Shown here: piece by piece, positions 1 to 64,000 of the stretch
Layout of the letters: each line of letters begins with the position of its first letter
How positions within the stretch are numbered: position 1 is the first letter of the stretch
NCBI RefSeq assembly: GCF_024970185.1
Contig: NZ_CP103965.1
Location: forward strand, 6,095,001-6,159,000
Direction of reading: 5' to 3'
Length of the DNA: 64,000 nt
Origin: Pseudomonas sp. N3-W
Lineage (GTDB): Bacteria > Pseudomonadota > Gammaproteobacteria > Pseudomonadales > Pseudomonadaceae
Notes under the pieces: generated by a model
Databases searched by the model: none
What the model saw: the letters and a program-made list of their open reading frames with translations, nothing else
Told to the model about the DNA's origin: nothing
Translations under genes and position numbers: made by a program

Positions 1-96
1 CTGACCATCATCGTGCTCGGCAGCGGCGTGTATTTGTGGGTAGTACGGCGCAAGGCCGCCAAACCTGTACTCACCAAGACGCAGGTGCCAGCATGA
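1..96 (+). CDS. C-terminal end of a PepSY-type inner-membrane protein (partial)
   Basis: Only the last 31 codons are inside the window. They encode a hydrophobic stretch with the motif GVYLWVVRRK followed by a short polar tail, which is how the last membrane helix of PepSY-associated transmembrane proteins usually ends. These proteins are often linked to iron or siderophore uptake. The stop codon overlaps the start of the next gene (ATGA), so the two are probably translated together. The family call rests on this short tail only, and another membrane protein cannot be excluded. Confidence 0.5.
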   Translation: MTIIVLGSGVYLWVVRRKAAKPVLTKTQVPA

Positions 97-272
97 GGCC
101 ACGTCAGTCGAACTTCTGGAAGGTCTTTGCGACGCCAGCGGTGATTGGCCTGCTCAGTGCCGCCGGGTTGTTCGCGGCATTGTTGGGGGATGGTGTGTGG
201 GATGCGTTGAGCTGGGTCGGCTTGGGCATTCCGGCCGTCCTAGCCCTGCGCGGCCTCCTGCAACGCCACTAA
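93..272 (+). CDS. Small membrane protein, 59 aa
   Basis: The ATG at 93 overlaps the stop of the preceding PepSY-like gene, which favours this start over an upstream in-frame ATG at 36. The product has a short basic N-terminus and two hydrophobic segments (about residues 11-30 and 36-52), so it should be a two-helix inner-membrane protein. Small membrane proteins of unknown function often follow PepSY genes in Pseudomonas and may belong to the same transport complex; that is inference from position only. I do not recognise a named family. Confidence 0.6.
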   Translation: MRPRQSNFWKVFATPAVIGLLSAAGLFAALLGDGVWDALSWVGLGIPAVLALRGLLQRH

Positions 273-360
273 CCGCTGTGGCATCAGTGTGTTTTCTGAT
301 CTTGAGCTATCAGGGCAACACGCTATGCTGCCCCACACTGCCACCGACCGAGACGCTGCC

Positions 361-990
361 ATGTCCGCCCCGAGCATGACCCTGTTCCACAACCCGCTGT
401 CGCCCTTCGTCCGCAAAGTCCTGGTGCTGCTGCATGAAACCGGTCAACAGGACCGCGTGGCGCTGCAAAGCAGTGTGCTCAGCCCGGTCAGTCCGGATCT
501 GGCCCTCAATGAAGACAACCCCCTGGGCAAGATCCCGGCCCTGCGCCTGGCCGACGGCAACGTCATCCACGACAGCCGGGTGATACTTGACTACCTCGAT
601 CACCAACACGTCGGCAACCCGCTGATCCCACGGGACGGCTCGGCCCGCTGGCGCCGCCTGACCCTGGCGTCCATGGCCGACGGCATCATGGATGCGGCAG
701 TGCTGATTCGTTACGAAGTCGCCCTGCGCGCCCCTGAAAAACAATGGGACGAATGGCTCGACGGCCAGCGCGACAAGATCCGACGCACCTTGGTCATGCT
801 CGAAAAAGACGCGATTGCCGAGCTGACCAGCCATTTCGATGTGGCGGCGATCAGCGTGGCCTGCGCCTTGGGTTATCTGGACTTGCGCCATCCAGACCTG
901 CAATGGCGCGAGGCGAATCCGCAATTGGCTGCGTGGTTTTTTGAGGTGAGTCAGCGCGCTTCAATGCTGGCGACCCTGCCCAAGGTTTGA
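361..990 (+). CDS. Glutathione S-transferase family protein
   Basis: This is a 209-residue soluble protein with an N-terminal thioredoxin-like domain. The SPFVRKV segment at about residue 14 carries the likely catalytic serine. It is followed by the cis-proline loop (GKIPAL) and by DSRVILDYLD, the glutathione gamma-glutamyl binding region. The rest is a helical C-terminal domain. Length and motif order fit bacterial GSTs of the YibF-like type; the substrate cannot be read from sequence. I chose ATG 361 because the thioredoxin fold starts directly after it. An in-frame ATG at 289 would add 24 residues with no domain content. Confidence 0.85.
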   Translation: MSAPSMTLFHNPLSPFVRKVLVLLHETGQQDRVALQSSVLSPVSPDLALNEDNPLGKIPALRLADGNVIHDSRVILDYLDHQHVGNPLIPRDGSARWRRLTLASMADGIMDAAVLIRYEVALRAPEKQWDEWLDGQRDKIRRTLVMLEKDAIAELTSHFDVAAISVACALGYLDLRHPDLQWREANPQLAAWFFEVSQRASMLATLPKV

Positions 991-1009
991 ACCGCCAACG
1001 CCCAAAACC

Positions 1010-1025
1010 CTAGCAGTTCTGCTAG
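1010..1025. promoter_or_regulatory. 16-bp palindrome upstream of mini-RHS gene 1
   Basis: CTAGCAGTTCTGCTAG is a perfect inverted repeat with 7-bp arms and a 2-bp centre. It starts 84 bp before the GTG start at 1094. Near-identical sites stand 83-85 bp before three of the four other mini-RHS genes. The constant distance suggests a regulator binding site or a fixed promoter element; the binding factor is unknown. Confidence 0.6.
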
Positions 1026-1093
1026 TAGGCAACGGCTCGCAAATCTCCGATGCTAAAGGCCTCGTTAATCGGACCTTGAACGGAGCTCAGCCA

Positions 1094-2140
1094 GTGCCTA
1101 CTTCCTCCCGCGAAACCGTATTGTGTCGCTACCGCTACGACGCCCTGGATCGCCAGCATAGCTGCTCACCCCCGCAGCAGCCGGACATCCAACGCTTTTA
1201 CTGCAAAAGCCGTTTATCCACCGAAATACAAGGCGCGGTACAGACCAGCTTCTTCCAGCATGAAGACCAGTTGCTCGCGCAACAGCAAGTCGGCGACGCC
1301 AGGCTCGACACCACGCTGCTGGCGACGGACCAGCAACGCTCAGTGCTGAACGCGCTCGACGCGAATCAGCCCAATCCCCTGGCCTACTCGCCCTATGGCC
1401 ATCGACCGCGGGGCAATGGCCTGCTCAGCCTGCTCGGGTTCAACGGTGAACGATCGGACCTGGTGACTGGGCACTATCATTTGGGTAATGGTTATCGGCA
1501 GTTCAACCCAGTGTTGATGCGCTTTAACAGCCCGGACAGTTTGAGTCCGTTTGGGGATGGCGGGTTGAATGCGTATGCGTATTGTGCGGGGGATCCGATT
1601 AACCGGAGAGACCCGACGGGACATATTCGAATCCCCGCGCCTATTTTTGATGATGTATTCGGAAATACCCAGTTACTCATGAGACGTTCCGGCCATCCCA
1701 AGATCCAATTCGACGCAACCATAAACAAAACAACCGAACTTTTCGGCGGATCGAAAAAATTTAAAATACTCGCCGACGCCAAAGGCGTAACCCCCGAAAG
1801 GCTTATGCTCGACACTTTACTTCCAGAAAAGCCGACCATTGCGTTCAGAGAAATCGATCCGCTAGAGGACAAACTGCTGTATCTGCAGCAGCAAGAATCA
1901 CGACTTAGGGTTCTTCTGAAAAACAAGAACGTCAGCGAGGAACTGTTATTCTCGGAAAACCCCTATATCAAATACCTTGACGAAACCGGCGTGCGAAACT
2001 TAAAACAAGACCTACTTACCAACACCAATGATTTAAGTAACGAGATTTCGTATTTGACAGGTCTGCGCGATGGGGCTGACACCCCATATTTCAATGTGAA
2101 ATTCTGGCAGGAGAGCGCCGCCAAATTAAGAACAGCATAA
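1094..2140 (+). CDS. Mini-RHS protein 1: RHS core plus unrecognised C-terminal domain
   Basis: The product has 348 residues. About 175 residues form a short RHS-repeat-associated core that ends in the standard signature NAYAYCAGDP...RDPTGH. The long series of YD repeats that forms the cage of full Rhs toxins is missing. The C-terminal 170 residues differ from all the paralogues here. They are AT-richer in DNA and hold a lysine/glutamate-rich region with predicted coiled coil (about residues 255-320). I do not recognise this domain. GTG 1094 was chosen because a GGAG sits 8 bp upstream, exactly as in the paralogue at 6073. No immunity gene is visible next to it. Confidence 0.8.
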   Translation: MPTSSRETVLCRYRYDALDRQHSCSPPQQPDIQRFYCKSRLSTEIQGAVQTSFFQHEDQLLAQQQVGDARLDTTLLATDQQRSVLNALDANQPNPLAYSPYGHRPRGNGLLSLLGFNGERSDLVTGHYHLGNGYRQFNPVLMRFNSPDSLSPFGDGGLNAYAYCAGDPINRRDPTGHIRIPAPIFDDVFGNTQLLMRRSGHPKIQFDATINKTTELFGGSKKFKILADAKGVTPERLMLDTLLPEKPTIAFREIDPLEDKLLYLQQQESRLRVLLKNKNVSEELLFSENPYIKYLDETGVRNLKQDLLTNTNDLSNEISYLTGLRDGADTPYFNVKFWQESAAKLRTA

Positions 2141-2145
2141 ACACC

Positions 2146-2307
2146 TCAAGGTGAGTGAAAACAGGTCGTACGGGGCAATGACGCAGTAGGAAAGCGCATA
2201 TAGAGGGCCGAATACTGAAGTCGACGTACAGGAAACAACCCGGCAATCAGCATCGCCAACTCAGTGCCCACCCGCTGATCCTCACGCAACCCCAACGACC
2301 GGCTCAT
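2146..2307 (-). CDS. Possible small or truncated gene coupled to creD, 53 aa
   Basis: An ATG overlaps the creD stop codon (ATGA) and opens a reading frame of 53 codons. The product begins MSRSLGLREDQRVGTELAML and has a short hydrophobic stretch. It ends 5 bp from the stop of mini-RHS gene 1, which is convergent. The coupling suggests real translation, and the abrupt end suggests the remains of a longer gene cut by insertion of the RHS cassette. I do not recognise the product. It could also be chance. Confidence 0.3.
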   Translation of the reverse strand: MSRSLGLREDQRVGTELAMLIAGLFPVRRLQYSALYMRFPTASLPRTTCFHSP

Positions 2308-3674
2308 TGCACCGCTCCCGTATCAAATTCCAGCGGCTTGGCCGCCTTCTGCCCAATGCCATACCAATCCAGCCTGCGAGTCAGCACCATAAACACACCC
2401 AGCACCCCGAACAGCAGCAACGAGCCCATCAACAACGCATAATCCTCTGCACTCAACAAGCCGTAGAGCAGGCCATACAACGCTGCCAGCCCCGCCGAAA
2501 AGCTCAAGCCATGACGCACGCTGCGCAGTACGTGGCAGACATAGAACCCGATCAACAACACACACCCACTGGCTGACAGCAGATACGCCAGGGCGAAGCC
2601 GATGTGTTCGGACAGCGACAGCAGCAACAGATAGAAGAACGCCAGGGCCACGCCCACCAAGGCGTATTGCACCGGGTGCACCGCCAGGCTTTTCAGTACT
2701 TCGAAGAGAAAGAAACCGGCGAACGTCAGGACGATGAACAACAGCGCATATTTGATCGCCCGGTCGCTTTTCAGGTATTGATCCACCGGGTCAATGAAGC
2801 TAACGCCGAAGCTGCGGCCATTGAACGCCTCGCAACCGCCACCGGACACACAGCTGCTCAGCGCTTCTTGCAGGTTGGTGGAGAAGAATGAGGTCTGCCA
2901 GTTGGCGCTAAACCCCTTTTCAGTGATTTCACGCTGGGCCGGCAGGTAGTTGCCAATGAAGCTGGGGTGCGGCCAGTTGGCGCTCAGCGAGACGTTGCTG
3001 GTCTTGCCCACCGGCAGCACCTGCAACTGACCGGTGCCTTGCAGGGTCAGATTGAAAGCGAAGTTCAATTCAGTGGCGTGAGTGGTGTCCAGCGCCGGCA
3101 ACGTGACGTGCACGCCCTCGCCCAGCAAGCCCACCTGGGTACCCGGCACGAAGTCGAGCTGCTGACCATCGAGCTCCAGCTTCAACGCATTTTCGATGCC
3201 GCGAATATCGCTGATGCCCACCGCCAGAAACGGCTGATCAAACTGATAGTCAGCGAAGTTTTCCTTGATGCCCAACTGCTCCGGCAACGAAAAATGCCCG
3301 CTGATTCGATTGTCCGCGTGAAACAGCCGCGCCTCGTAAATGCCACGCGAGCGCAGCTCGGTCTTCACCTCGCCGTCGAGTTCGAAACGTTCGGGCAGAA
3401 AATACAATCGCCCGCGCTCTTCGCCGGTTTCCTGATAACGCTCGTTGGTTTTCTCGTTGAGCTTCCAGGTGCGCACCACCTTGCGATACGGCACCACCAT
3501 CAGCGGCCCGCTGAGTTGCTGGCTGAAGCTGGAACTGCGGGCGATGTCTTCGAGCACGCCGTCGCGCCGCTGCTGACGGTCCTGGATCATGCCGTTGATC
3601 ATCAGCAACGGGATCAGCAGTAGCAGAATCAATAGGGCAATCGCCCCGAGTTTTAGGGTCAGGCTGCGGTTCAT
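2304..3674 (-). CDS. creD: Inner-membrane protein CreD
   Basis: CreD is the inner-membrane effector of the CreBC regulon; in Pseudomonas it is induced with the response to beta-lactams and penicillin-binding protein inhibition. The 456-residue product has an N-terminal membrane helix, a large periplasmic domain (about residues 40-310) that contains GPLMVVPY, and a C-terminal block of several membrane helices. These features and the length fit the CreD family. The start at 3674 has a GGGAG site 7-8 bp upstream. An in-frame extension to 3890 would add residues with no membrane signal. It is the last clear gene of creB-creC-creD. Confidence 0.9.
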   Translation of the reverse strand: MNRSLTLKLGAIALLILLLLIPLLMINGMIQDRQQRRDGVLEDIARSSSFSQQLSGPLMVVPYRKVVRTWKLNEKTNERYQETGEERGRLYFLPERFELDGEVKTELRSRGIYEARLFHADNRISGHFSLPEQLGIKENFADYQFDQPFLAVGISDIRGIENALKLELDGQQLDFVPGTQVGLLGEGVHVTLPALDTTHATELNFAFNLTLQGTGQLQVLPVGKTSNVSLSANWPHPSFIGNYLPAQREITEKGFSANWQTSFFSTNLQEALSSCVSGGGCEAFNGRSFGVSFIDPVDQYLKSDRAIKYALLFIVLTFAGFFLFEVLKSLAVHPVQYALVGVALAFFYLLLLSLSEHIGFALAYLLSASGCVLLIGFYVCHVLRSVRHGLSFSAGLAALYGLLYGLLSAEDYALLMGSLLLFGVLGVFMVLTRRLDWYGIGQKAAKPLEFDTGAVQ

Positions 3675-3789
3675 GGGGTTTCTCCCTGTTCGAATGGGGG
3701 AGAGTTTGAAAGGTGTGTGTGGGAGATCTGTGGCGCGAATGTGGGATTTGTGTGGAGTCTGCGCGAGCCCCTTCGCGAGCAGGTCGGTC

Positions 3790-5208
3790 CTAAGGCAGGC
3801 GCAACCTGACCTGCACCCCACCCTCGACATTGCCAATGCGAAACTCACCCTTATGCAGCTTGACCACTTCCTCGACAAAATTGAGCCCAAGCCCGGTACT
3901 CTTACGCCCGCTGTCCGGACGCGCCAATGAGTAAAAGCGCTCGCTCAAGCGCGGCAACGCATAATCAGGAATCGCCTCAGCCTGGTTGAACAACGTGAAC
4001 TCAACCTGCTCCCCCACCCGCTCGGCACTGAAACGCAGCAGCCCGCCAACCGGGGTAAAGTCCAAGGCATTCTCAAGCAGATTACCCAGTGCCTGACGTA
4101 GCAGAAACGGCTCGCCCAGCACCTCCAGGTCATCTGGAATCAGCAGCTCAACCCGCAACTGCCTGCCTTCAATCCGCGCCACCTGGCCATCCAGCAAGTT
4201 GTCGACCAAGGCTGCCAATGGCACGGTTACACGCGCCTCCAGCCCTTGCCGTTGCTCGACTTGCGCCAGATTCAGCAACCGCTCGATCAACTGCTGCATC
4301 CGCGCGCTTTCACTGTCGATATTGCTGACAAACCGCTGGCGTTGCGCCAACGGCATATCGCTTTCCAGTAACTCCGCGGCACCGCGAATCGCCGCCAGCG
4401 GGCTTTTCAGTTCGTGGGTCAGGGTATGGACGTAGCGCTCGACATAGGCCTTGCCTTCCAGCTGAGTACGCATCTGCTCCACCGCCGTGGCCAGTTGCTC
4501 CAGTTCGCCGCCGCGATAGTGCGGCACCTCGATCTTGCGGCCTTCGCTGACGGCCTGGGCGTACACCGTCAACCGTCGCAGTGCCGCGCTCAGCCACCAG
4601 GACAACAGCGCGCCGAACAGCAGGCCGAGGCCGATCAACCCGGCACCATAAATCAGCAATCGTCGCTCGGTGCGATCGATATAAGGCTGCAACGAGCTGT
4701 TGGGTTTCGCCACGGTGACAACGCCGATGATCTGACCGTTGTCACGAATCGGCGCGCCGACGTGCATCACCGAAGAGTTCGCATCGTTCGGGTCGCTGCG
4801 GGTGGAACGCGCACCGTATTCGCCCAGCAGGGTCAGATAAACGTCGTTCCAGCGCGAGTAGTCCTGCCCCACCGCCTCGCCACTGGAGTCCAGCACCACG
4901 ATGCCCTTGGCGTCGGTAACGTAAATACGGTGGTTGACCTGGTTCTTCGGCAAGCCCCAGATAGTGGCGTTCGGTTGCCGCTCGCCATAGGCCTTGAGCA
5001 GTTGCGGCCAGTGATTCTGGTTAAGGGTGCCGGTCTTGAAATCGTCGCGCAGAATCTCGGCCATCAGGTTGGCCGTATCCACAAGCGTTTCTTCGGTGGA
5101 CTGGCGCACGCCGGGGCGGATTTCCTCCATCACGGTGCTGAGCACGAAGTAACCGGTCAGGCCGATGAACAGCGCATAGACCAGAAAGATGCGGATCCCC
5201 AATGGCAT
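3790..5208 (-). CDS. creC: Two-component sensor histidine kinase CreC
   Basis: The 472-residue membrane kinase has a first transmembrane helix at about residues 7-27, a periplasmic sensor region, a second helix near residue 185, a HAMP linker, the dimerisation box THELKSPLAAIRG with the phospho-accepting histidine, and an ATPase domain with the N box (NLLENALDF) and GLGLNFV. It phosphorylates CreB. Its start overlaps the creB stop (ATGA), so the two are translationally coupled. CreC controls genes for carbon metabolism and, in pseudomonads, beta-lactam response and biofilm traits. Confidence 0.92.
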   Translation of the reverse strand: MPLGIRIFLVYALFIGLTGYFVLSTVMEEIRPGVRQSTEETLVDTANLMAEILRDDFKTGTLNQNHWPQLLKAYGERQPNATIWGLPKNQVNHRIYVTDAKGIVVLDSSGEAVGQDYSRWNDVYLTLLGEYGARSTRSDPNDANSSVMHVGAPIRDNGQIIGVVTVAKPNSSLQPYIDRTERRLLIYGAGLIGLGLLFGALLSWWLSAALRRLTVYAQAVSEGRKIEVPHYRGGELEQLATAVEQMRTQLEGKAYVERYVHTLTHELKSPLAAIRGAAELLESDMPLAQRQRFVSNIDSESARMQQLIERLLNLAQVEQRQGLEARVTVPLAALVDNLLDGQVARIEGRQLRVELLIPDDLEVLGEPFLLRQALGNLLENALDFTPVGGLLRFSAERVGEQVEFTLFNQAEAIPDYALPRLSERFYSLARPDSGRKSTGLGLNFVEEVVKLHKGEFRIGNVEGGVQVRLRLP

Positions 5209-5891
5209 CAGCTGTGCCTCGGGCTGTAGCTGTAGCCAATGCCGCGATGAGTCTGGATCGGTTCGGCGCCGGTGCTCACCAGCCGCAGCTTGGCGCGCAC
5301 GCTCTTGATATGGCTGTCGATACTGCGCTCATAACCGGCATCAGCAGCGATGCCCAGCGCATCGAGCAATTGTTCTCGGCTGAACACCCGTTCGGGTTGT
5401 TCCAGCAGGCATTGCAGCAGACGGAACTCGTGGCGGGTCAACGTCAGCACCTGGCCGCGATAGCTGATCTGCACCCGTTCGATGTCGATACGAAACATCG
5501 CCGAAGGAACATCTGCCACCGTCACTCGCGGTGCCATGCGTTTGAGAATCGCCCGGACCCGCGCCGCCACTTCTCGCGGGCTGAACGGCTTGACCACGTA
5601 ATCGTCGGCACCAATCTCCAGGCCCACCACGCGGTCGATCTCGCCATCACGGGCACTGAGGAAAATCACCGGCACCTCGCTGAAACGCCGCAGTTGCTTG
5701 CAGGTTTCAAAGCCGCTGATGTCCGGCAGGCCGATGTCGAGAATGATCAGGTCAGCCGGCGTCTGCCGCTGATGCTCAAGCGCCACCGCGCCGAGGCTCA
5801 CCCAGGACGTGGTAAAGCCTTCGCCCTGCAAGGCGAAAATCAGGGTGTCGGCAATCGCCGCTTCGTCTTCGACAATCAGAATATGAGGCAT
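5208..5891 (-). CDS. creB: Two-component response regulator CreB
   Basis: This is a 227-residue OmpR/PhoB-type regulator. The receiver domain shows the acidic pocket (VEDE), the phospho-acceptor in ILDIGLPD and the conserved lysine in VKPFSPRE. The C-terminal half is a winged-helix DNA-binding domain ending with RGIGYSY. It is the first gene of creB-creC-creD. I looked for the TTCAC direct repeat recognised by E. coli CreB in front of creB and creD and saw no convincing copy. Confidence 0.92.
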   Translation of the reverse strand: MPHILIVEDEAAIADTLIFALQGEGFTTSWVSLGAVALEHQRQTPADLIILDIGLPDISGFETCKQLRRFSEVPVIFLSARDGEIDRVVGLEIGADDYVVKPFSPREVAARVRAILKRMAPRVTVADVPSAMFRIDIERVQISYRGQVLTLTRHEFRLLQCLLEQPERVFSREQLLDALGIAADAGYERSIDSHIKSVRAKLRLVSTGAEPIQTHRGIGYSYSPRHS

Positions 5892-5989
5892 GACGTCCGA
5901 GCCCGGCAGTTAAGTGGGGCGAACGGTGAACCAAGGGGCAATCGCCGTCAATCGCAGGGTATGCAAATTGGCGGCGCGGTCTGTAATCC

Positions 5990-6005
5990 CTAGCAGTTCT
6001 GATAG
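5990..6005. promoter_or_regulatory. 16-bp near-palindrome upstream of mini-RHS gene 2
   Basis: CTAGCAGTTCTGATAG differs at one position from the perfect palindrome at 1010 and starts 83 bp before the start codon at 6073. The following bases TAGGCAACGGCT are also shared with the copy at 1010. Confidence 0.6.
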
Positions 6006-6072
6006 TAGGCAACGGCTGAAAAAGCTCGGATGCTGGAGGTCCGTCTTTTTGGACGTGCACGGAGCTATGTCA

Positions 6073-7158
6073 ATGCCTGACTCACCTCGCGAAACCATAC
6101 TGTGCCGCTACCGCTACGACCCGCTGGATCGCCTGGCCGACTGCGAGCCATCCGCGCAGGCCGACATCCAACGCTTTTACTGCAAAAGCCGCCTGGCCAC
6201 TGAAGTACAAGGCGCGGTGCAGACCAGCGTCTTTCAACATGAAGACCAGTTGCTGGCGCAACGCCAGGCCCAAAGCGGCAGGTTCGACACCACGCTGCTG
6301 GCGACCGATCAGCAGCGCTCGGTGTTGAATGCGCTCGACGCCACCCAGCCCAATCCCCTCGCCTATTCGCCCTATGGTCATCGGCCACAGGGGAATGGGT
6401 TGCTCAGTTTGCTGGGGTTCAACGGCGAACGGCCGGACCCGGTGACCGGGCATTATCATTTGGGCAATGGGTATCGGCAGTTCAATCCGGTGTTGATGCG
6501 GTTCAACAGCCCGGACAGTTGGAGCCCGTTTGGGGAGGGTGGGGTGAATGCGTATGCGTATTGTGGTGGGGATCCGGTCAATCGGAGTGATCCGAGTGGG
6601 CATCTTGGGCCAAAGCTTGGAATTGGAGTACTTCGGGCGGCAGCGCAAGCAACGAACATTGCGCCACCGCCAGTGCTGCCATCGTTAGAAGCTCAAATAC
6701 TGTCTCGTGTGTCAAAAACAGCCACTTCGTCATCAACAAACGTTACTTCGTTGGCCAGTCAGACACCGACTCTAACGAGAGTACCAACCGAGCAAGTCAA
6801 TTATCACGCCGTTCATTTGGAGATCGATTTACCCTCCCCCGTACCAGCCAGTCCCGGTCACCGTTTCCAGGATATTTCGAGATCTGCACGAACGCCAGAC
6901 ACTTTCCTGTCGGGCCAAACAATGTATGGCAATGGTGGAATGAACGGACCTCGCGTCAGGTTACTCCCCACCGAATCCACCCTTACGCGAGGGACTACCG
7001 ACCCCTCTCGAGGAACAATGAGCAGCGCTCCGCAACCACAACTTTCCCAAGCACAAATAGACGCAGAATGGGACCGGCTGTTAGCAGAGCAAGCAGCCTC
7101 GACAGGCTTTGGCGGTCAGGATGTCCTGTCAGGCAACATGGGTCGAATACGCCGCTAA
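6073..7158 (+). CDS. Mini-RHS protein 2: RHS core plus low-complexity C-terminus
   Basis: The product has 361 residues. The first 178 match the other mini-RHS cores, ending NAYAYCGGDP...SDPSGH. The C-terminal 180 residues are rich in Pro, Ser, Thr, Ala and Gln, with no hydrophobic core or recognisable catalytic motif, so this part looks disordered. ATG 6073 has GGAG 8 bp upstream; the in-frame ATG at 6067 is only 2 bp from that site and is less likely. It may be an inactive or degraded cassette, or one whose tail works in binding. No adjacent immunity gene is seen. Confidence 0.78.
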   Translation: MPDSPRETILCRYRYDPLDRLADCEPSAQADIQRFYCKSRLATEVQGAVQTSVFQHEDQLLAQRQAQSGRFDTTLLATDQQRSVLNALDATQPNPLAYSPYGHRPQGNGLLSLLGFNGERPDPVTGHYHLGNGYRQFNPVLMRFNSPDSWSPFGEGGVNAYAYCGGDPVNRSDPSGHLGPKLGIGVLRAAAQATNIAPPPVLPSLEAQILSRVSKTATSSSTNVTSLASQTPTLTRVPTEQVNYHAVHLEIDLPSPVPASPGHRFQDISRSARTPDTFLSGQTMYGNGGMNGPRVRLLPTESTLTRGTTDPSRGTMSSAPQPQLSQAQIDAEWDRLLAEQAASTGFGGQDVLSGNMGRIRR

Positions 7159-7184
7159 TGAACTGCTGTTTACTTCACAGCACC

Positions 7185-7688
7185 TCAACAATCCGGCTTG
7201 TCCGCCGTAAACCGTCGAGCCGGATTCACCGCCGCGCCAAATTCACGCAGCGCCTTGGCCCCAATCAGCAGCGGATAATTGAAGCTGCTGCGGTCCGTCA
7301 GGTTCACCTCAACCGTGCGCTTGACGTTGCCCAGGCACAGCTCCAGATCGACCACCGGGCGCTTGGCGACTTCGGTGCCGTTGTCATCGTCACCCTCGTC
7401 GGCGCGGCTCTTGATCTTGCTGATTCGTGCGACCTTGTGTTCATAGACCTTGTTGCCGCCGTCCTTGGTGCCGAGGCGGAAACGCACCCAGTCTTCGCCG
7501 TTGCGGCTAAAGGTTTCGATGTCCTTGGCTGACAGCGACGCAGTCAGGGCGCCGGTGTCCATCTTGGCCTTGAGCACTTCGCCGCCGATTTCCGGCAGCG
7601 CGATGTATTCGTAGCGCCCGTACAGGGTCGGCTCGGCGGCCAGGACCGGCAGGGCCACGAGGGAAAGCAGTGCAAGGAGGGATTTCAC
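7185..7688 (-). CDS. Secreted retropepsin-like protease homologue (RimK-linked zinc protease family)
   Basis: The 167-residue product starts with a signal peptide (KSLLALLSLVALPVLAAEP). The mature part has the motif KMDTGALTASL, the D-T-G triad of pepsin-like aspartic folds, and later PLLIGAKAL. This fits the family annotated as putative ATP-dependent zinc protease (PF05618), often found near RimK-type ligases. No rimK is in this window. The start is GTG 7688, preceded by AAGGA at 10 bp; no ATG fits the signal peptide. Confidence 0.78.
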   Translation of the reverse strand: MKSLLALLSLVALPVLAAEPTLYGRYEYIALPEIGGEVLKAKMDTGALTASLSAKDIETFSRNGEDWVRFRLGTKDGGNKVYEHKVARISKIKSRADEGDDDNGTEVAKRPVVDLELCLGNVKRTVEVNLTDRSSFNYPLLIGAKALREFGAAVNPARRFTADKPDC

Positions 7689-7791
7689 GTAGTCGGGTTC
7701 CTTGGGGAATGAGGGCGTCGAATGTGGGATTTTAGACCGCCAGTGATGAATTGGTTCGTTCGTCAGATCGCTTCGTCGGAACGCCGCCCGG

Positions 7792-7870
7792 GGCAAGCCC
7801 GCTCCCACAGGGAATTGGTGCTGGGCCCAACCCAAAACCCTGTGGGAGCGGGCTTGCCCGCGAAGGGGCC
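7792..7870. repeat. Inverted pair of REP elements
   Basis: Two facing copies of the REP unit (left GCAAGCCCGCTCCCACAG; right, its complement) are separated by about 30 bp. They lie between divergent genes. Such paired REPs form hairpins in RNA and are typical of P. fluorescens-type genomes. No RAYT transposase gene is in the window. Confidence 0.85.
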
Positions 7871-8010
7871 AGATCAATCACCACAGCAATCCAACTGATC
7901 ATTCCACTCAAGCATACCCCCGCAAAAGTGAAACATTCGTCACCGCCGATTTGGCCTGTCGCCCCAACCTGCTTATCATGTCGCGCCCAAAACGCTTGCA
8001 AGAGTCACTT

Positions 8011-8898
8011 ATGCGCCGCCTGCTCACCGGCTGTTTCGTTACGCTGCTGTTGTTACTCAACACCCTGGTGCTGTTCGGACCGCTGATGGTGTTTGCCCTG
8101 CTCAAGCTGATCCTGCCCGGTCGCCTGCGTGATTACGCCTCGTGGTCGGTGATGTGGATCGCCGAGACCTGGGCCGAAATCGACAAGCTGATCTTCCGCC
8201 AGTGCATCCCCACCCAATGGGACATCCGTGGCGGCGATGACTTGCGCGGCGACACGTCTTATCTGGTGATCAGCAACCACCAATCCTGGGTCGACATTCC
8301 CGCGCTGATCCAGACCCTGAATCGGCGCACGCCGTTCTTCAAATTCTTCCTCAAGAAAGAACTGATCTGGGTGCCGTTCCTGGGACTGGCCTGGTGGGCG
8401 CTGGATTACCCGTTCATGAAACGCTACACCAAGGCGTTCCTGGCGAAGAACCCGCAACTGCAAGGCAAGGATCTGGAGATCACCAAAGCCGCCTGCGAGC
8501 TGTTCAAGCGCCAGCCGGTGACCGTGGTCAATTACCTGGAAGGCACGCGCTTCACTGCCGCGAAAAGCGCACAGCAGCAGTCACCGTTCACCCACCTGCT
8601 CAAGCCCAAGGCGGGCGGCGTGGCGTTCGTGCTGGCGGCGATGGGCGAACAGCTGGACGCCATTCTCGATGTGACGGTGGTCTATCCGCAGCAGAACATT
8701 CCGGGGTTCTGGGACTTGATCTGCGGCAGCGTGCCGCGCGTGATCATCGACATTCAGACCCATGAACTGGACCCGGCGCTGTGGCAGGGCGATTACGAAA
8801 ACGATCCGGTGTTTCGCCAGAAAATCCAGAACTGGGTCAACCAGCTCTGGATCGACAAGGACCGGCGTATCGACGCCTTGCGCGCCGAACGCCGTTGA
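8011..8898 (+). CDS. PlsC-type acyltransferase (YihG-like)
   Basis: The 295-residue protein belongs to the lysophosphatidic acid acyltransferase superfamily. It has one N-terminal membrane helix (about residues 5-32), the catalytic NHxxxxD box (SNHQSWVD) and the substrate-binding EGTR box (LEGTRFT). It should transfer acyl groups to lysophospholipid at the inner membrane. Its length and TWAEIDKL segment resemble the E. coli YihG subgroup rather than core PlsC. ATG 8011 fits the membrane helix; no strong ribosome binding site is seen. Confidence 0.85.
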   Translation: MRRLLTGCFVTLLLLLNTLVLFGPLMVFALLKLILPGRLRDYASWSVMWIAETWAEIDKLIFRQCIPTQWDIRGGDDLRGDTSYLVISNHQSWVDIPALIQTLNRRTPFFKFFLKKELIWVPFLGLAWWALDYPFMKRYTKAFLAKNPQLQGKDLEITKAACELFKRQPVTVVNYLEGTRFTAAKSAQQQSPFTHLLKPKAGGVAFVLAAMGEQLDAILDVTVVYPQQNIPGFWDLICGSVPRVIIDIQTHELDPALWQGDYENDPVFRQKIQNWVNQLWIDKDRRIDALRAERR

Positions 8899-8913
8899 TC
8901 CGCCGGGGCCTGC

Positions 8914-9465
8914 TTAGCTGCCGGCACCCCAGATCCCGCCCAGGTTTTTCAGCAGCGAACCGCCGACGCCCTGGTCACCGAGGTACTTGAGGATCACCGG
9001 GGCAAACTGGCCGACCATGCTGTCGTTCATGCCCAGGGCGCCGAACGCACTGTTCAGGTCGCTGGTGTTCTTCACGTTACCCAGTGCGTTATCCAGACCC
9101 GCCGATTTGCCGGACGAACCGAGCATCCCGCTCAACGCGCCCATTTGCCCGCCACCGGACAACTTGTCCAGCCCCGGCACGCTCTTGGCCAGTTGCGAGT
9201 AGTCGGTGGAACTCAGTTGATTCTTCGCCAGCCCCAGCATCGCCCCGGTGCCGCCGACGGCTTGTTGCGGGGTGACGTTCAGTTGCGAAGTCAGCGCGCC
9301 GAGCAGCCCGGCTGTTTGTGGGGTTGGGGCGGCGGCAGTGGCGGCGTTGCCACCCTGCATGCTCGAAGCCGCTTTGGTCACGTCGTCCAGGCTGAAGCCT
9401 GCGAAGACCGGGCTGGCCGCCACGGACAACAGCGAAGCCAGTGCAAAACCGCGTGAAATCTTCAT
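8914..9465 (-). CDS. Secreted DUF2780 family protein
   Basis: The 183-residue product has a signal peptide ending near SPVFA. It is followed by a Gly/Ala/Ser-rich mature region with the [20 protein letters not shown] segment and a C-terminus with [15 protein letters not shown], both typical of DUF2780 (VcgC/VcgE-like) proteins. The function of the family is unknown. The start at 9465 has AGAGGA upstream. It is convergent with the acyltransferase gene and the two stops are only 15 bp apart. Confidence 0.82.
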
Positions 9466-9607
9466 CCAGACATCCTCTTGTGGCCATGAGCACCGCCCAT
9501 CGGTGGACGGCAAAAAACGTGTGCGTTCGACTGAGATCCCGGGGGATTGTTCCCAGGTCCAGCGACAACAGCCTTATGTGGCAAAGGGTTTCGGTAAAGA
9601 CGCCGTC

Positions 9608-9675
9608 CCTGTGGGAGCGAGCTTGCTCGCGATGGCGGTGGGTCAGCCTGAATCAATGTTGCTCCCACAGGGTTT
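9608..9675. repeat. REP element pair
   Basis: The unit CTGTGGGAGCGAGCTTGCTC is followed about 35 bp later by a short complementary fragment (TTGCTCCCACAGG). It lies in the intergenic region between the DUF2780 and fasciclin genes. Confidence 0.75.
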
Positions 9676-9704
9676 GTGGTGTTCACAAAGAATTCTCCCC
9701 GCAC

Positions 9705-9733
9705 TGCATCCAGTCTAGACCCGCCTGCGTATA
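9705..9733 (+). promoter_or_regulatory. Putative ECF-sigma promoter of the fasciclin gene
   Basis: TGCATCC (9705-9711), a 16-bp spacer and CGTATA (9728-9733) have the shape of an ECF-sigma promoter. The same arrangement, TGCAACC-N16-CGTCAT, precedes the sigma factor gene at 10475. The match between the two suggests that the sigma factor controls both. Confidence 0.5.
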
Positions 9734-9785
9734 TCAAGCACGGACAGACATTCCTGGCCGATTCCCCCCCACAAGGATCACCTCC

Positions 9786-10379
9786 ATGAAACGCACTTCG
9801 ATCAAAGCCCCGTTGATTGCCAGCCTGCTGACCCTGGCCCTTGGCGGCGGATTCGTGCTGAACACCGCACAAGCCGCCGACATGAGCCACGACACCGTGA
9901 TGGTCGGTGGCCAAGCCATGATGCCGGGCAAGGACATCGTCGATAACGCAGTCAATTCCGCCGACCACACCACACTGGTCGCCGCCGTGAAAGCCGCAGG
10001 GCTGGTCGACACGCTCAAAGGCAAAGGTCCGTTTACCGTGTTCGCGCCGGTCAACTCAGCCTTCGCCGCCCTGCCTGCCGGCACCGTCGACACCCTGCTC
10101 AAACCGGAGAACAAAGCCACCCTGACCAAGATCCTCACCTACCACGTGGTCGCCGGCAAACTCGACATGATGGCCCTCGCCGCGAAGATCAAGGCCGGTG
10201 GCGGCAAGGCCGAACTCACCACCGTCGCTGGCGGCAAACTCTGGGTCATGATGAACGGCCCACACAACATCGTGATCAAGGATGAAAAAGGCGACGTCGC
10301 CGACATCACCACCTACGACGTGTACCAGTCCAACGGCGTGATCCAGGTCATCGACAAAGTGCTGATGCCCAAAGGTTAA
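9786..10379 (+). CDS. Secreted fasciclin (FAS1) domain protein
   Basis: The 197-residue product has a signal peptide (about 1-34, ending AQAAD) and one FAS1 domain of about 135 residues. The family's H1 box is visible as [13 protein letters not shown], the conserved YH dipeptide as [10 protein letters not shown], and the H2-like end as [16 protein letters not shown]1 proteins act in adhesion or as stress-linked surface proteins. A good AAGGA precedes ATG 9786. It is followed by a terminator and then by an ECF sigma/anti-sigma pair, the usual partners of such proteins in proteobacteria. Confidence 0.88.
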
Positions 10380-10388
10380 GCAGTGCTT

Positions 10389-10420
10389 GCCGGCCCTGCG
10401 CATCGGGGTCGGCGTTTTTT
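10389..10420 (+). terminator. Intrinsic terminator after the fasciclin gene
   Basis: A GC-rich stem (GCCGGCCC paired with GGGGTCGGC, one wobble) is followed by six T residues, starting about 10 bp after the fasciclin stop codon. Confidence 0.75.
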
Positions 10421-10474
10421 CCGAGGTGACCACCCGTGAATGGAACAACGGCGCGCCGTGAACTAACCTCTGCC

Positions 10475-10503
10475 TGCAACCGGCATCGCTCGCAGCCCGT
10501 CAT
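10475..10503 (+). promoter_or_regulatory. Putative autoregulated ECF promoter of the sigma gene
   Basis: TGCAACC (10475-10481), a 16-bp spacer and CGTCAT (10498-10503) match the layout of the fasciclin promoter at 9705. Transcription would begin near 10510, which would exclude the upstream GTG at 10436 as the start codon of the sigma factor from this transcript. Confidence 0.45.
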
Positions 10504-10531
10504 TACTCCCTCGACCGTCCGGAGAACTGTT

Positions 10532-11080
10532 ATTTCCAGCACCGACGCCGATCAGCTCAGGCAGCTCCTGGCCCAGTGTTCACTGGGTGACCGCCGCGCA
10601 TTCGAGACGCTTTATCGCAGTGTCGGCCCGCGCCTGCATGGCGTGGCCCTGCGCTTCATGGGCCGTAGTGACCTGGCAGAAGAAGTGCTGCAGGAAAGCT
10701 TTGTGCGTATCTGGAACAACGCCTCGCGTTATGAAGCGCACTTGTCGGCACCGCTGACCTGGATGATCAACATCACCCGCCATCAGGCCATCGACCAGTT
10801 GCGCAAACACCGCGACCGCCCGCTGACCGATCTCGAAGAACAGGCACTGGAAGACCCAAGCCCCTCGGCCCACGAACAACTCACCAGTGCCCGCGAGGCC
10901 AGCGCCCTGAACCGGTGCCTGGAAAGTCTCGAAGGCATGCAACGCCAATCGATCACCGTGGCCTATTTTCAAGGGCTGTCGTGTGCCGAGTTGGCCGCAC
11001 ATCTGGCCGCGCCACTGGGCTCGGTCAAATCCTGGATTCGTCGCGGTATGGAGCGCCTGCGCAGGTGCCTTGAATCATGA
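10532..11080 (+). CDS. ECF RNA polymerase sigma factor
   Basis: The product is an ECF sigma factor of about 182 residues. Region 2 shows LYRSVGPRLHGVALRFMGR and the core-binding segment AEEVLQESFVRIWNNASRY; region 4 has the helix-turn-helix (GLSCAELAAHLAAPLGSVKS). Its usual partner, an anti-sigma gene, overlaps it at ATGA. The start is uncertain: GGAG at 10521-10524 lies 7 bp before an ATT codon at 10532, giving the normal family length. A GTG at 10436 would add 32 residues but lies upstream of the putative promoter. No ATG is available. It probably controls the fasciclin gene and itself. Confidence 0.88.
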   Translation: MSSTDADQLRQLLAQCSLGDRRAFETLYRSVGPRLHGVALRFMGRSDLAEEVLQESFVRIWNNASRYEAHLSAPLTWMINITRHQAIDQLRKHRDRPLTDLEEQALEDPSPSAHEQLTSAREASALNRCLESLEGMQRQSITVAYFQGLSCAELAAHLAAPLGSVKSWIRRGMERLRRCLES

Positions 11081-11751
11081 ACTATCAGACCCCGACCCTG
11101 CGCCGCGCCCTCGCCGCCGATTACGCCATTGGCCTGATGCCGGCTGCCGCTCGCCGACGTTTTGAACAGTTGCTGCTTGATGACGCCGCACTGCGCGCCG
11201 AACTGGCGCAATGGCAGGAGACCCTCGCCAGCCTGACGGATGCCCTGCCCGAGCAACCGGTGCCGGATCACGTGTGGCACGGGATTACCGCACGCATCGA
11301 TCCGCAAGTGCTGCATGTACCGGCCAAACGGCCATTCTGGAACTGGCTGCGGGTGACGGCGGCAGTGTGCTCGCTGGTGATCGCCGTGGCCCTGGGCGTG
11401 CTCTACAACCGCGACACTGCGCGGTACAGCGCCACACTGCTGACCGCCGATGCGCAGCCTGCGCTGAAGGTCGAAGCTCATGCCAATTACCTGAACGTCG
11501 AACCGCTGACCCTGGCCGCCGTCGAACCGGACCGCAGCCTGGAATTGTGGGCAATTGCGGCCGATGGCAAACCGGTTTCCCTCGGGGTGATTCCGGCGGG
11601 CGGCAAAGGCAAGGTCGAGCTGAATGAGGTGCAGAGAGCACTGATCGGCAAGCCGATTGCGCTGGCGGTCAGCCTTGAGCCCAAAGGCGGCTCGCCGACC
11701 GGGCAACCGACGGGGCCGGTGCTGTATCAAGGTGCGTTGGCAGGGCTCTGA
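11077..11751 (+). CDS. Membrane anti-sigma factor (RskA-like)
   Basis: The 224-residue protein has a cytoplasmic N-terminal anti-sigma domain (ADYAIGLMPAAARRRFEQLL), one transmembrane helix at about residues 90-108 and a periplasmic C-terminal domain with SLELWAI and LGVIPAGGKG, the pattern of the anti-sigma-K factor RskA family. It should hold the sigma factor at the membrane until a periplasmic signal releases it. ATGA overlap with the sigma gene gives translational coupling. No zinc-binding HxxxCxxC motif is present, which is normal for this subgroup. Confidence 0.87.
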   Translation: MNYQTPTLRRALAADYAIGLMPAAARRRFEQLLLDDAALRAELAQWQETLASLTDALPEQPVPDHVWHGITARIDPQVLHVPAKRPFWNWLRVTAAVCSLVIAVALGVLYNRDTARYSATLLTADAQPALKVEAHANYLNVEPLTLAAVEPDRSLELWAIAADGKPVSLGVIPAGGKGKVELNEVQRALIGKPIALAVSLEPKGGSPTGQPTGPVLYQGALAGL

Positions 11752-11754
11752 CAT

Positions 11755-12107
11755 CGGCCCCTGTAGGAGCTGCCGTGCTTTTGCGAGATGTGTTCCGGCA
11801 GGCTACACAACCTTGCGTCGTTGCCTACAACTGCGCCAGAATCCGCCGGCTTGTGCGCCTGGAGGGCCGTCGGTAACTTGGTTCGCGTCACTGATCCCCA
11901 GTGATCGGGTTTAGTAGCCCGACGTAACTAAGTCGCACAAGCGCTCATTCAGTCGGGTATCCCATCCCCGCACTTGATGGTAGCTGTGCGCAGGGCGCCT
12001 TCGGGTGCGCCGATTTCTTAGTTCGTCGGTCTACTAACCTGTGTACAGCTGCCTCCCTATCGTTTAGTAGCGAGCGGGTCGCAGCCTCATCAAGAGTGAA
12101 CTGAGAC
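11755..12107 (+). other. Non-coding leader region in front of the DUF6124 gene
   Basis: These 350 bp hold no convincing gene. Two structured blocks are visible. One is the small hairpin CGGG-tttagtag-CCCG near 11907. The other is a larger stem in which GGTAGCTGT (near 11979) can pair with ACAGCTGCC (near 12047) around an inner hairpin GGCGC...GCGCC. The last block ends about 50 bp before the DUF6124 start. A structured 5' leader or separate small RNA is possible. Confidence 0.35.
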
Positions 12108-12470
12108 ATGATCAAACCCACACCCAATCCCCCGAAGACCGAGCCGGTCCCCCACGATCCAGCGCTCGATCCAAAAAAGCTGAAAGAAGCCGCCAACCGC
12201 GCACTCAACTTCTACCTCAAGCCCGCAAGCCTCAAACCCCGCGCACCCAGCACCATCTTCCTCATCGCCCCCGACATCGACACCGAAACCCTGCTGGCCA
12301 ACGCCTGCGAGTCCCTGGCCTCGGCGAGCGTGATGATGAGCGATTTCGCCGGGTTTCTGGATGGCACACAGCGCAACACAATGCTGGGCATTCAACAGGT
12401 GATCATGCTCGGTGAGCTGGCGGTTAACCGGGCACTGGACAACCTTGAGCCGGCGGGTGCAACGACTTGA
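12108..12470 (+). CDS. DUF6124 family protein
   Basis: The 120-residue acidic/neutral cytoplasmic protein begins with a Pro-rich tail (MIKPTPNPPKTEPVPHDPAL), followed by a helical domain with LKEAANRALNFYL and DTETLLANACESLASASVM. This is the pattern of DUF6124, a family seen mostly in Pseudomonas and of unknown function. It has a long structured upstream region and stands directly before the run of three mini-RHS genes; a functional link is only a guess. Confidence 0.78.
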   Translation: MIKPTPNPPKTEPVPHDPALDPKKLKEAANRALNFYLKPASLKPRAPSTIFLIAPDIDTETLLANACESLASASVMMSDFAGFLDGTQRNTMLGIQQVIMLGELAVNRALDNLEPAGATT

Positions 12471-12506
12471 CTGGCAGACAAAATCCCACGAACAAAGAAT
12501 AACCAC

Positions 12507-12537
12507 TGTGGGAGCGAGCAGGCTCGCTCCCACATGG
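12507..12537. repeat. Compact REP palindrome
   Basis: CTGTGGGAGCGAGCAGGCTC continues into GCTCCCACA, forming one near-perfect hairpin just after the DUF6124 stop. It may also stop transcription before the mini-RHS promoter region. Confidence 0.75.
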
Positions 12538-12565
12538 ATTTGCTGTGCCTAAATGCGCTGCGACC

Positions 12566-12581
12566 CTATCAGTTCTGCTAG
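12566..12581. promoter_or_regulatory. 16-bp near-palindrome upstream of mini-RHS gene 3
   Basis: CTATCAGTTCTGCTAG has one mismatch to the perfect palindrome at 1010 and starts 85 bp before the ATG at 12651. About 85 bp of leader after it is almost identical to the leader of mini-RHS gene 5. Confidence 0.6.
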
Positions 12582-12650
12582 TACCCAACCTCGGCCAATT
12601 GCGCCACAGTAAACCCCTGAACCGACGCACCTTTCAGGGAGTCCAGCCCC

Positions 12651-13664
12651 ATGCAGCCCAACCGCGAAACCCTGCTGTGCCATTACCACTACGATCCACT
12701 GGATCGCCTGGTCGCCAGCACACTCGCAATGCAAGCTGACACCCAGCGTTTCTACCAGAAAGATCGCCTGACCACCGAGATCCAGGGCGCGGTGCAGCAT
12801 TCGATCATGCAGCACGATGATCATCTGCTGGCACAGCAACAGCAACAGACCGGCGCCGTGCAAACCCGCCTGCTCGCCACTGATCAGCAGCGTTCGGTGT
12901 TGAACGCCCTGGACGCAACTCAACCCCAACCCATTGCCTACACGCCTTACGGTCACCGCCCGCCGGAAAACGGCTTGCTAAGCCTGCTGGGCTTCAACGG
13001 CGAACGGCCCGATCCGCTGACCGGGCATTATTTGCTGGGTAATGGCTATCGGGCGTTCAACCCGGTATTGATGCGATTTAACAGCCCGGACAGTTGGAGT
13101 CCGTTTGGGGAGGGTGGGTTGAATGCATATGCGTATTGCCAGGGCGACCCACTAAACTTTTCAGACCCGACAGGACATATACGAGGACTAAAATCATTAC
13201 TGGGTATATTACCGAGCACAAAACGTGCAAGCGCACCAGCCACCGCTGTTATTGCAACACCTCCCGGCAAAATGAGGAATGTCACTAAACTTGCCGACAA
13301 TGCCTTCACTTTTGAATCAACGCACAAAGGTGGCTCGAGACTTACCATTGCTGCTCACGGTAGTGAAGCACACCCAGGAAAACTCGTCATCGGCAACGAA
13401 TATTGGGACGCACAAACCATAATAAAAAACATAGATCTCAACACTTATGATCGAGTGCGAATACTGGCCTGCAACTCTGATGAAATAGGTGCCGAGATAG
13501 CCCTGACAAAAGGAAAAGAAGTTAAGGCATATATCGGAAGAATCACCACAAATCTTTCAGACGAAAAAATGGCAAGGATCTATAGCTTTCATAATTCAAC
13601 AAAAATTGCAGACTTGGGAGTTATCAACCTGGTCATCCGCAAACAAATACATATGACCCGCTGA
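12651..13664 (+). CDS. Mini-RHS protein 3 with a caspase-like (clan CD) C-terminal domain
   Basis: The 337-residue product has the shared RHS core (1-176, ending NAYAYCQGDP...SDPTGH) and an AT-rich unique tail. The tail contains RLTIAAHGSE and, 38 residues later, VRILACNSDE followed by GAEIALTKGKEVKAYIG. Small-His-Gly after a hydrophobic strand, then hydrophobic-Ala-Cys, is the catalytic dyad pattern of caspase-like peptidases (clan CD, as in C80 or DUF4347-type domains): His236 and Cys274 here. I infer a protease toxin or processing domain; no search was run. No immunity gene is adjacent; mini-RHS gene 4 follows after 78 bp. Confidence 0.8.
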   Translation: MQPNRETLLCHYHYDPLDRLVASTLAMQADTQRFYQKDRLTTEIQGAVQHSIMQHDDHLLAQQQQQTGAVQTRLLATDQQRSVLNALDATQPQPIAYTPYGHRPPENGLLSLLGFNGERPDPLTGHYLLGNGYRAFNPVLMRFNSPDSWSPFGEGGLNAYAYCQGDPLNFSDPTGHIRGLKSLLGILPSTKRASAPATAVIATPPGKMRNVTKLADNAFTFESTHKGGSRLTIAAHGSEAHPGKLVIGNEYWDAQTIIKNIDLNTYDRVRILACNSDEIGAEIALTKGKEVKAYIGRITTNLSDEKMARIYSFHNSTKIADLGVINLVIRKQIHMTR

Positions 13665-13742
13665 AAGAACCTTTGGAGCACTCAACATTCAACTACCAAC
13701 CTGTAAAATTCAAGCTATAGAGGAAAGCCAAGGAGTAACACA

Positions 13743-14765
13743 ATGGACGCTAATCGTCTCGTAGTGCTCTGCCGCTACCACTACGACCCACTGGACCGCC
13801 TGGTCGCCAGCACACCTGCAGCGCAGCCCGGTACCCAGCGCTTCTACCAGAAAGATCACCTGGCCACCGAGATCCAGGGCGCGTTACAACACTCGATCAT
13901 GCAGCACGATGATCATCTGCTGGCACAGCAACAGTATCAAAGCGGCACCGTGCAAACCCGCCTGCTCGCCACTGATCAGCAGCGTTCGGTGTTGAACGCC
14001 CTGGACGCAACTCAACCCCAACCCATCGCCTACACGCCTTACGGCCACCGCCCACAGGAAAACGGCTTGCTCAGCCTGCCAGGCTTCAACGGCGAACGGC
14101 CGGATCCGCTGACCGGGCATTATTTACTGGGTAATGGCTACCGGGCGTTCAACCCGGTATTGATGCGGTTTAACAGCCCGGACAGTTGGAGTCCGTTTGG
14201 GGAGGGTGGCTTTAACACTTACGCCTACTGCGAAAATGATCCGATCAATTACGCAGATCCGTCTGGCAACCTAAAACTTTTCTTTTTCGCTCGCAGACTC
14301 TTCAACCAGCCAGATATATCCGGCGCCCTGTTTCGAGTTAAAAAAAGCCTGGGCAGTATAAAAAAAGCCAACGCAAAAATGAAAGCAATAGCAGCACCAA
14401 TAGCAGAGAGGACACCAAGAGAAACAGTACCGCCTAGTCCCCTAAGCACGCAGCAAACAAACGCCCCTGCGACAAACAAAACGCTCATCGAGGGGGCCAA
14501 CCCCCGTAAAGACCCAAGCACGCTTGCACATAAGGGCACCAATAAAGCATCTATCGCTAAAAGTAACGCCGCCCTACCCCCTATTCATAACTACGCTGCT
14601 CCTGGCGAATGGGACGTGCAACTCATCCCTGTCCCATTGCCGCCTACCATTAACAGGTCCCCTTTACGCCCTGTTCATAACTACGCCGCTTCTGACGAAT
14701 GGAACGTGCGTTTAACCCCTGACTCTATGCAACCTGTCGTTCGCTTAATCCGCATGAAGGATTAA
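13743..14765 (+). CDS. Mini-RHS protein 4: RHS core plus basic, duplicated tail
   Basis: The 340-residue product shares the core (1-177, ending NTYAYCENDP...ADPSGN). Its tail starts with a hydrophobic/basic stretch and a Lys-rich segment, continues through a Pro/Thr/Asn-rich linker and ends with two copies, 30 residues apart, of a motif P(I/V)HNYAAxxEWxVxL. No catalytic pattern is recognised. Unlike the other four genes it has no palindrome upstream, but a good AAGGAG 8 bp before ATG 13743; it may be co-transcribed with gene 3. Confidence 0.78.
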   Translation: MDANRLVVLCRYHYDPLDRLVASTPAAQPGTQRFYQKDHLATEIQGALQHSIMQHDDHLLAQQQYQSGTVQTRLLATDQQRSVLNALDATQPQPIAYTPYGHRPQENGLLSLPGFNGERPDPLTGHYLLGNGYRAFNPVLMRFNSPDSWSPFGEGGFNTYAYCENDPINYADPSGNLKLFFFARRLFNQPDISGALFRVKKSLGSIKKANAKMKAIAAPIAERTPRETVPPSPLSTQQTNAPATNKTLIEGANPRKDPSTLAHKGTNKASIAKSNAALPPIHNYAAPGEWDVQLIPVPLPPTINRSPLRPVHNYAASDEWNVRLTPDSMQPVVRLIRMKD

Positions 14766-14825
14766 TCACCCATTGTTGACGACACCTGTCGGTGCCGAGA
14801 ATGAATGCAGCCCGCAAATCAAACA

Positions 14826-14841
14826 CTATCAGTTCTGCTAG
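14826..14841. promoter_or_regulatory. 16-bp near-palindrome upstream of mini-RHS gene 5
   Basis: CTATCAGTTCTGCTAG is identical to the copy at 12566 and starts 84 bp before the ATG at 14910. Confidence 0.6.
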
Positions 14842-14909
14842 TACCCAACTCCAGCCAATTGCGCCACAGTAAACCCCGAACCGACGCACCTTTCAGGGAG
14901 TCCAGCCCC

Positions 14910-15959
14910 ATGCAGCCCAACCGCGAAACCCTGCTGTGCCATTACCACTACGATCCACTGGATCGCCTGGCCGCCAGCACACCTGCAGCGCAGCCCGGTA
15001 CCCAGCGCTTCTACCAGAAAACTCGCCTGGCCACCGAGATCCACGGTGCGCTGCAGCGCTCGATCATGCAGTACGACGACCAGTTGCTGGCGCAGCAACA
15101 GCACGAGACCGGCGCCGTGCAAACCCGCCTGCTCGCCACTGATCAGCAGCGTTCGGTGTTGAACGCTCTGGACGCAACTCAACCCCAACCCATCGCCTAC
15201 ACGCCTTACGGTCACCGCCCGCCGGAAAACGGTTTGCTCAGCCTGCTCGGCTTCAACGGCGAACGGTCGGACCCGCTGACCGGGCACTATCTATTAGGCA
15301 ATGGCTATCGGGCGTTCAACCCGGTATTGATGCGATTTAACAGCCCGGACAGTTGGAGTCCGTTTGGGGAGGGTGGGTTGAATGCGTATAGCTATTGCGG
15401 CGGGGATCCGGTGAATCAAAGTGATCCAAATGGACATACGTTTCTCTGGCTGAAAAAATTTTTACGTTCGGCTGGACTGATAAGTTCGGGTACAGTCAAA
15501 AACACTTCAGACTCTCTAGCTTCTGCAGGCAAATCCGCGAAGATCGGATCGATTACAAAAAAAACCTCCGAAATTGCTGATAACAAACTTATCATTGCTG
15601 GCTTTCACGGTACGAGCATGGAAAATGCGGCCAACATTATAAGCAAAGGCATTCATGAAAATAGCAAATACTTTTTTATAACCAATACGTTTGAAGGAGC
15701 ACAAAGCTACGCAAAACTTCATGAAGGCGGTTCCGTTCTAGCTGTTTACACTAATAATTTTGAGGATCTTCGCGCGTACTCCGCGCGTGGAACAGTTAAA
15801 GAATCCAATATCGAACAAGTTAAAATCCCCAAAAAAATCCATAACTCCTTAACATTCAAAATCATCGAAAACCCGGAAGTAAGCTCTAACTTCAATAGAT
15901 TCATGTCAGAACAAGAAATTACAGCATACTGGGTAACCAAATTCCGACAGAAGAGTTAA
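14910..15959 (+). CDS. Mini-RHS protein 5 with an ADP-ribosyltransferase-like C-terminal domain
   Basis: The 349-residue product shares the core (1-175, ending NAYSYCGGDP...SDPNGH). The AT-rich tail has GFHGTSMENAANIISKGI, then KYFFITNTFEGAQSYAKLHE and a strand SVLAVYT. The order HGT, I..G, yFxT, A..YA is the hallmark of the PARP/diphtheria-toxin-type ADP-ribosyltransferase fold, with His233 as the likely NAD-binding residue. The third catalytic position cannot be fixed by eye. The inference is a toxin module that modifies a target with ADP-ribose. No immunity gene is seen downstream. The start matches that of gene 3. Confidence 0.8.
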   Translation: MQPNRETLLCHYHYDPLDRLAASTPAAQPGTQRFYQKTRLATEIHGALQRSIMQYDDQLLAQQQHETGAVQTRLLATDQQRSVLNALDATQPQPIAYTPYGHRPPENGLLSLLGFNGERSDPLTGHYLLGNGYRAFNPVLMRFNSPDSWSPFGEGGLNAYSYCGGDPVNQSDPNGHTFLWLKKFLRSAGLISSGTVKNTSDSLASAGKSAKIGSITKKTSEIADNKLIIAGFHGTSMENAANIISKGIHENSKYFFITNTFEGAQSYAKLHEGGSVLAVYTNNFEDLRAYSARGTVKESNIEQVKIPKKIHNSLTFKIIENPEVSSNFNRFMSEQEITAYWVTKFRQKS

Positions 15960-16054
15960 TTTCGCAACCAAAGAACCGACTACTTTTTGCCTGGCATTGA
16001 GACATTTAAGATTTTTTAGATTTCAACAGAACACCTTACTCGCCTCCAAGCATG

Positions 16055-16083
16055 AAAAGGGCGACTTCAAGTCGCCCTTTTCA
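16055..16083. terminator. Bidirectional terminator between mini-RHS 5 and fdhA
   Basis: AAAAGGGCGACTT pairs with AAGTCGCCCTTTT over a one-base loop and has T-runs in both directions. It would end transcription of the convergent fdhA (minus) and mini-RHS 5 (plus) genes. Confidence 0.8.
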
Positions 16084-16092
16084 CTTGCCGCC

Positions 16093-17292
16093 TTACGCCG
16101 CACTGAACAACTTATGCGGATCAATCACAAACTTCTTCGGCACGCCCGCATCGAATTCGCCATACCCACGCGGCGCATCATCCAGGCTGATCACCTCGAC
16201 CCCGACAATGTCGGCAATGTGAATACGGTCCCACATGATCGCCTGCATCAACTGGCGGTTGTACTTCATCACTGGCGTTTGCCCGGTGTGGAAGCTGTGG
16301 GATTTGGCCCAGCCCAGGCCGAAACGAATGCTCAGGCTGCCCATTTTCGCGGCGGCGTCCACGGCGCCCGGGTCTTCGGTGACGTACAGGCCTGGAATGC
16401 CGATCTTGCCCGCTACGCGCACTACACCCATCAACGAGTTGAGTACGGTGGCCGGGGCTTCGTGTTTGACGCCGTCATGGCCGTGGCCGCGGGCTTCGAA
16501 GCCCACGCAATCGACGGCGCAGTCGACTTCCGGCTCGCCCAGCAGGGCGGCGATCTGTTCGTGCAGCGGTGTGTCTGTCGACAGGTCGACGATTTCAAAA
16601 CCCTGCGCCTTGGCGTGGGCCAGGCGGATCGAATTGACGTCACCGATGATCACCACTGCCGCGCCCAACAGGCGAGCGGAAGCGGCAGCGGCCAGGCCGA
16701 CCGGGCCGGCACCGGCGATGTAGACGGTGCTGCCGGGGCCGACGCCAGCAGTGACGGCGCCGTGATAACCGGTGGGCAGGATGTCGGAGAGGCAGGTCAG
16801 GTCGCGGATTTTCTCCATGGCCTTGTCGCGGTCCGGCAGTTTCAGCAGGTTGAAGTCGGCATAAGGCACCAGCACGTATTCGGCCTGGCCACCGGTCCAG
16901 TCGCCCATGTCCACGTAGCCGTAAGCACCACCGGCACGGGCCGGGTTGACGGTCAGGCAGACGCCGGTGTGTTGCTCTTTGCAGGAACGGCAACGCCCGC
17001 ACGCCACGTTGAACGGCACGGAGACCAGGTCGCCGATTTTCAGGTTCTCGACGTCGCTGCCCTTCTCGATCACTTCGCCGGTGATCTCGTGGCCCAGCAC
17101 CAGGCCGGTCTGCGCCGTGGTCCGGCCGCGCACCATGTGCTGGTCGGAACCACAGATGTTGGTGGACACCACGCGCAGGATGACGCCGTGCTCGATCTTC
17201 CTGCCGCGCGGGTCCTGCATTTTCGGATAGTCGATTTTCTGTACTTCGACTTTGCCATTGCCGAGATACACCACACCACGATTGCCAGACAT
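16093..17292 (-). CDS. fdhA: Glutathione-independent formaldehyde dehydrogenase
   Basis: FdhA oxidises formaldehyde to formate with bound NAD. The 399-residue protein is a zinc alcohol dehydrogenase-type enzyme: catalytic zinc ligands in NICGSDQHMV and LGHEITGEV, structural zinc cysteines in CGRCRSCKEQHTGVC, and the Rossmann segment VYIAGAGPVGLAAA. Length and sequence match the Pseudomonas glutathione-independent enzyme. It is the last gene of the sarcosine oxidation cluster and removes the formaldehyde made by betaine and sarcosine demethylation. Confidence 0.95.
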   Translation of the reverse strand: MSGNRGVVYLGNGKVEVQKIDYPKMQDPRGRKIEHGVILRVVSTNICGSDQHMVRGRTTAQTGLVLGHEITGEVIEKGSDVENLKIGDLVSVPFNVACGRCRSCKEQHTGVCLTVNPARAGGAYGYVDMGDWTGGQAEYVLVPYADFNLLKLPDRDKAMEKIRDLTCLSDILPTGYHGAVTAGVGPGSTVYIAGAGPVGLAAAASARLLGAAVVIIGDVNSIRLAHAKAQGFEIVDLSTDTPLHEQIAALLGEPEVDCAVDCVGFEARGHGHDGVKHEAPATVLNSLMGVVRVAGKIGIPGLYVTEDPGAVDAAAKMGSLSIRFGLGWAKSHSFHTGQTPVMKYNRQLMQAIMWDRIHIADIVGVEVISLDDAPRGYGEFDAGVPKKFVIDPHKLFSAA

Positions 17293-17395
17293 GCTTTCAC
17301 CTCGCTGTTGTTTTTATGGAACCGCGTTGCCCAGGCAGGCAGCGCGTTTAAGTGCTCGGGTTATTGCCTGTGTGTCTTGTGTTGTTTGTCAGGGC

Positions 17396-17492
17396 CTCTT
17401 CGCGAGCAGGCTCGCTCCCACAGTTGATCGGGGGTGTACATAAAATCTGTAAACGACACAGAACCCCGTGGGAGCGGGCTTGCCCGCGATAG
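17396..17492. repeat. REP element pair between fdhA and purU
   Basis: The unit TTCGCGAGCAGGCTCGCTCC at 17398 faces GTGGGAGCGGGCTTGCCCGC at 17468. They lie in the 204-bp gap between two genes of the same strand. Confidence 0.8.
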
Positions 17493-17496
17493 CGAT

Positions 17497-18354
17497 CTAA
17501 AGAACGACGGTACGATTGGCGTTCAAAAACACCCGTCTTTCGATGTGATACCCCACCGCCCGCGCCAGCGTCAGGCCCTCGATATCCCGTCCCTTGGCGA
17601 TCAAATCTTCCGGGTAATGACTGTGGTCCACCGCCTCCACGCCCTGGGCGATGATCGGGCCTTCGTCCAGGTCGTTGTTGATGTAGTGCGCGGTGGCACC
17701 GACCAGCTTCACGCCCTTGTTGTAGGCCTGGTGATACGGCTTGGCACCCTTGAAACCGGGCAGCAGGGAGTGGTGAATGTTGATCGCCTTGCCGTCGAGT
17801 TTGCGGCACAGCTCCGGCGACAGGACCTGCATGTAGCGGGCAAGGATCACCAGTTCGGCGCCGGACTCTTCGATCACCTGCCACACCTGACGCTCCTGGG
17901 ACGGTTTGTCGTTGGGGTCGAGCGGGAAGTGGTAGTACGGAATCTGGTGCCAGTCGGCCAGCGGCTTGAGGTCCGGGTGGTTGGAAACCACGGCGGCCAC
18001 GTCCATCGACAACTGGCCGATGCGCTGGCGGTAGAGCAAGTCGTTGAGGCAGTGATCGGCCTTGGACACCATGATCACCACTTTGGGCCGGTAGTTCGGC
18101 GCGGTCAGTTCGAAGATCATGCCGAACGCCTGGCCGCGTTCCTCCAGCCCGGCGCGGAACGCCTGTTCGTCGAAGCCGTCGGGCTGGCGGAATTCCACGC
18201 GAATGAAGAAGCGGCCCGAGAGCCGGTCATCGAAGGAATGGTGCTCGGTGACGTAGCAGCCCTGCTCGAACAGAAAGCGGGTCACCGCATCCACCGTGCC
18301 GAGGACGCTGGGGCAGTCGGCGGTCAGGATCCATGTGTCTGGGGCGCGGCTCAT
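17497..18354 (-). CDS. purU: Formyltetrahydrofolate deformylase
   Basis: PurU hydrolyses 10-formyl-THF to formate and THF, balancing the folate one-carbon pool. The 285-residue protein has an N-terminal ACT domain (TWILTADCPSVLGTVDAVT) and a C-terminal formyltransferase-type domain with the catalytic Asn-His region INIHHSLLPGFKGAKPY and the Asp in LDEGPIIAQ. In this cluster it probably serves the methylene/formyl-THF produced by sarcosine oxidase, and it feeds formate to downstream oxidation. Confidence 0.94.
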   Translation of the reverse strand: MSRAPDTWILTADCPSVLGTVDAVTRFLFEQGCYVTEHHSFDDRLSGRFFIRVEFRQPDGFDEQAFRAGLEERGQAFGMIFELTAPNYRPKVVIMVSKADHCLNDLLYRQRIGQLSMDVAAVVSNHPDLKPLADWHQIPYYHFPLDPNDKPSQERQVWQVIEESGAELVILARYMQVLSPELCRKLDGKAINIHHSLLPGFKGAKPYHQAYNKGVKLVGATAHYINNDLDEGPIIAQGVEAVDHSHYPEDLIAKGRDIEGLTLARAVGYHIERRVFLNANRTVVL

Positions 18355-18398
18355 AGTGCGGTGACTCCTGCTGCAACATCTGTGATCAGAGATAACTC

Positions 18399-18531
18399 TG
18401 TGGCGAGGGTGCTTGCTCGCGCTGGGTTGCGAAGCGACCCCAAAATCAGCAACCGCGATCCTTCAGGAAGAACGCGGGATCAGGTTTTGCGACTGCTGCG
18501 CAGCCGAGCGGGAGCAAGCTCCCTCGCCACA
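18399..18531. repeat. Long palindromic intergenic repeat, copy 1
   Basis: A ~130-bp imperfect palindrome runs from TGTGGCGAGGGTGCTTGCTC to the complementary GAGCAAGCTCCCTCGCCACA. The same element recurs at 25361, 27410, 34928, 43677 and 57967, always between genes. Confidence 0.85.
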
Positions 18532-18556
18532 AAAGCAGTGCCCACTCAACACTGAG

Positions 18557-19189
18557 TCAGGCCTGAACGCTCAAGCCGTACTCGGCGGCCGCATCCTGCA
18601 ACCACAACCACCAGTAGTCCGAGAAACTGCGGCGGATCAGCAGTTCCCAAGTGTCTTCGCCGGTATGGCGAATCACCAGTTGCGACTTGGCGAACACGGT
18701 GCCGACGGCTTTACCCACCGGGAAGCTGTTGGGGTGCACGTCGTAGCTGGTGGATTTCATCAGCACCTGGCGTACGTTCGGTCCGCTGAGTTCGAGGATC
18801 TGCTGGCCGCCGCTGACGTTGACGATCTGGATATGCAGCTCGCCCAGCGCTTCGCGCAATTTCTGTTCGGCGGCAAATTCTTCACCGCCCGGCACGATCA
18901 GCAGCCATTCATCCGGGCCCATCCATTGCAGGCTGGTTTCGCCCTTGATGATGACGCTCAGCGCACCCGGCAATTCGATACCCAGGGCCTTGTGCACGCC
19001 GGCGGCGAACGCCGCATCGTGGCCATCGCCACGAATCGTCAGATGGCCGAGGAGTTTTTTCTCACGCACGATCACGCCGGCGTTCTTGCGGCCCTTGCCC
19101 ACCAGGCTGGCGAGGTCGGCATGATGCAGCGACGACTCGGCCTTGGCCCCGGTAGTTGGGCGTTGTTGGTACACATTGGCTGCGGTCAT
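18557..19189 (-). CDS. soxG: Sarcosine oxidase subunit gamma
   Basis: SoxG is the gamma subunit of the heterotetrameric sarcosine oxidase. The 210-residue protein resembles a GcvT-like fold and shows the family segments LGIELPGALS, MGPDEWLLIVP and DVHPNSFPVGKAVGT. ATG 19189 has AGGTG 6 bp upstream; a GTG at 19198 is a weaker alternative. It follows soxA after about 130 bp. Confidence 0.92.
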   Translation of the reverse strand: MTAANVYQQRPTTGAKAESSLHHADLASLVGKGRKNAGVIVREKKLLGHLTIRGDGHDAAFAAGVHKALGIELPGALSVIIKGETSLQWMGPDEWLLIVPGGEEFAAEQKLREALGELHIQIVNVSGGQQILELSGPNVRQVLMKSTSYDVHPNSFPVGKAVGTVFAKSQLVIRHTGEDTWELLIRRSFSDYWWLWLQDAAAEYGLSVQA

Positions 19190-19237
19190 ATGGAACACCT
19201 AATTCTGTAAGCCTTGTGGTGGCTGTCCCGCCGTCAT

Positions 19238-19312
19238 CGCGGGCAAGCCCGGCTCCCACAGGGGAACGCATTCCAAATGTGGGGGCTGGCTTGCCTGCGA
19301 TGCAGGCGACTC
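19238..19312. repeat. REP-like repeats between soxG and soxA
   Basis: CGCGGGCAAGCCCGGCTCCC and a diverged second copy (TGTGGGGGCTGGCTTGCCTG) fill the short gap between the two subunit genes. Confidence 0.65.
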
Positions 19313-19318
19313 GGTCTG

Positions 19319-22300
19319 TCAGATATTCTGCCGATCACCCTTAGGATCGAAGAACACCGAAGAAACAATCTCCGCCTCGATCACGCTGCCATCGGCCAGC
19401 GGTGCGAACACGCGCTCGCCGATGCGCTTCAAACCGCCCTTGACCACGCCCATGGCAAACGAATACCCCAGGGAGTTGTGCAAGTAGCTGGAAGTCACGT
19501 GACCGACCATGGTCATCGGGATCGCCTGCTTGGTGTTGAACACCAGTTGCGCGCCTTCCGGCAGCCATTTGGTCGGATCGATCGGCTTGAGCCCCACCAA
19601 CTGTTTGCGCTGATCCCGCACACAATCTTCGCGGTTCATGCCGCGCCAGCCGATCCACGAGAACGGTTTGGTGCGGCCGACACACCAGCCCATGTTCAGG
19701 TCGTCCGGGGTCATAGAGCCGTCGGTGTCCTGGCCGACGATGATGAAGCCCTTCTCGGCGCGCAGGATGTGCATGGTCTCGGTGCCGTACGGCGTCAGGT
19801 TGTACTGCTTGCCGGCCGCGACGATTTTTTCCAGCACGCCCATGGCGTAGTCGGCTTGCACGTTGACTTCGTACGACAGCTCACCAGTAAACGAAATCCG
19901 GAACACCCGCGCCGGCACGCCGCCGACCAGGCCTTCTTTCCAGGTCATGAACGGGAACGCTTCGTTGCTCAGATCAATGTCAGTGACGTCGGCCAGCAGC
20001 TTGCGGCTGTTCGGCCCGGACAGGGTCATGGTTGCCCAGTGATCGGTCACGGAGGTGAAGTACACCTTCAGGTCCGGCCATTCGGTCTGCTGATAGATTT
20101 CCAGCCATTGCAGCACCCGGGCCGCGCCGCCAGTGGTGGTGGTCATCACGAAGTGGTTGTCGGCGAGGCAAGCGGTGACGCCGTCGTCGAAGACCATGCC
20201 GTCTTCTTTGCACATCAGGCCATAACGCGCCTTGCCCACGTCGAGCTTGGTCCAGGCGTTGGTGTAGATGCGGTTGAGGAATTCGCGCGCATCCGGGCCT
20301 TGAATGTCGATCTTGCCCAGGGTCGAAGCGTCCAGCAGGCCGACGCTGTCGCGCACGGCTTTGCATTCGCGTTTGACGGCTGCGTGGATGTCCTCACCGT
20401 TTTTCGGGAAGTACCACGGACGTTTCCACTGCCCGACGTCTTCGAACTCGGCACCGTTTTTCACGTGCCAGTGATGCAGCGCGGTGAAGCGCACCGGCTC
20501 GAAGATGTGCCCACAGTGACGACCAGCCACAGCGCCAAACGTCACCGGCGTGTAGTTCGGACGGAACATGGTGGTGCCCATCTGCGGGATGGTCACGTTC
20601 AGCGAACGGGCGGCGATGGCCAGGCCGTTGACGTTGCCGAGCTTGCCCTGATCGGTGCCGAAGCCCAGCGCGGTGTAGCGCTTGACGTGTTCGACCGACT
20701 CGAAGCCCTCGCGGGTCGCCAGTTCGATGGCGGCGGCGGTGACGTCGTTTTGCAGGTCGACGAATTGCTTTGGCGCCCGTGCGGTGGCTTTTTCGTGTGG
20801 CACCTGGAACAGCGCCAGCGTTGGTTCTTCATGACGGCTCAGGGCTTTGGGCAGCACGCCTTCGACCACGCCGAAACCGGCTTCACTGGCGGCGCGAACA
20901 CCGCCTTCAAAACCGTCGGCCAGCGAATCGCCTAGACCGTAGACGCCATTGATGCCGCCGACACACACGCGTTTCTGCGGCGCTTCGCCCGGTACGAAAC
21001 CGAGGATGTCTTCACGCCAGGTCGGCTTGCCACCCAGGTGCGAAGCCAGGTGAACCACCGGGCTGTAACCGCCGGAAGTGGCAACCAGATCGCATTCAAG
21101 CCATTCGCCTGGGCTGGTCACGGCGTGTGCCTTCACATCAATCGCCGCCACGCGGGCAGCGGTCACGTGCTTGCTGCCACGGGCCTCGATCACGGCGCTG
21201 CCGGTCAGGATGCGAATGCCTTTGGCGCGAGCCTCTTCCACCAGCGCCCCACGCGGATTGCTGCGGGCGTCGGCGATGGCGACGACTTGCAGGCTGGCAT
21301 CAAGCCAATCCAGCGCCACGCGGTAGGCGTGATCGTTGTTGGTCGACAGCAGCAGCTTTTTGCCTGGTGCCACACCGTAACGGCGCACGTAAGTCGAAAC
21401 GGCTCCGGCGAGCATGTTGCCCGGCACGTCGTTGTTGCCGTAAACCAGCGGACGCTCGCAGGCGCCGGTGGCCAGCACCACACGCTTGGCGCGAACCCGG
21501 TGAATGCGCTGGCGCACCTGGCCAATCGGCGCGCGGTCGCCGAGGTGATCGGTCAGGCGTTCGTGAATGGTCAGGAAGTTGTGGTCGTGATAACCGTTGA
21601 CCGTGGCGCGTGGCAACAGCAACACGTCGGGGGTGCCTTTCAGTTCAGCGATCACGCTGGCAACCCACTCGGTCGCCGGCTTGCCGTCGAGGCTCTCGCG
21701 GGAATCGAGCAGGCTGCCGCCAAACTCTTCCTGCTCATCCGCCAGAATCACCCGGGCGCCGCTGCGTGCAGCCGCCAGTGCAGCGGCCAGACCCGCAGGG
21801 CCGGCGCCGACGATCAGCACGTCGCAGTGCTGGTTCATGTAGTCATAGGTGTCCGGATCGTTCTCGGTCGGCGAACGACCAAGCCCGGCAGCCTTACGAA
21901 TGTACTTCTCGTAAGTCATCCAGAACGATTGCGGGTACATGAACGTCTTGTAGTAGAAACCCGGCGGCATCAGCTTGCCGCCGACCTTGCCAAGAATGCC
22001 CATCATGTCGTTGTTCACGCTCGGCCAGCCATTGGTGCTGGTGGCGACCAGGCCCTGGTACAGCGCCTGTTGCGTGGCGCGCACGTTGGGGATCTGCGTG
22101 GCTTCGGTGGCACCGATCTGCAATACCGCGTTCGGCTCTTCGGCACCGGCGGCGAAAATGCCGCGAGGGCGCGAATACTTGAAGCTGCGACCGATGATGT
22201 CGACGCCGTTGGCCAGCAGTGCAGCGGCCAGGGAATCACCTTCAAAGCCTTTGTACACCTGGCCGTTGAAGGTGAAGCTCAGCACTTTGTTGCGGTCGAT

Positions 22301-22336
22301 CCGTCCGCCGTTGGACAGGCGATTGATCTGGCTCAT
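19319..22336 (-). CDS. soxA: Sarcosine oxidase subunit alpha
   Basis: This is the 1005-residue alpha subunit. An N-terminal segment (about 1-110) resembles a 2Fe-2S-ferredoxin-like domain. A central dinucleotide-binding domain has VLIVGAGPAGLAAALAAARSG, and the C-terminal half is an aminomethyltransferase (GcvT-like) domain that passes the methyl carbon to THF. The enzyme turns sarcosine into glycine, hydrogen peroxide and methylene-THF or formaldehyde. Its start overlaps the soxD stop (ATGA). Confidence 0.96.
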   Translation of the reverse strand: MSQINRLSNGGRIDRNKVLSFTFNGQVYKGFEGDSLAAALLANGVDIIGRSFKYSRPRGIFAAGAEEPNAVLQIGATEATQIPNVRATQQALYQGLVATSTNGWPSVNNDMMGILGKVGGKLMPPGFYYKTFMYPQSFWMTYEKYIRKAAGLGRSPTENDPDTYDYMNQHCDVLIVGAGPAGLAAALAAARSGARVILADEQEEFGGSLLDSRESLDGKPATEWVASVIAELKGTPDVLLLPRATVNGYHDHNFLTIHERLTDHLGDRAPIGQVRQRIHRVRAKRVVLATGACERPLVYGNNDVPGNMLAGAVSTYVRRYGVAPGKKLLLSTNNDHAYRVALDWLDASLQVVAIADARSNPRGALVEEARAKGIRILTGSAVIEARGSKHVTAARVAAIDVKAHAVTSPGEWLECDLVATSGGYSPVVHLASHLGGKPTWREDILGFVPGEAPQKRVCVGGINGVYGLGDSLADGFEGGVRAASEAGFGVVEGVLPKALSRHEEPTLALFQVPHEKATARAPKQFVDLQNDVTAAAIELATREGFESVEHVKRYTALGFGTDQGKLGNVNGLAIAARSLNVTIPQMGTTMFRPNYTPVTFGAVAGRHCGHIFEPVRFTALHHWHVKNGAEFEDVGQWKRPWYFPKNGEDIHAAVKRECKAVRDSVGLLDASTLGKIDIQGPDAREFLNRIYTNAWTKLDVGKARYGLMCKEDGMVFDDGVTACLADNHFVMTTTTGGAARVLQWLEIYQQTEWPDLKVYFTSVTDHWATMTLSGPNSRKLLADVTDIDLSNEAFPFMTWKEGLVGGVPARVFRISFTGELSYEVNVQADYAMGVLEKIVAAGKQYNLTPYGTETMHILRAEKGFIIVGQDTDGSMTPDDLNMGWCVGRTKPFSWIGWRGMNREDCVRDQRKQLVGLKPIDPTKWLPEGAQLVFNTKQAIPMTMVGHVTSSYLHNSLGYSFAMGVVKGGLKRIGERVFAPLADGSVIEAEIVSSVFFDPKGDRQNI

Positions 22337-22656
22337 ACCTTCTCTCCCAGAGCCGTCTTGGCCGCTTTCTGGCCGTCAGCCGTGAATTGCGGCTTGGTGC
22401 CGATCTTGTAGGTTTCGAGAATTTCGTAGGTCACGGTGTCGCGGGTGGCGTTGAAGTACTGGCGGCAACCGGCAGCGTGAATCCACAACTCGTGATGCAG
22501 GCCGCGCGGGTTATCGCGAAAGAACATGTAGTCGCCCCACTGCTCGTCGGTGCAGGCGTTCGGGTCCAGGGGACGCGGGATGTGCGCCTGGCCGGATGCG
22601 TGGAATTCCTCTTCGGAGCGCAGTTCGCCGCAGTGAGGACAGAAGATATGCAACAT
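22333..22656 (-). CDS. soxD: Sarcosine oxidase subunit delta
   Basis: The 107-residue zinc-binding delta subunit has CPHCGELRSEEEF at residues 6-18 and a later His/Cys pair (WIHAAGCRQYF) that completes the zinc site. The family segment WGDYMFFRDNPRGLHHELW is intact. It lies between soxB and soxA, as in other Pseudomonas operons, with a 4-bp overlap into soxA. Confidence 0.95.
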   Translation of the reverse strand: MLHIFCPHCGELRSEEEFHASGQAHIPRPLDPNACTDEQWGDYMFFRDNPRGLHHELWIHAAGCRQYFNATRDTVTYEILETYKIGTKPQFTADGQKAAKTALGEKV

Positions 22657-22670
22657 AGGGATTTCTCCTG

Positions 22671-23921
22671 TTAGTGGGCGACGGCCGCAGCGCCGTGTTC
22701 ATCGATCAGCGCACCGTTGTGGAAACGGTCGATGGAGAAAGGTGCCGCCAACGGGTGCATTTCACCCTTGGCCAGGCTGGCGGCAAACACGTTGCCCGAG
22801 CCCGGTGTGGCCTTGAAGCCACCAGTGCCCCAGCCGCAATTGAAGAACATGTTCGGCACCGGGGTTTTGGAGATGATCGGGCAGGCGTCCGGGGTGGTGT
22901 CGACGATGCCGCCCCACTGGCGGTTCATGCGCACGCGGGACAGCACCGGGAACATCTCGACGATGGCCTGGATGGTGTGTTCGATCACCGGGTACGAACC
23001 GCGCTGGCCGTAGCCGTTGTAGCCGTCGATACCGGCGCCGATCACCAGGTCGCCCTTGTCGGACTGGCTGATGTAACCGTGCACGGCGTTGGACATGATC
23101 ACGCTGTCGATGATCGGCTTGATCGGCTCGGACACCAGCGCTTGCAGCGGGTGGGATTCGATGGGCAGGCGGAAGCCGGCGAGCTTGGCCATGTGCCCGG
23201 AGTTACCGGCCGTGACCACGCCGACGCGCTTGGCGCCGATGAAGCCCTTGTTGGTTTCGACACCGATGCACACGCCGTTTTCCTTGCGGAACCCGATCAC
23301 TTCGGTCTGCTGGATCAGGTCCACGCCCAAGGCATCGGCGGCACGGGCAAAGCCCCAGGCCACGGCATCGTGACGGGCCACGCCGCCGCGACGCTGGACG
23401 GTGGCGCCCATCACCGGGTAGCGGGTGTTTTTCGAGCAATCGAGGTAGGGGATCTCGTCCGCCACCTGCCTGGCATCGAGCAGTTCACCGTCCACGCCGT
23501 TGAGGCGGTTGGCGCTGACCCGGCGCTCGGAATCACGAATATCCTGCAGGGTGTGGCACAGGTTGTAGACGCCGCGCTGGGAGAACATCACGTTGTAGTT
23601 CAGGTCCTGGGACAGGCCTTCCCAGAGTTTCATCGCATGTTCGTACAGGTGCGCCGACTCGTCCCACAGGTAGTTGGAACGTACGATGGTGGTGTTGCGC
23701 GCGGTGTTGCCACCGCCCAGCCAGCCTTTCTCGACCACGGCGACATTGGTGATGCCGTGCTCCTTGGCCAGGTAGTAGGCGGTCGCCAGACCATGCCCGC
23801 CACCGCCGACGATGACCACGTCATAGACTTTTTTCGGGGTCGGCGTGCGCCACATTTTCTGCCAGTTTTCGTGATGGCTGAGGGAGTGCTTGAAGAGGCC
23901 GAAGCCCGAGTAGCGTTGCAT
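22671..23921 (-). CDS. soxB: Sarcosine oxidase subunit beta
   Basis: The 416-residue catalytic subunit has a D-amino-acid-oxidase-type fold. The N-terminal FAD-binding motif is [20 protein letters not shown], followed by [17 protein letters not shown] is covalently attached to a histidine in this family. ATG 23921 ([10 protein letters not shown]) is preferred over 23927 because GGAG is then 9 bp away instead of 3. It lies 24 bp after glyA. Confidence 0.95.
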
Positions 23922-23944
23922 AGTCATTTACTCCAAAACCGCAC

Positions 23945-25198
<1,254 letters not shown>

Positions 25199-25360
25199 CG
25201 CGTCTCTCCCAGCGGCGGCGGTGCGCCATTCGTCTCGGTAAGGCATGTGCCTTTCGACAGTGCCCTTTGGATGCGATGGTATGACCGGCGCAGACAGGCC
25301 AAATGCCTATGGACGCCACGCAAAGGTGCGTTTACGACATGGGCTGAAAACGCTGGCCTT

Positions 25361-25493
25361 TGTGGCGAGGGAGCTTGCTCCCGATGGGCTGCGTAGCAGC
25401 CCCAAACCCGGCCGACGCCTGATGTCTGATACACCGCGCTGACTGGGTTTTGGAGCCCTTCGGCCTCCAGCGGGAGCAAGCTCCCTCGCCACA
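25361..25493. repeat. Long palindromic intergenic repeat, copy 2
   Basis: Runs from TGTGGCGAGGGAGCTTGCTC to the complementary GAGCAAGCTCCCTCGCCACA with a less conserved middle. It occupies most of the gap between the TraX-like gene and glyA. Confidence 0.85.
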
Positions 25494-25503
25494 GGTGATC
25501 GGA

Positions 25504-26220
25504 TCAGACGATGATTTGGCGTAGTGCAAGCAATAGCAGGAAATGCGCGGGATAGAGCGCATACGCCCACCGCCGCATGGGCGGTGGCTTGAGGCGACTG
25601 GCGTGTCGCAATAGCAACAGCCCCAGCAATGGCGCAATCAGGCACGCAACGATGCCCAAGATCGCCACCCGGTTGCCAAACTCAGCCGCTTCGTACAGCA
25701 CTCGCCACTGATTCCCCGCCAGGCACACCAGCCCTGGCAGCACGCTGAAATACCAGGGCCGACGGATTACCAGCAACATCGCCAACGGCAGCAATACACC
25801 GAAAAAACCGAACATCAGTCGCTCGTTGAACACCAGCGCCAGCACCACCGCCGCCATCGTCAGCCCCCGTGCCGGCAGCGTCGGATCCTGCCAGCCACGC
25901 GCCACCAGCAGCCCGAGCACCAGTGTGGGCATCACGTTCAACGTGTCGGGATCAGGAATGTACACACGGTAGGGAATTTCGCTGATGGCACTAAACACCA
26001 TCAACCAACCCAGATAACGCCACTGGCCACTGCCCGCCACAACCGGTGCCCGCGCCAGGTTCGCCGCCATCGCCAGACAGAACCACGGGAACGCCAGCCG
26101 TCCCGGCACATACAGCAGATCGAGGGAATAACCGACATATCGCAGGTGATCGAGCACCATGCTCAGCAGCGCCAGCCACTTGAGCAGATCCAGCGCGCCG
26201 TCGCGTTTAGTCCTGTGCAT
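25504..26220 (-). CDS. TraX family membrane protein
   Basis: The 238-residue protein has about seven hydrophobic helices and begins DGALDLLKWLALLSMVLDHLRY, the signature of TraX, an acetyltransferase-like family named for F-pilin acetylation. Chromosomal TraX homologues in Pseudomonas stand alone with no conjugation genes, as here, and their target is unknown. ATG 26220 directly precedes the conserved segment. It is transcribed away from ltaE. Confidence 0.82.
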   Translation of the reverse strand: MHRTKRDGALDLLKWLALLSMVLDHLRYVGYSLDLLYVPGRLAFPWFCLAMAANLARAPVVAGSGQWRYLGWLMVFSAISEIPYRVYIPDPDTLNVMPTLVLGLLVARGWQDPTLPARGLTMAAVVLALVFNERLMFGFFGVLLPLAMLLVIRRPWYFSVLPGLVCLAGNQWRVLYEAAEFGNRVAILGIVACLIAPLLGLLLLRHASRLKPPPMRRWAYALYPAHFLLLLALRQIIV

Positions 26221-26351
26221 AATTGCCCTTGATCCCTGTAATTTTCTGATAGCAACATCCGTGCGTTCGCCGGACGATCTTCGGTACAGTGCACACCATC
26301 ATTGACCACGAGGCTCTTTTACCCCTTGAGCCCCGACCACGGAAAACGGCC

Positions 26352-27392
26352 ATGACCGACAAGAGCCAACAATTCGCCAGCGACAACTATTCCGGTATCT
26401 GCCCTGAAGCCTGGGCAGCCATGGAACAAGCCAACCACGGCCACCAGCGCGCCTATGGCGACGACGAATGGACCGCCCGCGCGTCCGATCACTTCCGCCA
26501 GCTGTTCGAGACCGACTGCGAAGTGTTCTTCGCCTTCAACGGCACGGCAGCCAACTCCCTGGCGCTGTCGTCGCTGTGCCAGAGTTACCACAGCGTGATC
26601 TGCTCGGAAACCGCCCACGTCGAAACCGACGAATGCGGCGCGCCGGAATTCTTTTCCAACGGATCCAAACTGCTGATTGCCCGCACTGAAAACGGCAAGA
26701 TCACACCGGAATCGATTCGCGAAGTCGCGCTCAAGCGCCAAGACATCCACTACCCCAAACCCCGCGTCGTGACCCTGACCCAGGCCACCGAAGTCGGCAG
26801 TATCTACACCCCGCAAGAAGTGCGCGCCATCAGCGCCACCTGCAAGGAACTCGGCCTGCACCTGCACATGGACGGTGCCCGGTTCTCCAACGCCTGCGCG
26901 TTCCTCGGCTGCTCCCCGGCAGACCTGACCTGGAAAGCCGGGGTGGATGTGTTGTGCTTCGGCGGCACGAAAAACGGCATGGCGGTGGGTGAGGCGATTC
27001 TGTTCTTCAACCACGACCTGGCCGAAGACTTCGACTACCGCTGCAAACAGGCAGGCCAGCTGGCGTCCAAGATGCGCTTCCTGTCGGCGCCGTGGGTCGG
27101 GATTCTGGAAAGTGGCGCCTGGCTCAAATACGCCCATCACGCCAACCGCTGCGCACAGTTGCTGGCGGAACTGGTCAGCGACATCCCCGGCGTGGAACTG
27201 ATGTTCCCGGTGCAGGCCAACGGCGTGTTCCTGCAACTGTCGGAACCGGCCATCGCCGCGCTGACCGCCCGCGGCTGGCGCTTCTACACCTTCATCGGCA
27301 AGGGCGGCGCACGCTTCATGTGCTCGTGGGACACCGAAGAAGAACGCGTGCGGGAACTGGCGGCGGATATTCGGGACGTGATGTCCCACTAA
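26352..27392 (+). CDS. ltaE: Low-specificity L-threonine aldolase
   Basis: The 346-residue PLP enzyme splits L-threonine or allo-threonine into glycine and acetaldehyde, in line with the surrounding glycine metabolism. The PLP lysine lies in LCFGGTKNGMAVGEA, and the N-terminal FASDNYSGICPEAW plus the FAFNGTAANSLAL loop are typical. ATG 26352 was taken because the enzyme fold starts at once; an upstream in-frame start at 26289 would add 21 residues. In P. aeruginosa the same gene sits close to glyA-sox. Confidence 0.92.
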   Translation: MTDKSQQFASDNYSGICPEAWAAMEQANHGHQRAYGDDEWTARASDHFRQLFETDCEVFFAFNGTAANSLALSSLCQSYHSVICSETAHVETDECGAPEFFSNGSKLLIARTENGKITPESIREVALKRQDIHYPKPRVVTLTQATEVGSIYTPQEVRAISATCKELGLHLHMDGARFSNACAFLGCSPADLTWKAGVDVLCFGGTKNGMAVGEAILFFNHDLAEDFDYRCKQAGQLASKMRFLSAPWVGILESGAWLKYAHHANRCAQLLAELVSDIPGVELMFPVQANGVFLQLSEPAIAALTARGWRFYTFIGKGGARFMCSWDTEEERVRELAADIRDVMSH

Positions 27393-27409
27393 GCAGCGAC
27401 ACGATCCCC

Positions 27410-27557
27410 TGTGGCGAGGGTGCTTGGCGTAACGTCGCACCGTCCCGCCCAGCGGCGCAGCCGTCGTAAAACCAGCCGATGCGGTCTGTCTGACAGACCG
27501 CATTCTCAGATGTCGGGGCCGCTTCGCGCCCCAGCGGGAGCAAGCTCCCTCGCCACA
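27410..27557. repeat. Long palindromic intergenic repeat, copy 3
   Basis: The ends TGTGGCGAGGGTGCTTGGCG and GCAAGCTCCCTCGCCACA are complementary. The left arm carries an extra stretch (TAACGTCGCACCGTCCCG) compared with other copies. It starts 18 bp after the ltaE stop. Confidence 0.8.
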
Positions 27558-27560
27558 AAA

Positions 27561-27830
27561 GCCCTCACAAGCCTTCTCAAGCTCTCACAAGCCTTCTCAA
27601 GCCCTCAAAAGCCCTCAAAAGCCCTCTCCAAGCCCTCTCCAAGGCTTCACAAGCTTTCACAGCTTTCACAACCTTCACAACCTTCACAATACTTCTCAAG
27701 CCTTCTCAAGCCTTCTCAAGCCTTCTCAAGCCTTCACAAGCCCTCAAAAGCCCTCTCCAAGGATTCACAAGCTTTCACAACCTTCACAACCTTCACAACC
27801 TTCACAAGCCCTCAAAAGCCCTCACAAGCC
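27561..27830. repeat. C/T/A-rich degenerate tandem repeat
   Basis: About 270 bp are built from short units of 9-11 bp such as CCTTCTCAAG, CCCTCAAAAG and CCTTCACAA, repeated back to back in mixed order. The top strand has very few G residues. It directly follows the palindromic repeat and ends about 80 bp before the SDR gene. A reading frame stays open through it, but the product would be a Ser/Pro/Lys repeat with no start site. Confidence 0.85.
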
Positions 27831-27909
27831 GCTCGCCCCTGCTGCCCTGGTCTACATTGTCCTGCGAGCGGTTCCATCCGCTCAGACAACAATAATCAGG
27901 AGCGCACGC

Positions 27910-28734
27910 ATGTCCCTACAAGGCAAAACCCTGTTCATCACCGGCGCCAGTCGCGGGATTGGTCGCGAGATCGCGCTGCGTGCTGCAAGAGACGGGGCCA
28001 ATATCGTGATCGCGGCCAAAAGCGCCGAGCCGCATGCCAAACTGCCCGGCACTATCTTCAGCGTGGCCAAGGAAGTCGAAGCCGCAGGCGGCAAGGCGCT
28101 GGCTCTGCAGGTGGACGTGCGCGATGACGTCGCGGTACGCGCGGCGCTGGCCCAGGCCAACGAGCATTTTGGCGGCATTGATGCGCTGATCAACAATGCG
28201 GGCGCCATCAAGCTGACTGGCGTTCAGCACGTCGAGCTCAAGCGTTTCGACCTGATGCACCAGATCAACACACGTGCTGTGTTGTTGTGCAGCCAGGCCG
28301 CCCTGCCCTACCTGAAAAAATCCAGTGGCCACATCCTCAATCTGTCACCACCGCTGAACCTGGCGACGAAATGGTTCGCGCAGTACAGCCCTTACACCGT
28401 CACCAAATACGGCATGAGCATGCTGACCCTGGGCATGAGCGAGGAATTTGCCAGCTACGGCATCAGCGTCAACTCGCTGTGGCCGCAGACCATGATTGCC
28501 ACGGCGGCCATCGAGTTCCAGCTCGGCTCGCGCGAATCCTTCAAACACGCACGAACCCCGGCGATCATGGCCGATGCGGCTTCCATCATTCTGGACAGCA
28601 GCGGTCGCGGCATTACCGGTCGGTTGCTGATTGATGAAGAGATTCTGCGGGAACACGGCATAACCGAGTTTGAACACTATCGGTTCGCCCCTGACAGCAG
28701 CGACGTACTGATGCCGGACCTGTTTGTAGGCTGA
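27910..28734 (+). CDS. SDR family oxidoreductase (HSDL2-like)
   Basis: The 274-residue short-chain dehydrogenase has the cofactor loop TGASRGIGREIA at residues 11-22, the NNAG motif and the catalytic Tyr/Lys in YTVTKYG. The C-terminal part with SVNSLWPQTMIATAA matches the subgroup related to hydroxysteroid dehydrogenase-like protein 2, often linked to fatty acid or sterol metabolism. CAGGAG precedes ATG 27910. Its substrate is unknown; it does not obviously belong to the betaine pathway. Confidence 0.85.
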   Translation: MSLQGKTLFITGASRGIGREIALRAARDGANIVIAAKSAEPHAKLPGTIFSVAKEVEAAGGKALALQVDVRDDVAVRAALAQANEHFGGIDALINNAGAIKLTGVQHVELKRFDLMHQINTRAVLLCSQAALPYLKKSSGHILNLSPPLNLATKWFAQYSPYTVTKYGMSMLTLGMSEEFASYGISVNSLWPQTMIATAAIEFQLGSRESFKHARTPAIMADAASIILDSSGRGITGRLLIDEEILREHGITEFEHYRFAPDSSDVLMPDLFVG

Positions 28735-28766
28735 AGAAACCAATCGATCAGAGAAGACCACAAAAC

Positions 28767-28798
28767 CTGTGGGAGCGAGCCTGCTCGCTCCCACAAGG
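28767..28798. repeat. Compact REP palindrome
   Basis: CTGTGGGAGCGAGCCTGCTC continues into GCTCCCACA. It lies between the convergent SDR and gbcB genes and may also act as a terminator. Confidence 0.75.
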
Positions 28799-28810
28799 GA
28801 TTGGTGTGGG

Positions 28811-29911
28811 TTAGAACTCTATGCGCACATCGCCCTTCGGCACGCTGCAGCACGACAGGATAAACCCTTCGGCTTCGTCTTCCTCGGTGATCCCGCCGTT
28901 GTGGTCCATCTCCACTTCGCCGCCCAGTTTCATGACCTTGCACGTCCCGCAAATCCCCATCCCGCAGGCCTTCGGAATCAGCAGCCCGAGCTTGGCCGCT
29001 GCCGCATGCACGGTTTCGCCCGGCGCCACGCGGATGCTCTTGCCGGACGCGGTGAATTCCACCTGATGCAGGTCGGCCAGGTCGACTTCCGGTGCGTCGG
29101 CAGCGATTTCGGCTTGTTCCACGGCATCGGCGCGAGCTTCCGGTGGCGTCGCCCCGAACGATTCCTCGTGATAGCGACTCATGTCGAAACCGGCCGCTTC
29201 GAGCATGCGCTTGACCGCATTCATGTACGGCGTCGGGCCGCAGCAGAACACTTCGCGTTCCAGGAAGTCCGGCGCCATCAGCTCCAGCATCTTGTGGTTC
29301 AGGTAGCCGCGATAACCGGCCCACGGCTCGCCAAGGCCATGCTTCTCGCAGATCAGGTGCAGGCTGAAATTGTCGATGCGCGAGGCCATGTGTTCCAGCT
29401 CGCGGTGGTAAATGATGTCCTTGGGTGAGCGGGCGCTGTGGATAAACACCATGTCGACGTTGCCGTTGGTGTCGTAGAACCAGCGTGCCATGGACATCAC
29501 CGGGGTGATGCCGACACCGCCGCTGAGGTACAGCACCTTCGGCGCGGTGAAATCCATGGCGTTGAACAGCCCGACCGGCCCGTGCACCGCCAGCTCCTGG
29601 CCTTCGTGCAGGGTGTCATGCAACCAGTTGGAGACCTTGCCCCCCGGCACGCGCTTGATGGTCACCGAAAAGCTGTACGGCACCGACGGCGAACTGGAAA
29701 TGGTGTATGAGCGCATGATCGGCACACCGTCGATCTCCAGCTCCAGGGTGACGAACTGCCCAGGCTTGAAGAAGAACAGAATCGGCTGATCGGCCATGAA
29801 ACAGAAGGTGCGCACGTCCCAGGTTTCCTGGATGACTTTGACGCAACGGACGATGTGTCGACCGTTGGCCCAGGTCTGGGTAGTGACCGGATTCAGGAAG
29901 CTGTTGGACAT
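28811..29911 (-). CDS. gbcB: Glycine betaine demethylase, reductase subunit GbcB
   Basis: GbcB passes electrons from NAD(P)H to the Rieske oxygenase GbcA. The 366-residue protein has a flavin domain (MRSYTISSSP), a nucleotide-binding domain (SGGVGITPVMSMAR) and a C-terminal plant-type 2Fe-2S domain (KACGMGICGTCKVM with a fourth cysteine in ILSCCS). ATG 29911 has GGAG 6 bp upstream. It is divergent from gbcA, and both are GbdR targets in P. aeruginosa. Confidence 0.95.
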   Translation of the reverse strand: MSNSFLNPVTTQTWANGRHIVRCVKVIQETWDVRTFCFMADQPILFFFKPGQFVTLELEIDGVPIMRSYTISSSPSVPYSFSVTIKRVPGGKVSNWLHDTLHEGQELAVHGPVGLFNAMDFTAPKVLYLSGGVGITPVMSMARWFYDTNGNVDMVFIHSARSPKDIIYHRELEHMASRIDNFSLHLICEKHGLGEPWAGYRGYLNHKMLELMAPDFLEREVFCCGPTPYMNAVKRMLEAAGFDMSRYHEESFGATPPEARADAVEQAEIAADAPEVDLADLHQVEFTASGKSIRVAPGETVHAAAAKLGLLIPKACGMGICGTCKVMKLGGEVEMDHNGGITEEDEAEGFILSCCSVPKGDVRIEF

Positions 29912-30193
29912 GCTGATCTCCACGGCCGACTGTCGGCCTTATGTTGGCGATTCTGCGTAACGCGCGAACCACCCATTTACCTATCTGCGACATTCACATA
30001 CTTATCGCGACCAGCCCCCAACTACCGGGGGTTGCGCGTCGGGAACAGAGTGGGCCATGTCGCTCGTGGATAAGGTTGCGGGCAGCGCCGGCCCCACACT
30101 CGCTCCACACAAAGACGACTTCTTTACACCTTGCGTAGCAAACCGTATCAGCCACTTTCGCCGGCCACACAGAATGGCCATGAGGATTAAACG
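29912..30193. promoter_or_regulatory. Divergent gbcB-gbcA promoter region
   Basis: This 282-bp gap separates divergent gbcB and gbcA. It should contain both promoters and the GbdR binding site, since these genes are known GbdR targets. I could not point to the exact operator by eye. It has no REP element and no credible small gene. Confidence 0.5.
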
Positions 30194-31489
30194 ATGGACG
30201 TCACCGCAAAACTGAGCCTGGGCGATCCGCTGGAACCCGCACGCAAGGCCACCGCCCAGATGCTGCAGGAGCGCGAGCGTACGTTCTCGCTGCCGCAGCC
30301 GTTCTACTCTGACGAGCGGCTGTTTGATATCGATATGCAGGAGATCTTCCAGAAAGAGTGGTTGATCGCCGGCATGGCCTGCGAAATCCCGACCAAGGGC
30401 AATTACCTGACCCTGCAAGTCGGCAAGAACCCGATCATCGTGATTCGCGGCGCCGAAGGCGTGATCCATGCGTTCCACAACGTCTGTCGTCACCGTGGTT
30501 CGCGGCTGTGCACCAGTGAAAAAGGCAAAGTCGCCAAGCTGGTCTGCCATTACCACCAGTGGACCTACGAGCTGGACGGCCGCCTGCTGTTCGCCGGCAC
30601 CGAAATGGGCGCCGACTTCGACATGAAGCAGTACGGCCTCAAGCCGGTGAATGTGAAGACGGCTGGCGGTTACGTCTTCATCAGCCTGGCGGAAAACCCG
30701 CCGGCCATTGATGACTTCCTGCAGACGCTGAACCACTACATGGAACCGTATGACATGGAGAACACCAAGGTGGCGATTACCACCACCTTGATGGAAAAGG
30801 CCAACTGGAAACTGGTGCTGGAAAACAACCGCGAGTGCTACCACTGCAACGCGTCGCACCCGGAGCTGCTGAAAACCCTGCTGGAATGGGACGACGTCAC
30901 CGACCCTCGCGCCGATCAGGCGTTCAAGGACCATGTCGCCGCCTCCGCTGCCGCCTGGGAAGCCGAAAAAATCCCCTACGCCCACGCCAGCTTCGGCCTG
31001 CGTAACCGCATCGTGCGCATGCCACTGCTCAAGGGCACCGTATCGATGACCCTCGACGGCAAGCAAGGCTGTAAAAAACTCATGGGCCGCATCAAGAACC
31101 CGGACCTCGGCTCGATGCGCATCCTGCACCTGCCGCATTCGTGGAACCACTGCATGGGCGACCACATCATCGTGTTCACGGTGTGGCCGATCAGCGCGCA
31201 GGAAACCATGGTCACCACCAAGTGGATCGTGCACAAGGACGCGGTCGAAGGCGTGGATTACGACGTGGACCGCATGCGTCAGGTGTGGGATGCGACCAAC
31301 GACCAGGACCGGCGCCTGGCCGAAGAGAATCAGCGCGGGATCAACTCCACGGCTTACCAGCCTGGGCCTTACTCGAAGACGTACGAGTTTGGCGTGGTGA
31401 ATTTTGTCGACTGGTACAGCGAGCGGTTGTTGAGCAATTTGGGAGCGGAGCCTGCGCCGTACCTCAAGGGTGTGCCGGTTCAGGGTTGA
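30194..31489 (+). CDS. gbcA: Glycine betaine demethylase, Rieske oxygenase subunit GbcA
   Basis: GbcA removes one methyl group of glycine betaine as formaldehyde, yielding dimethylglycine. The 431-residue protein has the Rieske 2Fe-2S ligands CRHRG and CHYHQWTY (C-x-H-x17-C-x2-H arrangement) and the mononuclear iron site in NNRECYHCNASHPE. Length and sequence agree with known GbcA proteins. ATGAGGATTAAACG precedes the start and includes GAGG at a suitable distance. Confidence 0.96.
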   Translation: MDVTAKLSLGDPLEPARKATAQMLQERERTFSLPQPFYSDERLFDIDMQEIFQKEWLIAGMACEIPTKGNYLTLQVGKNPIIVIRGAEGVIHAFHNVCRHRGSRLCTSEKGKVAKLVCHYHQWTYELDGRLLFAGTEMGADFDMKQYGLKPVNVKTAGGYVFISLAENPPAIDDFLQTLNHYMEPYDMENTKVAITTTLMEKANWKLVLENNRECYHCNASHPELLKTLLEWDDVTDPRADQAFKDHVAASAAAWEAEKIPYAHASFGLRNRIVRMPLLKGTVSMTLDGKQGCKKLMGRIKNPDLGSMRILHLPHSWNHCMGDHIIVFTVWPISAQETMVTTKWIVHKDAVEGVDYDVDRMRQVWDATNDQDRRLAEENQRGINSTAYQPGPYSKTYEFGVVNFVDWYSERLLSNLGAEPAPYLKGVPVQG

Positions 31490-31502
31490 TCAAGAACAAA
31501 GC

Positions 31503-31735
31503 TTCGCGAGCAGGCTCGCTCCCACATTTGATCTTCGGTTCGCCAAAGATCCACTGTGGGAGCGAGCCTGCTCGCGAAAGCGGTATCCCACTCCCTTATT
31601 TGATCTTCGGTTCGCCAAGATCCACTGTGGGAGCGAGCCTGCTCGCGAAAGCGGTATCCCACTCCCTTATTTGATCTTCGGTGCGCCAAAGATCCACTGT
31701 GGGAGCGAGCTTGCTCGCGAAAGCGGTGTCACATT
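31503..31735. repeat. Three-copy tandem array with REP units
   Basis: A 71-72-bp unit starts with TTTGATCTTCGGTTCGCC and contains one REP sequence (TGTGGGAGCGAGCCTGCTCG). Copies begin at 31527, 31599 and 31670; the second lacks one A. A single inverted REP at 31503 precedes them. It lies between convergent gbcA and the phosphoesterase gene. Confidence 0.88.
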
Positions 31736-31742
31736 CACCTGA

Positions 31743-32987
31743 TCAGTTGGAAGACCACCGCACCGACCCATCCTCCCCGATAAACGTCTCCTCGATGTTC
31801 TCCCCCACCAGCCGCACTTTCACATACCCGTTCAACACCCGATCCGGGTACGCCTCGTCCTTGGCATTCTTGCTTTCCGACCACAGCACCTGTGGGATGC
31901 CGTCCAGTTCGCTGGCGTCGCCATAGGGAATCGCCCCGTGCCCGACGCAACGGGCATGCAGCCCGCCCTGGGCGGCGTAGCAGATGCCGTTGTGCAAATG
32001 CCCCCAATACCAGTAATCCGGCTCGCGCCCCAGGGCATCACACACCGGCTGATACAGCGCCGTCTTGTTCTTGCCGCCAATGTCGAAGCCCTGGTGATGG
32101 CTGAGCACCATGATTTTCTTGCGCTGCGGCAAGCCTTTCATCCAGTCGATCTGCGGCTGGTTCAAGGTGCCGTCCATGTACAGGTTCAACGGTTTCGAGG
32201 CATAGGCCGTATCAAGGCCGATCACCAGCCAGTCATCGTTATACAGCGCGAAATAACTGGTGCCCTGTTGCTGCGGGAAGCGCTTGGCCAGCTCCTTGAA
32301 GTAGCCGTGGGCGCCGCTGTACATCTCGTGATTGGAATTGAGCGTGAACGAACCCTGCCGCCCCTGCGGCCAACCGACCATGTCGACGCCTTCTTCGGAG
32401 TTGGTGCCGGCGTAATACACATCGCCCAGGTGAATGGTGAAGTCCGGCGCGCCGAGCTGCATCTGCGTCGCTACCGCCACGGCCGGGGCATGGGTGTCAA
32501 ACGGACCAGTACCCCAGTCGCCAGCAATCGCCAGGGTCACGTCGCTGTCCATCTTCATCAGTGCCGGGGTGGTGGCGAACGGTGCGTGACGACGCAGGTT
32601 CTCGATCCACTTGAGCAGCGACTCGCTCCACATCAGGTCCAGCAATTCCCATTTGCGGCAACCCAGCAAACTGCCGTCCTTGAGCACCTGGGTTTGCAGT
32701 TCTTCTTCCGATTGCGGCAGCGCGGTGGCGTTGCCGATGTGCAGGATCGACAGGCCGTGGGACAACTCCCACGGCACGACAGGCTCGTCGGTCGGCAGCT
32801 CGCCGTGGGCCAGCACGTATTGCGCCTGGTCATGGCCGCGCTGCAACAGCGACACAATGGCCTGATATTCCTCGGGTTCGAGGTCGCTGATGAGCTTTTT
32901 CCAGGCCATGTCCAATCGGGTGTACAGCCCGTGTACCCGCAGTTTGACCTTGTCGTATTCGTGTTCCAGATTCGAGACTAATGACAT
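31743..32987 (-). CDS. Metallophosphoesterase (calcineurin-like)
   Basis: The 414-residue protein has a helical N-terminal region of about 145 residues that I do not recognise, followed by a calcineurin-like domain. Metal-binding motifs appear in order: IAGDWGTG, LGDVYYAG, SNHE (normally GNHE), LSHHQG and YWGHLHN. No signal peptide is visible, so it should be cytoplasmic. It is the last gene of a three-gene run with the cytochrome and GMC genes (27-bp gap). The substrate is unknown; a phospholipid or cyclic-nucleotide head group are both possible. Confidence 0.85.
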   Translation of the reverse strand: MSLVSNLEHEYDKVKLRVHGLYTRLDMAWKKLISDLEPEEYQAIVSLLQRGHDQAQYVLAHGELPTDEPVVPWELSHGLSILHIGNATALPQSEEELQTQVLKDGSLLGCRKWELLDLMWSESLLKWIENLRRHAPFATTPALMKMDSDVTLAIAGDWGTGPFDTHAPAVAVATQMQLGAPDFTIHLGDVYYAGTNSEEGVDMVGWPQGRQGSFTLNSNHEMYSGAHGYFKELAKRFPQQQGTSYFALYNDDWLVIGLDTAYASKPLNLYMDGTLNQPQIDWMKGLPQRKKIMVLSHHQGFDIGGKNKTALYQPVCDALGREPDYWYWGHLHNGICYAAQGGLHARCVGHGAIPYGDASELDGIPQVLWSESKNAKDEAYPDRVLNGYVKVRLVGENIEETFIGEDGSVRWSSN

Positions 32988-33014
32988 GTTTGCGTTCCTC
33001 CATCCGTAACAGGA

Positions 33015-34883
33015 TCACAGGGTTTTCATAAACTCGATGAGCGCCCGTTTATCGTCGTCCGACAGTTGCGTGCCATACAGGTGGCCACTGTTGTGGTTGC
33101 CCTCCAGACGCGTGTCGTATTTGAAATCAGCCGAAGCCTTGGCCTGAGCGCCACTGGTGACGAAGCCGACCTTCTGCTGGTCGTACACGTCAGAGCCGGT
33201 GAAGAATACCTGAGGCCTTTTTTCCGGTATTTGCAGCAAATCCCACAGGGTCGGCACCGAGCCGTTATGCAGGTACGGCGCGCGCATCCAGATGCCGTCG
33301 GTGGGCGTGTTGCTGTAGCTCTGGGTCTTGCGATAGGCGTTGAAGTCGAACGGCGGTTTCTTGAAGCTGTGGAACGCCGTCACCAGGCCCGTGGTAAACG
33401 AGTCCAGGCGATGCGGATCGGTGCCCAGTTCGTCGATGCTGGTGGTGACTTGCCCTGTGTCGGCGCGGCCAAAGTCATGGCAACCGGCGCAGTTTTTCTC
33501 CCAGATCGGCTTGCCCTGAGCAACCTTCGCCTGATCCAGCGCCCACGGCCAGGCCGGTGGCTTGGTGCCCAGCAACCAGTTGGTCACACGGTTGAAGCTT
33601 TGCGGCAGCACCGATTCCGGCGTCGCCCCCACCGCCATCGCCGCGGCGTAGTTGCGCTCGTGAATGTCGTTGTTATTACCGTCCCAGTGCAGGTACAGCG
33701 ACTCCCGGGGTTTCTGGTTCCAGATTTGCGGCAGGTCCACGGTGCCGATGGTCGAGTCATCCGGGAAGCCGAACACCACCATTTTGGTCGGGTTGAACGT
33801 GTCGGTACGCCCCGGCCCTTGCGGCGGCCGCAGCTTTTGCCAGGCGTAGGCCTGTTTCTGCTTGAGCAGCGCGCTCTTGGCCATCGGGATGATCAGGTAG
33901 CGGTTGTACAGCCGCTCGAAAAAGCCGAGCTGGAACTTGCTGTTGATCGCCGCCATCACCGCGTCGGTGGTGAATTTCGGGTCGCTGGCGCAATCGTAGG
34001 CGAACCACTGGAACGCTTGCAGTTGCAGGGTGTTGGCCGGCGCGGTCGCCAGGGTAGTGGCGACGTCACTGGCATTGGCCCGGTAAGACCCGGTGTGGCA
34101 CAAGGCGCAGTTGGGCTCGACGGTCGGGTAGCCGATTTGCCGTTTGGCCATGCCGATGGGCAAGTCCTTGCCGTTCTCGTAGAGGAACCCGAAGACTTCA
34201 TAACCACCGGGTTTCGGCAGCTTTTCCGGGCACATCTGCGGCAAGACGGCGAACAGGTAATACGGGATGCGCGCTTCGATTCCAAGGCCGATGGCCGCGT
34301 ATTTGAAGTGGTCTTCGTCGGAGGCGTATTGCTCGGCCGGCACCACTCGCAACATCTGATACCAGGTTTCGTAACCGAAGAAACCCAGCAGCAGTACCAC
34401 GATCAGCGTGCCGACCTTGAACCCGTGGCTCTGCCAGCGAAGCGCCCAGCCCGCTCGCCATTCCCGCCAGCCATCGCACAGCAAGGCCACGGGGCGGTTG
34501 GCGGGTGTGGTGCCCAGATAGAGCAGGATGCCGAGGATCAGGAAGAAGCTCAGATCGCCCATCAACATCGGCACGAACACCGTCGCCTCGTTGCTGGTGT
34601 TGATCAGGTAGATCCAGAACGCCACGGCGATCAGCCGCGTCAGCACGCACAGCCACGAATGCACCACGAACCGTGGCGCGTTGAAGCCCGACGGCATGTA
34701 GAACACGCTGATGCCCACCAGCAACATGCCGGCGTTTTCCAGCCATGGGTCGGAGAGTTGCGGTGGCAGGCCGAGCATCGACGTCAGCAGTGCCGGGGCG
34801 AACAGCGCCGGCAGCGCGAAGACCATGTTCATCACGATGCCTAGCCAGATGAAGCGTTGAAACCAGCGGATGTAAGTGTCCAT
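33015..34883 (-). CDS. Membrane-anchored c-type cytochrome (di-haem peroxidase-related)
   Basis: The 622-residue protein starts with about four membrane helices (residues 8-120), a further helix near 150-170 and then a large periplasmic part. Two haem attachment sites are visible, CALCH and CAGCH, together with APYLHNGSVPTLWDLL, a segment typical of di-haem cytochrome c peroxidase/MauG-like proteins. The fused N-terminal membrane domain is unusual for that family. It probably accepts or delivers electrons for the adjacent GMC oxidoreductase. ATG 34883 has AAGGA at about 10 bp. Confidence 0.82.
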   Translation of the reverse strand: MDTYIRWFQRFIWLGIVMNMVFALPALFAPALLTSMLGLPPQLSDPWLENAGMLLVGISVFYMPSGFNAPRFVVHSWLCVLTRLIAVAFWIYLINTSNEATVFVPMLMGDLSFFLILGILLYLGTTPANRPVALLCDGWREWRAGWALRWQSHGFKVGTLIVVLLLGFFGYETWYQMLRVVPAEQYASDEDHFKYAAIGLGIEARIPYYLFAVLPQMCPEKLPKPGGYEVFGFLYENGKDLPIGMAKRQIGYPTVEPNCALCHTGSYRANASDVATTLATAPANTLQLQAFQWFAYDCASDPKFTTDAVMAAINSKFQLGFFERLYNRYLIIPMAKSALLKQKQAYAWQKLRPPQGPGRTDTFNPTKMVVFGFPDDSTIGTVDLPQIWNQKPRESLYLHWDGNNNDIHERNYAAAMAVGATPESVLPQSFNRVTNWLLGTKPPAWPWALDQAKVAQGKPIWEKNCAGCHDFGRADTGQVTTSIDELGTDPHRLDSFTTGLVTAFHSFKKPPFDFNAYRKTQSYSNTPTDGIWMRAPYLHNGSVPTLWDLLQIPEKRPQVFFTGSDVYDQQKVGFVTSGAQAKASADFKYDTRLEGNHNSGHLYGTQLSDDDKRALIEFMKTL

Positions 34884-34927
34884 ATCATCCATTTCCTTGT
34901 TGTCACCAAAACCCGAGGTAACACACC

Positions 34928-35060
34928 TGTGGCGAGGGGGCTTGCCCCCGTTCGGCTGCGAAGCAGTCGTAAAACCTGCGAATGCGGTTTCTCCTGATGG
35001 ACCGCATACACCGGTTTGGGGCCGCTTCGCGACCCAACGGGGGCAAGCCCCCTCGCCACA
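34928..35060. repeat. Long palindromic intergenic repeat, copy 4
   Basis: Runs from TGTGGCGAGGGGGCTTGCCC to the complementary GGGCAAGCCCCCTCGCCACA. A partial extra right end (GCTCCCTCGCCACAG) follows. It separates the GMC and cytochrome genes. Confidence 0.85.
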
Positions 35061-35088
35061 AAAGCTCCCTCGCCACAGGGGATTTGCG

Positions 35089-38000
35089 TTAGCCGAGGGC
35101 GGTCTTCTCCAGGTGTTGCAGGATGATCGGATACACATCCACCACTGCATTCTTGCCGAACATGCAGTCGATATGGCCATACCCCGGCACCACCTGCCGG
35201 CTGTAACGCTCCGGCCCATGCACCTTGCACAGCCGCTCATAAGTCTTGAGCGTGCTTTCGGGCAGATAGCACTGGTTGTCCGCGCCGCTGATGAAGCAGA
35301 TCGGCATGGTCAGGCGGTCGAAGTGCTGCATGTAGACGTCTTCACCCTTGAAGTTGACCAGGTGCCCTTTGCGCACGATCAGTGCCAGGTGTTCGAAGGT
35401 GTGCATGTTCGACTCGCCGAACAGTTCGTGCAGGTTGTCGTGCAGGGTTTCATTGAGGGTGTCGTGGCGGTACAGCGATGCATACATGAAGGTGATGCGG
35501 TGACACACCGGGTTGGTGCAATAGCCCTGGGCCTCGATCCGGGCGTAGCCGTTAAGCGCCTTGTCATAGAGTTTGTTGAACCAGTTCTCCTTGTTGTCGG
35601 CATACGCCGTGAGTGATTTGACGCCGATGGCATCGAGCATCCCCGGCAAATGCAAACCGGCCTTGAGCCCGGTGGCCGTGGCGACCACGGTGTCCGCCGC
35701 AATCTGCGAGCAGACCACCGAACGCACGCCCTGCAACCCGGCCAGCAGCGACATGAAGAAGGTCGTCGCACCGTAACAATGCACCACGCATTGCACGTCC
35801 CGCGCCTGGGTCGCTTGCTGGATCTGTTCGATGGCGGCCTTGAAATCGTACTGGGCAATCTGGTCGCCGTTCCACTCGTGCTTGCTGGCGGGCAGCAGGA
35901 TGCTGACCCGAAAATCCAGGAGCCAGACGTCGTACTCGTGCTTGCACAGGTACTCCAGCAGGTTGGTCTGGATGGTGTCGGTGGAGAAAATATTCGAGCC
36001 CACACCCAAGCCATGTACCAGCATCACCGGGCCTTTGCTGCCGCCCTGATAACGGGTCAGGCGCAGCTCGACGCTGTCTTCGGTCTGGAAGAAATGCACG
36101 CTTGGCGGCGGCGCGTCCAAAGGCCGTTTCAGCCGGGGCGGTGCGTCGGGGTTGAAGTAGATATCGCCAGCGAACACGCCGCCATAACTTTCCCACAGGA
36201 TGCCGGCAAAGAACTTGCCGAAGCGCGCCAGGCCCTCGACGCGTTCACGTTCGTTGCGCGCATTGAGCACCTTCATGGTGGTCATCTGCTTGGCGAAATC
36301 GGTCGGATGAATGTGCATCACCCCGGAGCCGATCACCGCGCCGCTCTTGTCCGGCCCGCTATACAGCGTCACGTACAGCGTGCTGGTGTCGTGCCAGATA
36401 TTCAGCACGCCATTGTCTTCGGGCACGGTTTTGAAGGCACTGAAGAAATAGTCGTGGCCGTCCTCGGCGGTCAGTTTCATGTCGTAGTTCATGTGCCGTA
36501 CGCCGACCTGCTCCTGATACTGCTCGAACAGGTTGAACACGCCGTTGCTGGCGGTCAGCGGTAGCGGCGACAGGGCCGGCGCATTCAGGGTGCCAACCAG
36601 CGTCGCAGCGTGTTCCGGCTCCTTGATCATGCGGTTGAGGTCATTGGCGGTGATGGTCAGGGTGAACTCGATGGGCGAGTTTTGCGATTCACCACGAGTG
36701 GCCGCCGCTTCATACAGCTTGAGGTCGGTGCCTTGCGGTTGGATGAAGTCCCTGGAGAAAAAACCCTTCATGGTTTCGGTGAACTGCACGCCCAACGTCG
36801 GCGGTGCCACCGATTTGCGCGGCGCCGAGGGCAGCGTGTAGTCGATGTGCCAACCGCGATCGGCCGCCAACAGGCCCATGTTGCGCTCGCTCACGGCGGA
36901 AATGGTCAGCAACGGATTGACCGCCAGTGAGGTCGGAATCACCGCGCCGTCGGTCACGTACAAACCGGGATAGACGTCGGTGCCGCTGACACCGCTGAAC
37001 ACCTGGCCCTTGTGGTTGACCACGCCCTGCCCTGCGTCCTCGCCCATCACACAACCGCCCAATGGGTGAACCGAGACGATGCTGTGCTTGAGCAGCTTGG
37101 TCCAGATCGGATTCTCGACCCAGATCCCGCCCAGCGCCTGGGTACTCAGGTGCAGCCGTTCGTTGCCGATCTTGACGTTTTCCTGCTCGCCGACGCCCGG
37201 CCAGTCGATGCGCAACTGATCCTTGCTGTCGAGCACCATACGGCCTTTACCGTCGTCGTGACTCATGATCAGGTAGGTCTGCATGTTGTGCAGCGCGCCG
37301 TAATACGGGCCACGCAGGAAGCTCTCGGCTTCGCGCTCCTTGTATTTCAGCTTGCCGGTAAAACTGTCGTCGGTGGGCTTGCCGATCACTTCAGCGAACG
37401 CGGCCATGCTCGGCACCATTGGGCGCCCAAGCGCGCCGGGGATCGAGCCTTCTTCAATGACCATGCGGCTGCGCCAGTCGCCTTCGGTGCGCATGTCGAT
37501 GATCGAGGTGATGCACGGGCCGACCGGGTCCAGTTCCTTGGCCGGGTGCGCACCGAAGCCGATGCCGTTGATCGGTTGCTCGCAGTTGTGGCCGAAGCCG
37601 AGGATGTCGCCATTGCCGCTCATGTTTTCGCCGAGCTGGTTGGACGTCGACAGGCCTTTTTCGCGCGAACGCAGCAGGATTTCGGTCGAGCCCAACGTGC
37701 CGGCGGACACCACAACGATGTCGGCCTTGACGAACAGAGTCGGCGCCGAAAACATCTCGCGACCGCTGTCCAGGTACTGGAAGTGCACGATCCAGCCATC
37801 ACCGTCGCGCTCCAGATGCCGCACCTCGGCCTGACAGAAAATCTGCGCACCGTGGTTGCTGGCGTCCGGCAGGTAGTTCATCAACGTGGTGTTCTTGGCC
37901 TTGTTGTTACAGCCAGAGACGCAGTCGCCACAATGGTTGCAGGGCAGTTGCTCGACACCGACGTGATTGATGTTGTTGGGCAGTTTGTCGAAGGTCACGT

Positions 38001-38541
38001 TGATCGGCGGCTTGTAGAAGTGCGCGCCTTGCTTGAGGTAGTCCGCTGATTTTTTGTTGGCCTCCAGTTTCGGCAGCGTTGGCGACGTGCTCGGGTAAGG
38101 ATTGGGCTTGAGCATTTCCCGGGCACGGGCATAGCCGTCCTTGAGCAGCGTATCGCGGTGTTCGCGCACGGCGAGCGGCCAGCGCGGGTCGTCGAACACA
38201 CCGGGCTCCGGCTCCAGTGCCACGTTGGCATTGATCAGTGATGTACCGCCCAGGCCACAACCGACCACCACGTTCTGCTGGGCGTTGACGTGCAAGTCGA
38301 ACAGCCCGGTGCGCGAACCGATATGGCCGTCCGGGTCATGCACCTGCAACTCCTCGGTCGCGGCGATCATGGTGTTGGGGTACTCGCCAGGCTGGATTTC
38401 CCGGCCCCGCTCCAGCAGGCACACACGCTTGCCGGCTCTGGACAGGCGTGAAGCGGCAATCCCGCCGCCGTAGCCGGAGCCGATAACAATCACGTCATAG
38501 TGTTCCTGGATGTCGCTGATGGGCGTTGCGATCCGCGTCAT
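35089..38541 (-). CDS. GMC oxidoreductase fused to an alpha/beta hydrolase
   Basis: The 1150-residue protein has three parts. Residues 1-585 are a cholesterol-oxidase-like GMC flavoenzyme (VIVIGSGYGGGIAASRL; C-terminal VHPLGGCVMG and NPLLTISA). Residues 600-800 form a linker domain I do not recognise. Residues 820-1150 are an alpha/beta hydrolase (oxyanion LVHGLG, acid near SGADNQC, catalytic His in GYGHIDC). The hydrolase nucleophile site reads VVHCYGA, with Cys where Ser is usual. The GMC part carries CNHCGDCVSGC, common in this subfamily. No Tat or Sec signal is visible. A lipid or sterol ester substrate is plausible. Confidence 0.88.
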   Translation of the reverse strand: MTRIATPISDIQEHYDVIVIGSGYGGGIAASRLSRAGKRVCLLERGREIQPGEYPNTMIAATEELQVHDPDGHIGSRTGLFDLHVNAQQNVVVGCGLGGTSLINANVALEPEPGVFDDPRWPLAVREHRDTLLKDGYARAREMLKPNPYPSTSPTLPKLEANKKSADYLKQGAHFYKPPINVTFDKLPNNINHVGVEQLPCNHCGDCVSGCNNKAKNTTLMNYLPDASNHGAQIFCQAEVRHLERDGDGWIVHFQYLDSGREMFSAPTLFVKADIVVVSAGTLGSTEILLRSREKGLSTSNQLGENMSGNGDILGFGHNCEQPINGIGFGAHPAKELDPVGPCITSIIDMRTEGDWRSRMVIEEGSIPGALGRPMVPSMAAFAEVIGKPTDDSFTGKLKYKEREAESFLRGPYYGALHNMQTYLIMSHDDGKGRMVLDSKDQLRIDWPGVGEQENVKIGNERLHLSTQALGGIWVENPIWTKLLKHSIVSVHPLGGCVMGEDAGQGVVNHKGQVFSGVSGTDVYPGLYVTDGAVIPTSLAVNPLLTISAVSERNMGLLAADRGWHIDYTLPSAPRKSVAPPTLGVQFTETMKGFFSRDFIQPQGTDLKLYEAAATRGESQNSPIEFTLTITANDLNRMIKEPEHAATLVGTLNAPALSPLPLTASNGVFNLFEQYQEQVGVRHMNYDMKLTAEDGHDYFFSAFKTVPEDNGVLNIWHDTSTLYVTLYSGPDKSGAVIGSGVMHIHPTDFAKQMTTMKVLNARNERERVEGLARFGKFFAGILWESYGGVFAGDIYFNPDAPPRLKRPLDAPPPSVHFFQTEDSVELRLTRYQGGSKGPVMLVHGLGVGSNIFSTDTIQTNLLEYLCKHEYDVWLLDFRVSILLPASKHEWNGDQIAQYDFKAAIEQIQQATQARDVQCVVHCYGATTFFMSLLAGLQGVRSVVCSQIAADTVVATATGLKAGLHLPGMLDAIGVKSLTAYADNKENWFNKLYDKALNGYARIEAQGYCTNPVCHRITFMYASLYRHDTLNETLHDNLHELFGESNMHTFEHLALIVRKGHLVNFKGEDVYMQHFDRLTMPICFISGADNQCYLPESTLKTYERLCKVHGPERYSRQVVPGYGHIDCMFGKNAVVDVYPIILQHLEKTALG

Positions 38542-39543
38542 GGGGTCTTTCCTCTCTCAGGCTGATGGGGCAACTCTGCGGCTGCCTGCAATCAATGGAC
38601 GAACGAGCACCTGGCCACCGAGCGAACTCAGCGACAGCACAGCTGTGTCTTGAACAAATCAGGCGCTATAGGCGAGCACGCTGATTGGTGGCGCGACGGT
38701 GAGTCCGTTTGCGCAGCAGAGGGGCGGGAGTTGGGACACAACTCCGGCAGAGAGCGGGGTGCGAGCGGTGTGGCTGGATATCCATCACGCGTTCTCCCTG
38801 AACCAGATGTGGATAAGTGACGTTGTCCCTGGTAACTGGTTAGTGAAGACAGGCGACCGTTCGCCGTCAAGGAAGTGCCTTAGAACTGTATGAAATCTGA
38901 TCTATTGCCTTCAGGCCTATGCGCCGCGTGGCTTGCAGGGTTTGACGAACAAGTTATCCACACCTCCATCCACCGGTTATGGGGACAACTGTGGATTTGT
39001 CGGAAAATTTCTCCACAGAAAGCGAAGAAAATCCGTGACTTATCCAGAAGAAGGGTTTCCAGAGGGGATTGGCTGTTTTTTGACCAGACCGTCGAAAGCC
39101 ACGGTTTGTATGGGCTGTAGAGGATGGCGAACACCTTATCCACAGAAGCGCCAACAGACTTTGGGGGCAACTTTGGTGGATCTGTGGAAAACCGTTGAAT
39201 ACCGCGATTTTCAAGGGTTTGCGCGGAGTTTTGCGGGTCGAAAATGGATTTTGATCGTTTTATGATCAACCTCCTAACAGTCCCGGTTTATAAGGCCTGT
39301 AGCGGTTAGCGAACATCTTATCCACAGAAGCGCCAACAGAGATTGGGGGCAAGTATTGGCCTGCGGGCAAAGTTATCCTCGGGAAAAAGCCCGGAAAAAC
39401 CGTGAGTTAGGCTGGTTGTTTTTTGTACTGAGCGCTGCAGGGCTTGATTTGTATGGGGTACAGCGAGGGGCGAACATGTTATCCACAGAAGCGCTAACAG
39501 GGATTGTGGGTAAAACACATCGCGCGTGAAAAGCACCTATCCC
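38542..39543. other. One-kilobase non-coding region with a DnaA-box cluster
   Basis: No credible gene is present. Exact DnaA boxes (TTATCCACA) occur at 38954, 39136, 39318 and 39479, and the complement TGTGGATAA at 38808. Three of them sit in a diverged direct repeat of about 160-180 bp that also shares GAAGCGCCAACAG after the box and GCGAACA before it. Three more exact boxes follow inside the neighbouring etf genes (39948, 40893, 41152). It lies upstream of the GMC gene start and downstream of the etfB stop. Confidence 0.75.
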
Positions 39544-39634
39544 TGTGGGGGCGAGCCTGCTCGCGAAAGCGGTTTGTCAGGCAACATCAGCCTTGAAGCG
39601 GATGGCCTCTTCGCGAGCAGGCTCGCTCCCACAG
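39544..39634. repeat. Inverted pair of REP elements
   Basis: CTGTGGGGGCGAGCCTGCTC at 39543 faces TTCGCGAGCAGGCTCGCTCC at 39611, with about 50 bp between. It closes the DnaA-box region, just after the etfB stop. Confidence 0.82.
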
Positions 39635-39655
39635 TGAATTAGTGATGAATCCGGG

Positions 39656-40426
39656 TCAGCGAACCACGCCTTCTTCAATCAGCAATTTGAGGATCGCTTC
39701 GGCGCCTGCCTGCGCCGTGACGTCCTTGAGCACTTGCCCACCGCCACCGCTGGCCTTGGCCGTCGCGGCCTTCATGCGGTCCGCGCCGCTCTTGGCCTTG
39801 ATCACTTTCAAACGCTTGGGCCGTGGTTTGGCCGGTTGCAGGGTTGCCACGGCCAGCAGTTCATCATCGATCACTTCAACTTCATCGGCCTGCAATACCC
39901 CGCGCCGGGCCGGGCCATAAGCACTCTGCCGAGGCTTGGGCGCAGCGTTATCCACAGTCGCCAGAAACGGCAGACGCACTTTCAGCCGACGGCGCTGACC
40001 ACGGGGCAAGGCTTGCAGCACCAGCGCCGAGCCGCCGTCGATGGATTCGACCTGTGCCAACCCCACCACCAACGACCAGCCCAGGTTTTCCGCCAGCAGG
40101 AACGGCAACATCCCCGAGCCTTCGCCGGTTTCCGCCTGGCTGCCGGTGAGCACAACCTGCGCCCCCGCATCACGCAAATACGCAGTCAATGCTGGCAATG
40201 CGTCGGCGCCGACCGGCTGCTCCAGCACATGCAACTGTTCCAGGCCCATGCCCAGATAAGCCCGCAGCGCCGGTTCCGCGATGTCGCCGGCATGCAGCAC
40301 TTGCAGGTTATCCCCAGCCAGTTGCAGACCCAGTTCCACCGCGCGCGCATCCTGCTCGGCGCGACGTGGCCGACCGGAAGTCGGGTGGGCGCCGATGGAC
40401 ACCAGGCTGATGATTTTCGTACTCAT
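39656..40426 (-). CDS. Electron transfer flavoprotein beta subunit of the dimethylglycine system
   Basis: The 256-residue protein is an ETF-beta-type subunit (KIISLVSIGAHPTSGRPRRA, GSQAETGEGSGMLPFLLAENLG). It is diverged from housekeeping EtfB and sits next to an ETF-alpha and dgcAB, the arrangement of PA5400-PA5401. It should pass electrons from dimethylglycine demethylase to the quinone pool. The start at 40426 follows the alpha gene by 10 bp. The C-terminus has a Lys/Ala-rich stretch. Confidence 0.88.
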   Translation of the reverse strand: MSTKIISLVSIGAHPTSGRPRRAEQDARAVELGLQLAGDNLQVLHAGDIAEPALRAYLGMGLEQLHVLEQPVGADALPALTAYLRDAGAQVVLTGSQAETGEGSGMLPFLLAENLGWSLVVGLAQVESIDGGSALVLQALPRGQRRRLKVRLPFLATVDNAAPKPRQSAYGPARRGVLQADEVEVIDDELLAVATLQPAKPRPKRLKVIKAKSGADRMKAATAKASGGGGQVLKDVTAQAGAEAILKLLIEEGVVR

Positions 40427-40436
40427 GATCTTTTCC

Positions 40437-41657
40437 TCAAGCCGCATCGCGCCGGGATTCGCTGCGGTAAGCCGCTACCGCATCGATCAAGGCTTGCAGA
40501 ATCGCGGCGCTTTCGCCGATCACCGACAGGTCGGCCCGTTTGATCATGTCGCAACCCGGATCGAGGTTGATTGCCACCACCTTGTCGCAGGCACCGATGC
40601 CTTGCAGGTGCTGGATCGCCCCGGAAATCCCCACGGCCACGTAAACCCGCGCAGTGACCCAAGTGCCGGATGCACCGACCTGCCGGTCCCGCGCCATGAA
40701 GCCGTCGTCCACCGCCACCCGGGACGCGCCCTCGGTGGCGCCGAGGGCTTGGGCGGTCCTGTGGAAAAGTCCCCAGTCCTTGACCCCGTTGCCGCCGGAG
40801 AAGATGAACTCGGCTTCGGCCATCGGAATCGCCGCCGGGTCCACAGCTACGGCGCCCAGGTCCTCGATATGCGACAGGCTGCGCGCCACTGCTGTGGATA
40901 ACTCCACCGGCAATGCTTCGTGACGGGTGTCGCTGACCGGTTCTGCACATTCGGCAGCCGCCAGAATCAAGCGTGTGAGCGGACGCGCAAGGTCTTGCAG
41001 ACCGGCACCGGCACGGCCAATGCATTGCTGATCCTTGACCTGCCAGACCCGCGTGGCCGGGCGTTCACCCAACGCCGCCGCAAAGCGCCGACCGAGTTCA
41101 CCACCACCGCTGCGACTGTCCGGCAGCAACCAATGACGCGGGCTGAACTGGTTATCCACAGCCCGCAGCCCCTGCACCCGTTGCTCCGGTGCATAACCAC
41201 TGAATTCATCGCCTTCGAGCACCAACAGGCGATCGACGCCAGCCGTGGCAAAGGCGTTTTCCTTGTGTTCGCCGAACACCACGGCCAACACCGCGCCATC
41301 GTTGCCGGCCAACTGATGCGCGAGGCCGAGCAAATCCCGGTCATGGCTGCTCAAACGGCCACCCACCATGTCCGGCACCACGCTGATGTAGAACGCAGGT
41401 GCCGGCACCTGATGCAGCGGCAATTGCACTTCAACGGCCGCCGAACGTTTGCTCGCCCCACCCTGCTGCGCGCCGCTACGGTCGATACGCTTGATGCCGT
41501 TAGGCCCGATAAACCCGATGCCGTGCAGGTTCTTGCGAATGACGCCGTTAGGCCCCATCCAGCTGTGTTGCGCCGGTTGCATGGCCGCATGCAGCGGGTG
41601 CAGACGGTTGCGGGCGATCCATTCGGCGCGGGGATCGCGGCGGATAATGTCGCTCAT
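40437..41657 (-). CDS. Electron transfer flavoprotein alpha subunit of the dimethylglycine system
   Basis: The 406-residue protein ends with the ETF-alpha FAD-binding domain: FSGGNGVKDW, VGASGTWVTARVYVAVGISG and DKVVAINLDPGCDM. It has an extra N-terminal segment of about 80 residues (DIIRRDPRAEW, GPNGVIRKN) not found in the housekeeping protein. Its ATG overlaps the dgcB stop (ATGA). With the beta subunit it links DgcAB to respiration. Confidence 0.9.
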   Translation of the reverse strand: MSDIIRRDPRAEWIARNRLHPLHAAMQPAQHSWMGPNGVIRKNLHGIGFIGPNGIKRIDRSGAQQGGASKRSAAVEVQLPLHQVPAPAFYISVVPDMVGGRLSSHDRDLLGLAHQLAGNDGAVLAVVFGEHKENAFATAGVDRLLVLEGDEFSGYAPEQRVQGLRAVDNQFSPRHWLLPDSRSGGGELGRRFAAALGERPATRVWQVKDQQCIGRAGAGLQDLARPLTRLILAAAECAEPVSDTRHEALPVELSTAVARSLSHIEDLGAVAVDPAAIPMAEAEFIFSGGNGVKDWGLFHRTAQALGATEGASRVAVDDGFMARDRQVGASGTWVTARVYVAVGISGAIQHLQGIGACDKVVAINLDPGCDMIKRADLSVIGESAAILQALIDAVAAYRSESRRDAA

Positions 41658-43606
41658 CAATGCACCTCCGCGGGTTCACGTTTGGCTGGCGTTGCCGGCT
41701 TGCTCGGCGCGGCGTCTTCGAGCAAGGCATCGGCCACCAGTTCGGCGATGTCCTTGATCAACGGACGCGGTTCAACCACGCCTTCGAGCATCGCCGTGCA
41801 CTGTGGACAACCCACGGCCACCAGCTCGGCACCGGTTTCGCGGATGTCGTCCATGCGCATGTCGGGGATCCGTTGTTTGCCCGGAATGTCAGTGATCGGC
41901 GCGCCGCCGCCACCGCCGCAGCAGCGTGAACGGAACCCGGAACGTTGCATCTCTTTGACTTCAATCCCGAGCGCGCGCAGCACTTCACGCGGCGCCTCGT
42001 ATTCGCCGTTGTAGCGACCGAGGTAGCACGGGTCGTGGTACGTCACGCTGCTGCCTTTGTGTTGGCCGAGATTCAACGCGCCAGCGCCGATGATTTCGGC
42101 CATGTAGGTGCTGTGGTGCTGCACCAGGTAGTGGCCGTCGAAGGCGCCGTACTCGTTTTTCAGCACATGGAAACTGTGCGGGTCGCAGGTGACGATGCGG
42201 TTGAAGCTGTATTTGGCCAGGGTCTGGATGTTGCGCTTGGCCAACAGCTGGAACGTTGCTTCATCACCCAGGCGCCGGGCCACATCGCCGCTGTCGCGTT
42301 CTTCAAGACCCAGCACTGCGAAGTCGACCTTGGCCGCTTTCAGCACTTTGACGAAGGCGCGCAAGGTGCGCTGGTTGCGCATGTCGAACGCACCGTCGCC
42401 GACCCAGAACAGCACGTCGACAGACTTTTTCTCGCTGAGCAGATTGAGGTTCAAATCCGCCGCCCAGTTCATCCGCCCACCGGGCGCGAAGCCGCCAGGG
42501 TTGTCGGTGGCGATCAGGTTTTCCAGGACTTCGGCGCCCTTGTTGGGCGTGGCACCTTTTTCCAGGGTCAGATGACGGCGCATGTCGACGATGGCGTCGA
42601 CGTGCTCGATCATCATCGGGCATTCCTCGACGCAGGCGCGGCAGGTGGTGCAGGACCACAGGGTCTCGGCGTCCACCAGACCGTTGACGATGGGTTGATG
42701 CGGGTTGCCGCTATGTTCGCCCACGGTTTTGCCCGGATACGGGCTGCCGGCGAATTTGGCATCGGTGCCACCGGCCAGGCCGACGACCATGTCTTGAATC
42801 AGCTTTTTCGGGTTCAGCGGCTGGCCAGCGGCGAACGCCGGACAGGCGGCTTCACATTTACCGCACTGCACGCAGGCGTCGAAACCGAGCAGTTGGTTCC
42901 AGGTGAAATCCCTGGGTTTTTCCACGCCCAGCGGTGCGCTCGGATCGTTGAGGTCCAGCGGTTTCAGGCCGGTGGAACGGCCGCCGTTGAAGCGTTCGGC
43001 GCGACGGTGCCAGGCCAGGTGCAACGCGCCAGCAAAGGCGTGCTTCATCGGGCCGCCCCAGGTCATGCCGAAGAACAGTTCCGAGACGCCCCACAGCACG
43101 CCGACCCCGAGAATCGCCGCCACCAGCCAACCGCCGAAATTTTCCGGAAGGATGCCCGCCACCGGCAGCGTCACGAGGAAGAACGATGCCGAGAATGCCA
43201 GCAGGCTTTTCGGCAGGCGCATCCACGGGCCTTTGGACAAACGGGCCGGTGGGTTGCGACGGCGCAGGTAGACGAAGATCGCGCCGACGAACATCACCGC
43301 AGTCATCAGCAACAGGGCGTAACCGAGAAAGCGGTTATGCAGGCCGAAACCGTGGACCAGAATGGCCAGCACCATCGATGCGACCGCGCCGCCGGCCGTG
43401 GCGACGTGGGTGTTGGCGATGTATTTGTCCCGCGCGACGACGTGGTGCAAATCGACCATGTAGCGCTTGGGCATGGCCAGCAGGCCGCCGATCAAATCGA
43501 CCTTCGAGGCACGGCCCCGGCGCCACATGGCCGCCCGCCGCAACGCGCCCAGGACAGCCAGGCCCAGGGCAGCGAACAGCAGGATTGGAAGAAGGGTGTT
43601 CAACAT
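41657..43606 (-). CDS. dgcB: Dimethylglycine demethylase, iron-sulphur subunit DgcB
   Basis: The 649-residue membrane Fe-S protein has several N-terminal helices (about 1-190), two 4Fe-4S motifs (CVQCGKCEAACP and CTTCRACVEECP) and C-terminal CCG-type domains (DPCYLGR, SRCCGGGGG). It resembles heterodisulphide reductase/glycolate oxidase Fe-S subunits and should carry electrons from DgcA toward the ETF or quinones. It is translationally coupled to the ETF alpha gene. Confidence 0.94.
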   Translation of the reverse strand: MLNTLLPILLFAALGLAVLGALRRAAMWRRGRASKVDLIGGLLAMPKRYMVDLHHVVARDKYIANTHVATAGGAVASMVLAILVHGFGLHNRFLGYALLLMTAVMFVGAIFVYLRRRNPPARLSKGPWMRLPKSLLAFSASFFLVTLPVAGILPENFGGWLVAAILGVGVLWGVSELFFGMTWGGPMKHAFAGALHLAWHRRAERFNGGRSTGLKPLDLNDPSAPLGVEKPRDFTWNQLLGFDACVQCGKCEAACPAFAAGQPLNPKKLIQDMVVGLAGGTDAKFAGSPYPGKTVGEHSGNPHQPIVNGLVDAETLWSCTTCRACVEECPMMIEHVDAIVDMRRHLTLEKGATPNKGAEVLENLIATDNPGGFAPGGRMNWAADLNLNLLSEKKSVDVLFWVGDGAFDMRNQRTLRAFVKVLKAAKVDFAVLGLEERDSGDVARRLGDEATFQLLAKRNIQTLAKYSFNRIVTCDPHSFHVLKNEYGAFDGHYLVQHHSTYMAEIIGAGALNLGQHKGSSVTYHDPCYLGRYNGEYEAPREVLRALGIEVKEMQRSGFRSRCCGGGGGAPITDIPGKQRIPDMRMDDIRETGAELVAVGCPQCTAMLEGVVEPRPLIKDIAELVADALLEDAAPSKPATPAKREPAEVH

Positions 43607-43676
43607 GTGGAGCTCCCAAAGACCTCGGGGTCTTGCACGGGTTCATGTGCGTGCCGATGAAGGCCTGGCACCTACC

Positions 43677-43807
43677 TGTGGCGAGGGGGCTTGCCCCCGT
43701 TCGGCTGCAAAGCAGTCGTAAACCGGCCAACGCGTTCTTACTGACAGACCGCATTGGCTGATTTGGGGCCGCTTCGCAGCCCAACGGGAGCCAGCTCCCT
43801 CGCCACA
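43677..43807. repeat. Long palindromic intergenic repeat, copy 5
   Basis: Runs from TGTGGCGAGGGGGCTTGCCC to CCAGCTCCCTCGCCACA, filling most of the gap between dgcA and dgcB, two genes of one pathway. Confidence 0.85.
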
Positions 43808-43826
43808 GGTGATGGTGGTGAAGCCG

Positions 43827-45887
43827 TTAGAAATCCTTGCACAACCGCAACGCGTCATAGATCGCCGCGTGGGTGTTGCGCTGGGCCACGCAGTCGCCGA
43901 TGCGGAACAGCAAATAGCCGTCCCCCGGTTGGCTCAGCGATGGCTGCGGCTTGATCGCGAACAGGGCTTCGATGTCCATCTGGCCCTTGTTGCGCGAGCC
44001 CTCTTTGAGCGCGTAATAGATTTCTTCGTCCGGACGCACGCCGTTTTCCACCACCACCTGGTCCACCACCCGCTCCTCTCTGGCGCCGGTGTATTCGTTC
44101 TCCAGCACCGCCACCAGCTTGTCGCCTTCGCGGTAGACCTTCTCCAGCATCATGTCGCCGGTCATGATCACTTCTTTGGGGTACATGCTGCGGTAGTAGG
44201 TCGGGAACGATGTGCCGCCAATCGCCACGCCCGGCTTGATGTCGTCGGTGACGATCTCGACCTGGCTGCCCTTGTCGGCGAGGAAGTCTGCAGTGGACAT
44301 CCCGGTGAATTCGCAAATGGTGTCGTAGACCAGCACGTTCTTGCCCGGCGCCACTTTGCCGTCAAGGATGTCCCAACTGCTGACCACCAGGCCTTCCGCC
44401 GCGCCCCAGTGTTCGTTCTGTTCCAGGAACGGATGCCCGCCAACGGCGAGCACCACCACGTCCGGGCGCAGGTCGAGGATGGTCGGCGCATCCGCCGCCA
44501 CGCCCAGACGCAGATCGACTTTCAACCGCGCCAGCTCCAGCTGGAACCAGCGGGTGATGCCGGCAATCTGGTCCCGTTGCGGGGCTTTCGAGGCGGTGGT
44601 GATCTGCCCGCCGATGAATTCTTTTTTCTCGAACAGCGTCACGTCATGGCCACGTTCGGCCGCCACGCGAGCCGCTTCCATCCCCGCAGGCCCGGCACCG
44701 ACCACCACGACCTTGCGTTTGACACCGGTCGATTTCTCGATGATGTGCGGTACGCCCATGTATTCACGGGAGGTCGCGGCGTTCTGGATGCACAACACGT
44801 CCAGGCCCTGGTACTGACGGTCGATGCAGTAGTTGGCCCCGACGCACTGTTTGATCTGGTCGATCTGGCCCATCTTGATCTTGGCGATCAGGTGCGGATC
44901 GGCAATGTGGGCGCGGGTCATGCCGACCATGTCCACATAGCCACCTTCCAGAATACGCGTGGCCTGGTTCGGGTCCTTGATGTTCTGCGCGTGCAGCACC
45001 GGGGCCTTGACCACTTCCTTGATCCCGGCCGCCAGGTGCAGGAACGGCTCCGGTGGATAACTCATGTTCGGGATCACGTTGGCCAGGGTGTTGTGGGTGT
45101 CGCAACCCGAACCCACGACGCCGATGAAATCGAGCATGCCGGTGTCGTCGTAATACTTGGCGATTTGTTTCATGTCCTCGTGGGACAAGCCGTCCGGGTG
45201 AAACTCGTCACCGCACAGACGAATGCCGACGCAAAAATCCGGGCCGACTTCAGCGCGCACGGCCTTCAGCACTTCCAGGCCGAAACGCATGCGGTTCTCG
45301 AAGCTGCCGCCCCATTCGTCGGTACGTTTGTTGACGCGCGGGCTCCAGAACTGGTCGATCATGTGCTGGTGCACAGCGGACAATTCGACGCCATCCAGGC
45401 CACCGGCCTTGGCCCGCGCTGCAGCGCTGGCGTAGTTGCCGATCACCCGCCAGATTTCTTCCGGCTCGATGGTCTTGCAGGTCGCACGGTGCACCGGTTC
45501 GCGGATGCCAGACGGCGACAGCAGGGTTGGCCAGTGCTCACCGTCCCAACGCGAGCGTCGGCCCATGTGAGTAATCTGGATCATGATCTTGGCGCCATGC
45601 TTGTGCATGGCATCGGCCAGGTTCTGGAAATGCGGGATGATCCGGTCGTCCGCCAGGTTGACCGATTTCCACCAGCCTTGCGGGCTGTCGATGGCCACGC
45701 TGGAGGAACCGCCGCAAATCGCCAGGCCGATCCCGCCCTTGGCTTTCTCTTCGTAATACTTGACGTACCGGTCGGTGGTCATGCCGCCGTCGGTGGCATA
45801 GACCTCGGCGTGCGCGGTGCTGAGCACGCGGTTGCGGATGGTCAGTTTGCCGATCTGGATCGGCTGGAACATTGCTTCGAAAGCCAT
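43827..45887 (-). CDS. dgcA: Dimethylglycine demethylase subunit DgcA
   Basis: DgcA oxidises dimethylglycine to sarcosine. The 686-residue protein resembles trimethylamine dehydrogenase: an N-terminal FMN-binding TIM barrel (MFQPIQIGKLTIRNRV), a cysteine cluster near residue 345, and a C-terminal NAD/FAD-type domain (KVVVVGAGPAGMEAARVAAE). In the cluster, CVGANYC followed 11 residues later by C, one of the four cysteines of trimethylamine dehydrogenase is replaced by Ala. It starts the dgcA-dgcB-etf run. Confidence 0.94.
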   Translation of the reverse strand: MAFEAMFQPIQIGKLTIRNRVLSTAHAEVYATDGGMTTDRYVKYYEEKAKGGIGLAICGGSSSVAIDSPQGWWKSVNLADDRIIPHFQNLADAMHKHGAKIMIQITHMGRRSRWDGEHWPTLLSPSGIREPVHRATCKTIEPEEIWRVIGNYASAAARAKAGGLDGVELSAVHQHMIDQFWSPRVNKRTDEWGGSFENRMRFGLEVLKAVRAEVGPDFCVGIRLCGDEFHPDGLSHEDMKQIAKYYDDTGMLDFIGVVGSGCDTHNTLANVIPNMSYPPEPFLHLAAGIKEVVKAPVLHAQNIKDPNQATRILEGGYVDMVGMTRAHIADPHLIAKIKMGQIDQIKQCVGANYCIDRQYQGLDVLCIQNAATSREYMGVPHIIEKSTGVKRKVVVVGAGPAGMEAARVAAERGHDVTLFEKKEFIGGQITTASKAPQRDQIAGITRWFQLELARLKVDLRLGVAADAPTILDLRPDVVVLAVGGHPFLEQNEHWGAAEGLVVSSWDILDGKVAPGKNVLVYDTICEFTGMSTADFLADKGSQVEIVTDDIKPGVAIGGTSFPTYYRSMYPKEVIMTGDMMLEKVYREGDKLVAVLENEYTGAREERVVDQVVVENGVRPDEEIYYALKEGSRNKGQMDIEALFAIKPQPSLSQPGDGYLLFRIGDCVAQRNTHAAIYDALRLCKDF

Positions 45888-45902
45888 GGCGCGGTCCTCG
45901 AC

Positions 45903-46433
45903 TTACAACGGCTTGACGGTGAACAGGCCGTCGTCGTGGCCCTCTTCGGAGCCACCGTAGACTTGTTCGGCCACGGTGCGGAGGCTGCTGCCACGGGCTT
46001 GCAGAATCTGGTCCATGGCCCCGGCAAACCAGCCGGTGAACATGTAGTCGACCTTGCGCCCGACCTTGCCGTACACGTAGACGAACGCCGAGTGTTCAAG
46101 CTTGACGCTGGCAGTGCCTTTGTCGAGGTCGATGTCCTGAATCTTGAACAGGCCCCAGCCGCGTTGCGACAGGCGCTTCATGTAATGCTCGAATACCGCG
46201 ACGCCTTCCAGGCCATGGCATTCGGCTTCTTTTTCACACCAGTGCCAGGCCGATTTGTAGCCGGCCTTGTAGAGAATCTCGGCATACGCATCGGCGCCCA
46301 GCACTTCCTCGATGCCCATGTGGTTGTTGACGAAGAAATGGCGCGGCACGTACAGCATCGGCAGGGCGTCGGAGGTCCAGACACCGGTTTCGCTGTCGAC
46401 TTCGATTGGCAATTGCGGGGCGATCTTGGCCAT
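45903..46433 (-). CDS. DUF5943 domain protein
   Basis: The 176-residue cytoplasmic protein matches the small protein encoded next to dgcA in pseudomonads (PA5397-like, DUF5943). It has the segments YVPRHFFVNNHMG, EAECHGLEGVAVFEHYM and KVDYMFTGWFAGAMDQI, and looks like a V4R-type small-ligand-binding fold. It lies 15 bp before dgcA on the same strand and is likely co-expressed. The role in dimethylglycine oxidation is not known. Confidence 0.82.
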   Translation of the reverse strand: MAKIAPQLPIEVDSETGVWTSDALPMLYVPRHFFVNNHMGIEEVLGADAYAEILYKAGYKSAWHWCEKEAECHGLEGVAVFEHYMKRLSQRGWGLFKIQDIDLDKGTASVKLEHSAFVYVYGKVGRKVDYMFTGWFAGAMDQILQARGSSLRTVAEQVYGGSEEGHDDGLFTVKPL

Positions 46434-46511
46434 GGAAACTTAACTCCGGAAAATTCGGTTTGTTGCCCGCTGCACGGACGGCAGCGGGTAAGGATTCGTA
46501 AGTGCGGCGGC

Positions 46512-47489
46512 TTATTCGCCCCAGACGTCTCTCAGGACACTGACCCAGTTTTCGCCCATGATCTTGCGCACCACGCGCTCGGAGTGGCCGCGCTTGAGCA
46601 GCGTCTCGGTCAGGTTAGGGAACTCGCCCACGGTGCGGATGCCCAGCGGGTTGATGATCTTGCCGAAGCTGGTCAGACGGCGGGCATAGCCCTTGTCGTG
46701 GGTCAGCATTTCGAAGAAGTCCTGGCCGTGACCCTGGGTAAAGTCGGTGCCGATGCCGATGGCGTCTTCGCCGACGATGTTCATGGTGTATTCGATGGCT
46801 TCGGCGTAGTCGTCGATGGTCGAATCGATGCCCTTGGCCAGGAACGGCGCGAACATGGTCACGCCGACAAAACCACCGTGGTCGGCAATGAACTTGAGCT
46901 CTTCATCGGATTTGTTGCGCGGGTGCTCTTTGAGACCCGACGGCAGGCAGTGGGAATAGCAGACCGGTTTTTTCGATTCGAGGATGACTTCTTCGGACGT
47001 CTTGGAGCCGACGTGGGACAAGTCGCACATGATGCCGACACGGTTCATCTCGGCGACGACTTCGCGACCGAAACCCGACAGGCCGCCATCACGCTCGTAG
47101 CAACCGGTGCCGACGAGGTTCTGGGTGTTGTAGCACATCTGCACCACGCCCACGCCGAGCTGCTTGAAGATCTCGATGTAGCCCAGCTGGTCTTCAAAGG
47201 CATGGGCGTTCTGGAAGCCGAAGATGATCCCGGTCTTGCCCTGCTCCTTGGCTTTGCGGATGTCGGCGGTGGTTTTCACCGGGATCACCAGGTCGCTGTT
47301 CTCGCGGATCAGTTTCTGGCTGGCGGCAATGTTGTTGATGGTGGCCTGGAAGCCCTCCCACACCGACACGGTGCAGTTGGCTGCGGTCAGACCGCCCTTG
47401 CGCATGTCTTCGAACAGCTCACGGTTCCACTTGGCAATGATCAGCCCGTCGATAACGATGCTGTCGGCGTGCAATTCGGCTGGGCTCAT
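46512..47489 (-). CDS. Membrane dipeptidase-family (M19) protein with altered metal site
   Basis: The 325-residue protein belongs to the renal dipeptidase family by its overall course: CDLSHVG and YSHC carry two expected histidines, and IGIGTDFTQG is typical of the C-terminal part. The first zinc motif, normally DGHxD, reads DGLIIAKWN, and the bridging Glu region reads FGFQNAHAF, so normal metal binding seems lost. The gene opens the dgc cluster (PA5396-like). Start 47489 was chosen because family similarity begins there. Confidence 0.82.
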   Translation of the reverse strand: MSPAELHADSIVIDGLIIAKWNRELFEDMRKGGLTAANCTVSVWEGFQATINNIAASQKLIRENSDLVIPVKTTADIRKAKEQGKTGIIFGFQNAHAFEDQLGYIEIFKQLGVGVVQMCYNTQNLVGTGCYERDGGLSGFGREVVAEMNRVGIMCDLSHVGSKTSEEVILESKKPVCYSHCLPSGLKEHPRNKSDEELKFIADHGGFVGVTMFAPFLAKGIDSTIDDYAEAIEYTMNIVGEDAIGIGTDFTQGHGQDFFEMLTHDKGYARRLTSFGKIINPLGIRTVGEFPNLTETLLKRGHSERVVRKIMGENWVSVLRDVWGE

Positions 47490-47724
47490 CAGGCTGTCCC
47501 CTATTGGCGATTCATGCGCCGAATCGTCTGCCGGCGCTTTGGGGCCAGCATATGCCTCGGTGCCCGTGCAGCCGGGTGCAAAAACGACAGGGGAATTGCC
47601 GAAAGCGTCAATCGCAGGCAAACGGCTTGTCTGGCGTGCTTCTGGCTCCCTGTTCAGAACTCCGTTCTTGAGCCAGAATTCGCCGCATCTCTGGATATGC
47701 ACTGAAAAATGGGGCGGCGGCGCA

Positions 47725-48126
47725 ATGAAATCGATCTTCCTGGCTTTGGCACTGATAGCGACCGGCGTACACGCGGCCGAAGAGTCCGACAACAACCCGT
47801 GCGATGCGGTCGAAAACGACGTCCAGACCCTGGAATGCTCGGCCTACGGCAGAACCACCGCCGAACAGTTGCTCAAGGAAAACTACCAGGGCCTGACCGA
47901 ACGCCTGCAAACGGCCTACGGCAAGAACCCGACGCAACTGGCCGACATCACCGCCAAACTCAAGACCGCTCAACAGCAATGGCAGAAGACCCGGGACGCG
48001 GATTGCGCGGTGGAAGCGTTTCCGGCGACGAGCGGTAGCAAGGCATTCACCATTGCGCAGAACGATTGCGTGGCGCGGATGAGCGACGAGCGGTCGGAGT
48101 TTTTGGAGTCGATTTCGCAGGAGTGA
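47725..48126 (+). CDS. Secreted DUF1311/LprI-like protein
   Basis: The 133-residue product has a signal peptide (KSIFLALALIATGVHAAEE) and a mature domain with four to six cysteines, an EQLLKENYQGL helix and QQQWQKTRDADCAVEA. This is the lysozyme-inhibitor LprI N-terminal (DUF1311) pattern. It should be periplasmic. ATG 47725 precedes the signal peptide. It is divergent from the dipeptidase gene. Confidence 0.8.
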   Translation: MKSIFLALALIATGVHAAEESDNNPCDAVENDVQTLECSAYGRTTAEQLLKENYQGLTERLQTAYGKNPTQLADITAKLKTAQQQWQKTRDADCAVEAFPATSGSKAFTIAQNDCVARMSDERSEFLESISQE

Positions 48127-48134
48127 GGGAGGTT

Positions 48135-48350
48135 TTAGAGCGCTTGCCATACTGATTCAAGGACGGTCAGCAGCTTTTGGCTTTGCCCTTTATCGATTTC
48201 CAGATCAGCACAGCAAGCGCTCCATCCGGAAAACGCATCCAGCGTCTGTTCGATATAGCGCTCGGGCTCAAGGAAGCTGAAAGGGTTACACACTTCAATG
48301 AAGGCCTTGAGTGAGGGCCTGCCTCTCCCCCCAAATGCAGTCGTGTTCAT
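48135..48350 (-). CDS. Small hypothetical protein, 71 aa
   Basis: This frame encodes a soluble 71-residue protein (MNTTAFGGRGRPSLKAFIEV at the N-terminus) with normal-looking amino acid composition and two cysteines in SACCADLE. No clear ribosome binding site is seen and I do not recognise the family. It is convergent with the LprI-like gene. Support is moderate at best. Confidence 0.4.
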   Translation of the reverse strand: MNTTAFGGRGRPSLKAFIEVCNPFSFLEPERYIEQTLDAFSGWSACCADLEIDKGQSQKLLTVLESVWQAL

Positions 48351-48514
48351 TGCCGTGCCCGCCGGCGCTGGAAAAGGTTAGGCAAGCCGATCCAGCGCGC
48401 TGATGGCGTGGCGCTCAATGCCCGGCGATCTGCAAGGCGATCTCTGCGGGCGAATAGAGGATATGGGTATTAGCGCCTAAGCTTTGCTGATCGCAAGCCA
48501 TCCAGGTTACGGCC

Positions 48515-49123
48515 ATGCCCGAGAAAAAAGCCCACGAGGAGTTTCTGAACCCCAAGTCGATGCTGACACCGGGCATAGCCGGCTCCCTGACCATGTTCAT
48601 CACAAACACGCTGGTCAATCAGTTTGGTGTGCCCCCCAACTACACCGGGCTGCTCATCAGCATTTTGTTTGGACTCGTGGTGTTCGCCGCGACATCGACT
48701 GTGTTGTGGCAACGCTTCGTGCTTTTCGTGCTCAATTCGCTGTTCATTTTCAGCTTTGCCCTTGGCGCCAATCAGGTTGGCGTTACTGCATCAAAAAGGA
48801 CTGACGCGATTGCCCAGGCCAGTCCTCAGGCCGAGTGGTCTCTGGATGCAAACAAGGGCAAGCAAGCCTACTTTGCCAATTGGCTCGACGGTACCGTGCC
48901 TGAACGCAAGCAGTTGATCAGCACCGTGCAGGAACTTGACACCGATGTGGCCAAACGGACGCTTGAAGCATTGGGCGCGCAGTCCGCAGAACTGTCCTCG
49001 CCTCGTACCGCGCTGGAGACTCGTGCGGCCTTCTCCAGAAGCACGGAACAAGTCGAAAAGATCAGCACCGCGATCCGCAATGCAGATAAACCCGCGGTGG
49101 AAAGTCGAATTCACGAAGGCTGA
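48515..49123 (+). CDS. Hypothetical membrane protein, 202 aa
   Basis: The product has two hydrophobic segments (about residues 45-62 and 66-85; ILFGLVVFAATSTVLW and FVLFVLNSLFIFSFALGAN) and then a polar, helical C-terminal domain of about 110 residues. It looks like a membrane-anchored protein with a soluble domain. I do not recognise the family. The codon pattern is normal for the genome; AGGTT before ATG 48515 is a weak ribosome site. Confidence 0.6.
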   Translation: MPEKKAHEEFLNPKSMLTPGIAGSLTMFITNTLVNQFGVPPNYTGLLISILFGLVVFAATSTVLWQRFVLFVLNSLFIFSFALGANQVGVTASKRTDAIAQASPQAEWSLDANKGKQAYFANWLDGTVPERKQLISTVQELDTDVAKRTLEALGAQSAELSSPRTALETRAAFSRSTEQVEKISTAIRNADKPAVESRIHEG

Positions 49124-49202
49124 TCTGCACGCGCTGTGCACTGCCGGTAAGATGCCTGTACTTCACAAGGTTGCGCGTGAACCACTCATAAAAGGCTTTT
49201 GC

Positions 49203-49619
49203 ATGAAGACTTGCGGCATCGAAATCAAAGGCAGCGAAGCGATCATCGCCATCGCCTCTCTCGACGGTCAGGCGCTGAGCCACATCGCCCTGGCCACCAA
49301 GAAAATCGCTCTTGAGGATGACGACGACGCCGCCAACGTCAAAATCTTCGCTGCTCAGGTCGCCTCGTTTGTGCGTGAAAACGCCATCGACCGGATCGCG
49401 ATCAAGAAGCGCAGCAAGAAAGGCGAATTCGCCGGCGGGCCAACCACGTTCAAGATCGAGGGCGTTTTCCAGTTGCTGGAAAATTGTGAAGTGATACTGC
49501 TGTCACCGCAGACCATCAATGCGCAGAACAAGAAGTTCGCCTTTGAGCTGCCGGCGACGCTGAACAAGTATCAGCATGAAGCCTACAAGGCGGCGTGTTC
49601 TGCGCTGATGAAAAAGTAA
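49203..49619 (+). CDS. DUF3010 family protein
   Basis: The 138-residue protein begins KTCGIEIKGSEAIIAIASLD and has IKKRSKKGEFAGGPTTFKIEG, typical of DUF3010. The family has an RNase H-like look (start of the strand with Gly-Ile-Glu) and no established function. ATG 49203 gives the normal length. Its stop is directly next to the stop of the convergent ATPase gene. Confidence 0.8.
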   Translation: MKTCGIEIKGSEAIIAIASLDGQALSHIALATKKIALEDDDDAANVKIFAAQVASFVRENAIDRIAIKKRSKKGEFAGGPTTFKIEGVFQLLENCEVILLSPQTINAQNKKFAFELPATLNKYQHEAYKAACSALMKK

Positions 49620-49620
49620 G

Positions 49621-50802
49621 TTAGCCGGACTTCCGGGAGCGGTAGTGCTTGAGCCAGTCGGCGAATGACTTGTCTTCCAGCGCATACGCGCCGCGACTCG
49701 ACTTCCAGACCAGCTCTTTCTCGCGCAGGGCATCAATGCAGGCTTGAATCGTCTGGGTGCCCGGCACCGTGTCGCTGCCCATGGCTTCGAGTGCCTTGCC
49801 AACCGCCACCAGGGTGGCATCGGTGAACGGCGCGAAGGGCTCGTTGTTTTTCGAGCGTTCGACCATCACCTCCAGCACCGCGCGTTGCGGCACCGTCAGG
49901 GCGTTCCAGGCGCTTTCGAACTCGGTCCAGACGCCCGCTCGCAGCGTCTCGGCGCTGTTGCGCAACAACTCACCCAGGTTACTCGCTTCGCCGAGTTCGA
50001 GCGCCACTTCACCGATGATGCTTCGAAGCATTTCCGGGCGACGCCCCACCAGTTCAAAAGCCTGATCGATGTCGTCGGCAGAAAATTGGTTCGTCTGCGC
50101 CAGATGAGCGTTCAGATGAGCGGTGTAGGCCTTGGTAAATTCCTTGTTCAACAAGGGGAACGGCGTGACGCTCGACCCGTAAAAGGGCTGATTTCGACTG
50201 AGCACCAAGTGCGCGAGCTTGTCTCGATTGGACCCGGTCAGCACCAGCCGCAGACCGCCGACATCATCCTCTCGCCCTTGGTTAAGCTGATCGCGAGCGG
50301 CCTTGAGCCCGAACATTGCGTTAACCCCGGCCTCGGTGGTCAAGGCGTGCTGGGCTTCGTCAATCACCAGCACCACGGTCTTGCCAGCGGCGCGGTGCAG
50401 CAACTCCAGGGCCTGGGTCAGCGTGGCGCCTTCCGGCAATTGCGGCTTGCTGAAGTCCCAGGACAAGGTGCGCAGGAAACTGAGCTTTTCGATGCCGATG
50501 GACTTGGCCAGTTTGCGAATGCCTTTCTCGAACGGCACCAATGCACTGGCGATGGCGGAGGCAATCAGGTCGGCCGGGTCTTTGTCTTTATTGGCCCAGA
50601 GGTCGACATACACCGCCAGCCAACCCCGGCTTTCACATTCAGGAATCAGGTCTTCGCGCAGGAAAGTACTTTTCCCGGTACGCCGCGGCGCTGACAGAAA
50701 CAGGCCTGAGGTGTAGTTCTGAATTCCGGAACCGACCAGCCCATCGACAATATTGCGAGCCAGTTCGGGACGGCGGAACACAAAACCAGTGGGCTTTGAC
50801 AT
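49621..50802 (-). CDS. Stand-alone P-loop ATPase with winged-helix C-terminus
   Basis: The 393-residue protein has Walker A (SAPRRTGKST, about residues 37-46), Walker B (VVLVIDEAQ, about 142-150), the sensor-like VLTGSNRDKL, and a C-terminal winged-helix region from about residue 300. The plan resembles the archaeal-type (MNS/STAND-related) ATPases of COG1672. No partner toxin, nuclease or transporter is adjacent. The start has almost no ribosome site. Upstream lie a strong promoter and a long AT-rich palindrome. It sits inside an otherwise conserved catabolic neighbourhood, so recent insertion is likely. Confidence 0.8.
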   Translation of the reverse strand: MSKPTGFVFRRPELARNIVDGLVGSGIQNYTSGLFLSAPRRTGKSTFLREDLIPECESRGWLAVYVDLWANKDKDPADLIASAIASALVPFEKGIRKLAKSIGIEKLSFLRTLSWDFSKPQLPEGATLTQALELLHRAAGKTVVLVIDEAQHALTTEAGVNAMFGLKAARDQLNQGREDDVGGLRLVLTGSNRDKLAHLVLSRNQPFYGSSVTPFPLLNKEFTKAYTAHLNAHLAQTNQFSADDIDQAFELVGRRPEMLRSIIGEVALELGEASNLGELLRNSAETLRAGVWTEFESAWNALTVPQRAVLEVMVERSKNNEPFAPFTDATLVAVGKALEAMGSDTVPGTQTIQACIDALREKELVWKSSRGAYALEDKSFADWLKHYRSRKSG

Positions 50803-50807
50803 GGTTT

Positions 50808-50862
50808 TATACTCAATTATGGCTGAAGGTATAATTTATAGTCGTGAGTATAATTGAGTATA
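50808..50862. promoter_or_regulatory. Long perfect inverted repeat (operator) of the ATPase gene
   Basis: TATACTCAATTAT (50808-50820) and ATAATTGAGTATA (50850-50862) are perfectly complementary 13-bp arms, 29 bp apart. One arm lies 5 bp before the start codon, the other overlaps the -10 box and spacer of the promoter. This is the layout of a repressor operator, possibly with looping or an RNA hairpin. Confidence 0.7.
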
Positions 50863-50874
50863 AAAAGCTGTCAA
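50847..50874 (-). promoter_or_regulatory. Sigma-70 promoter of the ATPase gene
   Basis: On the minus strand, TTGACA (50874-50869) and TATACT (50852-50847) are separated by 16 bp, a near-consensus promoter. The -35 box overlaps the last codons of cdhR. The transcript would start near 50840, leaving a leader of about 38 nt. Confidence 0.65.
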
Positions 50875-51830
50875 ACCACCTCCCGTCCATCCCCCAACCG
50901 CCGCCGATCCTCCCTCGGACACCGCGCAAACCGCGCCCGATAGCTGCGGGTGAAATACGATGGCGATTCGAACCCGCAGGCGATGCTCACTTCCAGCACG
51001 CTCATGTCGGTCTGGCGCAGCAATTGCCGGGCCTTCTCCAGGCGCAGGCGCAGGTAGAAATTGCTCGGTGTGTCGTTCAGGTGCAGGCGAAACAGGCGCT
51101 CCAGCTGGCGCCGGGTGACGCTGATCGATTCGGCCAGCGCCAGCGTGCTCAGCGGTGGCTCGCTGTGCTGTTCCATCTCGCCAATCACCTGCACCAGTTT
51201 CTTGTTGCTGATGCCGTAGCGCGTGGCGACTTCCATGCGCTGGTGGTCTTTGCGTGGGCGAATGCGCCCAAGCACGAATTGCTCGCTGACCTGAATCGCC
51301 AGCGCCGGGCCGTGGGCCTGGGCGATCAGGTCGAGCATCAGGTCGATGGAGGCAGTGCCGCCCGCTGAAGTGATGCGTCGGCGATCGATCTCGAACAGCT
51401 CCTGGGTGACGCTGAGCTGTGGATAGGACTCCTTGAACGCGTCGATCGCTTCCCAGTGCAGGGTCAGGCGATGACCCTCCAGCAGACCGGCTTCGGCGAG
51501 GACAAAGCTACCGGTGTCGATGGCGCCGAGGGTCACGCCTTCGTTGTCCAGCCGGCGCAACCAGTGGTCCAGCGCCGGGGTGGCGAATTTCAGCGGTTCG
51601 AAACCGGCGACCACCAGCAGCGTCGCGCCCTTCTTCAGCGGTTCCAGTGCGGCATCGGCGTTGACCGACATGCCATTGCTGGCCAGCACCGCCCCGCCGT
51701 CCGCGCTCAGCACATGCCAGCGATACAGCTCACCGCGAAAGCGATTGGCGACCCGCAGCGGTTCGATGGCGGAGATGAAACCGATGGCCGAAAAGCCCGG
51801 CATCAACAAGAAGTAGAAATCCTGGGACAT
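50871..51830 (-). CDS. cdhR: Carnitine catabolism regulator CdhR (GlxA/AraC family)
   Basis: The 319-residue regulator has an N-terminal class-I glutamine amidotransferase-like domain (LLMPGFSAIGFISAIEPLRV) and a C-terminal AraC helix-turn-helix pair (LALAESISVTRRQLERLF; ACGFESPSYFTRSYRARF). It is the activator of carnitine dehydrogenase genes in P. aeruginosa and is here divergent from caiX and the carnitine genes. ATG 51830 fits the family start; GAGTG stands upstream. Confidence 0.9.
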   Translation of the reverse strand: MSQDFYFLLMPGFSAIGFISAIEPLRVANRFRGELYRWHVLSADGGAVLASNGMSVNADAALEPLKKGATLLVVAGFEPLKFATPALDHWLRRLDNEGVTLGAIDTGSFVLAEAGLLEGHRLTLHWEAIDAFKESYPQLSVTQELFEIDRRRITSAGGTASIDLMLDLIAQAHGPALAIQVSEQFVLGRIRPRKDHQRMEVATRYGISNKKLVQVIGEMEQHSEPPLSTLALAESISVTRRQLERLFRLHLNDTPSNFYLRLRLEKARQLLRQTDMSVLEVSIACGFESPSYFTRSYRARFARCPREDRRRLGDGREVV

Positions 51831-52022
51831 GGAGCGCACTCGGTTGGCGGGTAGCGTGGGGTCGTTGATACGCCAGTTGTCGACGGCATTCAAGGGCGCA
51901 GGTCGCTGCAGTGCAAGAGCCGGTCGCCGTAGTGCGCTTTTGCGGGCCGACAGCTGCGTAACTTGGCATCACCGGTGCGCAGATGCCGGAACCCACAATA
52001 ACGTCCTGCCGAGGAACGCGAC

Positions 52023-52967
52023 ATGAAACGACTGATCACCCGCTGTGTTCTTGCACTCAGTAGCACCGCTTTGTTGAGCGCCAGCGTCATGGCGGCCGAA
52101 CCCGCCGCGTGCCAGAACGTGCGCATGGGCGTGGTCAACTGGACCGACGTGATCGCCACCAGCGCCATGACTCAGGTGCTGCTCGACGGCCTCGGCTATA
52201 ACACCAAACAGACCAGCGCCTCCCAGCAGATCATCTTCGCCGGGATTCGCGACCAGCGCCTGGACCTGTTCCTCGGCTACTGGAACCCGCTGATGACGCA
52301 GACCATCACCCCGTTCGTCGATGGCAAACAGGTCAAGGTGCTGGAAGCGCCAAGCCTCAAAGATGCCCGCGCCACCCTTGCCGTGCCGACGTACCTGGCC
52401 GACAAGGGCCTGAAGACGTTCGCCGACATCGCCAAATTCGAAAAAGAACTGGGCGGCAAGATCTACGGTATCGAACCGGGTTCCGGCGCCAACACCCAGA
52501 TCAAGGCGATGATCGCCAAGAACCAGTTTGGCCTCGGCAAGTTCCAGTTGGTCGAGTCCAGCGAAGCCGGGATGCTCGCCGCCGTGGATCGCGCCGTGCG
52601 CCGCAACGAAGCCGTGGTGTTCTTCGGCTGGGCGCCGCACCCGATGAACGTCAACGTGAAGATGACCTACCTCACCGGCAGCGACGACGCCCTGGGCCCG
52701 AACGAAGGCATGGCGACCGTCTGGACTGTCACCGCGCCGAACTACGCGCAGCAATGCCCGAACGTCAGTCGTCTGCTCAACAACCTGACATTCACCGCCG
52801 CCGACGAGAGCCGAATGATGCAGCCGCTGCTGGATCACAAGGACGCGTTCGAAGCCGCCAAACAGTGGCTCAAGGATCACCCGCAGGACAAACAGCGCTG
52901 GCTCGCAGGCGTGACCACCTTCGATGGCAAGCCGGCGGCGGACAACCTGCAGCTGACCCGTAAATAA
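52023..52967 (+). CDS. caiX: Carnitine-binding protein CaiX
   Basis: The 314-residue periplasmic binding protein has a signal peptide ending SVMAAEP. The ligand box aromatic residues of quaternary-amine binders are visible: VNWTDVIATSAMTQ, FLGYWNPLM, IYGIEPGSGANTQ and FFGWAPHPMN. It is a paralogue of CbcX at 59932. In P. aeruginosa the same gene, next to cdhR, delivers carnitine to the CbcWV transporter core. It starts the carnitine operon, with AGGAACG upstream. Confidence 0.92.
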   Translation: MKRLITRCVLALSSTALLSASVMAAEPAACQNVRMGVVNWTDVIATSAMTQVLLDGLGYNTKQTSASQQIIFAGIRDQRLDLFLGYWNPLMTQTITPFVDGKQVKVLEAPSLKDARATLAVPTYLADKGLKTFADIAKFEKELGGKIYGIEPGSGANTQIKAMIAKNQFGLGKFQLVESSEAGMLAAVDRAVRRNEAVVFFGWAPHPMNVNVKMTYLTGSDDALGPNEGMATVWTVTAPNYAQQCPNVSRLLNNLTFTAADESRMMQPLLDHKDAFEAAKQWLKDHPQDKQRWLAGVTTFDGKPAADNLQLTRK

Positions 52968-53042
52968 CCCCGACATGAATCACCGATTCGCAGCCCGGCC
53001 TGGGCTGCGTCCGGACACACCACGCCTGAAGGAAACCGCCTC

Positions 53043-53930
53043 ATGAACCACGACGTCATCATCACCTGCGCACTCACCGGTGCTGGCGACACGACCGCCC
53101 GCAGCCCGCATGTGCCGGTCACCCCGAAACAGATCGCCGCCGCTGCCGTCGAAGCCGCCAAGGCCGGCGCCACCGTGGTCCATTGCCATGTGCGTGATCC
53201 GCAAACCGGCAAGTTCAGCCGTGACGTGGCGCTGTACCGAGAACTGATGGAGCGCATCCGCGAGGCGGACGTGGACATCATCGTCAACCTCACCGCCGGC
53301 ATGGGCGGCGACCTGGAAATCGGCGCTGGCGAGAACCCGATGGAGTTCGGCCCGAACACTGATCTGGTCGGCCCCTTGACCCGTCTGGCCCACGTCGAAG
53401 CGCTGCTACCGGAAATCTGCACCCTGGATTGCGGCACCCTCAACTTCGGCGATGGCGACACCATTTACGTCTCCACCCCGGCCCAACTGCGTGCTGGCGC
53501 CAAACGTATTCAAGAGCTCGGCGTGAAGGCCGAGCTGGAAATTTTCGACACCGGTCACCTGTGGTTCGCCAAGCATCTGATCAAGGAAGGCCTGCTGGAC
53601 AACCCGCTGTTCCAGCTCTGCCTGGGCATTCCATGGGGCGCACCGGCCGACACCACCACCATGAAAGCCATGGTCGATAACCTGCCAGCGGACGCGGTCT
53701 GGGCCGGTTTCGGTATTGGCCGCATGCAGATGCCGATGGCCGCGCAGGCGGTGCTGCTGGGCGGCAACGTGCGGGTCGGGCTGGAAGACAATCTGTGGCT
53801 GGACAAGGGTGTGTTGGCAACCAATGGGCAGTTGGTGGAACGCGCTTCGGAAATTCTCAGCCGCCTCGGGGCGCGGGTGCTGACCCCGGCTGAAGGCCGC
53901 AAAAAGATGGGCCTGACTCAGCGCGGCTGA
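53043..53930 (+). CDS. cdhC: Dehydrocarnitine cleavage enzyme (BKACE family)
   Basis: The 295-residue beta-keto-acid cleavage enzyme has zinc ligands in VVHCHVRDP and the segments ITCALTGAG and [11 protein letters not shown]. It joins 3-dehydrocarnitine with acetyl-CoA to give betainyl-CoA and acetoacetate. It follows caiX after 75 bp in the carnitine operon. The order binding protein, cleavage enzyme, dehydrogenase, thioesterase matches P. aeruginosa. Confidence 0.93.
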
Positions 53931-53955
53931 CCCACACCCCACATCCCACATCCCC

Positions 53956-54046
53956 CCTGTGGGAGCGAGCCTGCTCGCGAAGGCGGCGTCACATCCGACA
54001 TTTTTGGCGACTGACACTCCGCTTTCGCGGGCAAGCCCGCTCCCAC
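53956..54046. repeat. Inverted pair of REP elements
   Basis: CTGTGGGAGCGAGCCTGCTC at 53957 faces CGCGGGCAAGCCCGCTCCCA at 54025 within the carnitine operon. Confidence 0.82.
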
Positions 54047-54077
54047 ACTGGATCACCGAACGCTTCAGGAAATCACC

Positions 54078-55043
54078 ATGACCTTCATCACCCAAATCAA
54101 AACCTTCGCCGCACTCGGCAGCGGTGTCATCGGCAGCGGCTGGGTCGCGCGCGCCCTCGCCCATGGCCTGGACGTAGTCGCCTGGGACCCCGCGCCCGGC
54201 GCCGAAGCCGCCTTGCGCAAACGCGTCGCCAATGCCTGGGGGGCGCTGGAGAAACAGGGCCTGGCGCCCGGCGCGTCGCAAGATCGGCTGCGCTTCGTCG
54301 CCACCATCGAGGAATGCGTGCGCGACGCGGATTTCATCCAGGAAAGCGCACCTGAACGCCTGGACCTGAAACTGGAACTGCACAGCAAAATCAGCGCGGC
54401 GGCCAAGCCCAATGCGCTGATCGGCTCCAGCACCTCGGGCCTGCTGCCGAGCGAGTTCTACGAGCGTTCGACCCACCCGGAGCGCTGCGTCGTCGGGCAC
54501 CCGTTCAACCCGGTTTATCTGTTGCCATTGGTGGAAGTCGTTGGCGGCAAGAACACCGCGCCCGAAGCGGTGCAGGCGGCGATGAACGTCTATGAGTCGT
54601 TGGGCATGCGTCCACTGCATGTGCGCAAGGAAGTACCCGGCTTTATCGCCGACCGGCTGCTCGAAGCGCTATGGCGTGAGGCACTGCACCTGGTCAACGA
54701 CGGCGTGGCCACCACCGGTGAGATTGATGATGCGATCCGCTTCGGCGCGGGCCTGCGCTGGTCGTTCATGGGCACGTTCCTGACCTACACCCTGGCCGGC
54801 GGCGATGCCGGGATGCGGCACTTCATGGCGCAGTTCGGCCCGGCGTTGCAGTTGCCGTGGACGTATCTGCCGGCACCGGAGCTGACCGACAAGCTGATTG
54901 ATGATGTGGTAGATGGGACCAGCGAGCAGTTGGGCGAGCGCAGCATCCCGGCGCTGGAGCGCTATCGTGATGATTGCTTGCTGGCGGTGCTGGAGGCGGT
55001 GAGGTCCACCAAAGAGAAACACGGGATGGCCTTCAGCGAGTAA
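54078..55043 (+). CDS. cdhA: L-carnitine dehydrogenase
   Basis: The 321-residue NAD-dependent enzyme oxidises L-carnitine to 3-dehydrocarnitine. It has the N-terminal Rossmann motif [17 protein letters not shown] and the 3-hydroxyacyl-CoA dehydrogenase-type segments [28 protein letters not shown] and [18 protein letters not shown]. It lies between the cleavage enzyme and the thioesterase gene. Length and motif order agree with characterised pseudomonad carnitine dehydrogenases. Confidence 0.95.
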
Positions 55044-55064
55044 ATCGTCAGCAGGTCCGGCCCA

Positions 55065-55130
55065 TTCGCGAGCAGGCTCGCTCCCACAGTTGACCGAGTT
55101 CCATGGTGGGAGCGAGTCTGCTCGCGATAG
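55065..55130. repeat. Inverted pair of REP elements
   Basis: TTCGCGAGCAGGCTCGCTCC is followed by GTGGGAGCGAGTCTGCTCGC. It lies 20 bp after the dehydrogenase stop. Confidence 0.8.
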
Positions 55131-55167
55131 GGCCAGGCCAGTCACCCTCCCTATCGGAACCTGAACC

Positions 55168-55644
55168 ATGCCCACCCTCACCACCTACCAAACCAGAATC
55201 ATCCCCGACTGGGTCGACTACAACGGTCACCTGCGCGATGCGTTCTACCTGCTGATCTTCAGTTACGCCACCGACGCGCTGATGGATCGCCTGGGGATGG
55301 ACAGCAACAACCGCGAAGCCAGCGGTCACTCGCTGTTCACCCTGGAACTGCACCTCAACTACCTGCACGAAGTGAAGCTCGATGCCGAAGTCGAGGTGCG
55401 TACGCAAATCATCGCCCACGACCAGAAACGCCTGCACCTCTATCACAGCCTGCACCTGGTGGGCGGCGACAAGGCGCTGGCGGGCAATGAACAAATGCTG
55501 CTGCACGTCGATCTGGCCGGGCCGCGTTCGGCACCGTTCAGCGAAGCAACCCTGAGCAAGCTGCAAGCCATCGTTGACGGGCAGAGCGACCTGCCCGTCC
55601 CTGACTACATTGGCCGGGTGATTGCCCTTCCTCCGCAGAAATAA
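55168..55644 (+). CDS. cdhB: Betainyl-CoA thioesterase
   Basis: The 158-residue hot-dog-fold thioesterase has the family motif WVDYNGHLRDAFYLLIFSYA, with the catalytic Asp in the first strand. It would hydrolyse betainyl-CoA, made by the BKACE enzyme, to glycine betaine and CoA, so linking carnitine to betaine catabolism. It is the last gene of the carnitine operon. The cleavage reaction is inferred from the known P. aeruginosa order. Confidence 0.9.
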   Translation: MPTLTTYQTRIIPDWVDYNGHLRDAFYLLIFSYATDALMDRLGMDSNNREASGHSLFTLELHLNYLHEVKLDAEVEVRTQIIAHDQKRLHLYHSLHLVGGDKALAGNEQMLLHVDLAGPRSAPFSEATLSKLQAIVDGQSDLPVPDYIGRVIALPPQK

Positions 55645-55654
55645 GCGTCATCGT

Positions 55655-55745
55655 TCTTCGCGAGCAAGCCCGCTCCCACATTTAACCGCATTCTTCTGGG
55701 AGAACTCGGTCAACTGTGGGAGCGAGCTTGCTCGCGATGGCGCCC
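55655..55745. repeat. Inverted pair of REP elements
   Basis: TTCGCGAGCAAGCCCGCTCC faces GTGGGAGCGAGCTTGCTCGC about 45 bp later. Confidence 0.8.
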
Positions 55746-55779
55746 GCCCCAGCACCACATATCTTCCTGACTCACAGGC

Positions 55780-55960
55780 AAAAAAAAGCCCCGATCAAGC
55801 CGTGACAGGATCGAGGCAGGGTGTACTGTCTGAGGAGCTGTTGCCCGAGGGTGACCAAACCGTCGTGTCGCCAGCTGAATCCAGTGTGCCCATTCGCCGC
55901 CAGGGCAAGTTAGCCGAAAACGACCTGTTCATAGGTATGGCAGCCACTGCGGCATTTGGT
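55780..55960 (-). ncRNA. Candidate small RNA ending in a strong terminator
   Basis: On the minus strand a stem (GCCTCGATC with GATCGGGGC, 55817-55788) is followed by eight T residues (55787-55780), a typical intrinsic terminator. No minus-strand gene ends here: gbdR stops 600 bp away and a plus-strand gene lies between. The 150-180 nt before the stem are non-coding and could be a small RNA. The 5' end is not defined. The terminator is well supported, the RNA is inference. Confidence 0.4.
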
Positions 55961-56028
55961 CCTTGCCGACACCCCGTGCCACTACCAGAATCGAGTCACG
56001 ACACCGTTCCCTGAAGAAGGATTGCGTC

Positions 56029-56292
56029 ATGATGCACGCCGATTTGATTGACCAGGATGATCTGCTGAGCCAGCTGCGAGCCCTGGGGTTTGATATGCCA
56101 GCAGGTGCCACGCCGGACCAGGCCTGTGAATGTGCGGTGCGTGGTTTGAACGACGCGCGGGCCAAAGCGCTCAAGGGCATGGTCGAGAAAATGCTGACGG
56201 GCAACGCCACGATATTGCCGGCGGTGCGTCAGGCGATCGACAAGCAGTTATTGCCAGCCCTTGTGCCATTCATCCAGAGCCGTAGCGCCTGA
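56029..56292 (+). CDS. Small hypothetical protein, 87 aa
   Basis: This soluble helical protein (MMHADLIDQDDLLSQLRALG) has an acidic N-terminus and a more basic C-terminal half (KALKGMVEKML). AAGGA is 7 bp before ATG 56029. I do not recognise the family. It lies between the carnitine operon and gbdR, where other pseudomonads also have small uncharacterised genes. Confidence 0.65.
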   Translation: MMHADLIDQDDLLSQLRALGFDMPAGATPDQACECAVRGLNDARAKALKGMVEKMLTGNATILPAVRQAIDKQLLPALVPFIQSRSA

Positions 56293-56298
56293 CAGGAC

Positions 56299-56400
56299 GC
56301 CTTCGCGAGCAAGCCGAATGTCGCACCGCCTCTCCCACAGTCGAACCCGTTCCCATGGGAGAACTCGGTCAACTGTGGGATCGAGCCTGCTCGCGAATGG
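56299..56400. repeat. Diverged REP pair
   Basis: TTCGCGAGCAAGCC begins a left unit that is broken by GAATGTCGCACCGCC before CTCCCACAG. A right unit (TGTGGGATCGAGCCTGCTCG) ends at 56400. A 25-bp stretch, GGGAGAACTCGGTCAACTGT and flanks, is shared with the REP pair at 55655. Confidence 0.75.
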
Positions 56401-56412
56401 AGCCGTCTCGGT

Positions 56413-57516
56413 CTAGAGCCTTACGCTGGCAAACGTCGACTCGTTACGCGCCTGACTCAACGCCGACAACGGCCCGGACAACGGTGACAGCACCATCGCT
56501 TGCGGCAACGGCATCATTGCCACTTGCTGCGTGGTGTTGGAGCCTACGCGCTCGTCACGCGGCGGAATGCCGAAGTACTCGCGGTAGCACTTGGAGAAGT
56601 GTGGGGTGGAGACAAAGCCGCACACCGACGCCACTTCGATGATCGACATCGGTGTCTGCTTGAGCAACTGCCGAGCACGAATCAGCCGCAGTTTCAGGTA
56701 GTAGCGCGACGGCGAGCAGTGCAGGTATTTCTGGAACAGCCGCTCCAGTTGCCGACGAGACACGGCGACGTACACCGCCAGTTCGTCGAGGTCGATCGGC
56801 TCTTCGAGGTTGGCTTCCATCAGCGCGACGATTTCCTGCAACTTCGGCTGGTTGGTGCCGAGCATGTGCTTGAGCGGCACACGCTGGTGATCCTGTTCGT
56901 TGCGGATGCGCTCGTAGACAAACATTTCCGAAATGGCGGCGGACAGTTCACGCCCGTGATCGCGGCTGATCAGGTGCAGCATCATGTCCAGCGGCGCGGT
57001 GCCACCGGAGCTGGTGAAGCGGTTACGGTCGAGGGTGAACAGGCGCGTACTCATCGCCACACGAGGAAAGGCTTCCTGCATCGAGGCCAGGCATTCCCAG
57101 TGCACGCTGCAATCAAAACCGTCGAGCAGACCGGCGCACGCCAGGGCCCAGCTGCCGGTGCACACTGCGCCCAGACGACGGGACTGACGCGCCTGGCTTT
57201 GCAGCCATGACACGTGTTCGCGGGTGACGGTGCGTTGAATGCCGATACCGCCGCAGACAATCACGGTGTCCAGGGCGGGCGCCTTGTGCATGGAGCAATC
57301 GGGGGTGATCTGTAGACCGTCACTGGCCCAGACCTGGCCACCGTCAACGGTGAGGGTCGTCCAGCGATACAGCTCGCGACCGGACAATTGGTTGGCCATG
57401 CGCAGGGGTTCCACTGCGGAGGCCAGAGAAATCAGCGTGAAATTGTCCAGCAGCAAAAAGCCGATGGATTGAGGCGCACGGTTCTGGGGTTGAGCCCCGG
57501 AGTTGAACGACGTCAT
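56413..57516 (-). CDS. gbdR: Glycine betaine/dimethylglycine-responsive activator GbdR
   Basis: The 367-residue GlxA/AraC-type regulator has an N-terminal amidotransferase-like sensor domain (IGFLLLDNFTLISLASAVEP) and a C-terminal double helix-turn-helix (LAVYVAVSRRQLERLF; ASVCGFVSTPHFSKCYREYF). In Pseudomonas GbdR senses betaine and dimethylglycine and activates gbcAB, dgcAB, sox, glyA, cbcXWV and sdaB, nearly all of which are in this window. It is separated from sdaB by 600 bp. Confidence 0.93.
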   Translation of the reverse strand: MTSFNSGAQPQNRAPQSIGFLLLDNFTLISLASAVEPLRMANQLSGRELYRWTTLTVDGGQVWASDGLQITPDCSMHKAPALDTVIVCGGIGIQRTVTREHVSWLQSQARQSRRLGAVCTGSWALACAGLLDGFDCSVHWECLASMQEAFPRVAMSTRLFTLDRNRFTSSGGTAPLDMMLHLISRDHGRELSAAISEMFVYERIRNEQDHQRVPLKHMLGTNQPKLQEIVALMEANLEEPIDLDELAVYVAVSRRQLERLFQKYLHCSPSRYYLKLRLIRARQLLKQTPMSIIEVASVCGFVSTPHFSKCYREYFGIPPRDERVGSNTTQQVAMMPLPQAMVLSPLSGPLSALSQARNESTFASVRL

Positions 57517-57966
57517 CGCGGTATCTCCTCACACAAAGCGGGTGATGGCCTCAGGCGGAGGCTCTTGTTATTGCCATCGTTCTCGGGTGGGAGACGGGCT
57601 TTGTAATGACAGAGCAATTGCCATGCCTGAAATTGAATGAGCGTTCAATAACTCCTGAAAACGACGTCGGGATGTGTCTGGATATGACACGTCAGGAGTA
57701 AGGAATTAAAGCGCCATCAATTCCCACCGATGCCCTGCCCCGTGGCCGGTGAGCAAATCGGTAGCACTTGTGGGAACGGGGGCAGTGAAAGGCTGGGCGA
57801 GAGTGTCACCACAAGCACGGGTGACGAGTGGTCGGGAAGGCGTGGGGTGGACGATGGTGGAAACAGGGGCTTGTCTGATTGCGACGCGCTAAAACGTGGC
57901 GCTTGTTGGAGCGTGTGTTCACTTAGCGCGCAGTTTTGACTGGTCTGGTGGGGCAAACTAGTTCTT
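57517..57966. other. Intergenic region upstream of gbdR
   Basis: No convincing gene is present in this stretch. It must hold the gbdR promoter near 57520-57700. A run of G-rich plus-strand sequence (57770-57880) shows no repeat unit I recognise. The long palindromic repeat follows at 57967. Confidence 0.4.
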
Positions 57967-58087
57967 TGTGGCGAGGGAGCTTGCTCCCGCTGGGGCGTGA
58001 AGCGGCCCTGAAACCTGCAACCGAATTCTTTCAGATATAGCTTTGCGGCTGCTGCGCAGTCGAGCGGGAGCAAGCTCCCTCGCCACA
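57967..58087. repeat. Long palindromic intergenic repeat, copy 6
   Basis: Runs from TGTGGCGAGGGAGCTTGCTC to the complementary GAGCAAGCTCCCTCGCCACA, with a 75-bp variable centre. It lies 30 bp after the sdaB stop. Confidence 0.85.
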
Positions 58088-58118
58088 GAAAATCACTTCA
58101 TCAGTGAGCCAAGGGGTC

Positions 58119-59495
58119 TCAACACTCCACCGCACTCACCGCCAACCCGCCCCGCGATGTCTCTTTATATTTGTCATGCATGTCTGCCCCGGTATCGCGC
58201 ATGGTGCGGATCACCCGATCCAGCGAAATGAAATGCTGACCATCGCCGCGCAAGGCCATCTGCGCCGCATTGATCGCTTTCACTGCCGCAATCGCATTGC
58301 GCTCGATACACGGCACTTGCACCAGGCCGCCGACCGGGTCGCAGGTCAGGCCGAGGTTGTGTTCCAGGCCGATTTCCGCCGCGTTGCACAGTTGCTCCGG
58401 CGTGGCGCCGAGGATTTCCGCCAACCCCGCCGCGGCCATGGCACAAGCCGAACCGACTTCGCCCTGGCAACCGACTTCGGCCCCGGAAATCGAGGCGTTC
58501 TTTTTACACAGAATGCCCACCGCCGCCGCACCAAGGAAATAGTCGACGACGTTGGCGTCGGTCACCACTTCGCTGAACTTCATGAAGTAGTGCAACACCG
58601 CCGGGATGATTCCCGCTGCGCCATTGGTGGGTGCGGTGACCATGCGCCCGCCGGCCGCGTTCTCTTCGTTGACCGCCAGGGCAAACAGGTTGACCCACTC
58701 CATGGCGCTGAGGGTCGAGCCGATCACATTGGGTTTGTTCAGCTCCTGCAAGCTGCGATGCAGCCGGGCCGCGCGGCGTCGCACATTCAGGCCGCCCGGC
58801 AAAATGCCTTCGTGCTTGAGGCCCTGCTCCACGCAATCTTGCATGGCACGCCAGAGTTTCATCAGGCCGGCGCGAATTTCTTCTTCACTGCGCCAGACTT
58901 TCTCGTTGGCCAGCATCAGCTCGGCCACCCGCAGGTTGTGGGTCTGACAGAGTTCGAGCAGCTCCACGGCGCTGGAGAAGTCATAAGGCAACACGGTGCG
59001 GTCCAGATCCACCACGCCGCTTGCAGCCTGCGCCTCATCGACGACGAACCCGCCGCCGACCGAATAATAGGTGTCACGATGCAACTCGCCGTACTCACCC
59101 TCAACGATCAGGGTCATGGCATTGGGGTGGAACGGCAGGTTCTCGTCGATCAGGCGCATGTCTCGCGCCCAAATGAACGGCACCGACAGACGACCGTCGA
59201 GCAACAACGTATGGGTTTCGCGCAGGGTGTCGATGCGGATGCCGATTTGCGACGGGTCAATCGCATCCGGCCATTCGCCCATCAAGCCCATGATCACCGC
59301 GTTGTCGCTGCCATGACCGATGCCGGTGGCCGACAACGAGCCGTACAACTGCACTTCAACCCGCCGCACCTGCTCCAGCAGGTGTTTGTCGCGCAGCGAT
59401 TCGACGAACAATGCGGCGGCGCGCATCGGCCCCACCGTGTGGGAACTGGAGGGGCCGATGCCGATCTTGAACAGGTCGAAAACGCTGATTGCCAT
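58119..59495 (-). CDS. sdaB: L-serine ammonia-lyase
   Basis: The 458-residue enzyme turns L-serine into pyruvate and ammonia, the exit of the betaine route to central metabolism. It has the N-terminal beta domain ([19 protein letters not shown]) and the alpha domain with the 4Fe-4S cysteines in [19 protein letters not shown] and [12 protein letters not shown]. Length is normal for the single-chain type. CAGGAG lies 11 bp before ATG 59495. In P. aeruginosa the homologue (PA5379) has the same place next to cbcX. Confidence 0.94.
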
Positions 59496-59931
59496 GACTG
59501 CCAAAACTCCTGGATGGACCAACGCCAGGCGCAGAAGCGCCCGGTGACGGAGCTGCTACTCTGAAGCTGCAATCCGCCGGGATGGCCGCATCATCGGGCT
59601 TTTGCCCAGTCGTTCGACGTCTCACACCGACGCACTCATGCCCACCAACGCCGTGAGTCGCTGGCGCTTCGTTTTCACGGTTTTTTTACGGTTCAGAGGA
59701 GTAAAAAAGGCCGAAACTAGCTGTAAACGACCTCACCGACACTGGATACGACCATCCCTGTACTGGTTACGACGCACCCTGTAGGCGTCAGATTTTCACT
59801 GGTACATGATCGTATCGACTCGATTGCAAGGCGCCGTGGTAAAGCTGTCTCCAGAACGCCATCCAACCGCAACCCATAAGTGCGGTGGTCCAGTCGGAAC
59901 ACTGCCAAAAAAAACACAAAGGAGTCCACCC
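59496..59931. other. Divergent sdaB-cbcX control region
   Basis: These 436 bp separate divergent sdaB and cbcX. No credible gene or REP element is present. It should hold the promoters and GbdR site of both operons, as in other pseudomonads. The last part, 59860-59925, is A-rich and leads to a strong AAAGGAG before cbcX. I could not place the operator by eye. Confidence 0.45.
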
Positions 59932-60882
59932 ATGAAAGGTTCCCCGTCGTTGTTGTTGGCCGCCATGCTGAGTCTGCCGTTTCTGGCTCAAGCCGCAGAA
60001 CCGGCTCAGTGCAGTACCGTGAACTTCTCTGATGTCGGCTGGACCGACATCACCGCTACCACCGCCACTACCAGCGTCGTGCTCAACGCCCTGGGCTACA
60101 AAACCAAGACCACGATGATTTCCGTACCGGTGACCTACAAGTCCCTGGCCGACGGCAAGAACATGGACGTGTTCCTCGGCAACTGGATGCCGACCATGGA
60201 GAACGACATCAAGGCCTACCGCGATGCGGGCACCGTGGACACCGTGCGCATCAACCTAAAGGGCGCCAAGTACACCCTCGCCGTACCGCAGGCGCTGTAC
60301 GACAAAGGGCTGCATGACTTCGCCGACATCGCCAAATTCAAGAAGGAACTGGACGGCAAGATCTACGGGATCGAGCCGGGCAACGACGGCAACCGTCTGA
60401 TCCAGACCATGATCGACAAGAACGCCTTCGGCTTGAAAGACGCCGGCTTCAAGGTTGTCGAATCCAGCGAAGCGGGCATGCTCTCGCAAGTGGATCGCGC
60501 GCAGAAACGCGACACCGCCGTGGTGTTCCTCGGCTGGGCGCCGCACCCGATGAACAAGCGCTTCAAGATCCAGTACCTCACCGGCGGTGACGACTTCTTC
60601 GGCCCGGACTTCGGCGCCGCTACCGTCCTGACCAACACCCGCAAGGGCTACTCCCAGGAATGCAGCAACGTGGGTCAGTTGCTGAAAAACCTGGAATTCA
60701 CCGTCGACATGGAAAGCTCGCTGATGGGCAACATCCTGGACGACAAGATGAAACCTGAAGCGGCGGCCAAGGCCTGGCTGCAAAAGAATCCACAGGTGCT
60801 TGATACCTGGCTCGCTGGCGTGACCACCATTGACGGTAAACCAGGCCTTGCAGCCGTGAAAGCCAAGCTAGCGACGCCTTAA
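59932..60882 (+). CDS. cbcX: Choline ABC transporter, periplasmic binding protein CbcX
   Basis: The 316-residue binding protein has a signal peptide (SLLLAAMLSLPFLAQAAEP). The aromatic box for the trimethylammonium group is indicated by VGWTDITATTATT, FLGNWMPTME, YGIEPGNDGNR and FLGWAPHPMN. It is first in cbcX-cbcW-cbcV. CaiX at 52023 is a paralogue that uses the same transporter core in P. aeruginosa. Confidence 0.94.
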   Translation: MKGSPSLLLAAMLSLPFLAQAAEPAQCSTVNFSDVGWTDITATTATTSVVLNALGYKTKTTMISVPVTYKSLADGKNMDVFLGNWMPTMENDIKAYRDAGTVDTVRINLKGAKYTLAVPQALYDKGLHDFADIAKFKKELDGKIYGIEPGNDGNRLIQTMIDKNAFGLKDAGFKVVESSEAGMLSQVDRAQKRDTAVVFLGWAPHPMNKRFKIQYLTGGDDFFGPDFGAATVLTNTRKGYSQECSNVGQLLKNLEFTVDMESSLMGNILDDKMKPEAAAKAWLQKNPQVLDTWLAGVTTIDGKPGLAAVKAKLATP

Positions 60883-60957
60883 CCCAGTAAGAATGCTTAC
60901 GCCGGGTGGGTTCGCCCACCCGGGCTGTTTATTCCTTGCATGCGGACGTTCACTACC

Positions 60958-61803
60958 ATGCTGATTGATCAGAAAATCCCCTTAGGCCAGTACATCGCGG
61001 GCTTCGTTGAATGGTTGACGCAACACGGCGCCAGCACCTTCGACGCAATCGCCGTGACACTGGAAACGATGATCCACGGCGTGACGTTCGCGTTGACCTG
61101 GTTCAACCCATTTGCACTGATCGGGCTCATCGCACTGCTGGCTCACTTCATCCAACGCAAATGGGGCCTGACAGTATTCGTCATCCTCTCCTTCCTGCTG
61201 ATCCACAATCTGGGGTATTGGCAGGAAACCATGGAAACCCTGGCCCAGGTGTTGTTCGCCACCCTGGTCTGCGTGGTCATCGGCGTGCCGCTGGGCATCG
61301 TCGCCGCGCACAAGCCGATGTTCTACACACTGATGCGTCCGGTGCTCGATCTGATGCAGACCGTGCCGACCTTCGTGTACCTCATTCCGACCCTGACCCT
61401 CTTCGGGCTGGGTGTGGTCCCGGGTCTGATCTCCACGGTGGTGTTCGCGATTGCCGCGCCTATCCGCCTGACCTACCTGGGCATCCGCGATGTCCCGCAA
61501 GAACTGATGGACGCCGGCAAGGCCTTCGGCTGCTCGCGCCGTCAACTGCTCTCGCGTATCGAACTGCCCCACGCCATGCCGAGCATCGCCGCCGGCATCA
61601 CCCAGTGCATCATGCTGTCGTTGTCGATGGTGGTGATCGCCGCACTGGTGGGCGCCGACGGCCTGGGCAAGCCCGTGGTCAACGCCCTGAACACCGCTGA
61701 CATCGCCCTGGGCTTCGAAGCCGGGCTGGCGATCGTGTTGTTGGCCATCATGCTCGACCGTATTTGCAAACAACCCGAAGCCAAAGTAGGGGGTGACGCA
61801 TGA
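60958..61803 (+). CDS. cbcW: Choline ABC transporter, permease CbcW
   Basis: The 281-residue inner-membrane permease has about six to seven helices and the binding-protein-dependent transport signature near DAGKAFGCSRRQLLSRIELPHAMPS (EAA loop). ATG 60958 is preferred over an upstream in-frame start at 60940. It overlaps the ATPase gene by 4 bp (ATGA), so it is translationally coupled with it. Confidence 0.94.
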   Translation: MLIDQKIPLGQYIAGFVEWLTQHGASTFDAIAVTLETMIHGVTFALTWFNPFALIGLIALLAHFIQRKWGLTVFVILSFLLIHNLGYWQETMETLAQVLFATLVCVVIGVPLGIVAAHKPMFYTLMRPVLDLMQTVPTFVYLIPTLTLFGLGVVPGLISTVVFAIAAPIRLTYLGIRDVPQELMDAGKAFGCSRRQLLSRIELPHAMPSIAAGITQCIMLSLSMVVIAALVGADGLGKPVVNALNTADIALGFEAGLAIVLLAIMLDRICKQPEAKVGGDA

Positions 61804-62978
61804 GCATTATTCGCTTCGAAGACGTCGACGTCATTTTCGCCAAGGATCCACGCGCCGCCCTCAAGCTGCTGGATCAGGGCATGACCCGTAACGAGATCCT
61901 GAAAAAGACCGGGCAGATTGTCGGCGTTGAAAAGGCCAGCCTGGACATCGAGAAAGGTGAAATCTGCGTCCTGATGGGCTTGTCCGGTTCCGGCAAATCC
62001 AGCCTGTTGCGCTGCATCAACGGCCTGAACACCGTGAGCCGTGGCAAGTTGTTCGTCGAGCATGAAGGCAAGCAGATCGACATTGCTTCCTGCACCCCGG
62101 CGGAACTGAAAATGATGCGCACCCAGCGCATCGCCATGGTGTTCCAGAAGTTCGCCCTGATGCCGTGGCTGACGGTGCGCGAGAACATCAGCTTCGGCCT
62201 GGAAATGCAGGGCCGTCCGGAAAAGGAACGGCGCAAGCTGGTGGACGACAAGCTGGAGCTGGTGGGCCTGACCCAGTGGCGCAACAAGAAACCCGACGAG
62301 CTCTCGGGCGGCATGCAGCAACGTGTGGGCCTGGCCCGTGCGCTGGCGATGGACGCCGACATTCTGCTGATGGACGAACCGTTCTCGGCACTCGATCCGC
62401 TGATCCGCCAGGGCCTGCAAGACGAACTGCTGGAACTGCAAAGCAAGCTCAACAAAACCATCGTGTTCGTGAGCCACGACCTTGATGAAGCGCTGAAACT
62501 CGGCAGCCGTATCGCGATCATGAAAGACGGCCGCATCGTTCAGTACAGCGTGCCGGAAGAGATCGTATTGAACCCCGCCGACGACTACGTACGCACCTTC
62601 GTTGCCCACACCAACCCGCTGAACGTGCTGTGCGGACGCAGCCTGATGCGCACGCTGGACAACTGCAAACGCATCAACGGTTCGGTGTGCCTGGACCCGG
62701 GCGGCGATTCCTGGCTGGACCTGGCCGAAGGCAACACCATCAAGGGCGCACGGCAGAACGGCTCGGCGCTGGACTTGCAGAACTGGGCGCCAGGGCAAGC
62801 GGTTGAAGGCCTGGGCCGCCGGCCAACGCTGGTGGACTCCAACATCGGCATGCGCGATGCGTTGCAGATCCGATATCAGACCGGCAACAAACTGGTGCTG
62901 CACGACAACAACCATGTGGTGGGGATTCTCGGCGACAGCGAGCTGTACCACGCGCTGCTCGGCAAGAACCTGGGCTAA
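61800..62978 (+). CDS. cbcV: Choline ABC transporter, ATP-binding protein CbcV
   Basis: The 392-residue ATPase has Walker A (GLSGSGKSS), the Q loop (FQKFALMPW), the ABC signature (LSGGMQQRVGLARAL), Walker B (ILLMDEPFSALDPL) and the switch histidine (VFVSHDLDEA). A C-terminal domain of about 110 residues, as in ProV-type quaternary amine transporters, follows. It powers uptake of choline, betaine and carnitine with the different binding proteins. Confidence 0.95.
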   Translation: MSIIRFEDVDVIFAKDPRAALKLLDQGMTRNEILKKTGQIVGVEKASLDIEKGEICVLMGLSGSGKSSLLRCINGLNTVSRGKLFVEHEGKQIDIASCTPAELKMMRTQRIAMVFQKFALMPWLTVRENISFGLEMQGRPEKERRKLVDDKLELVGLTQWRNKKPDELSGGMQQRVGLARALAMDADILLMDEPFSALDPLIRQGLQDELLELQSKLNKTIVFVSHDLDEALKLGSRIAIMKDGRIVQYSVPEEIVLNPADDYVRTFVAHTNPLNVLCGRSLMRTLDNCKRINGSVCLDPGGDSWLDLAEGNTIKGARQNGSALDLQNWAPGQAVEGLGRRPTLVDSNIGMRDALQIRYQTGNKLVLHDNNHVVGILGDSELYHALLGKNLG

Positions 62979-62990
62979 GCCCACAGACAC

Positions 62991-63024
62991 AAAAACGCCG
63001 CGAGAGGATCGCGGCGTTTTTGTT
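62991..63024 (+). terminator. Intrinsic terminator of the cbcXWV operon
   Basis: AAAACGCCGCGA pairs with TCGCGGCGTTTT over a 5-base loop and is followed by T residues. It lies 13 bp after the cbcV stop and can work in both directions. Confidence 0.85.
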
Positions 63025-63062
63025 TACGGGATATCGGGGCAAATGACGTTGTGGCTGATGGC

Positions 63063-63131
63063 CCCTTCGCGAGCAAGCCCGCTCCCACATTGGAACTCGG
63101 TCACCTGTGGGAGCGGGCTTGCTCGCGAAGA
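63063..63131. repeat. Inverted pair of REP elements
   Basis: TTCGCGAGCAAGCCCGCTCC faces GTGGGAGCGGGCTTGCTCGC, between convergent cbcV and the BetT gene. Confidence 0.82.
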
Positions 63132-63176
63132 ATGCGGCGCGGTGCTTCAGACCGAAACACCGTGCCCCATCAAGCT

Positions 63177-64000
63177 TTAGCTATACACCCGGCCAAGGAG
63201 CTGCCGATGGCTTTCAAACTGATCGAGCACATCGCGGGTGATCTGATCCTGAGTGAAGCCCATCAAGTCATAGTCCTGGCTGCCATTGTGCAAATACACC
63301 TCGGCGCGATAGTAACGCTGGCGGGCCTCATCGGACTGGGCCGACTCGGTCGGGGTTGCCAGGTAGCCGTCCAGGCTCACTTCGTAAACGAAAGGGTTGC
63401 CCTCTTCCATCTCGATCCGCAGGCCCATGCAACGCTTGGCCTTGCCCAGCAATGTCTGCACATTGAGGCCTTGAGCGCGCATTTGGCTCGCGGCGTCTTC
63501 AAGGGCCGGGCTGACCTGTTTGTCCATGAAGCGCTGGACGATCGACTGGCTCGGTTGCAGGTCCAGTTGGGTCAGGCGTTCGCTGAAACCACGACGACCG
63601 CGTGCCGCCAGCTCGGCTTGTTCCTGCTCGATCTGCATGTCCTGGCGCATGGCCTTGTGCAAACCGAACATGAACAGCACCAGCACCACCGAGAACGGCA
63701 GACCGGCCAGCACCACCATGGTTTGCATGGCTTCGAAGTTACCGGCGAACAGCAGGCCGATGGTCACCAGGGTGATAATCACCGACCAGAAAATCCGCAG
63801 CCAGTGCGGCGCATCTTCGTCGACGTTACCGCCCTTGCAGGACAGGTTGGCCATCATCACCGCGCCGGAATCCGCCGGGGTCAGGAACAGCACGAAGCCG
63901 ACAAAGATCGACACGCCAATAACGATTTTCGACGCTGGGTAATGCTCGAGCAGCTGGTAGATCGCCATGGACGGCTGCTCGAGTGCCGTCTTGCCAAGCT
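63177..64000 (-). CDS. betT: BetT-type choline transporter of the BCCT family (C-terminal part)
   Basis: The window holds the last 274 codons; the start lies outside. Visible are the last transmembrane helices, with FVLFLTPADSGAVMMA (the helix typical of BCCT carriers) and LFAGNFEAMQTMVVLAGLPFSVVLVLFMFGL, followed by a long hydrophilic C-terminal domain of about 150 residues. That long tail is typical of the osmotically regulated BetT carriers. BCCT carriers import choline with sodium or protons. Its position next to cbcXWV matches PA5375. Confidence 0.9.
   Translation of the reverse strand, partial: LGKTALEQPSMAIYQLLEHYPASKIVIGVSIFVGFVLFLTPADSGAVMMANLSCKGGNVDEDAPHWLRIFWSVIITLVTIGLLFAGNFEAMQTMVVLAGLPFSVVLVLFMFGLHKAMRQDMQIEQEQAELAARGRRGFSERLTQLDLQPSQSIVQRFMDKQVSPALEDAASQMRAQGLNVQTLLGKAKRCMGLRIEMEEGNPFVYEVSLDGYLATPTESAQSDEARQRYYRAEVYLHNGSQDYDLMGFTQDQITRDVLDQFESHRQLLGRVYS

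What the first reader, a model, noticed from the sequence alone, without database searches (positions are those of the whole stretch)
1010..14841. Shared 16-bp palindrome at a fixed distance before four mini-RHS genes
CTAGCAGTTCTGCTAG (perfect at 1010; one mismatch at 5990, 12566 and 14826) begins 84, 83, 85 and 84 bp before the chosen start codons. The sequences around it differ more than the motif does. Four widely spread cassettes, interrupted by unrelated genes, therefore seem to carry the same control element, as a mobile or regulated gene family would. The fifth gene (13743) lacks it and is probably read from the gene in front. The factor that binds is unknown.
Basis: seen in the sequence. 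Interest (0 to 1): 0.75.

Follow-up and report, generated by a model that had tools for sequence, protein, structure and literature searches.

The report
LuxR-type switch before mini-RHS genes
A repeated palindrome in front of scattered short RHS (toxin-like) genes of a soil Pseudomonas looks like the docking site of a quorum-sensing-type gene switch, and a small switch protein that has lost its signal sensor is the likely binder; none of this has been tested at the bench.

Summary
CTANCAGTTCTGNTAG occurs 10 times in this 6.67-Mb Pseudomonas genome, 8 times before a mini-RHS gene. It occurs in 12 of 149 sampled Pseudomonas genomes (74 sites); 63 of 74 have an RHS gene downstream. The sites form one promoter type: an 18-bp palindrome abutting a -35-like hexamer, 17 bp, a -10-like hexamer. 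CT-N12-AG plus this layout is that of a las/rhl (lux) box; the luxI promoter of the same genome is laid out alike. Best candidate binder: a 99-aa protein that is only a LuxR HTH domain (nearest solved structure LasR), encoded beside a large RHS gene. In 249 held-out genomes its close copy coincided with the motif in 20 (copy only 1, motif only 8), not corrected for ancestry. Its own gene carries a different lux-type box in the same layout (30 of 30 close relatives). Two genomes in which it is truncated or missing keep 8 and 11 boxes, so another LuxR-type binder is not excluded. No expression or binding data exist here. Verdict: a real regulon by sequence; new variant of a known kind.

The parts
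1009..1026 (+). lux-type box A, CCTAGCAGTTCTGCTAGT
1026..1031 (+). -35-like hexamer TAGGCA (17-bp spacer follows)
1049..1054 (+). -10-like hexamer GATGCT (weak, 3 of 6)
1094..2140 (+). mini-RHS gene A (GTG start, 348 aa), TIGR03696 RHS core
   Evidence: (scanned from residue 10)
5989..6006 (+). lux-type box B, CCTAGCAGTTCTGATAGT
6006..6011 (+). -35-like hexamer TAGGCA
6029..6034 (+). -10-like hexamer GATGCT (weak, 3 of 6)
6073..7158 (+). mini-RHS gene B (361 aa), TIGR03696
12565..12582 (+). lux-type box C, CCTATCAGTTCTGCTAGT
12582..12587 (+). -35-like hexamer TACCCA
12605..12610 (+). -10-like hexamer CACAGT (weak, 3 of 6)
12651..13664 (+). mini-RHS gene C (337 aa), TIGR03696
13743..14765 (+). 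mini-RHS gene D (340 aa), TIGR03696; no box; possibly co-transcribed with C
14825..14842 (+). lux-type box E, ACTATCAGTTCTGCTAGT
14842..14847 (+). -35-like hexamer TACCCA
14865..14870 (+). -10-like hexamer CACAGT (weak, 3 of 6)
14910..15959 (+). mini-RHS gene E (349 aa), TIGR03696

Best explanation
The palindrome is a lux-type operator. A dimer of a LuxR-family helix-turn-helix protein sits on it directly upstream of a poor -35 hexamer and recruits RNA polymerase (class II-like activation), so that the scattered mini-RHS genes of a genome, and a few large non-RHS genes, are switched on together. The most likely binder is the 99-aa HTH-only LuxR-type protein encoded outside the window at G000:C1:3698328-3698624, beside a response regulator and a 1593-aa RHS gene. 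Having no autoinducer-binding domain, it should act without ligand, its dose being set by its own lux-type promoter. Shown by sequence: motif, its place before RHS genes, promoter layout, LasR-like HTH, co-occurrence. Inferred: binding, activation, absence of ligand, identity of the binder.
For: Box: 74 sites in 12 of 149 genomes against 4 hits of the reversed control pattern; RHS downstream at 63 of 74. Features that the search did not select are conserved: C/A before and T/G after the 16-mer, T at +16, CA at +20..21, A at +40 and T at +44; mean match to TTGACA peaks at offset 16 (3.43 of 6) and to TATAAT at offset 39 (3.09 of 6), the other offsets tried giving 0.6-2.1. The two free half-site positions (3 and 12) are not complementary in 47 of 74 sites, as expected of a DNA dimer site rather than an RNA hairpin. 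CT(N12)AG is the motif of RhlR sites (PMC2018727, passages). Yardstick: the luxI gene (PF00765) of this genome has CTGTCAAGGGTGACAG, TAGTGC, 17 bp, TCTAAT. Candidate: GerE domain only; best PDB match LasR residues 171-239, E 2.6e-22; model with four confident HTH helices and a low-confidence residue 1-30 stretch (two of five models good). Co-occurrence at E <= 1.5e-25: first 149 genomes both 9, protein only 0, motif only 3, neither 137; held-out 249 genomes 20, 1, 8, 220. RHS gene within 6 kb in 35 of the 41 top-ranked named loci.
Against: G129 has the candidate gene truncated after residue 73 and G131 has no close copy in the genome nor at the expected locus, yet they keep 8 and 11 strict boxes (G131 holds masked stretches). 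Held-out motif genomes G172, G204, G223 (73% complete), G243, G306, G336, G354 and G383 also lack a close copy; G274 has the gene but no strict motif. The threshold was set after seeing the first sample, just between G079 (1.4e-25, motif) and G009 (4.3e-25, no motif). Fisher values ignore shared ancestry. A relative of the AHL-type solo LuxR L046 is in 11 of 12 motif genomes too (and 71 of 137 others). The -10 hexamers of the window sites match 3 of 6. Only 41 of 67 mini-RHS hits listed for 11 motif genomes have the strict motif 40-140 bp upstream. No expression or binding data.
Confidence: 0.6

Rival explanations
1. The box is a lux-type operator, but its main binder is a full-length AHL-type LuxR protein (the solo L046 or the luxI-linked L045), so that the RHS genes answer to a quorum or host signal directly.
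For: CT-N12-AG is the site class of such proteins; relatives of L046 (E <= 1e-40) are in 11 of 12 motif genomes, including G129 and G131, which lack an intact close HTH-only protein.
Against: They are also in 71 of 137 genomes without the motif, whereas the close HTH-only protein (E <= 1.5e-25) is in 0 of these 137 (G009 misses the threshold narrowly). The luxI box (CTGTCAAGGGTGACAG) has other arms than the RHS box. L045 itself was not traced in other genomes.
Confidence: 0.22
2. Another regulator binds the palindrome, for example the response regulator encoded next to the HTH-only gene.
For: The response regulator is adjacent in G000 and also has a GerE domain.
Against: A copy with >=50% identity was found in only 5 of the 12 motif genomes; the box has the layout of the genome's own luxI promoter.
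Confidence: 0.08
3. The motif is conserved only by recent duplication of cassettes (mobile or repeat element) and has no regulatory role.
For: Box, promoter and gene are duplicated together in places; five box-bearing tandem repeats of about 266 bp stand at G000:C1:1776183-1777261.
Against: 64 of 74 sites remain after removal of sites with 60% or more flank identity and show the same conserved -35, -10 and spacing columns; the box also precedes non-RHS genes; upstream flanks in the window are random.
Confidence: 0.04
4. The palindrome acts as an RNA hairpin (attenuator, terminator or leader element).
For: It is a near-perfect inverted repeat.
Against: Positions 3 and 12 do not covary as pairs (47 of 74 not complementary) and the -35/-10-like elements lie downstream of it, so it would not be transcribed from them.
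Confidence: 0.02

Closest known systems
las/rhl (lux) boxes of LasR/RhlR-type quorum-sensing regulators
   Same: CT-N12-AG dyad, position next to the -35 element, LasR-like HTH in the candidate binder.
   Different: Inner bases and target genes differ; the candidate binder has no autoinducer-binding domain; ligand control not shown.
LuxR solos of fluorescent pseudomonads (PMC8546723, passages)
   Same: LuxR-type regulator without a luxI gene beside it.
   Different: LuxR solos have an autoinducer-binding domain; this protein is HTH only. A term search of that text found no 'Rhs', 'toxin' or 'insecticidal'.
vqsR and other regulator genes under direct LasR control (PMC2018727, passages)
   Same: A regulator gene that is itself the direct target of a LuxR-type protein, i.e. 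a relay; here suggested by the lux-type box before the regulator gene.
   Different: Which protein binds the box of the regulator gene is not known here.
Orphan Rhs / polymorphic toxin genes; TcC-type proteins
   Same: RHS core followed by a variable C-terminal region.
   Different: 337-361 aa in the window; the TcC survey used 851-1050 aa as a criterion for orphan TcCs (PMC7861908, passages). Toxicity not tested.
GerE of Bacillus (HTH-only LuxR-family protein; role recalled)
   Same: Single LuxR-type HTH domain (chain 1fse listed).
   Different: Sequence much closer to LasR; different targets and organism.

Membership tests
las/rhl (lux) box | CT-N12-AG dyad | tested here: met
   motif as given in PMC2018727
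las/rhl (lux) box | placed at or next to the -35 element of its promoter | tested here: met
   offset peaks 16 and 39; by sequence only, start sites unmapped
las/rhl (lux) box | bound by a LuxR-family protein | not testable with these tools
   needs EMSA, DAP-seq or ChIP
LuxR-family (GerE) DNA-binding proteins | PF00196 HTH above the curated cut-off | tested here: met
   66.5 bits against 23.5
LuxR solo (quorum-sensing type) | autoinducer-binding domain PF03472 | tested here: not met
   99-aa protein has GerE only; N-terminal third modelled with low confidence
RHS-core proteins | TIGR03696 RHS-associated core | tested here: met
   five of five window genes above cut-off
TcC subunits | 851-1050 aa | tested here: not met
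   348, 361, 337, 340 and 349 aa; criterion from PMC7861908
Orphan Rhs toxins | toxic C-terminal domain with immunity gene | tested here: inconclusive
   no Pfam domain above cut-off in the five proteins; gene E has below-cut-off ADP-ribosyltransferase-like matches, E 0.049 and 0.092; immunity genes not tested

The most novel reading that the evidence does not exclude
A two-tier relay: a lux-type box of one kind (CTGTNATTTNTGACAG and variants) drives a sensorless, LasR-like activator, which then fires, through boxes of a second kind, a dispersed set of mini-RHS genes shared by many species of the fluorescens group. The relay would turn a graded signal (possibly AHL quorum sensing) into a joint release of many variable surface or toxin-like proteins, and operator and activator would have diverged together among lineages.
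Probability: 0.35. Interest if true: 0.78.

Novelty: new variant of a known kind. Interest (0 to 1): 0.62.

Why it matters
RHS genes of this sort are numerous (39 of 149 sampled genomes have four or more matches to the mini-RHS core half at E <= 1e-20, large RHS genes included), and no description of their control was seen in the paper listings searched. A single operator and a candidate regulator make the whole set testable at once: one deletion and one RNA-seq would say when and why these proteins are made. It would also show a LuxR-type activator without a sensor that serves as the switch of a variable gene family.

Tried and rejected
RNA-hairpin reading: rejected because the two free half-site positions do not covary and the promoter elements lie downstream. 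Mobile-element reading: rejected as sole cause. Response regulator as binder: only 5 of 12 motif genomes have a copy with >=50% identity. AHL-type solo LuxR L046: not specific, but kept as a rival. Whether quorum sensing controls the regulator gene could not be decided: its box has arms like those of the luxI box, but binding is untestable here. A search for further CTG-type boxes in the genome gave 38 matches against 18 in the reversed control, so only those with promoter layout deserve attention. In the own-genome stretches held (349,009 bases) dyads with promoter layout numbered 12 against 2 in the reversed sequence. I took the gene at G000:C1:427889 for a PI-PLC-type protein by eye; Pfam shows fn3/Ig repeats only, so that label is dropped. 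A first version of the small-GerE table (30, 7, 9, 103) counted G024, whose hit lies in a 607-aa frame; it was removed (29, 7, 10, 103).

Literature: in the listings seen, no paper links a LuxR-type box or an HTH-only LuxR protein to RHS genes in Pseudomonas. Searches: 0 papers; 2; 15 of 231 listed; 2; 2; 15 of 37 listed; 10 of 41 listed; 1; open-licence PMC papers only. The lux box + Rhs hit (PMC7048289, passages) concerns a 'type IV secretion protein Rhs' (COG3501) in a phz-box operon of P. chlororaphis, a different gene. One search found nothing; (8 of 128 listed) led to PMC2018727.
Full report
Check of the observation. The four palindromes are at the stated places, with 8 strand-wise matches at up to 3 mismatches against 0.28 expected and 0 of 100 shuffles as rich. 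Distances to the starts are 84, 83, 85 and 84 bp. All five genes match the RHS-associated core TIGR03696 above its cut-off. The window lies at G000:C1:6095001-6159000 of a one-contig genome of 6,674,931 bases.

The motif in the genome. CTANCAGTTCTGNTAG occurs 10 times. Eight sites precede mini-RHS genes by 71-87 bp; the other two precede a 603-aa protein without a Pfam or NCBIfam match (3711652) and a 1319-aa fn3-repeat protein (427889). The genome has 20 RHS-core matches, 10 of them in open frames of 341-425 aa: eight of these have the strict motif, one a variant (CTGACAGTTCTGCTAG, which also stands in tandem repeats of about 266 bp upstream of it), and one (window 13743) none.

The motif in the genus. 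In 149 Pseudomonas genomes 12 carry the motif, with 74 sites; the reversed pattern gives 4 hits. In 398 genomes, which include those 149, it is in 40, with 239 sites against 10 reversed hits. For all 74 sites of the first sample the DNA was fetched and the downstream stretch (up to 1.3 kb) compared with RHS proteins: 63 of 74 have an RHS gene on the same strand. Start codons, chosen by rule, were found for 61 of the 63; 48 of 61 lie 78-91 bp from the box start. The 11 others: five before large genes whose products share a K/R-E-S-H/Q-D/E stretch (grouping by eye), one before the fn3-repeat gene, one before a secreted-protein-like gene divergent from one of the five, two followed by GGTCGC with no RHS gene, one with promoter elements but no open frame of 100 aa near it, and one at a contig end. 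Seen from the genes, one search listed 67 mini-RHS hits for 11 of the 12 motif genomes that begin within residue 12 of the query and lie in frames of at most 577 aa (hits beginning later and large RHS genes were dropped; the list itself was cut at E about 8e-44, and G126 had no qualifying row): 41 of 67 have the strict motif 40-140 bp upstream. By eye, several of the rest carry diverged boxes, as do many mini-RHS genes of genomes without the strict motif, for example CCTAGCAGTTTTGCTAGG (G022, G026) and CCTAGCAGTTATGCGAGG (G094), while some show none.

Promoter anatomy. Over 74 sites, or 64 after removing sites with 60% or more flank identity, bases that the search did not fix are conserved: C/A before and T/G after the 16-mer (so the dyad is 18 bp), a hexamer T-A/T-G/C-n-C-A at +16..21, and nAnACT at +39..44. 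The mean match to TTGACA peaks at offset 16 (3.43 of 6) and to TATAAT at offset 39 (3.09 of 6), a spacer of 17 bp. In the window the -10 hexamers are weak (GATGCT, CACAGT), as would suit an activator-dependent promoter (inference). If transcription starts about 7 bp behind the -10, the box is centred near -43; the classical lux box is at -42.5 (recalled). In the same genome an autoinducer-synthase gene (PF00765) has CTGTCAAGGGTGACAG, TAGTGC, 17 bp, TCTAAT, the same layout. Positions 3 and 12 of the dyad vary independently (not complementary in 47 of 74), so the site is read as DNA.

Candidate binder. Next to a 1593-aa RHS gene at 3.70 Mb lies a 99-aa open frame with a GerE domain only. Its best match among solved structures is the DNA-binding domain of LasR (E 2.6e-22), then RhlR, SdiA-like proteins and QscR. 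The model has four confident HTH helices and low confidence in residues 1-30; three of the five models were poor throughout (mean pLDDT 51-54). In the first 149 genomes the nine best-scoring genomes are all motif genomes. With a threshold set after seeing these (E <= 1.5e-25, between G079 at 1.4e-25 and the motif-free G009 at 4.3e-25), the 249 further genomes gave both 20, protein only 1 (G274), motif only 8, neither 220 (one-sided Fisher p = 4e-22; first sample 9, 0, 3, 137, p = 2.8e-12). These values ignore ancestry, and one search scored 12 candidates per genome, up to 33. More widely, genomes with at least four mini-RHS-like matches and genomes with a small GerE-only relative (E <= 1e-14, frame under 200 aa) coincide in 29, with 7 and 10 having one only and 103 neither (sets read by hand).

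The regulator's own promoter. All 30 close relatives (E <= 1.5e-25) in the two genome samples have a CT-N12-AG box, often CTGTAATTTGTGACAG, 80-156 bp upstream of the position of the first residue, followed at the same offsets by GTTCCA-like and TATAA-type hexamers; 18 of the 30 have an RHS match within 1.5 kb. Among the 41 top-ranked named loci (L266-L306) 40 have the box and 35 an RHS gene within 6 kb; among the 39 lower-ranked, 6 and 4 (these sets overlap with the former; L309, 67% identical over 63 residues, has neither). This box differs from the RHS box and resembles the luxI box in its arms, which suggests a relay or autoregulation; neither is shown. Boxes of this class also stand before a TcdB-like gene (3316856) and other large genes of the own genome.

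Evidence against the named binder. G129 has the gene truncated after residue 73; G131 has no close copy in the genome nor at the aminotransferase locus where relatives have it; both keep 8 and 11 strict boxes. Recent loss, a copy hidden by masked or missing sequence, or a second LuxR-type binder would explain this. A relative of the AHL-type solo L046 is present in both, and in 11 of 12 motif genomes, but also in 71 of 137 others.

Judgement. That the palindrome is a lux-type operator I hold at about 0.85; that the HTH-only protein is its main binder at about 0.6. The parts are of known kinds; the combination of a sensorless LasR-like protein, its own lux-type promoter and a dispersed mini-RHS regulon was not seen in the paper listings searched.

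Noticed in passing
L010 1501-2579 (G000:C1:1776183-1777261): Five box-bearing copies (CTGACAGTTCTGCTAG) at spacings of 265-266 bp; the one at 1776183 stands directly before a mini-RHS gene.
   Followed up: partly
L045 2050-2094 (G000 near 6.643 Mb): A luxR/luxI-type pair (PF03472, PF00765) with box CTGTCAAGGGTGACAG and -10 TCTAAT in the same layout.
   Followed up: partly
L258, L259 (G000:C1:3316752 and 3316856): Two divergent lux-type boxes between a 1752-aa gene (VRP1 and Ig domains) and a 1550-aa SpvB/TcdB-domain gene.
   Followed up: partly
window 14910-15959: Mini-RHS gene E has below-cut-off matches to ADP-ribosyltransferase families (E 0.049 and 0.092).
   Followed up: no
L135 and L166: Two boxes in different genomes are followed by GGTCGCCCGCC instead of the usual -35 and have no RHS gene; perhaps another class of site.
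   Followed up: no
window 12507-12534: A hairpin with a 12-bp stem (GGGAGCGAGC...GCTCGCTCCC) just upstream of box C, terminator-like on the minus strand.
   Followed up: no
L107/L129 (G129): The HTH-only regulator gene is truncated after residue 73 while a lux-type box still stands before it.
   Followed up: partly
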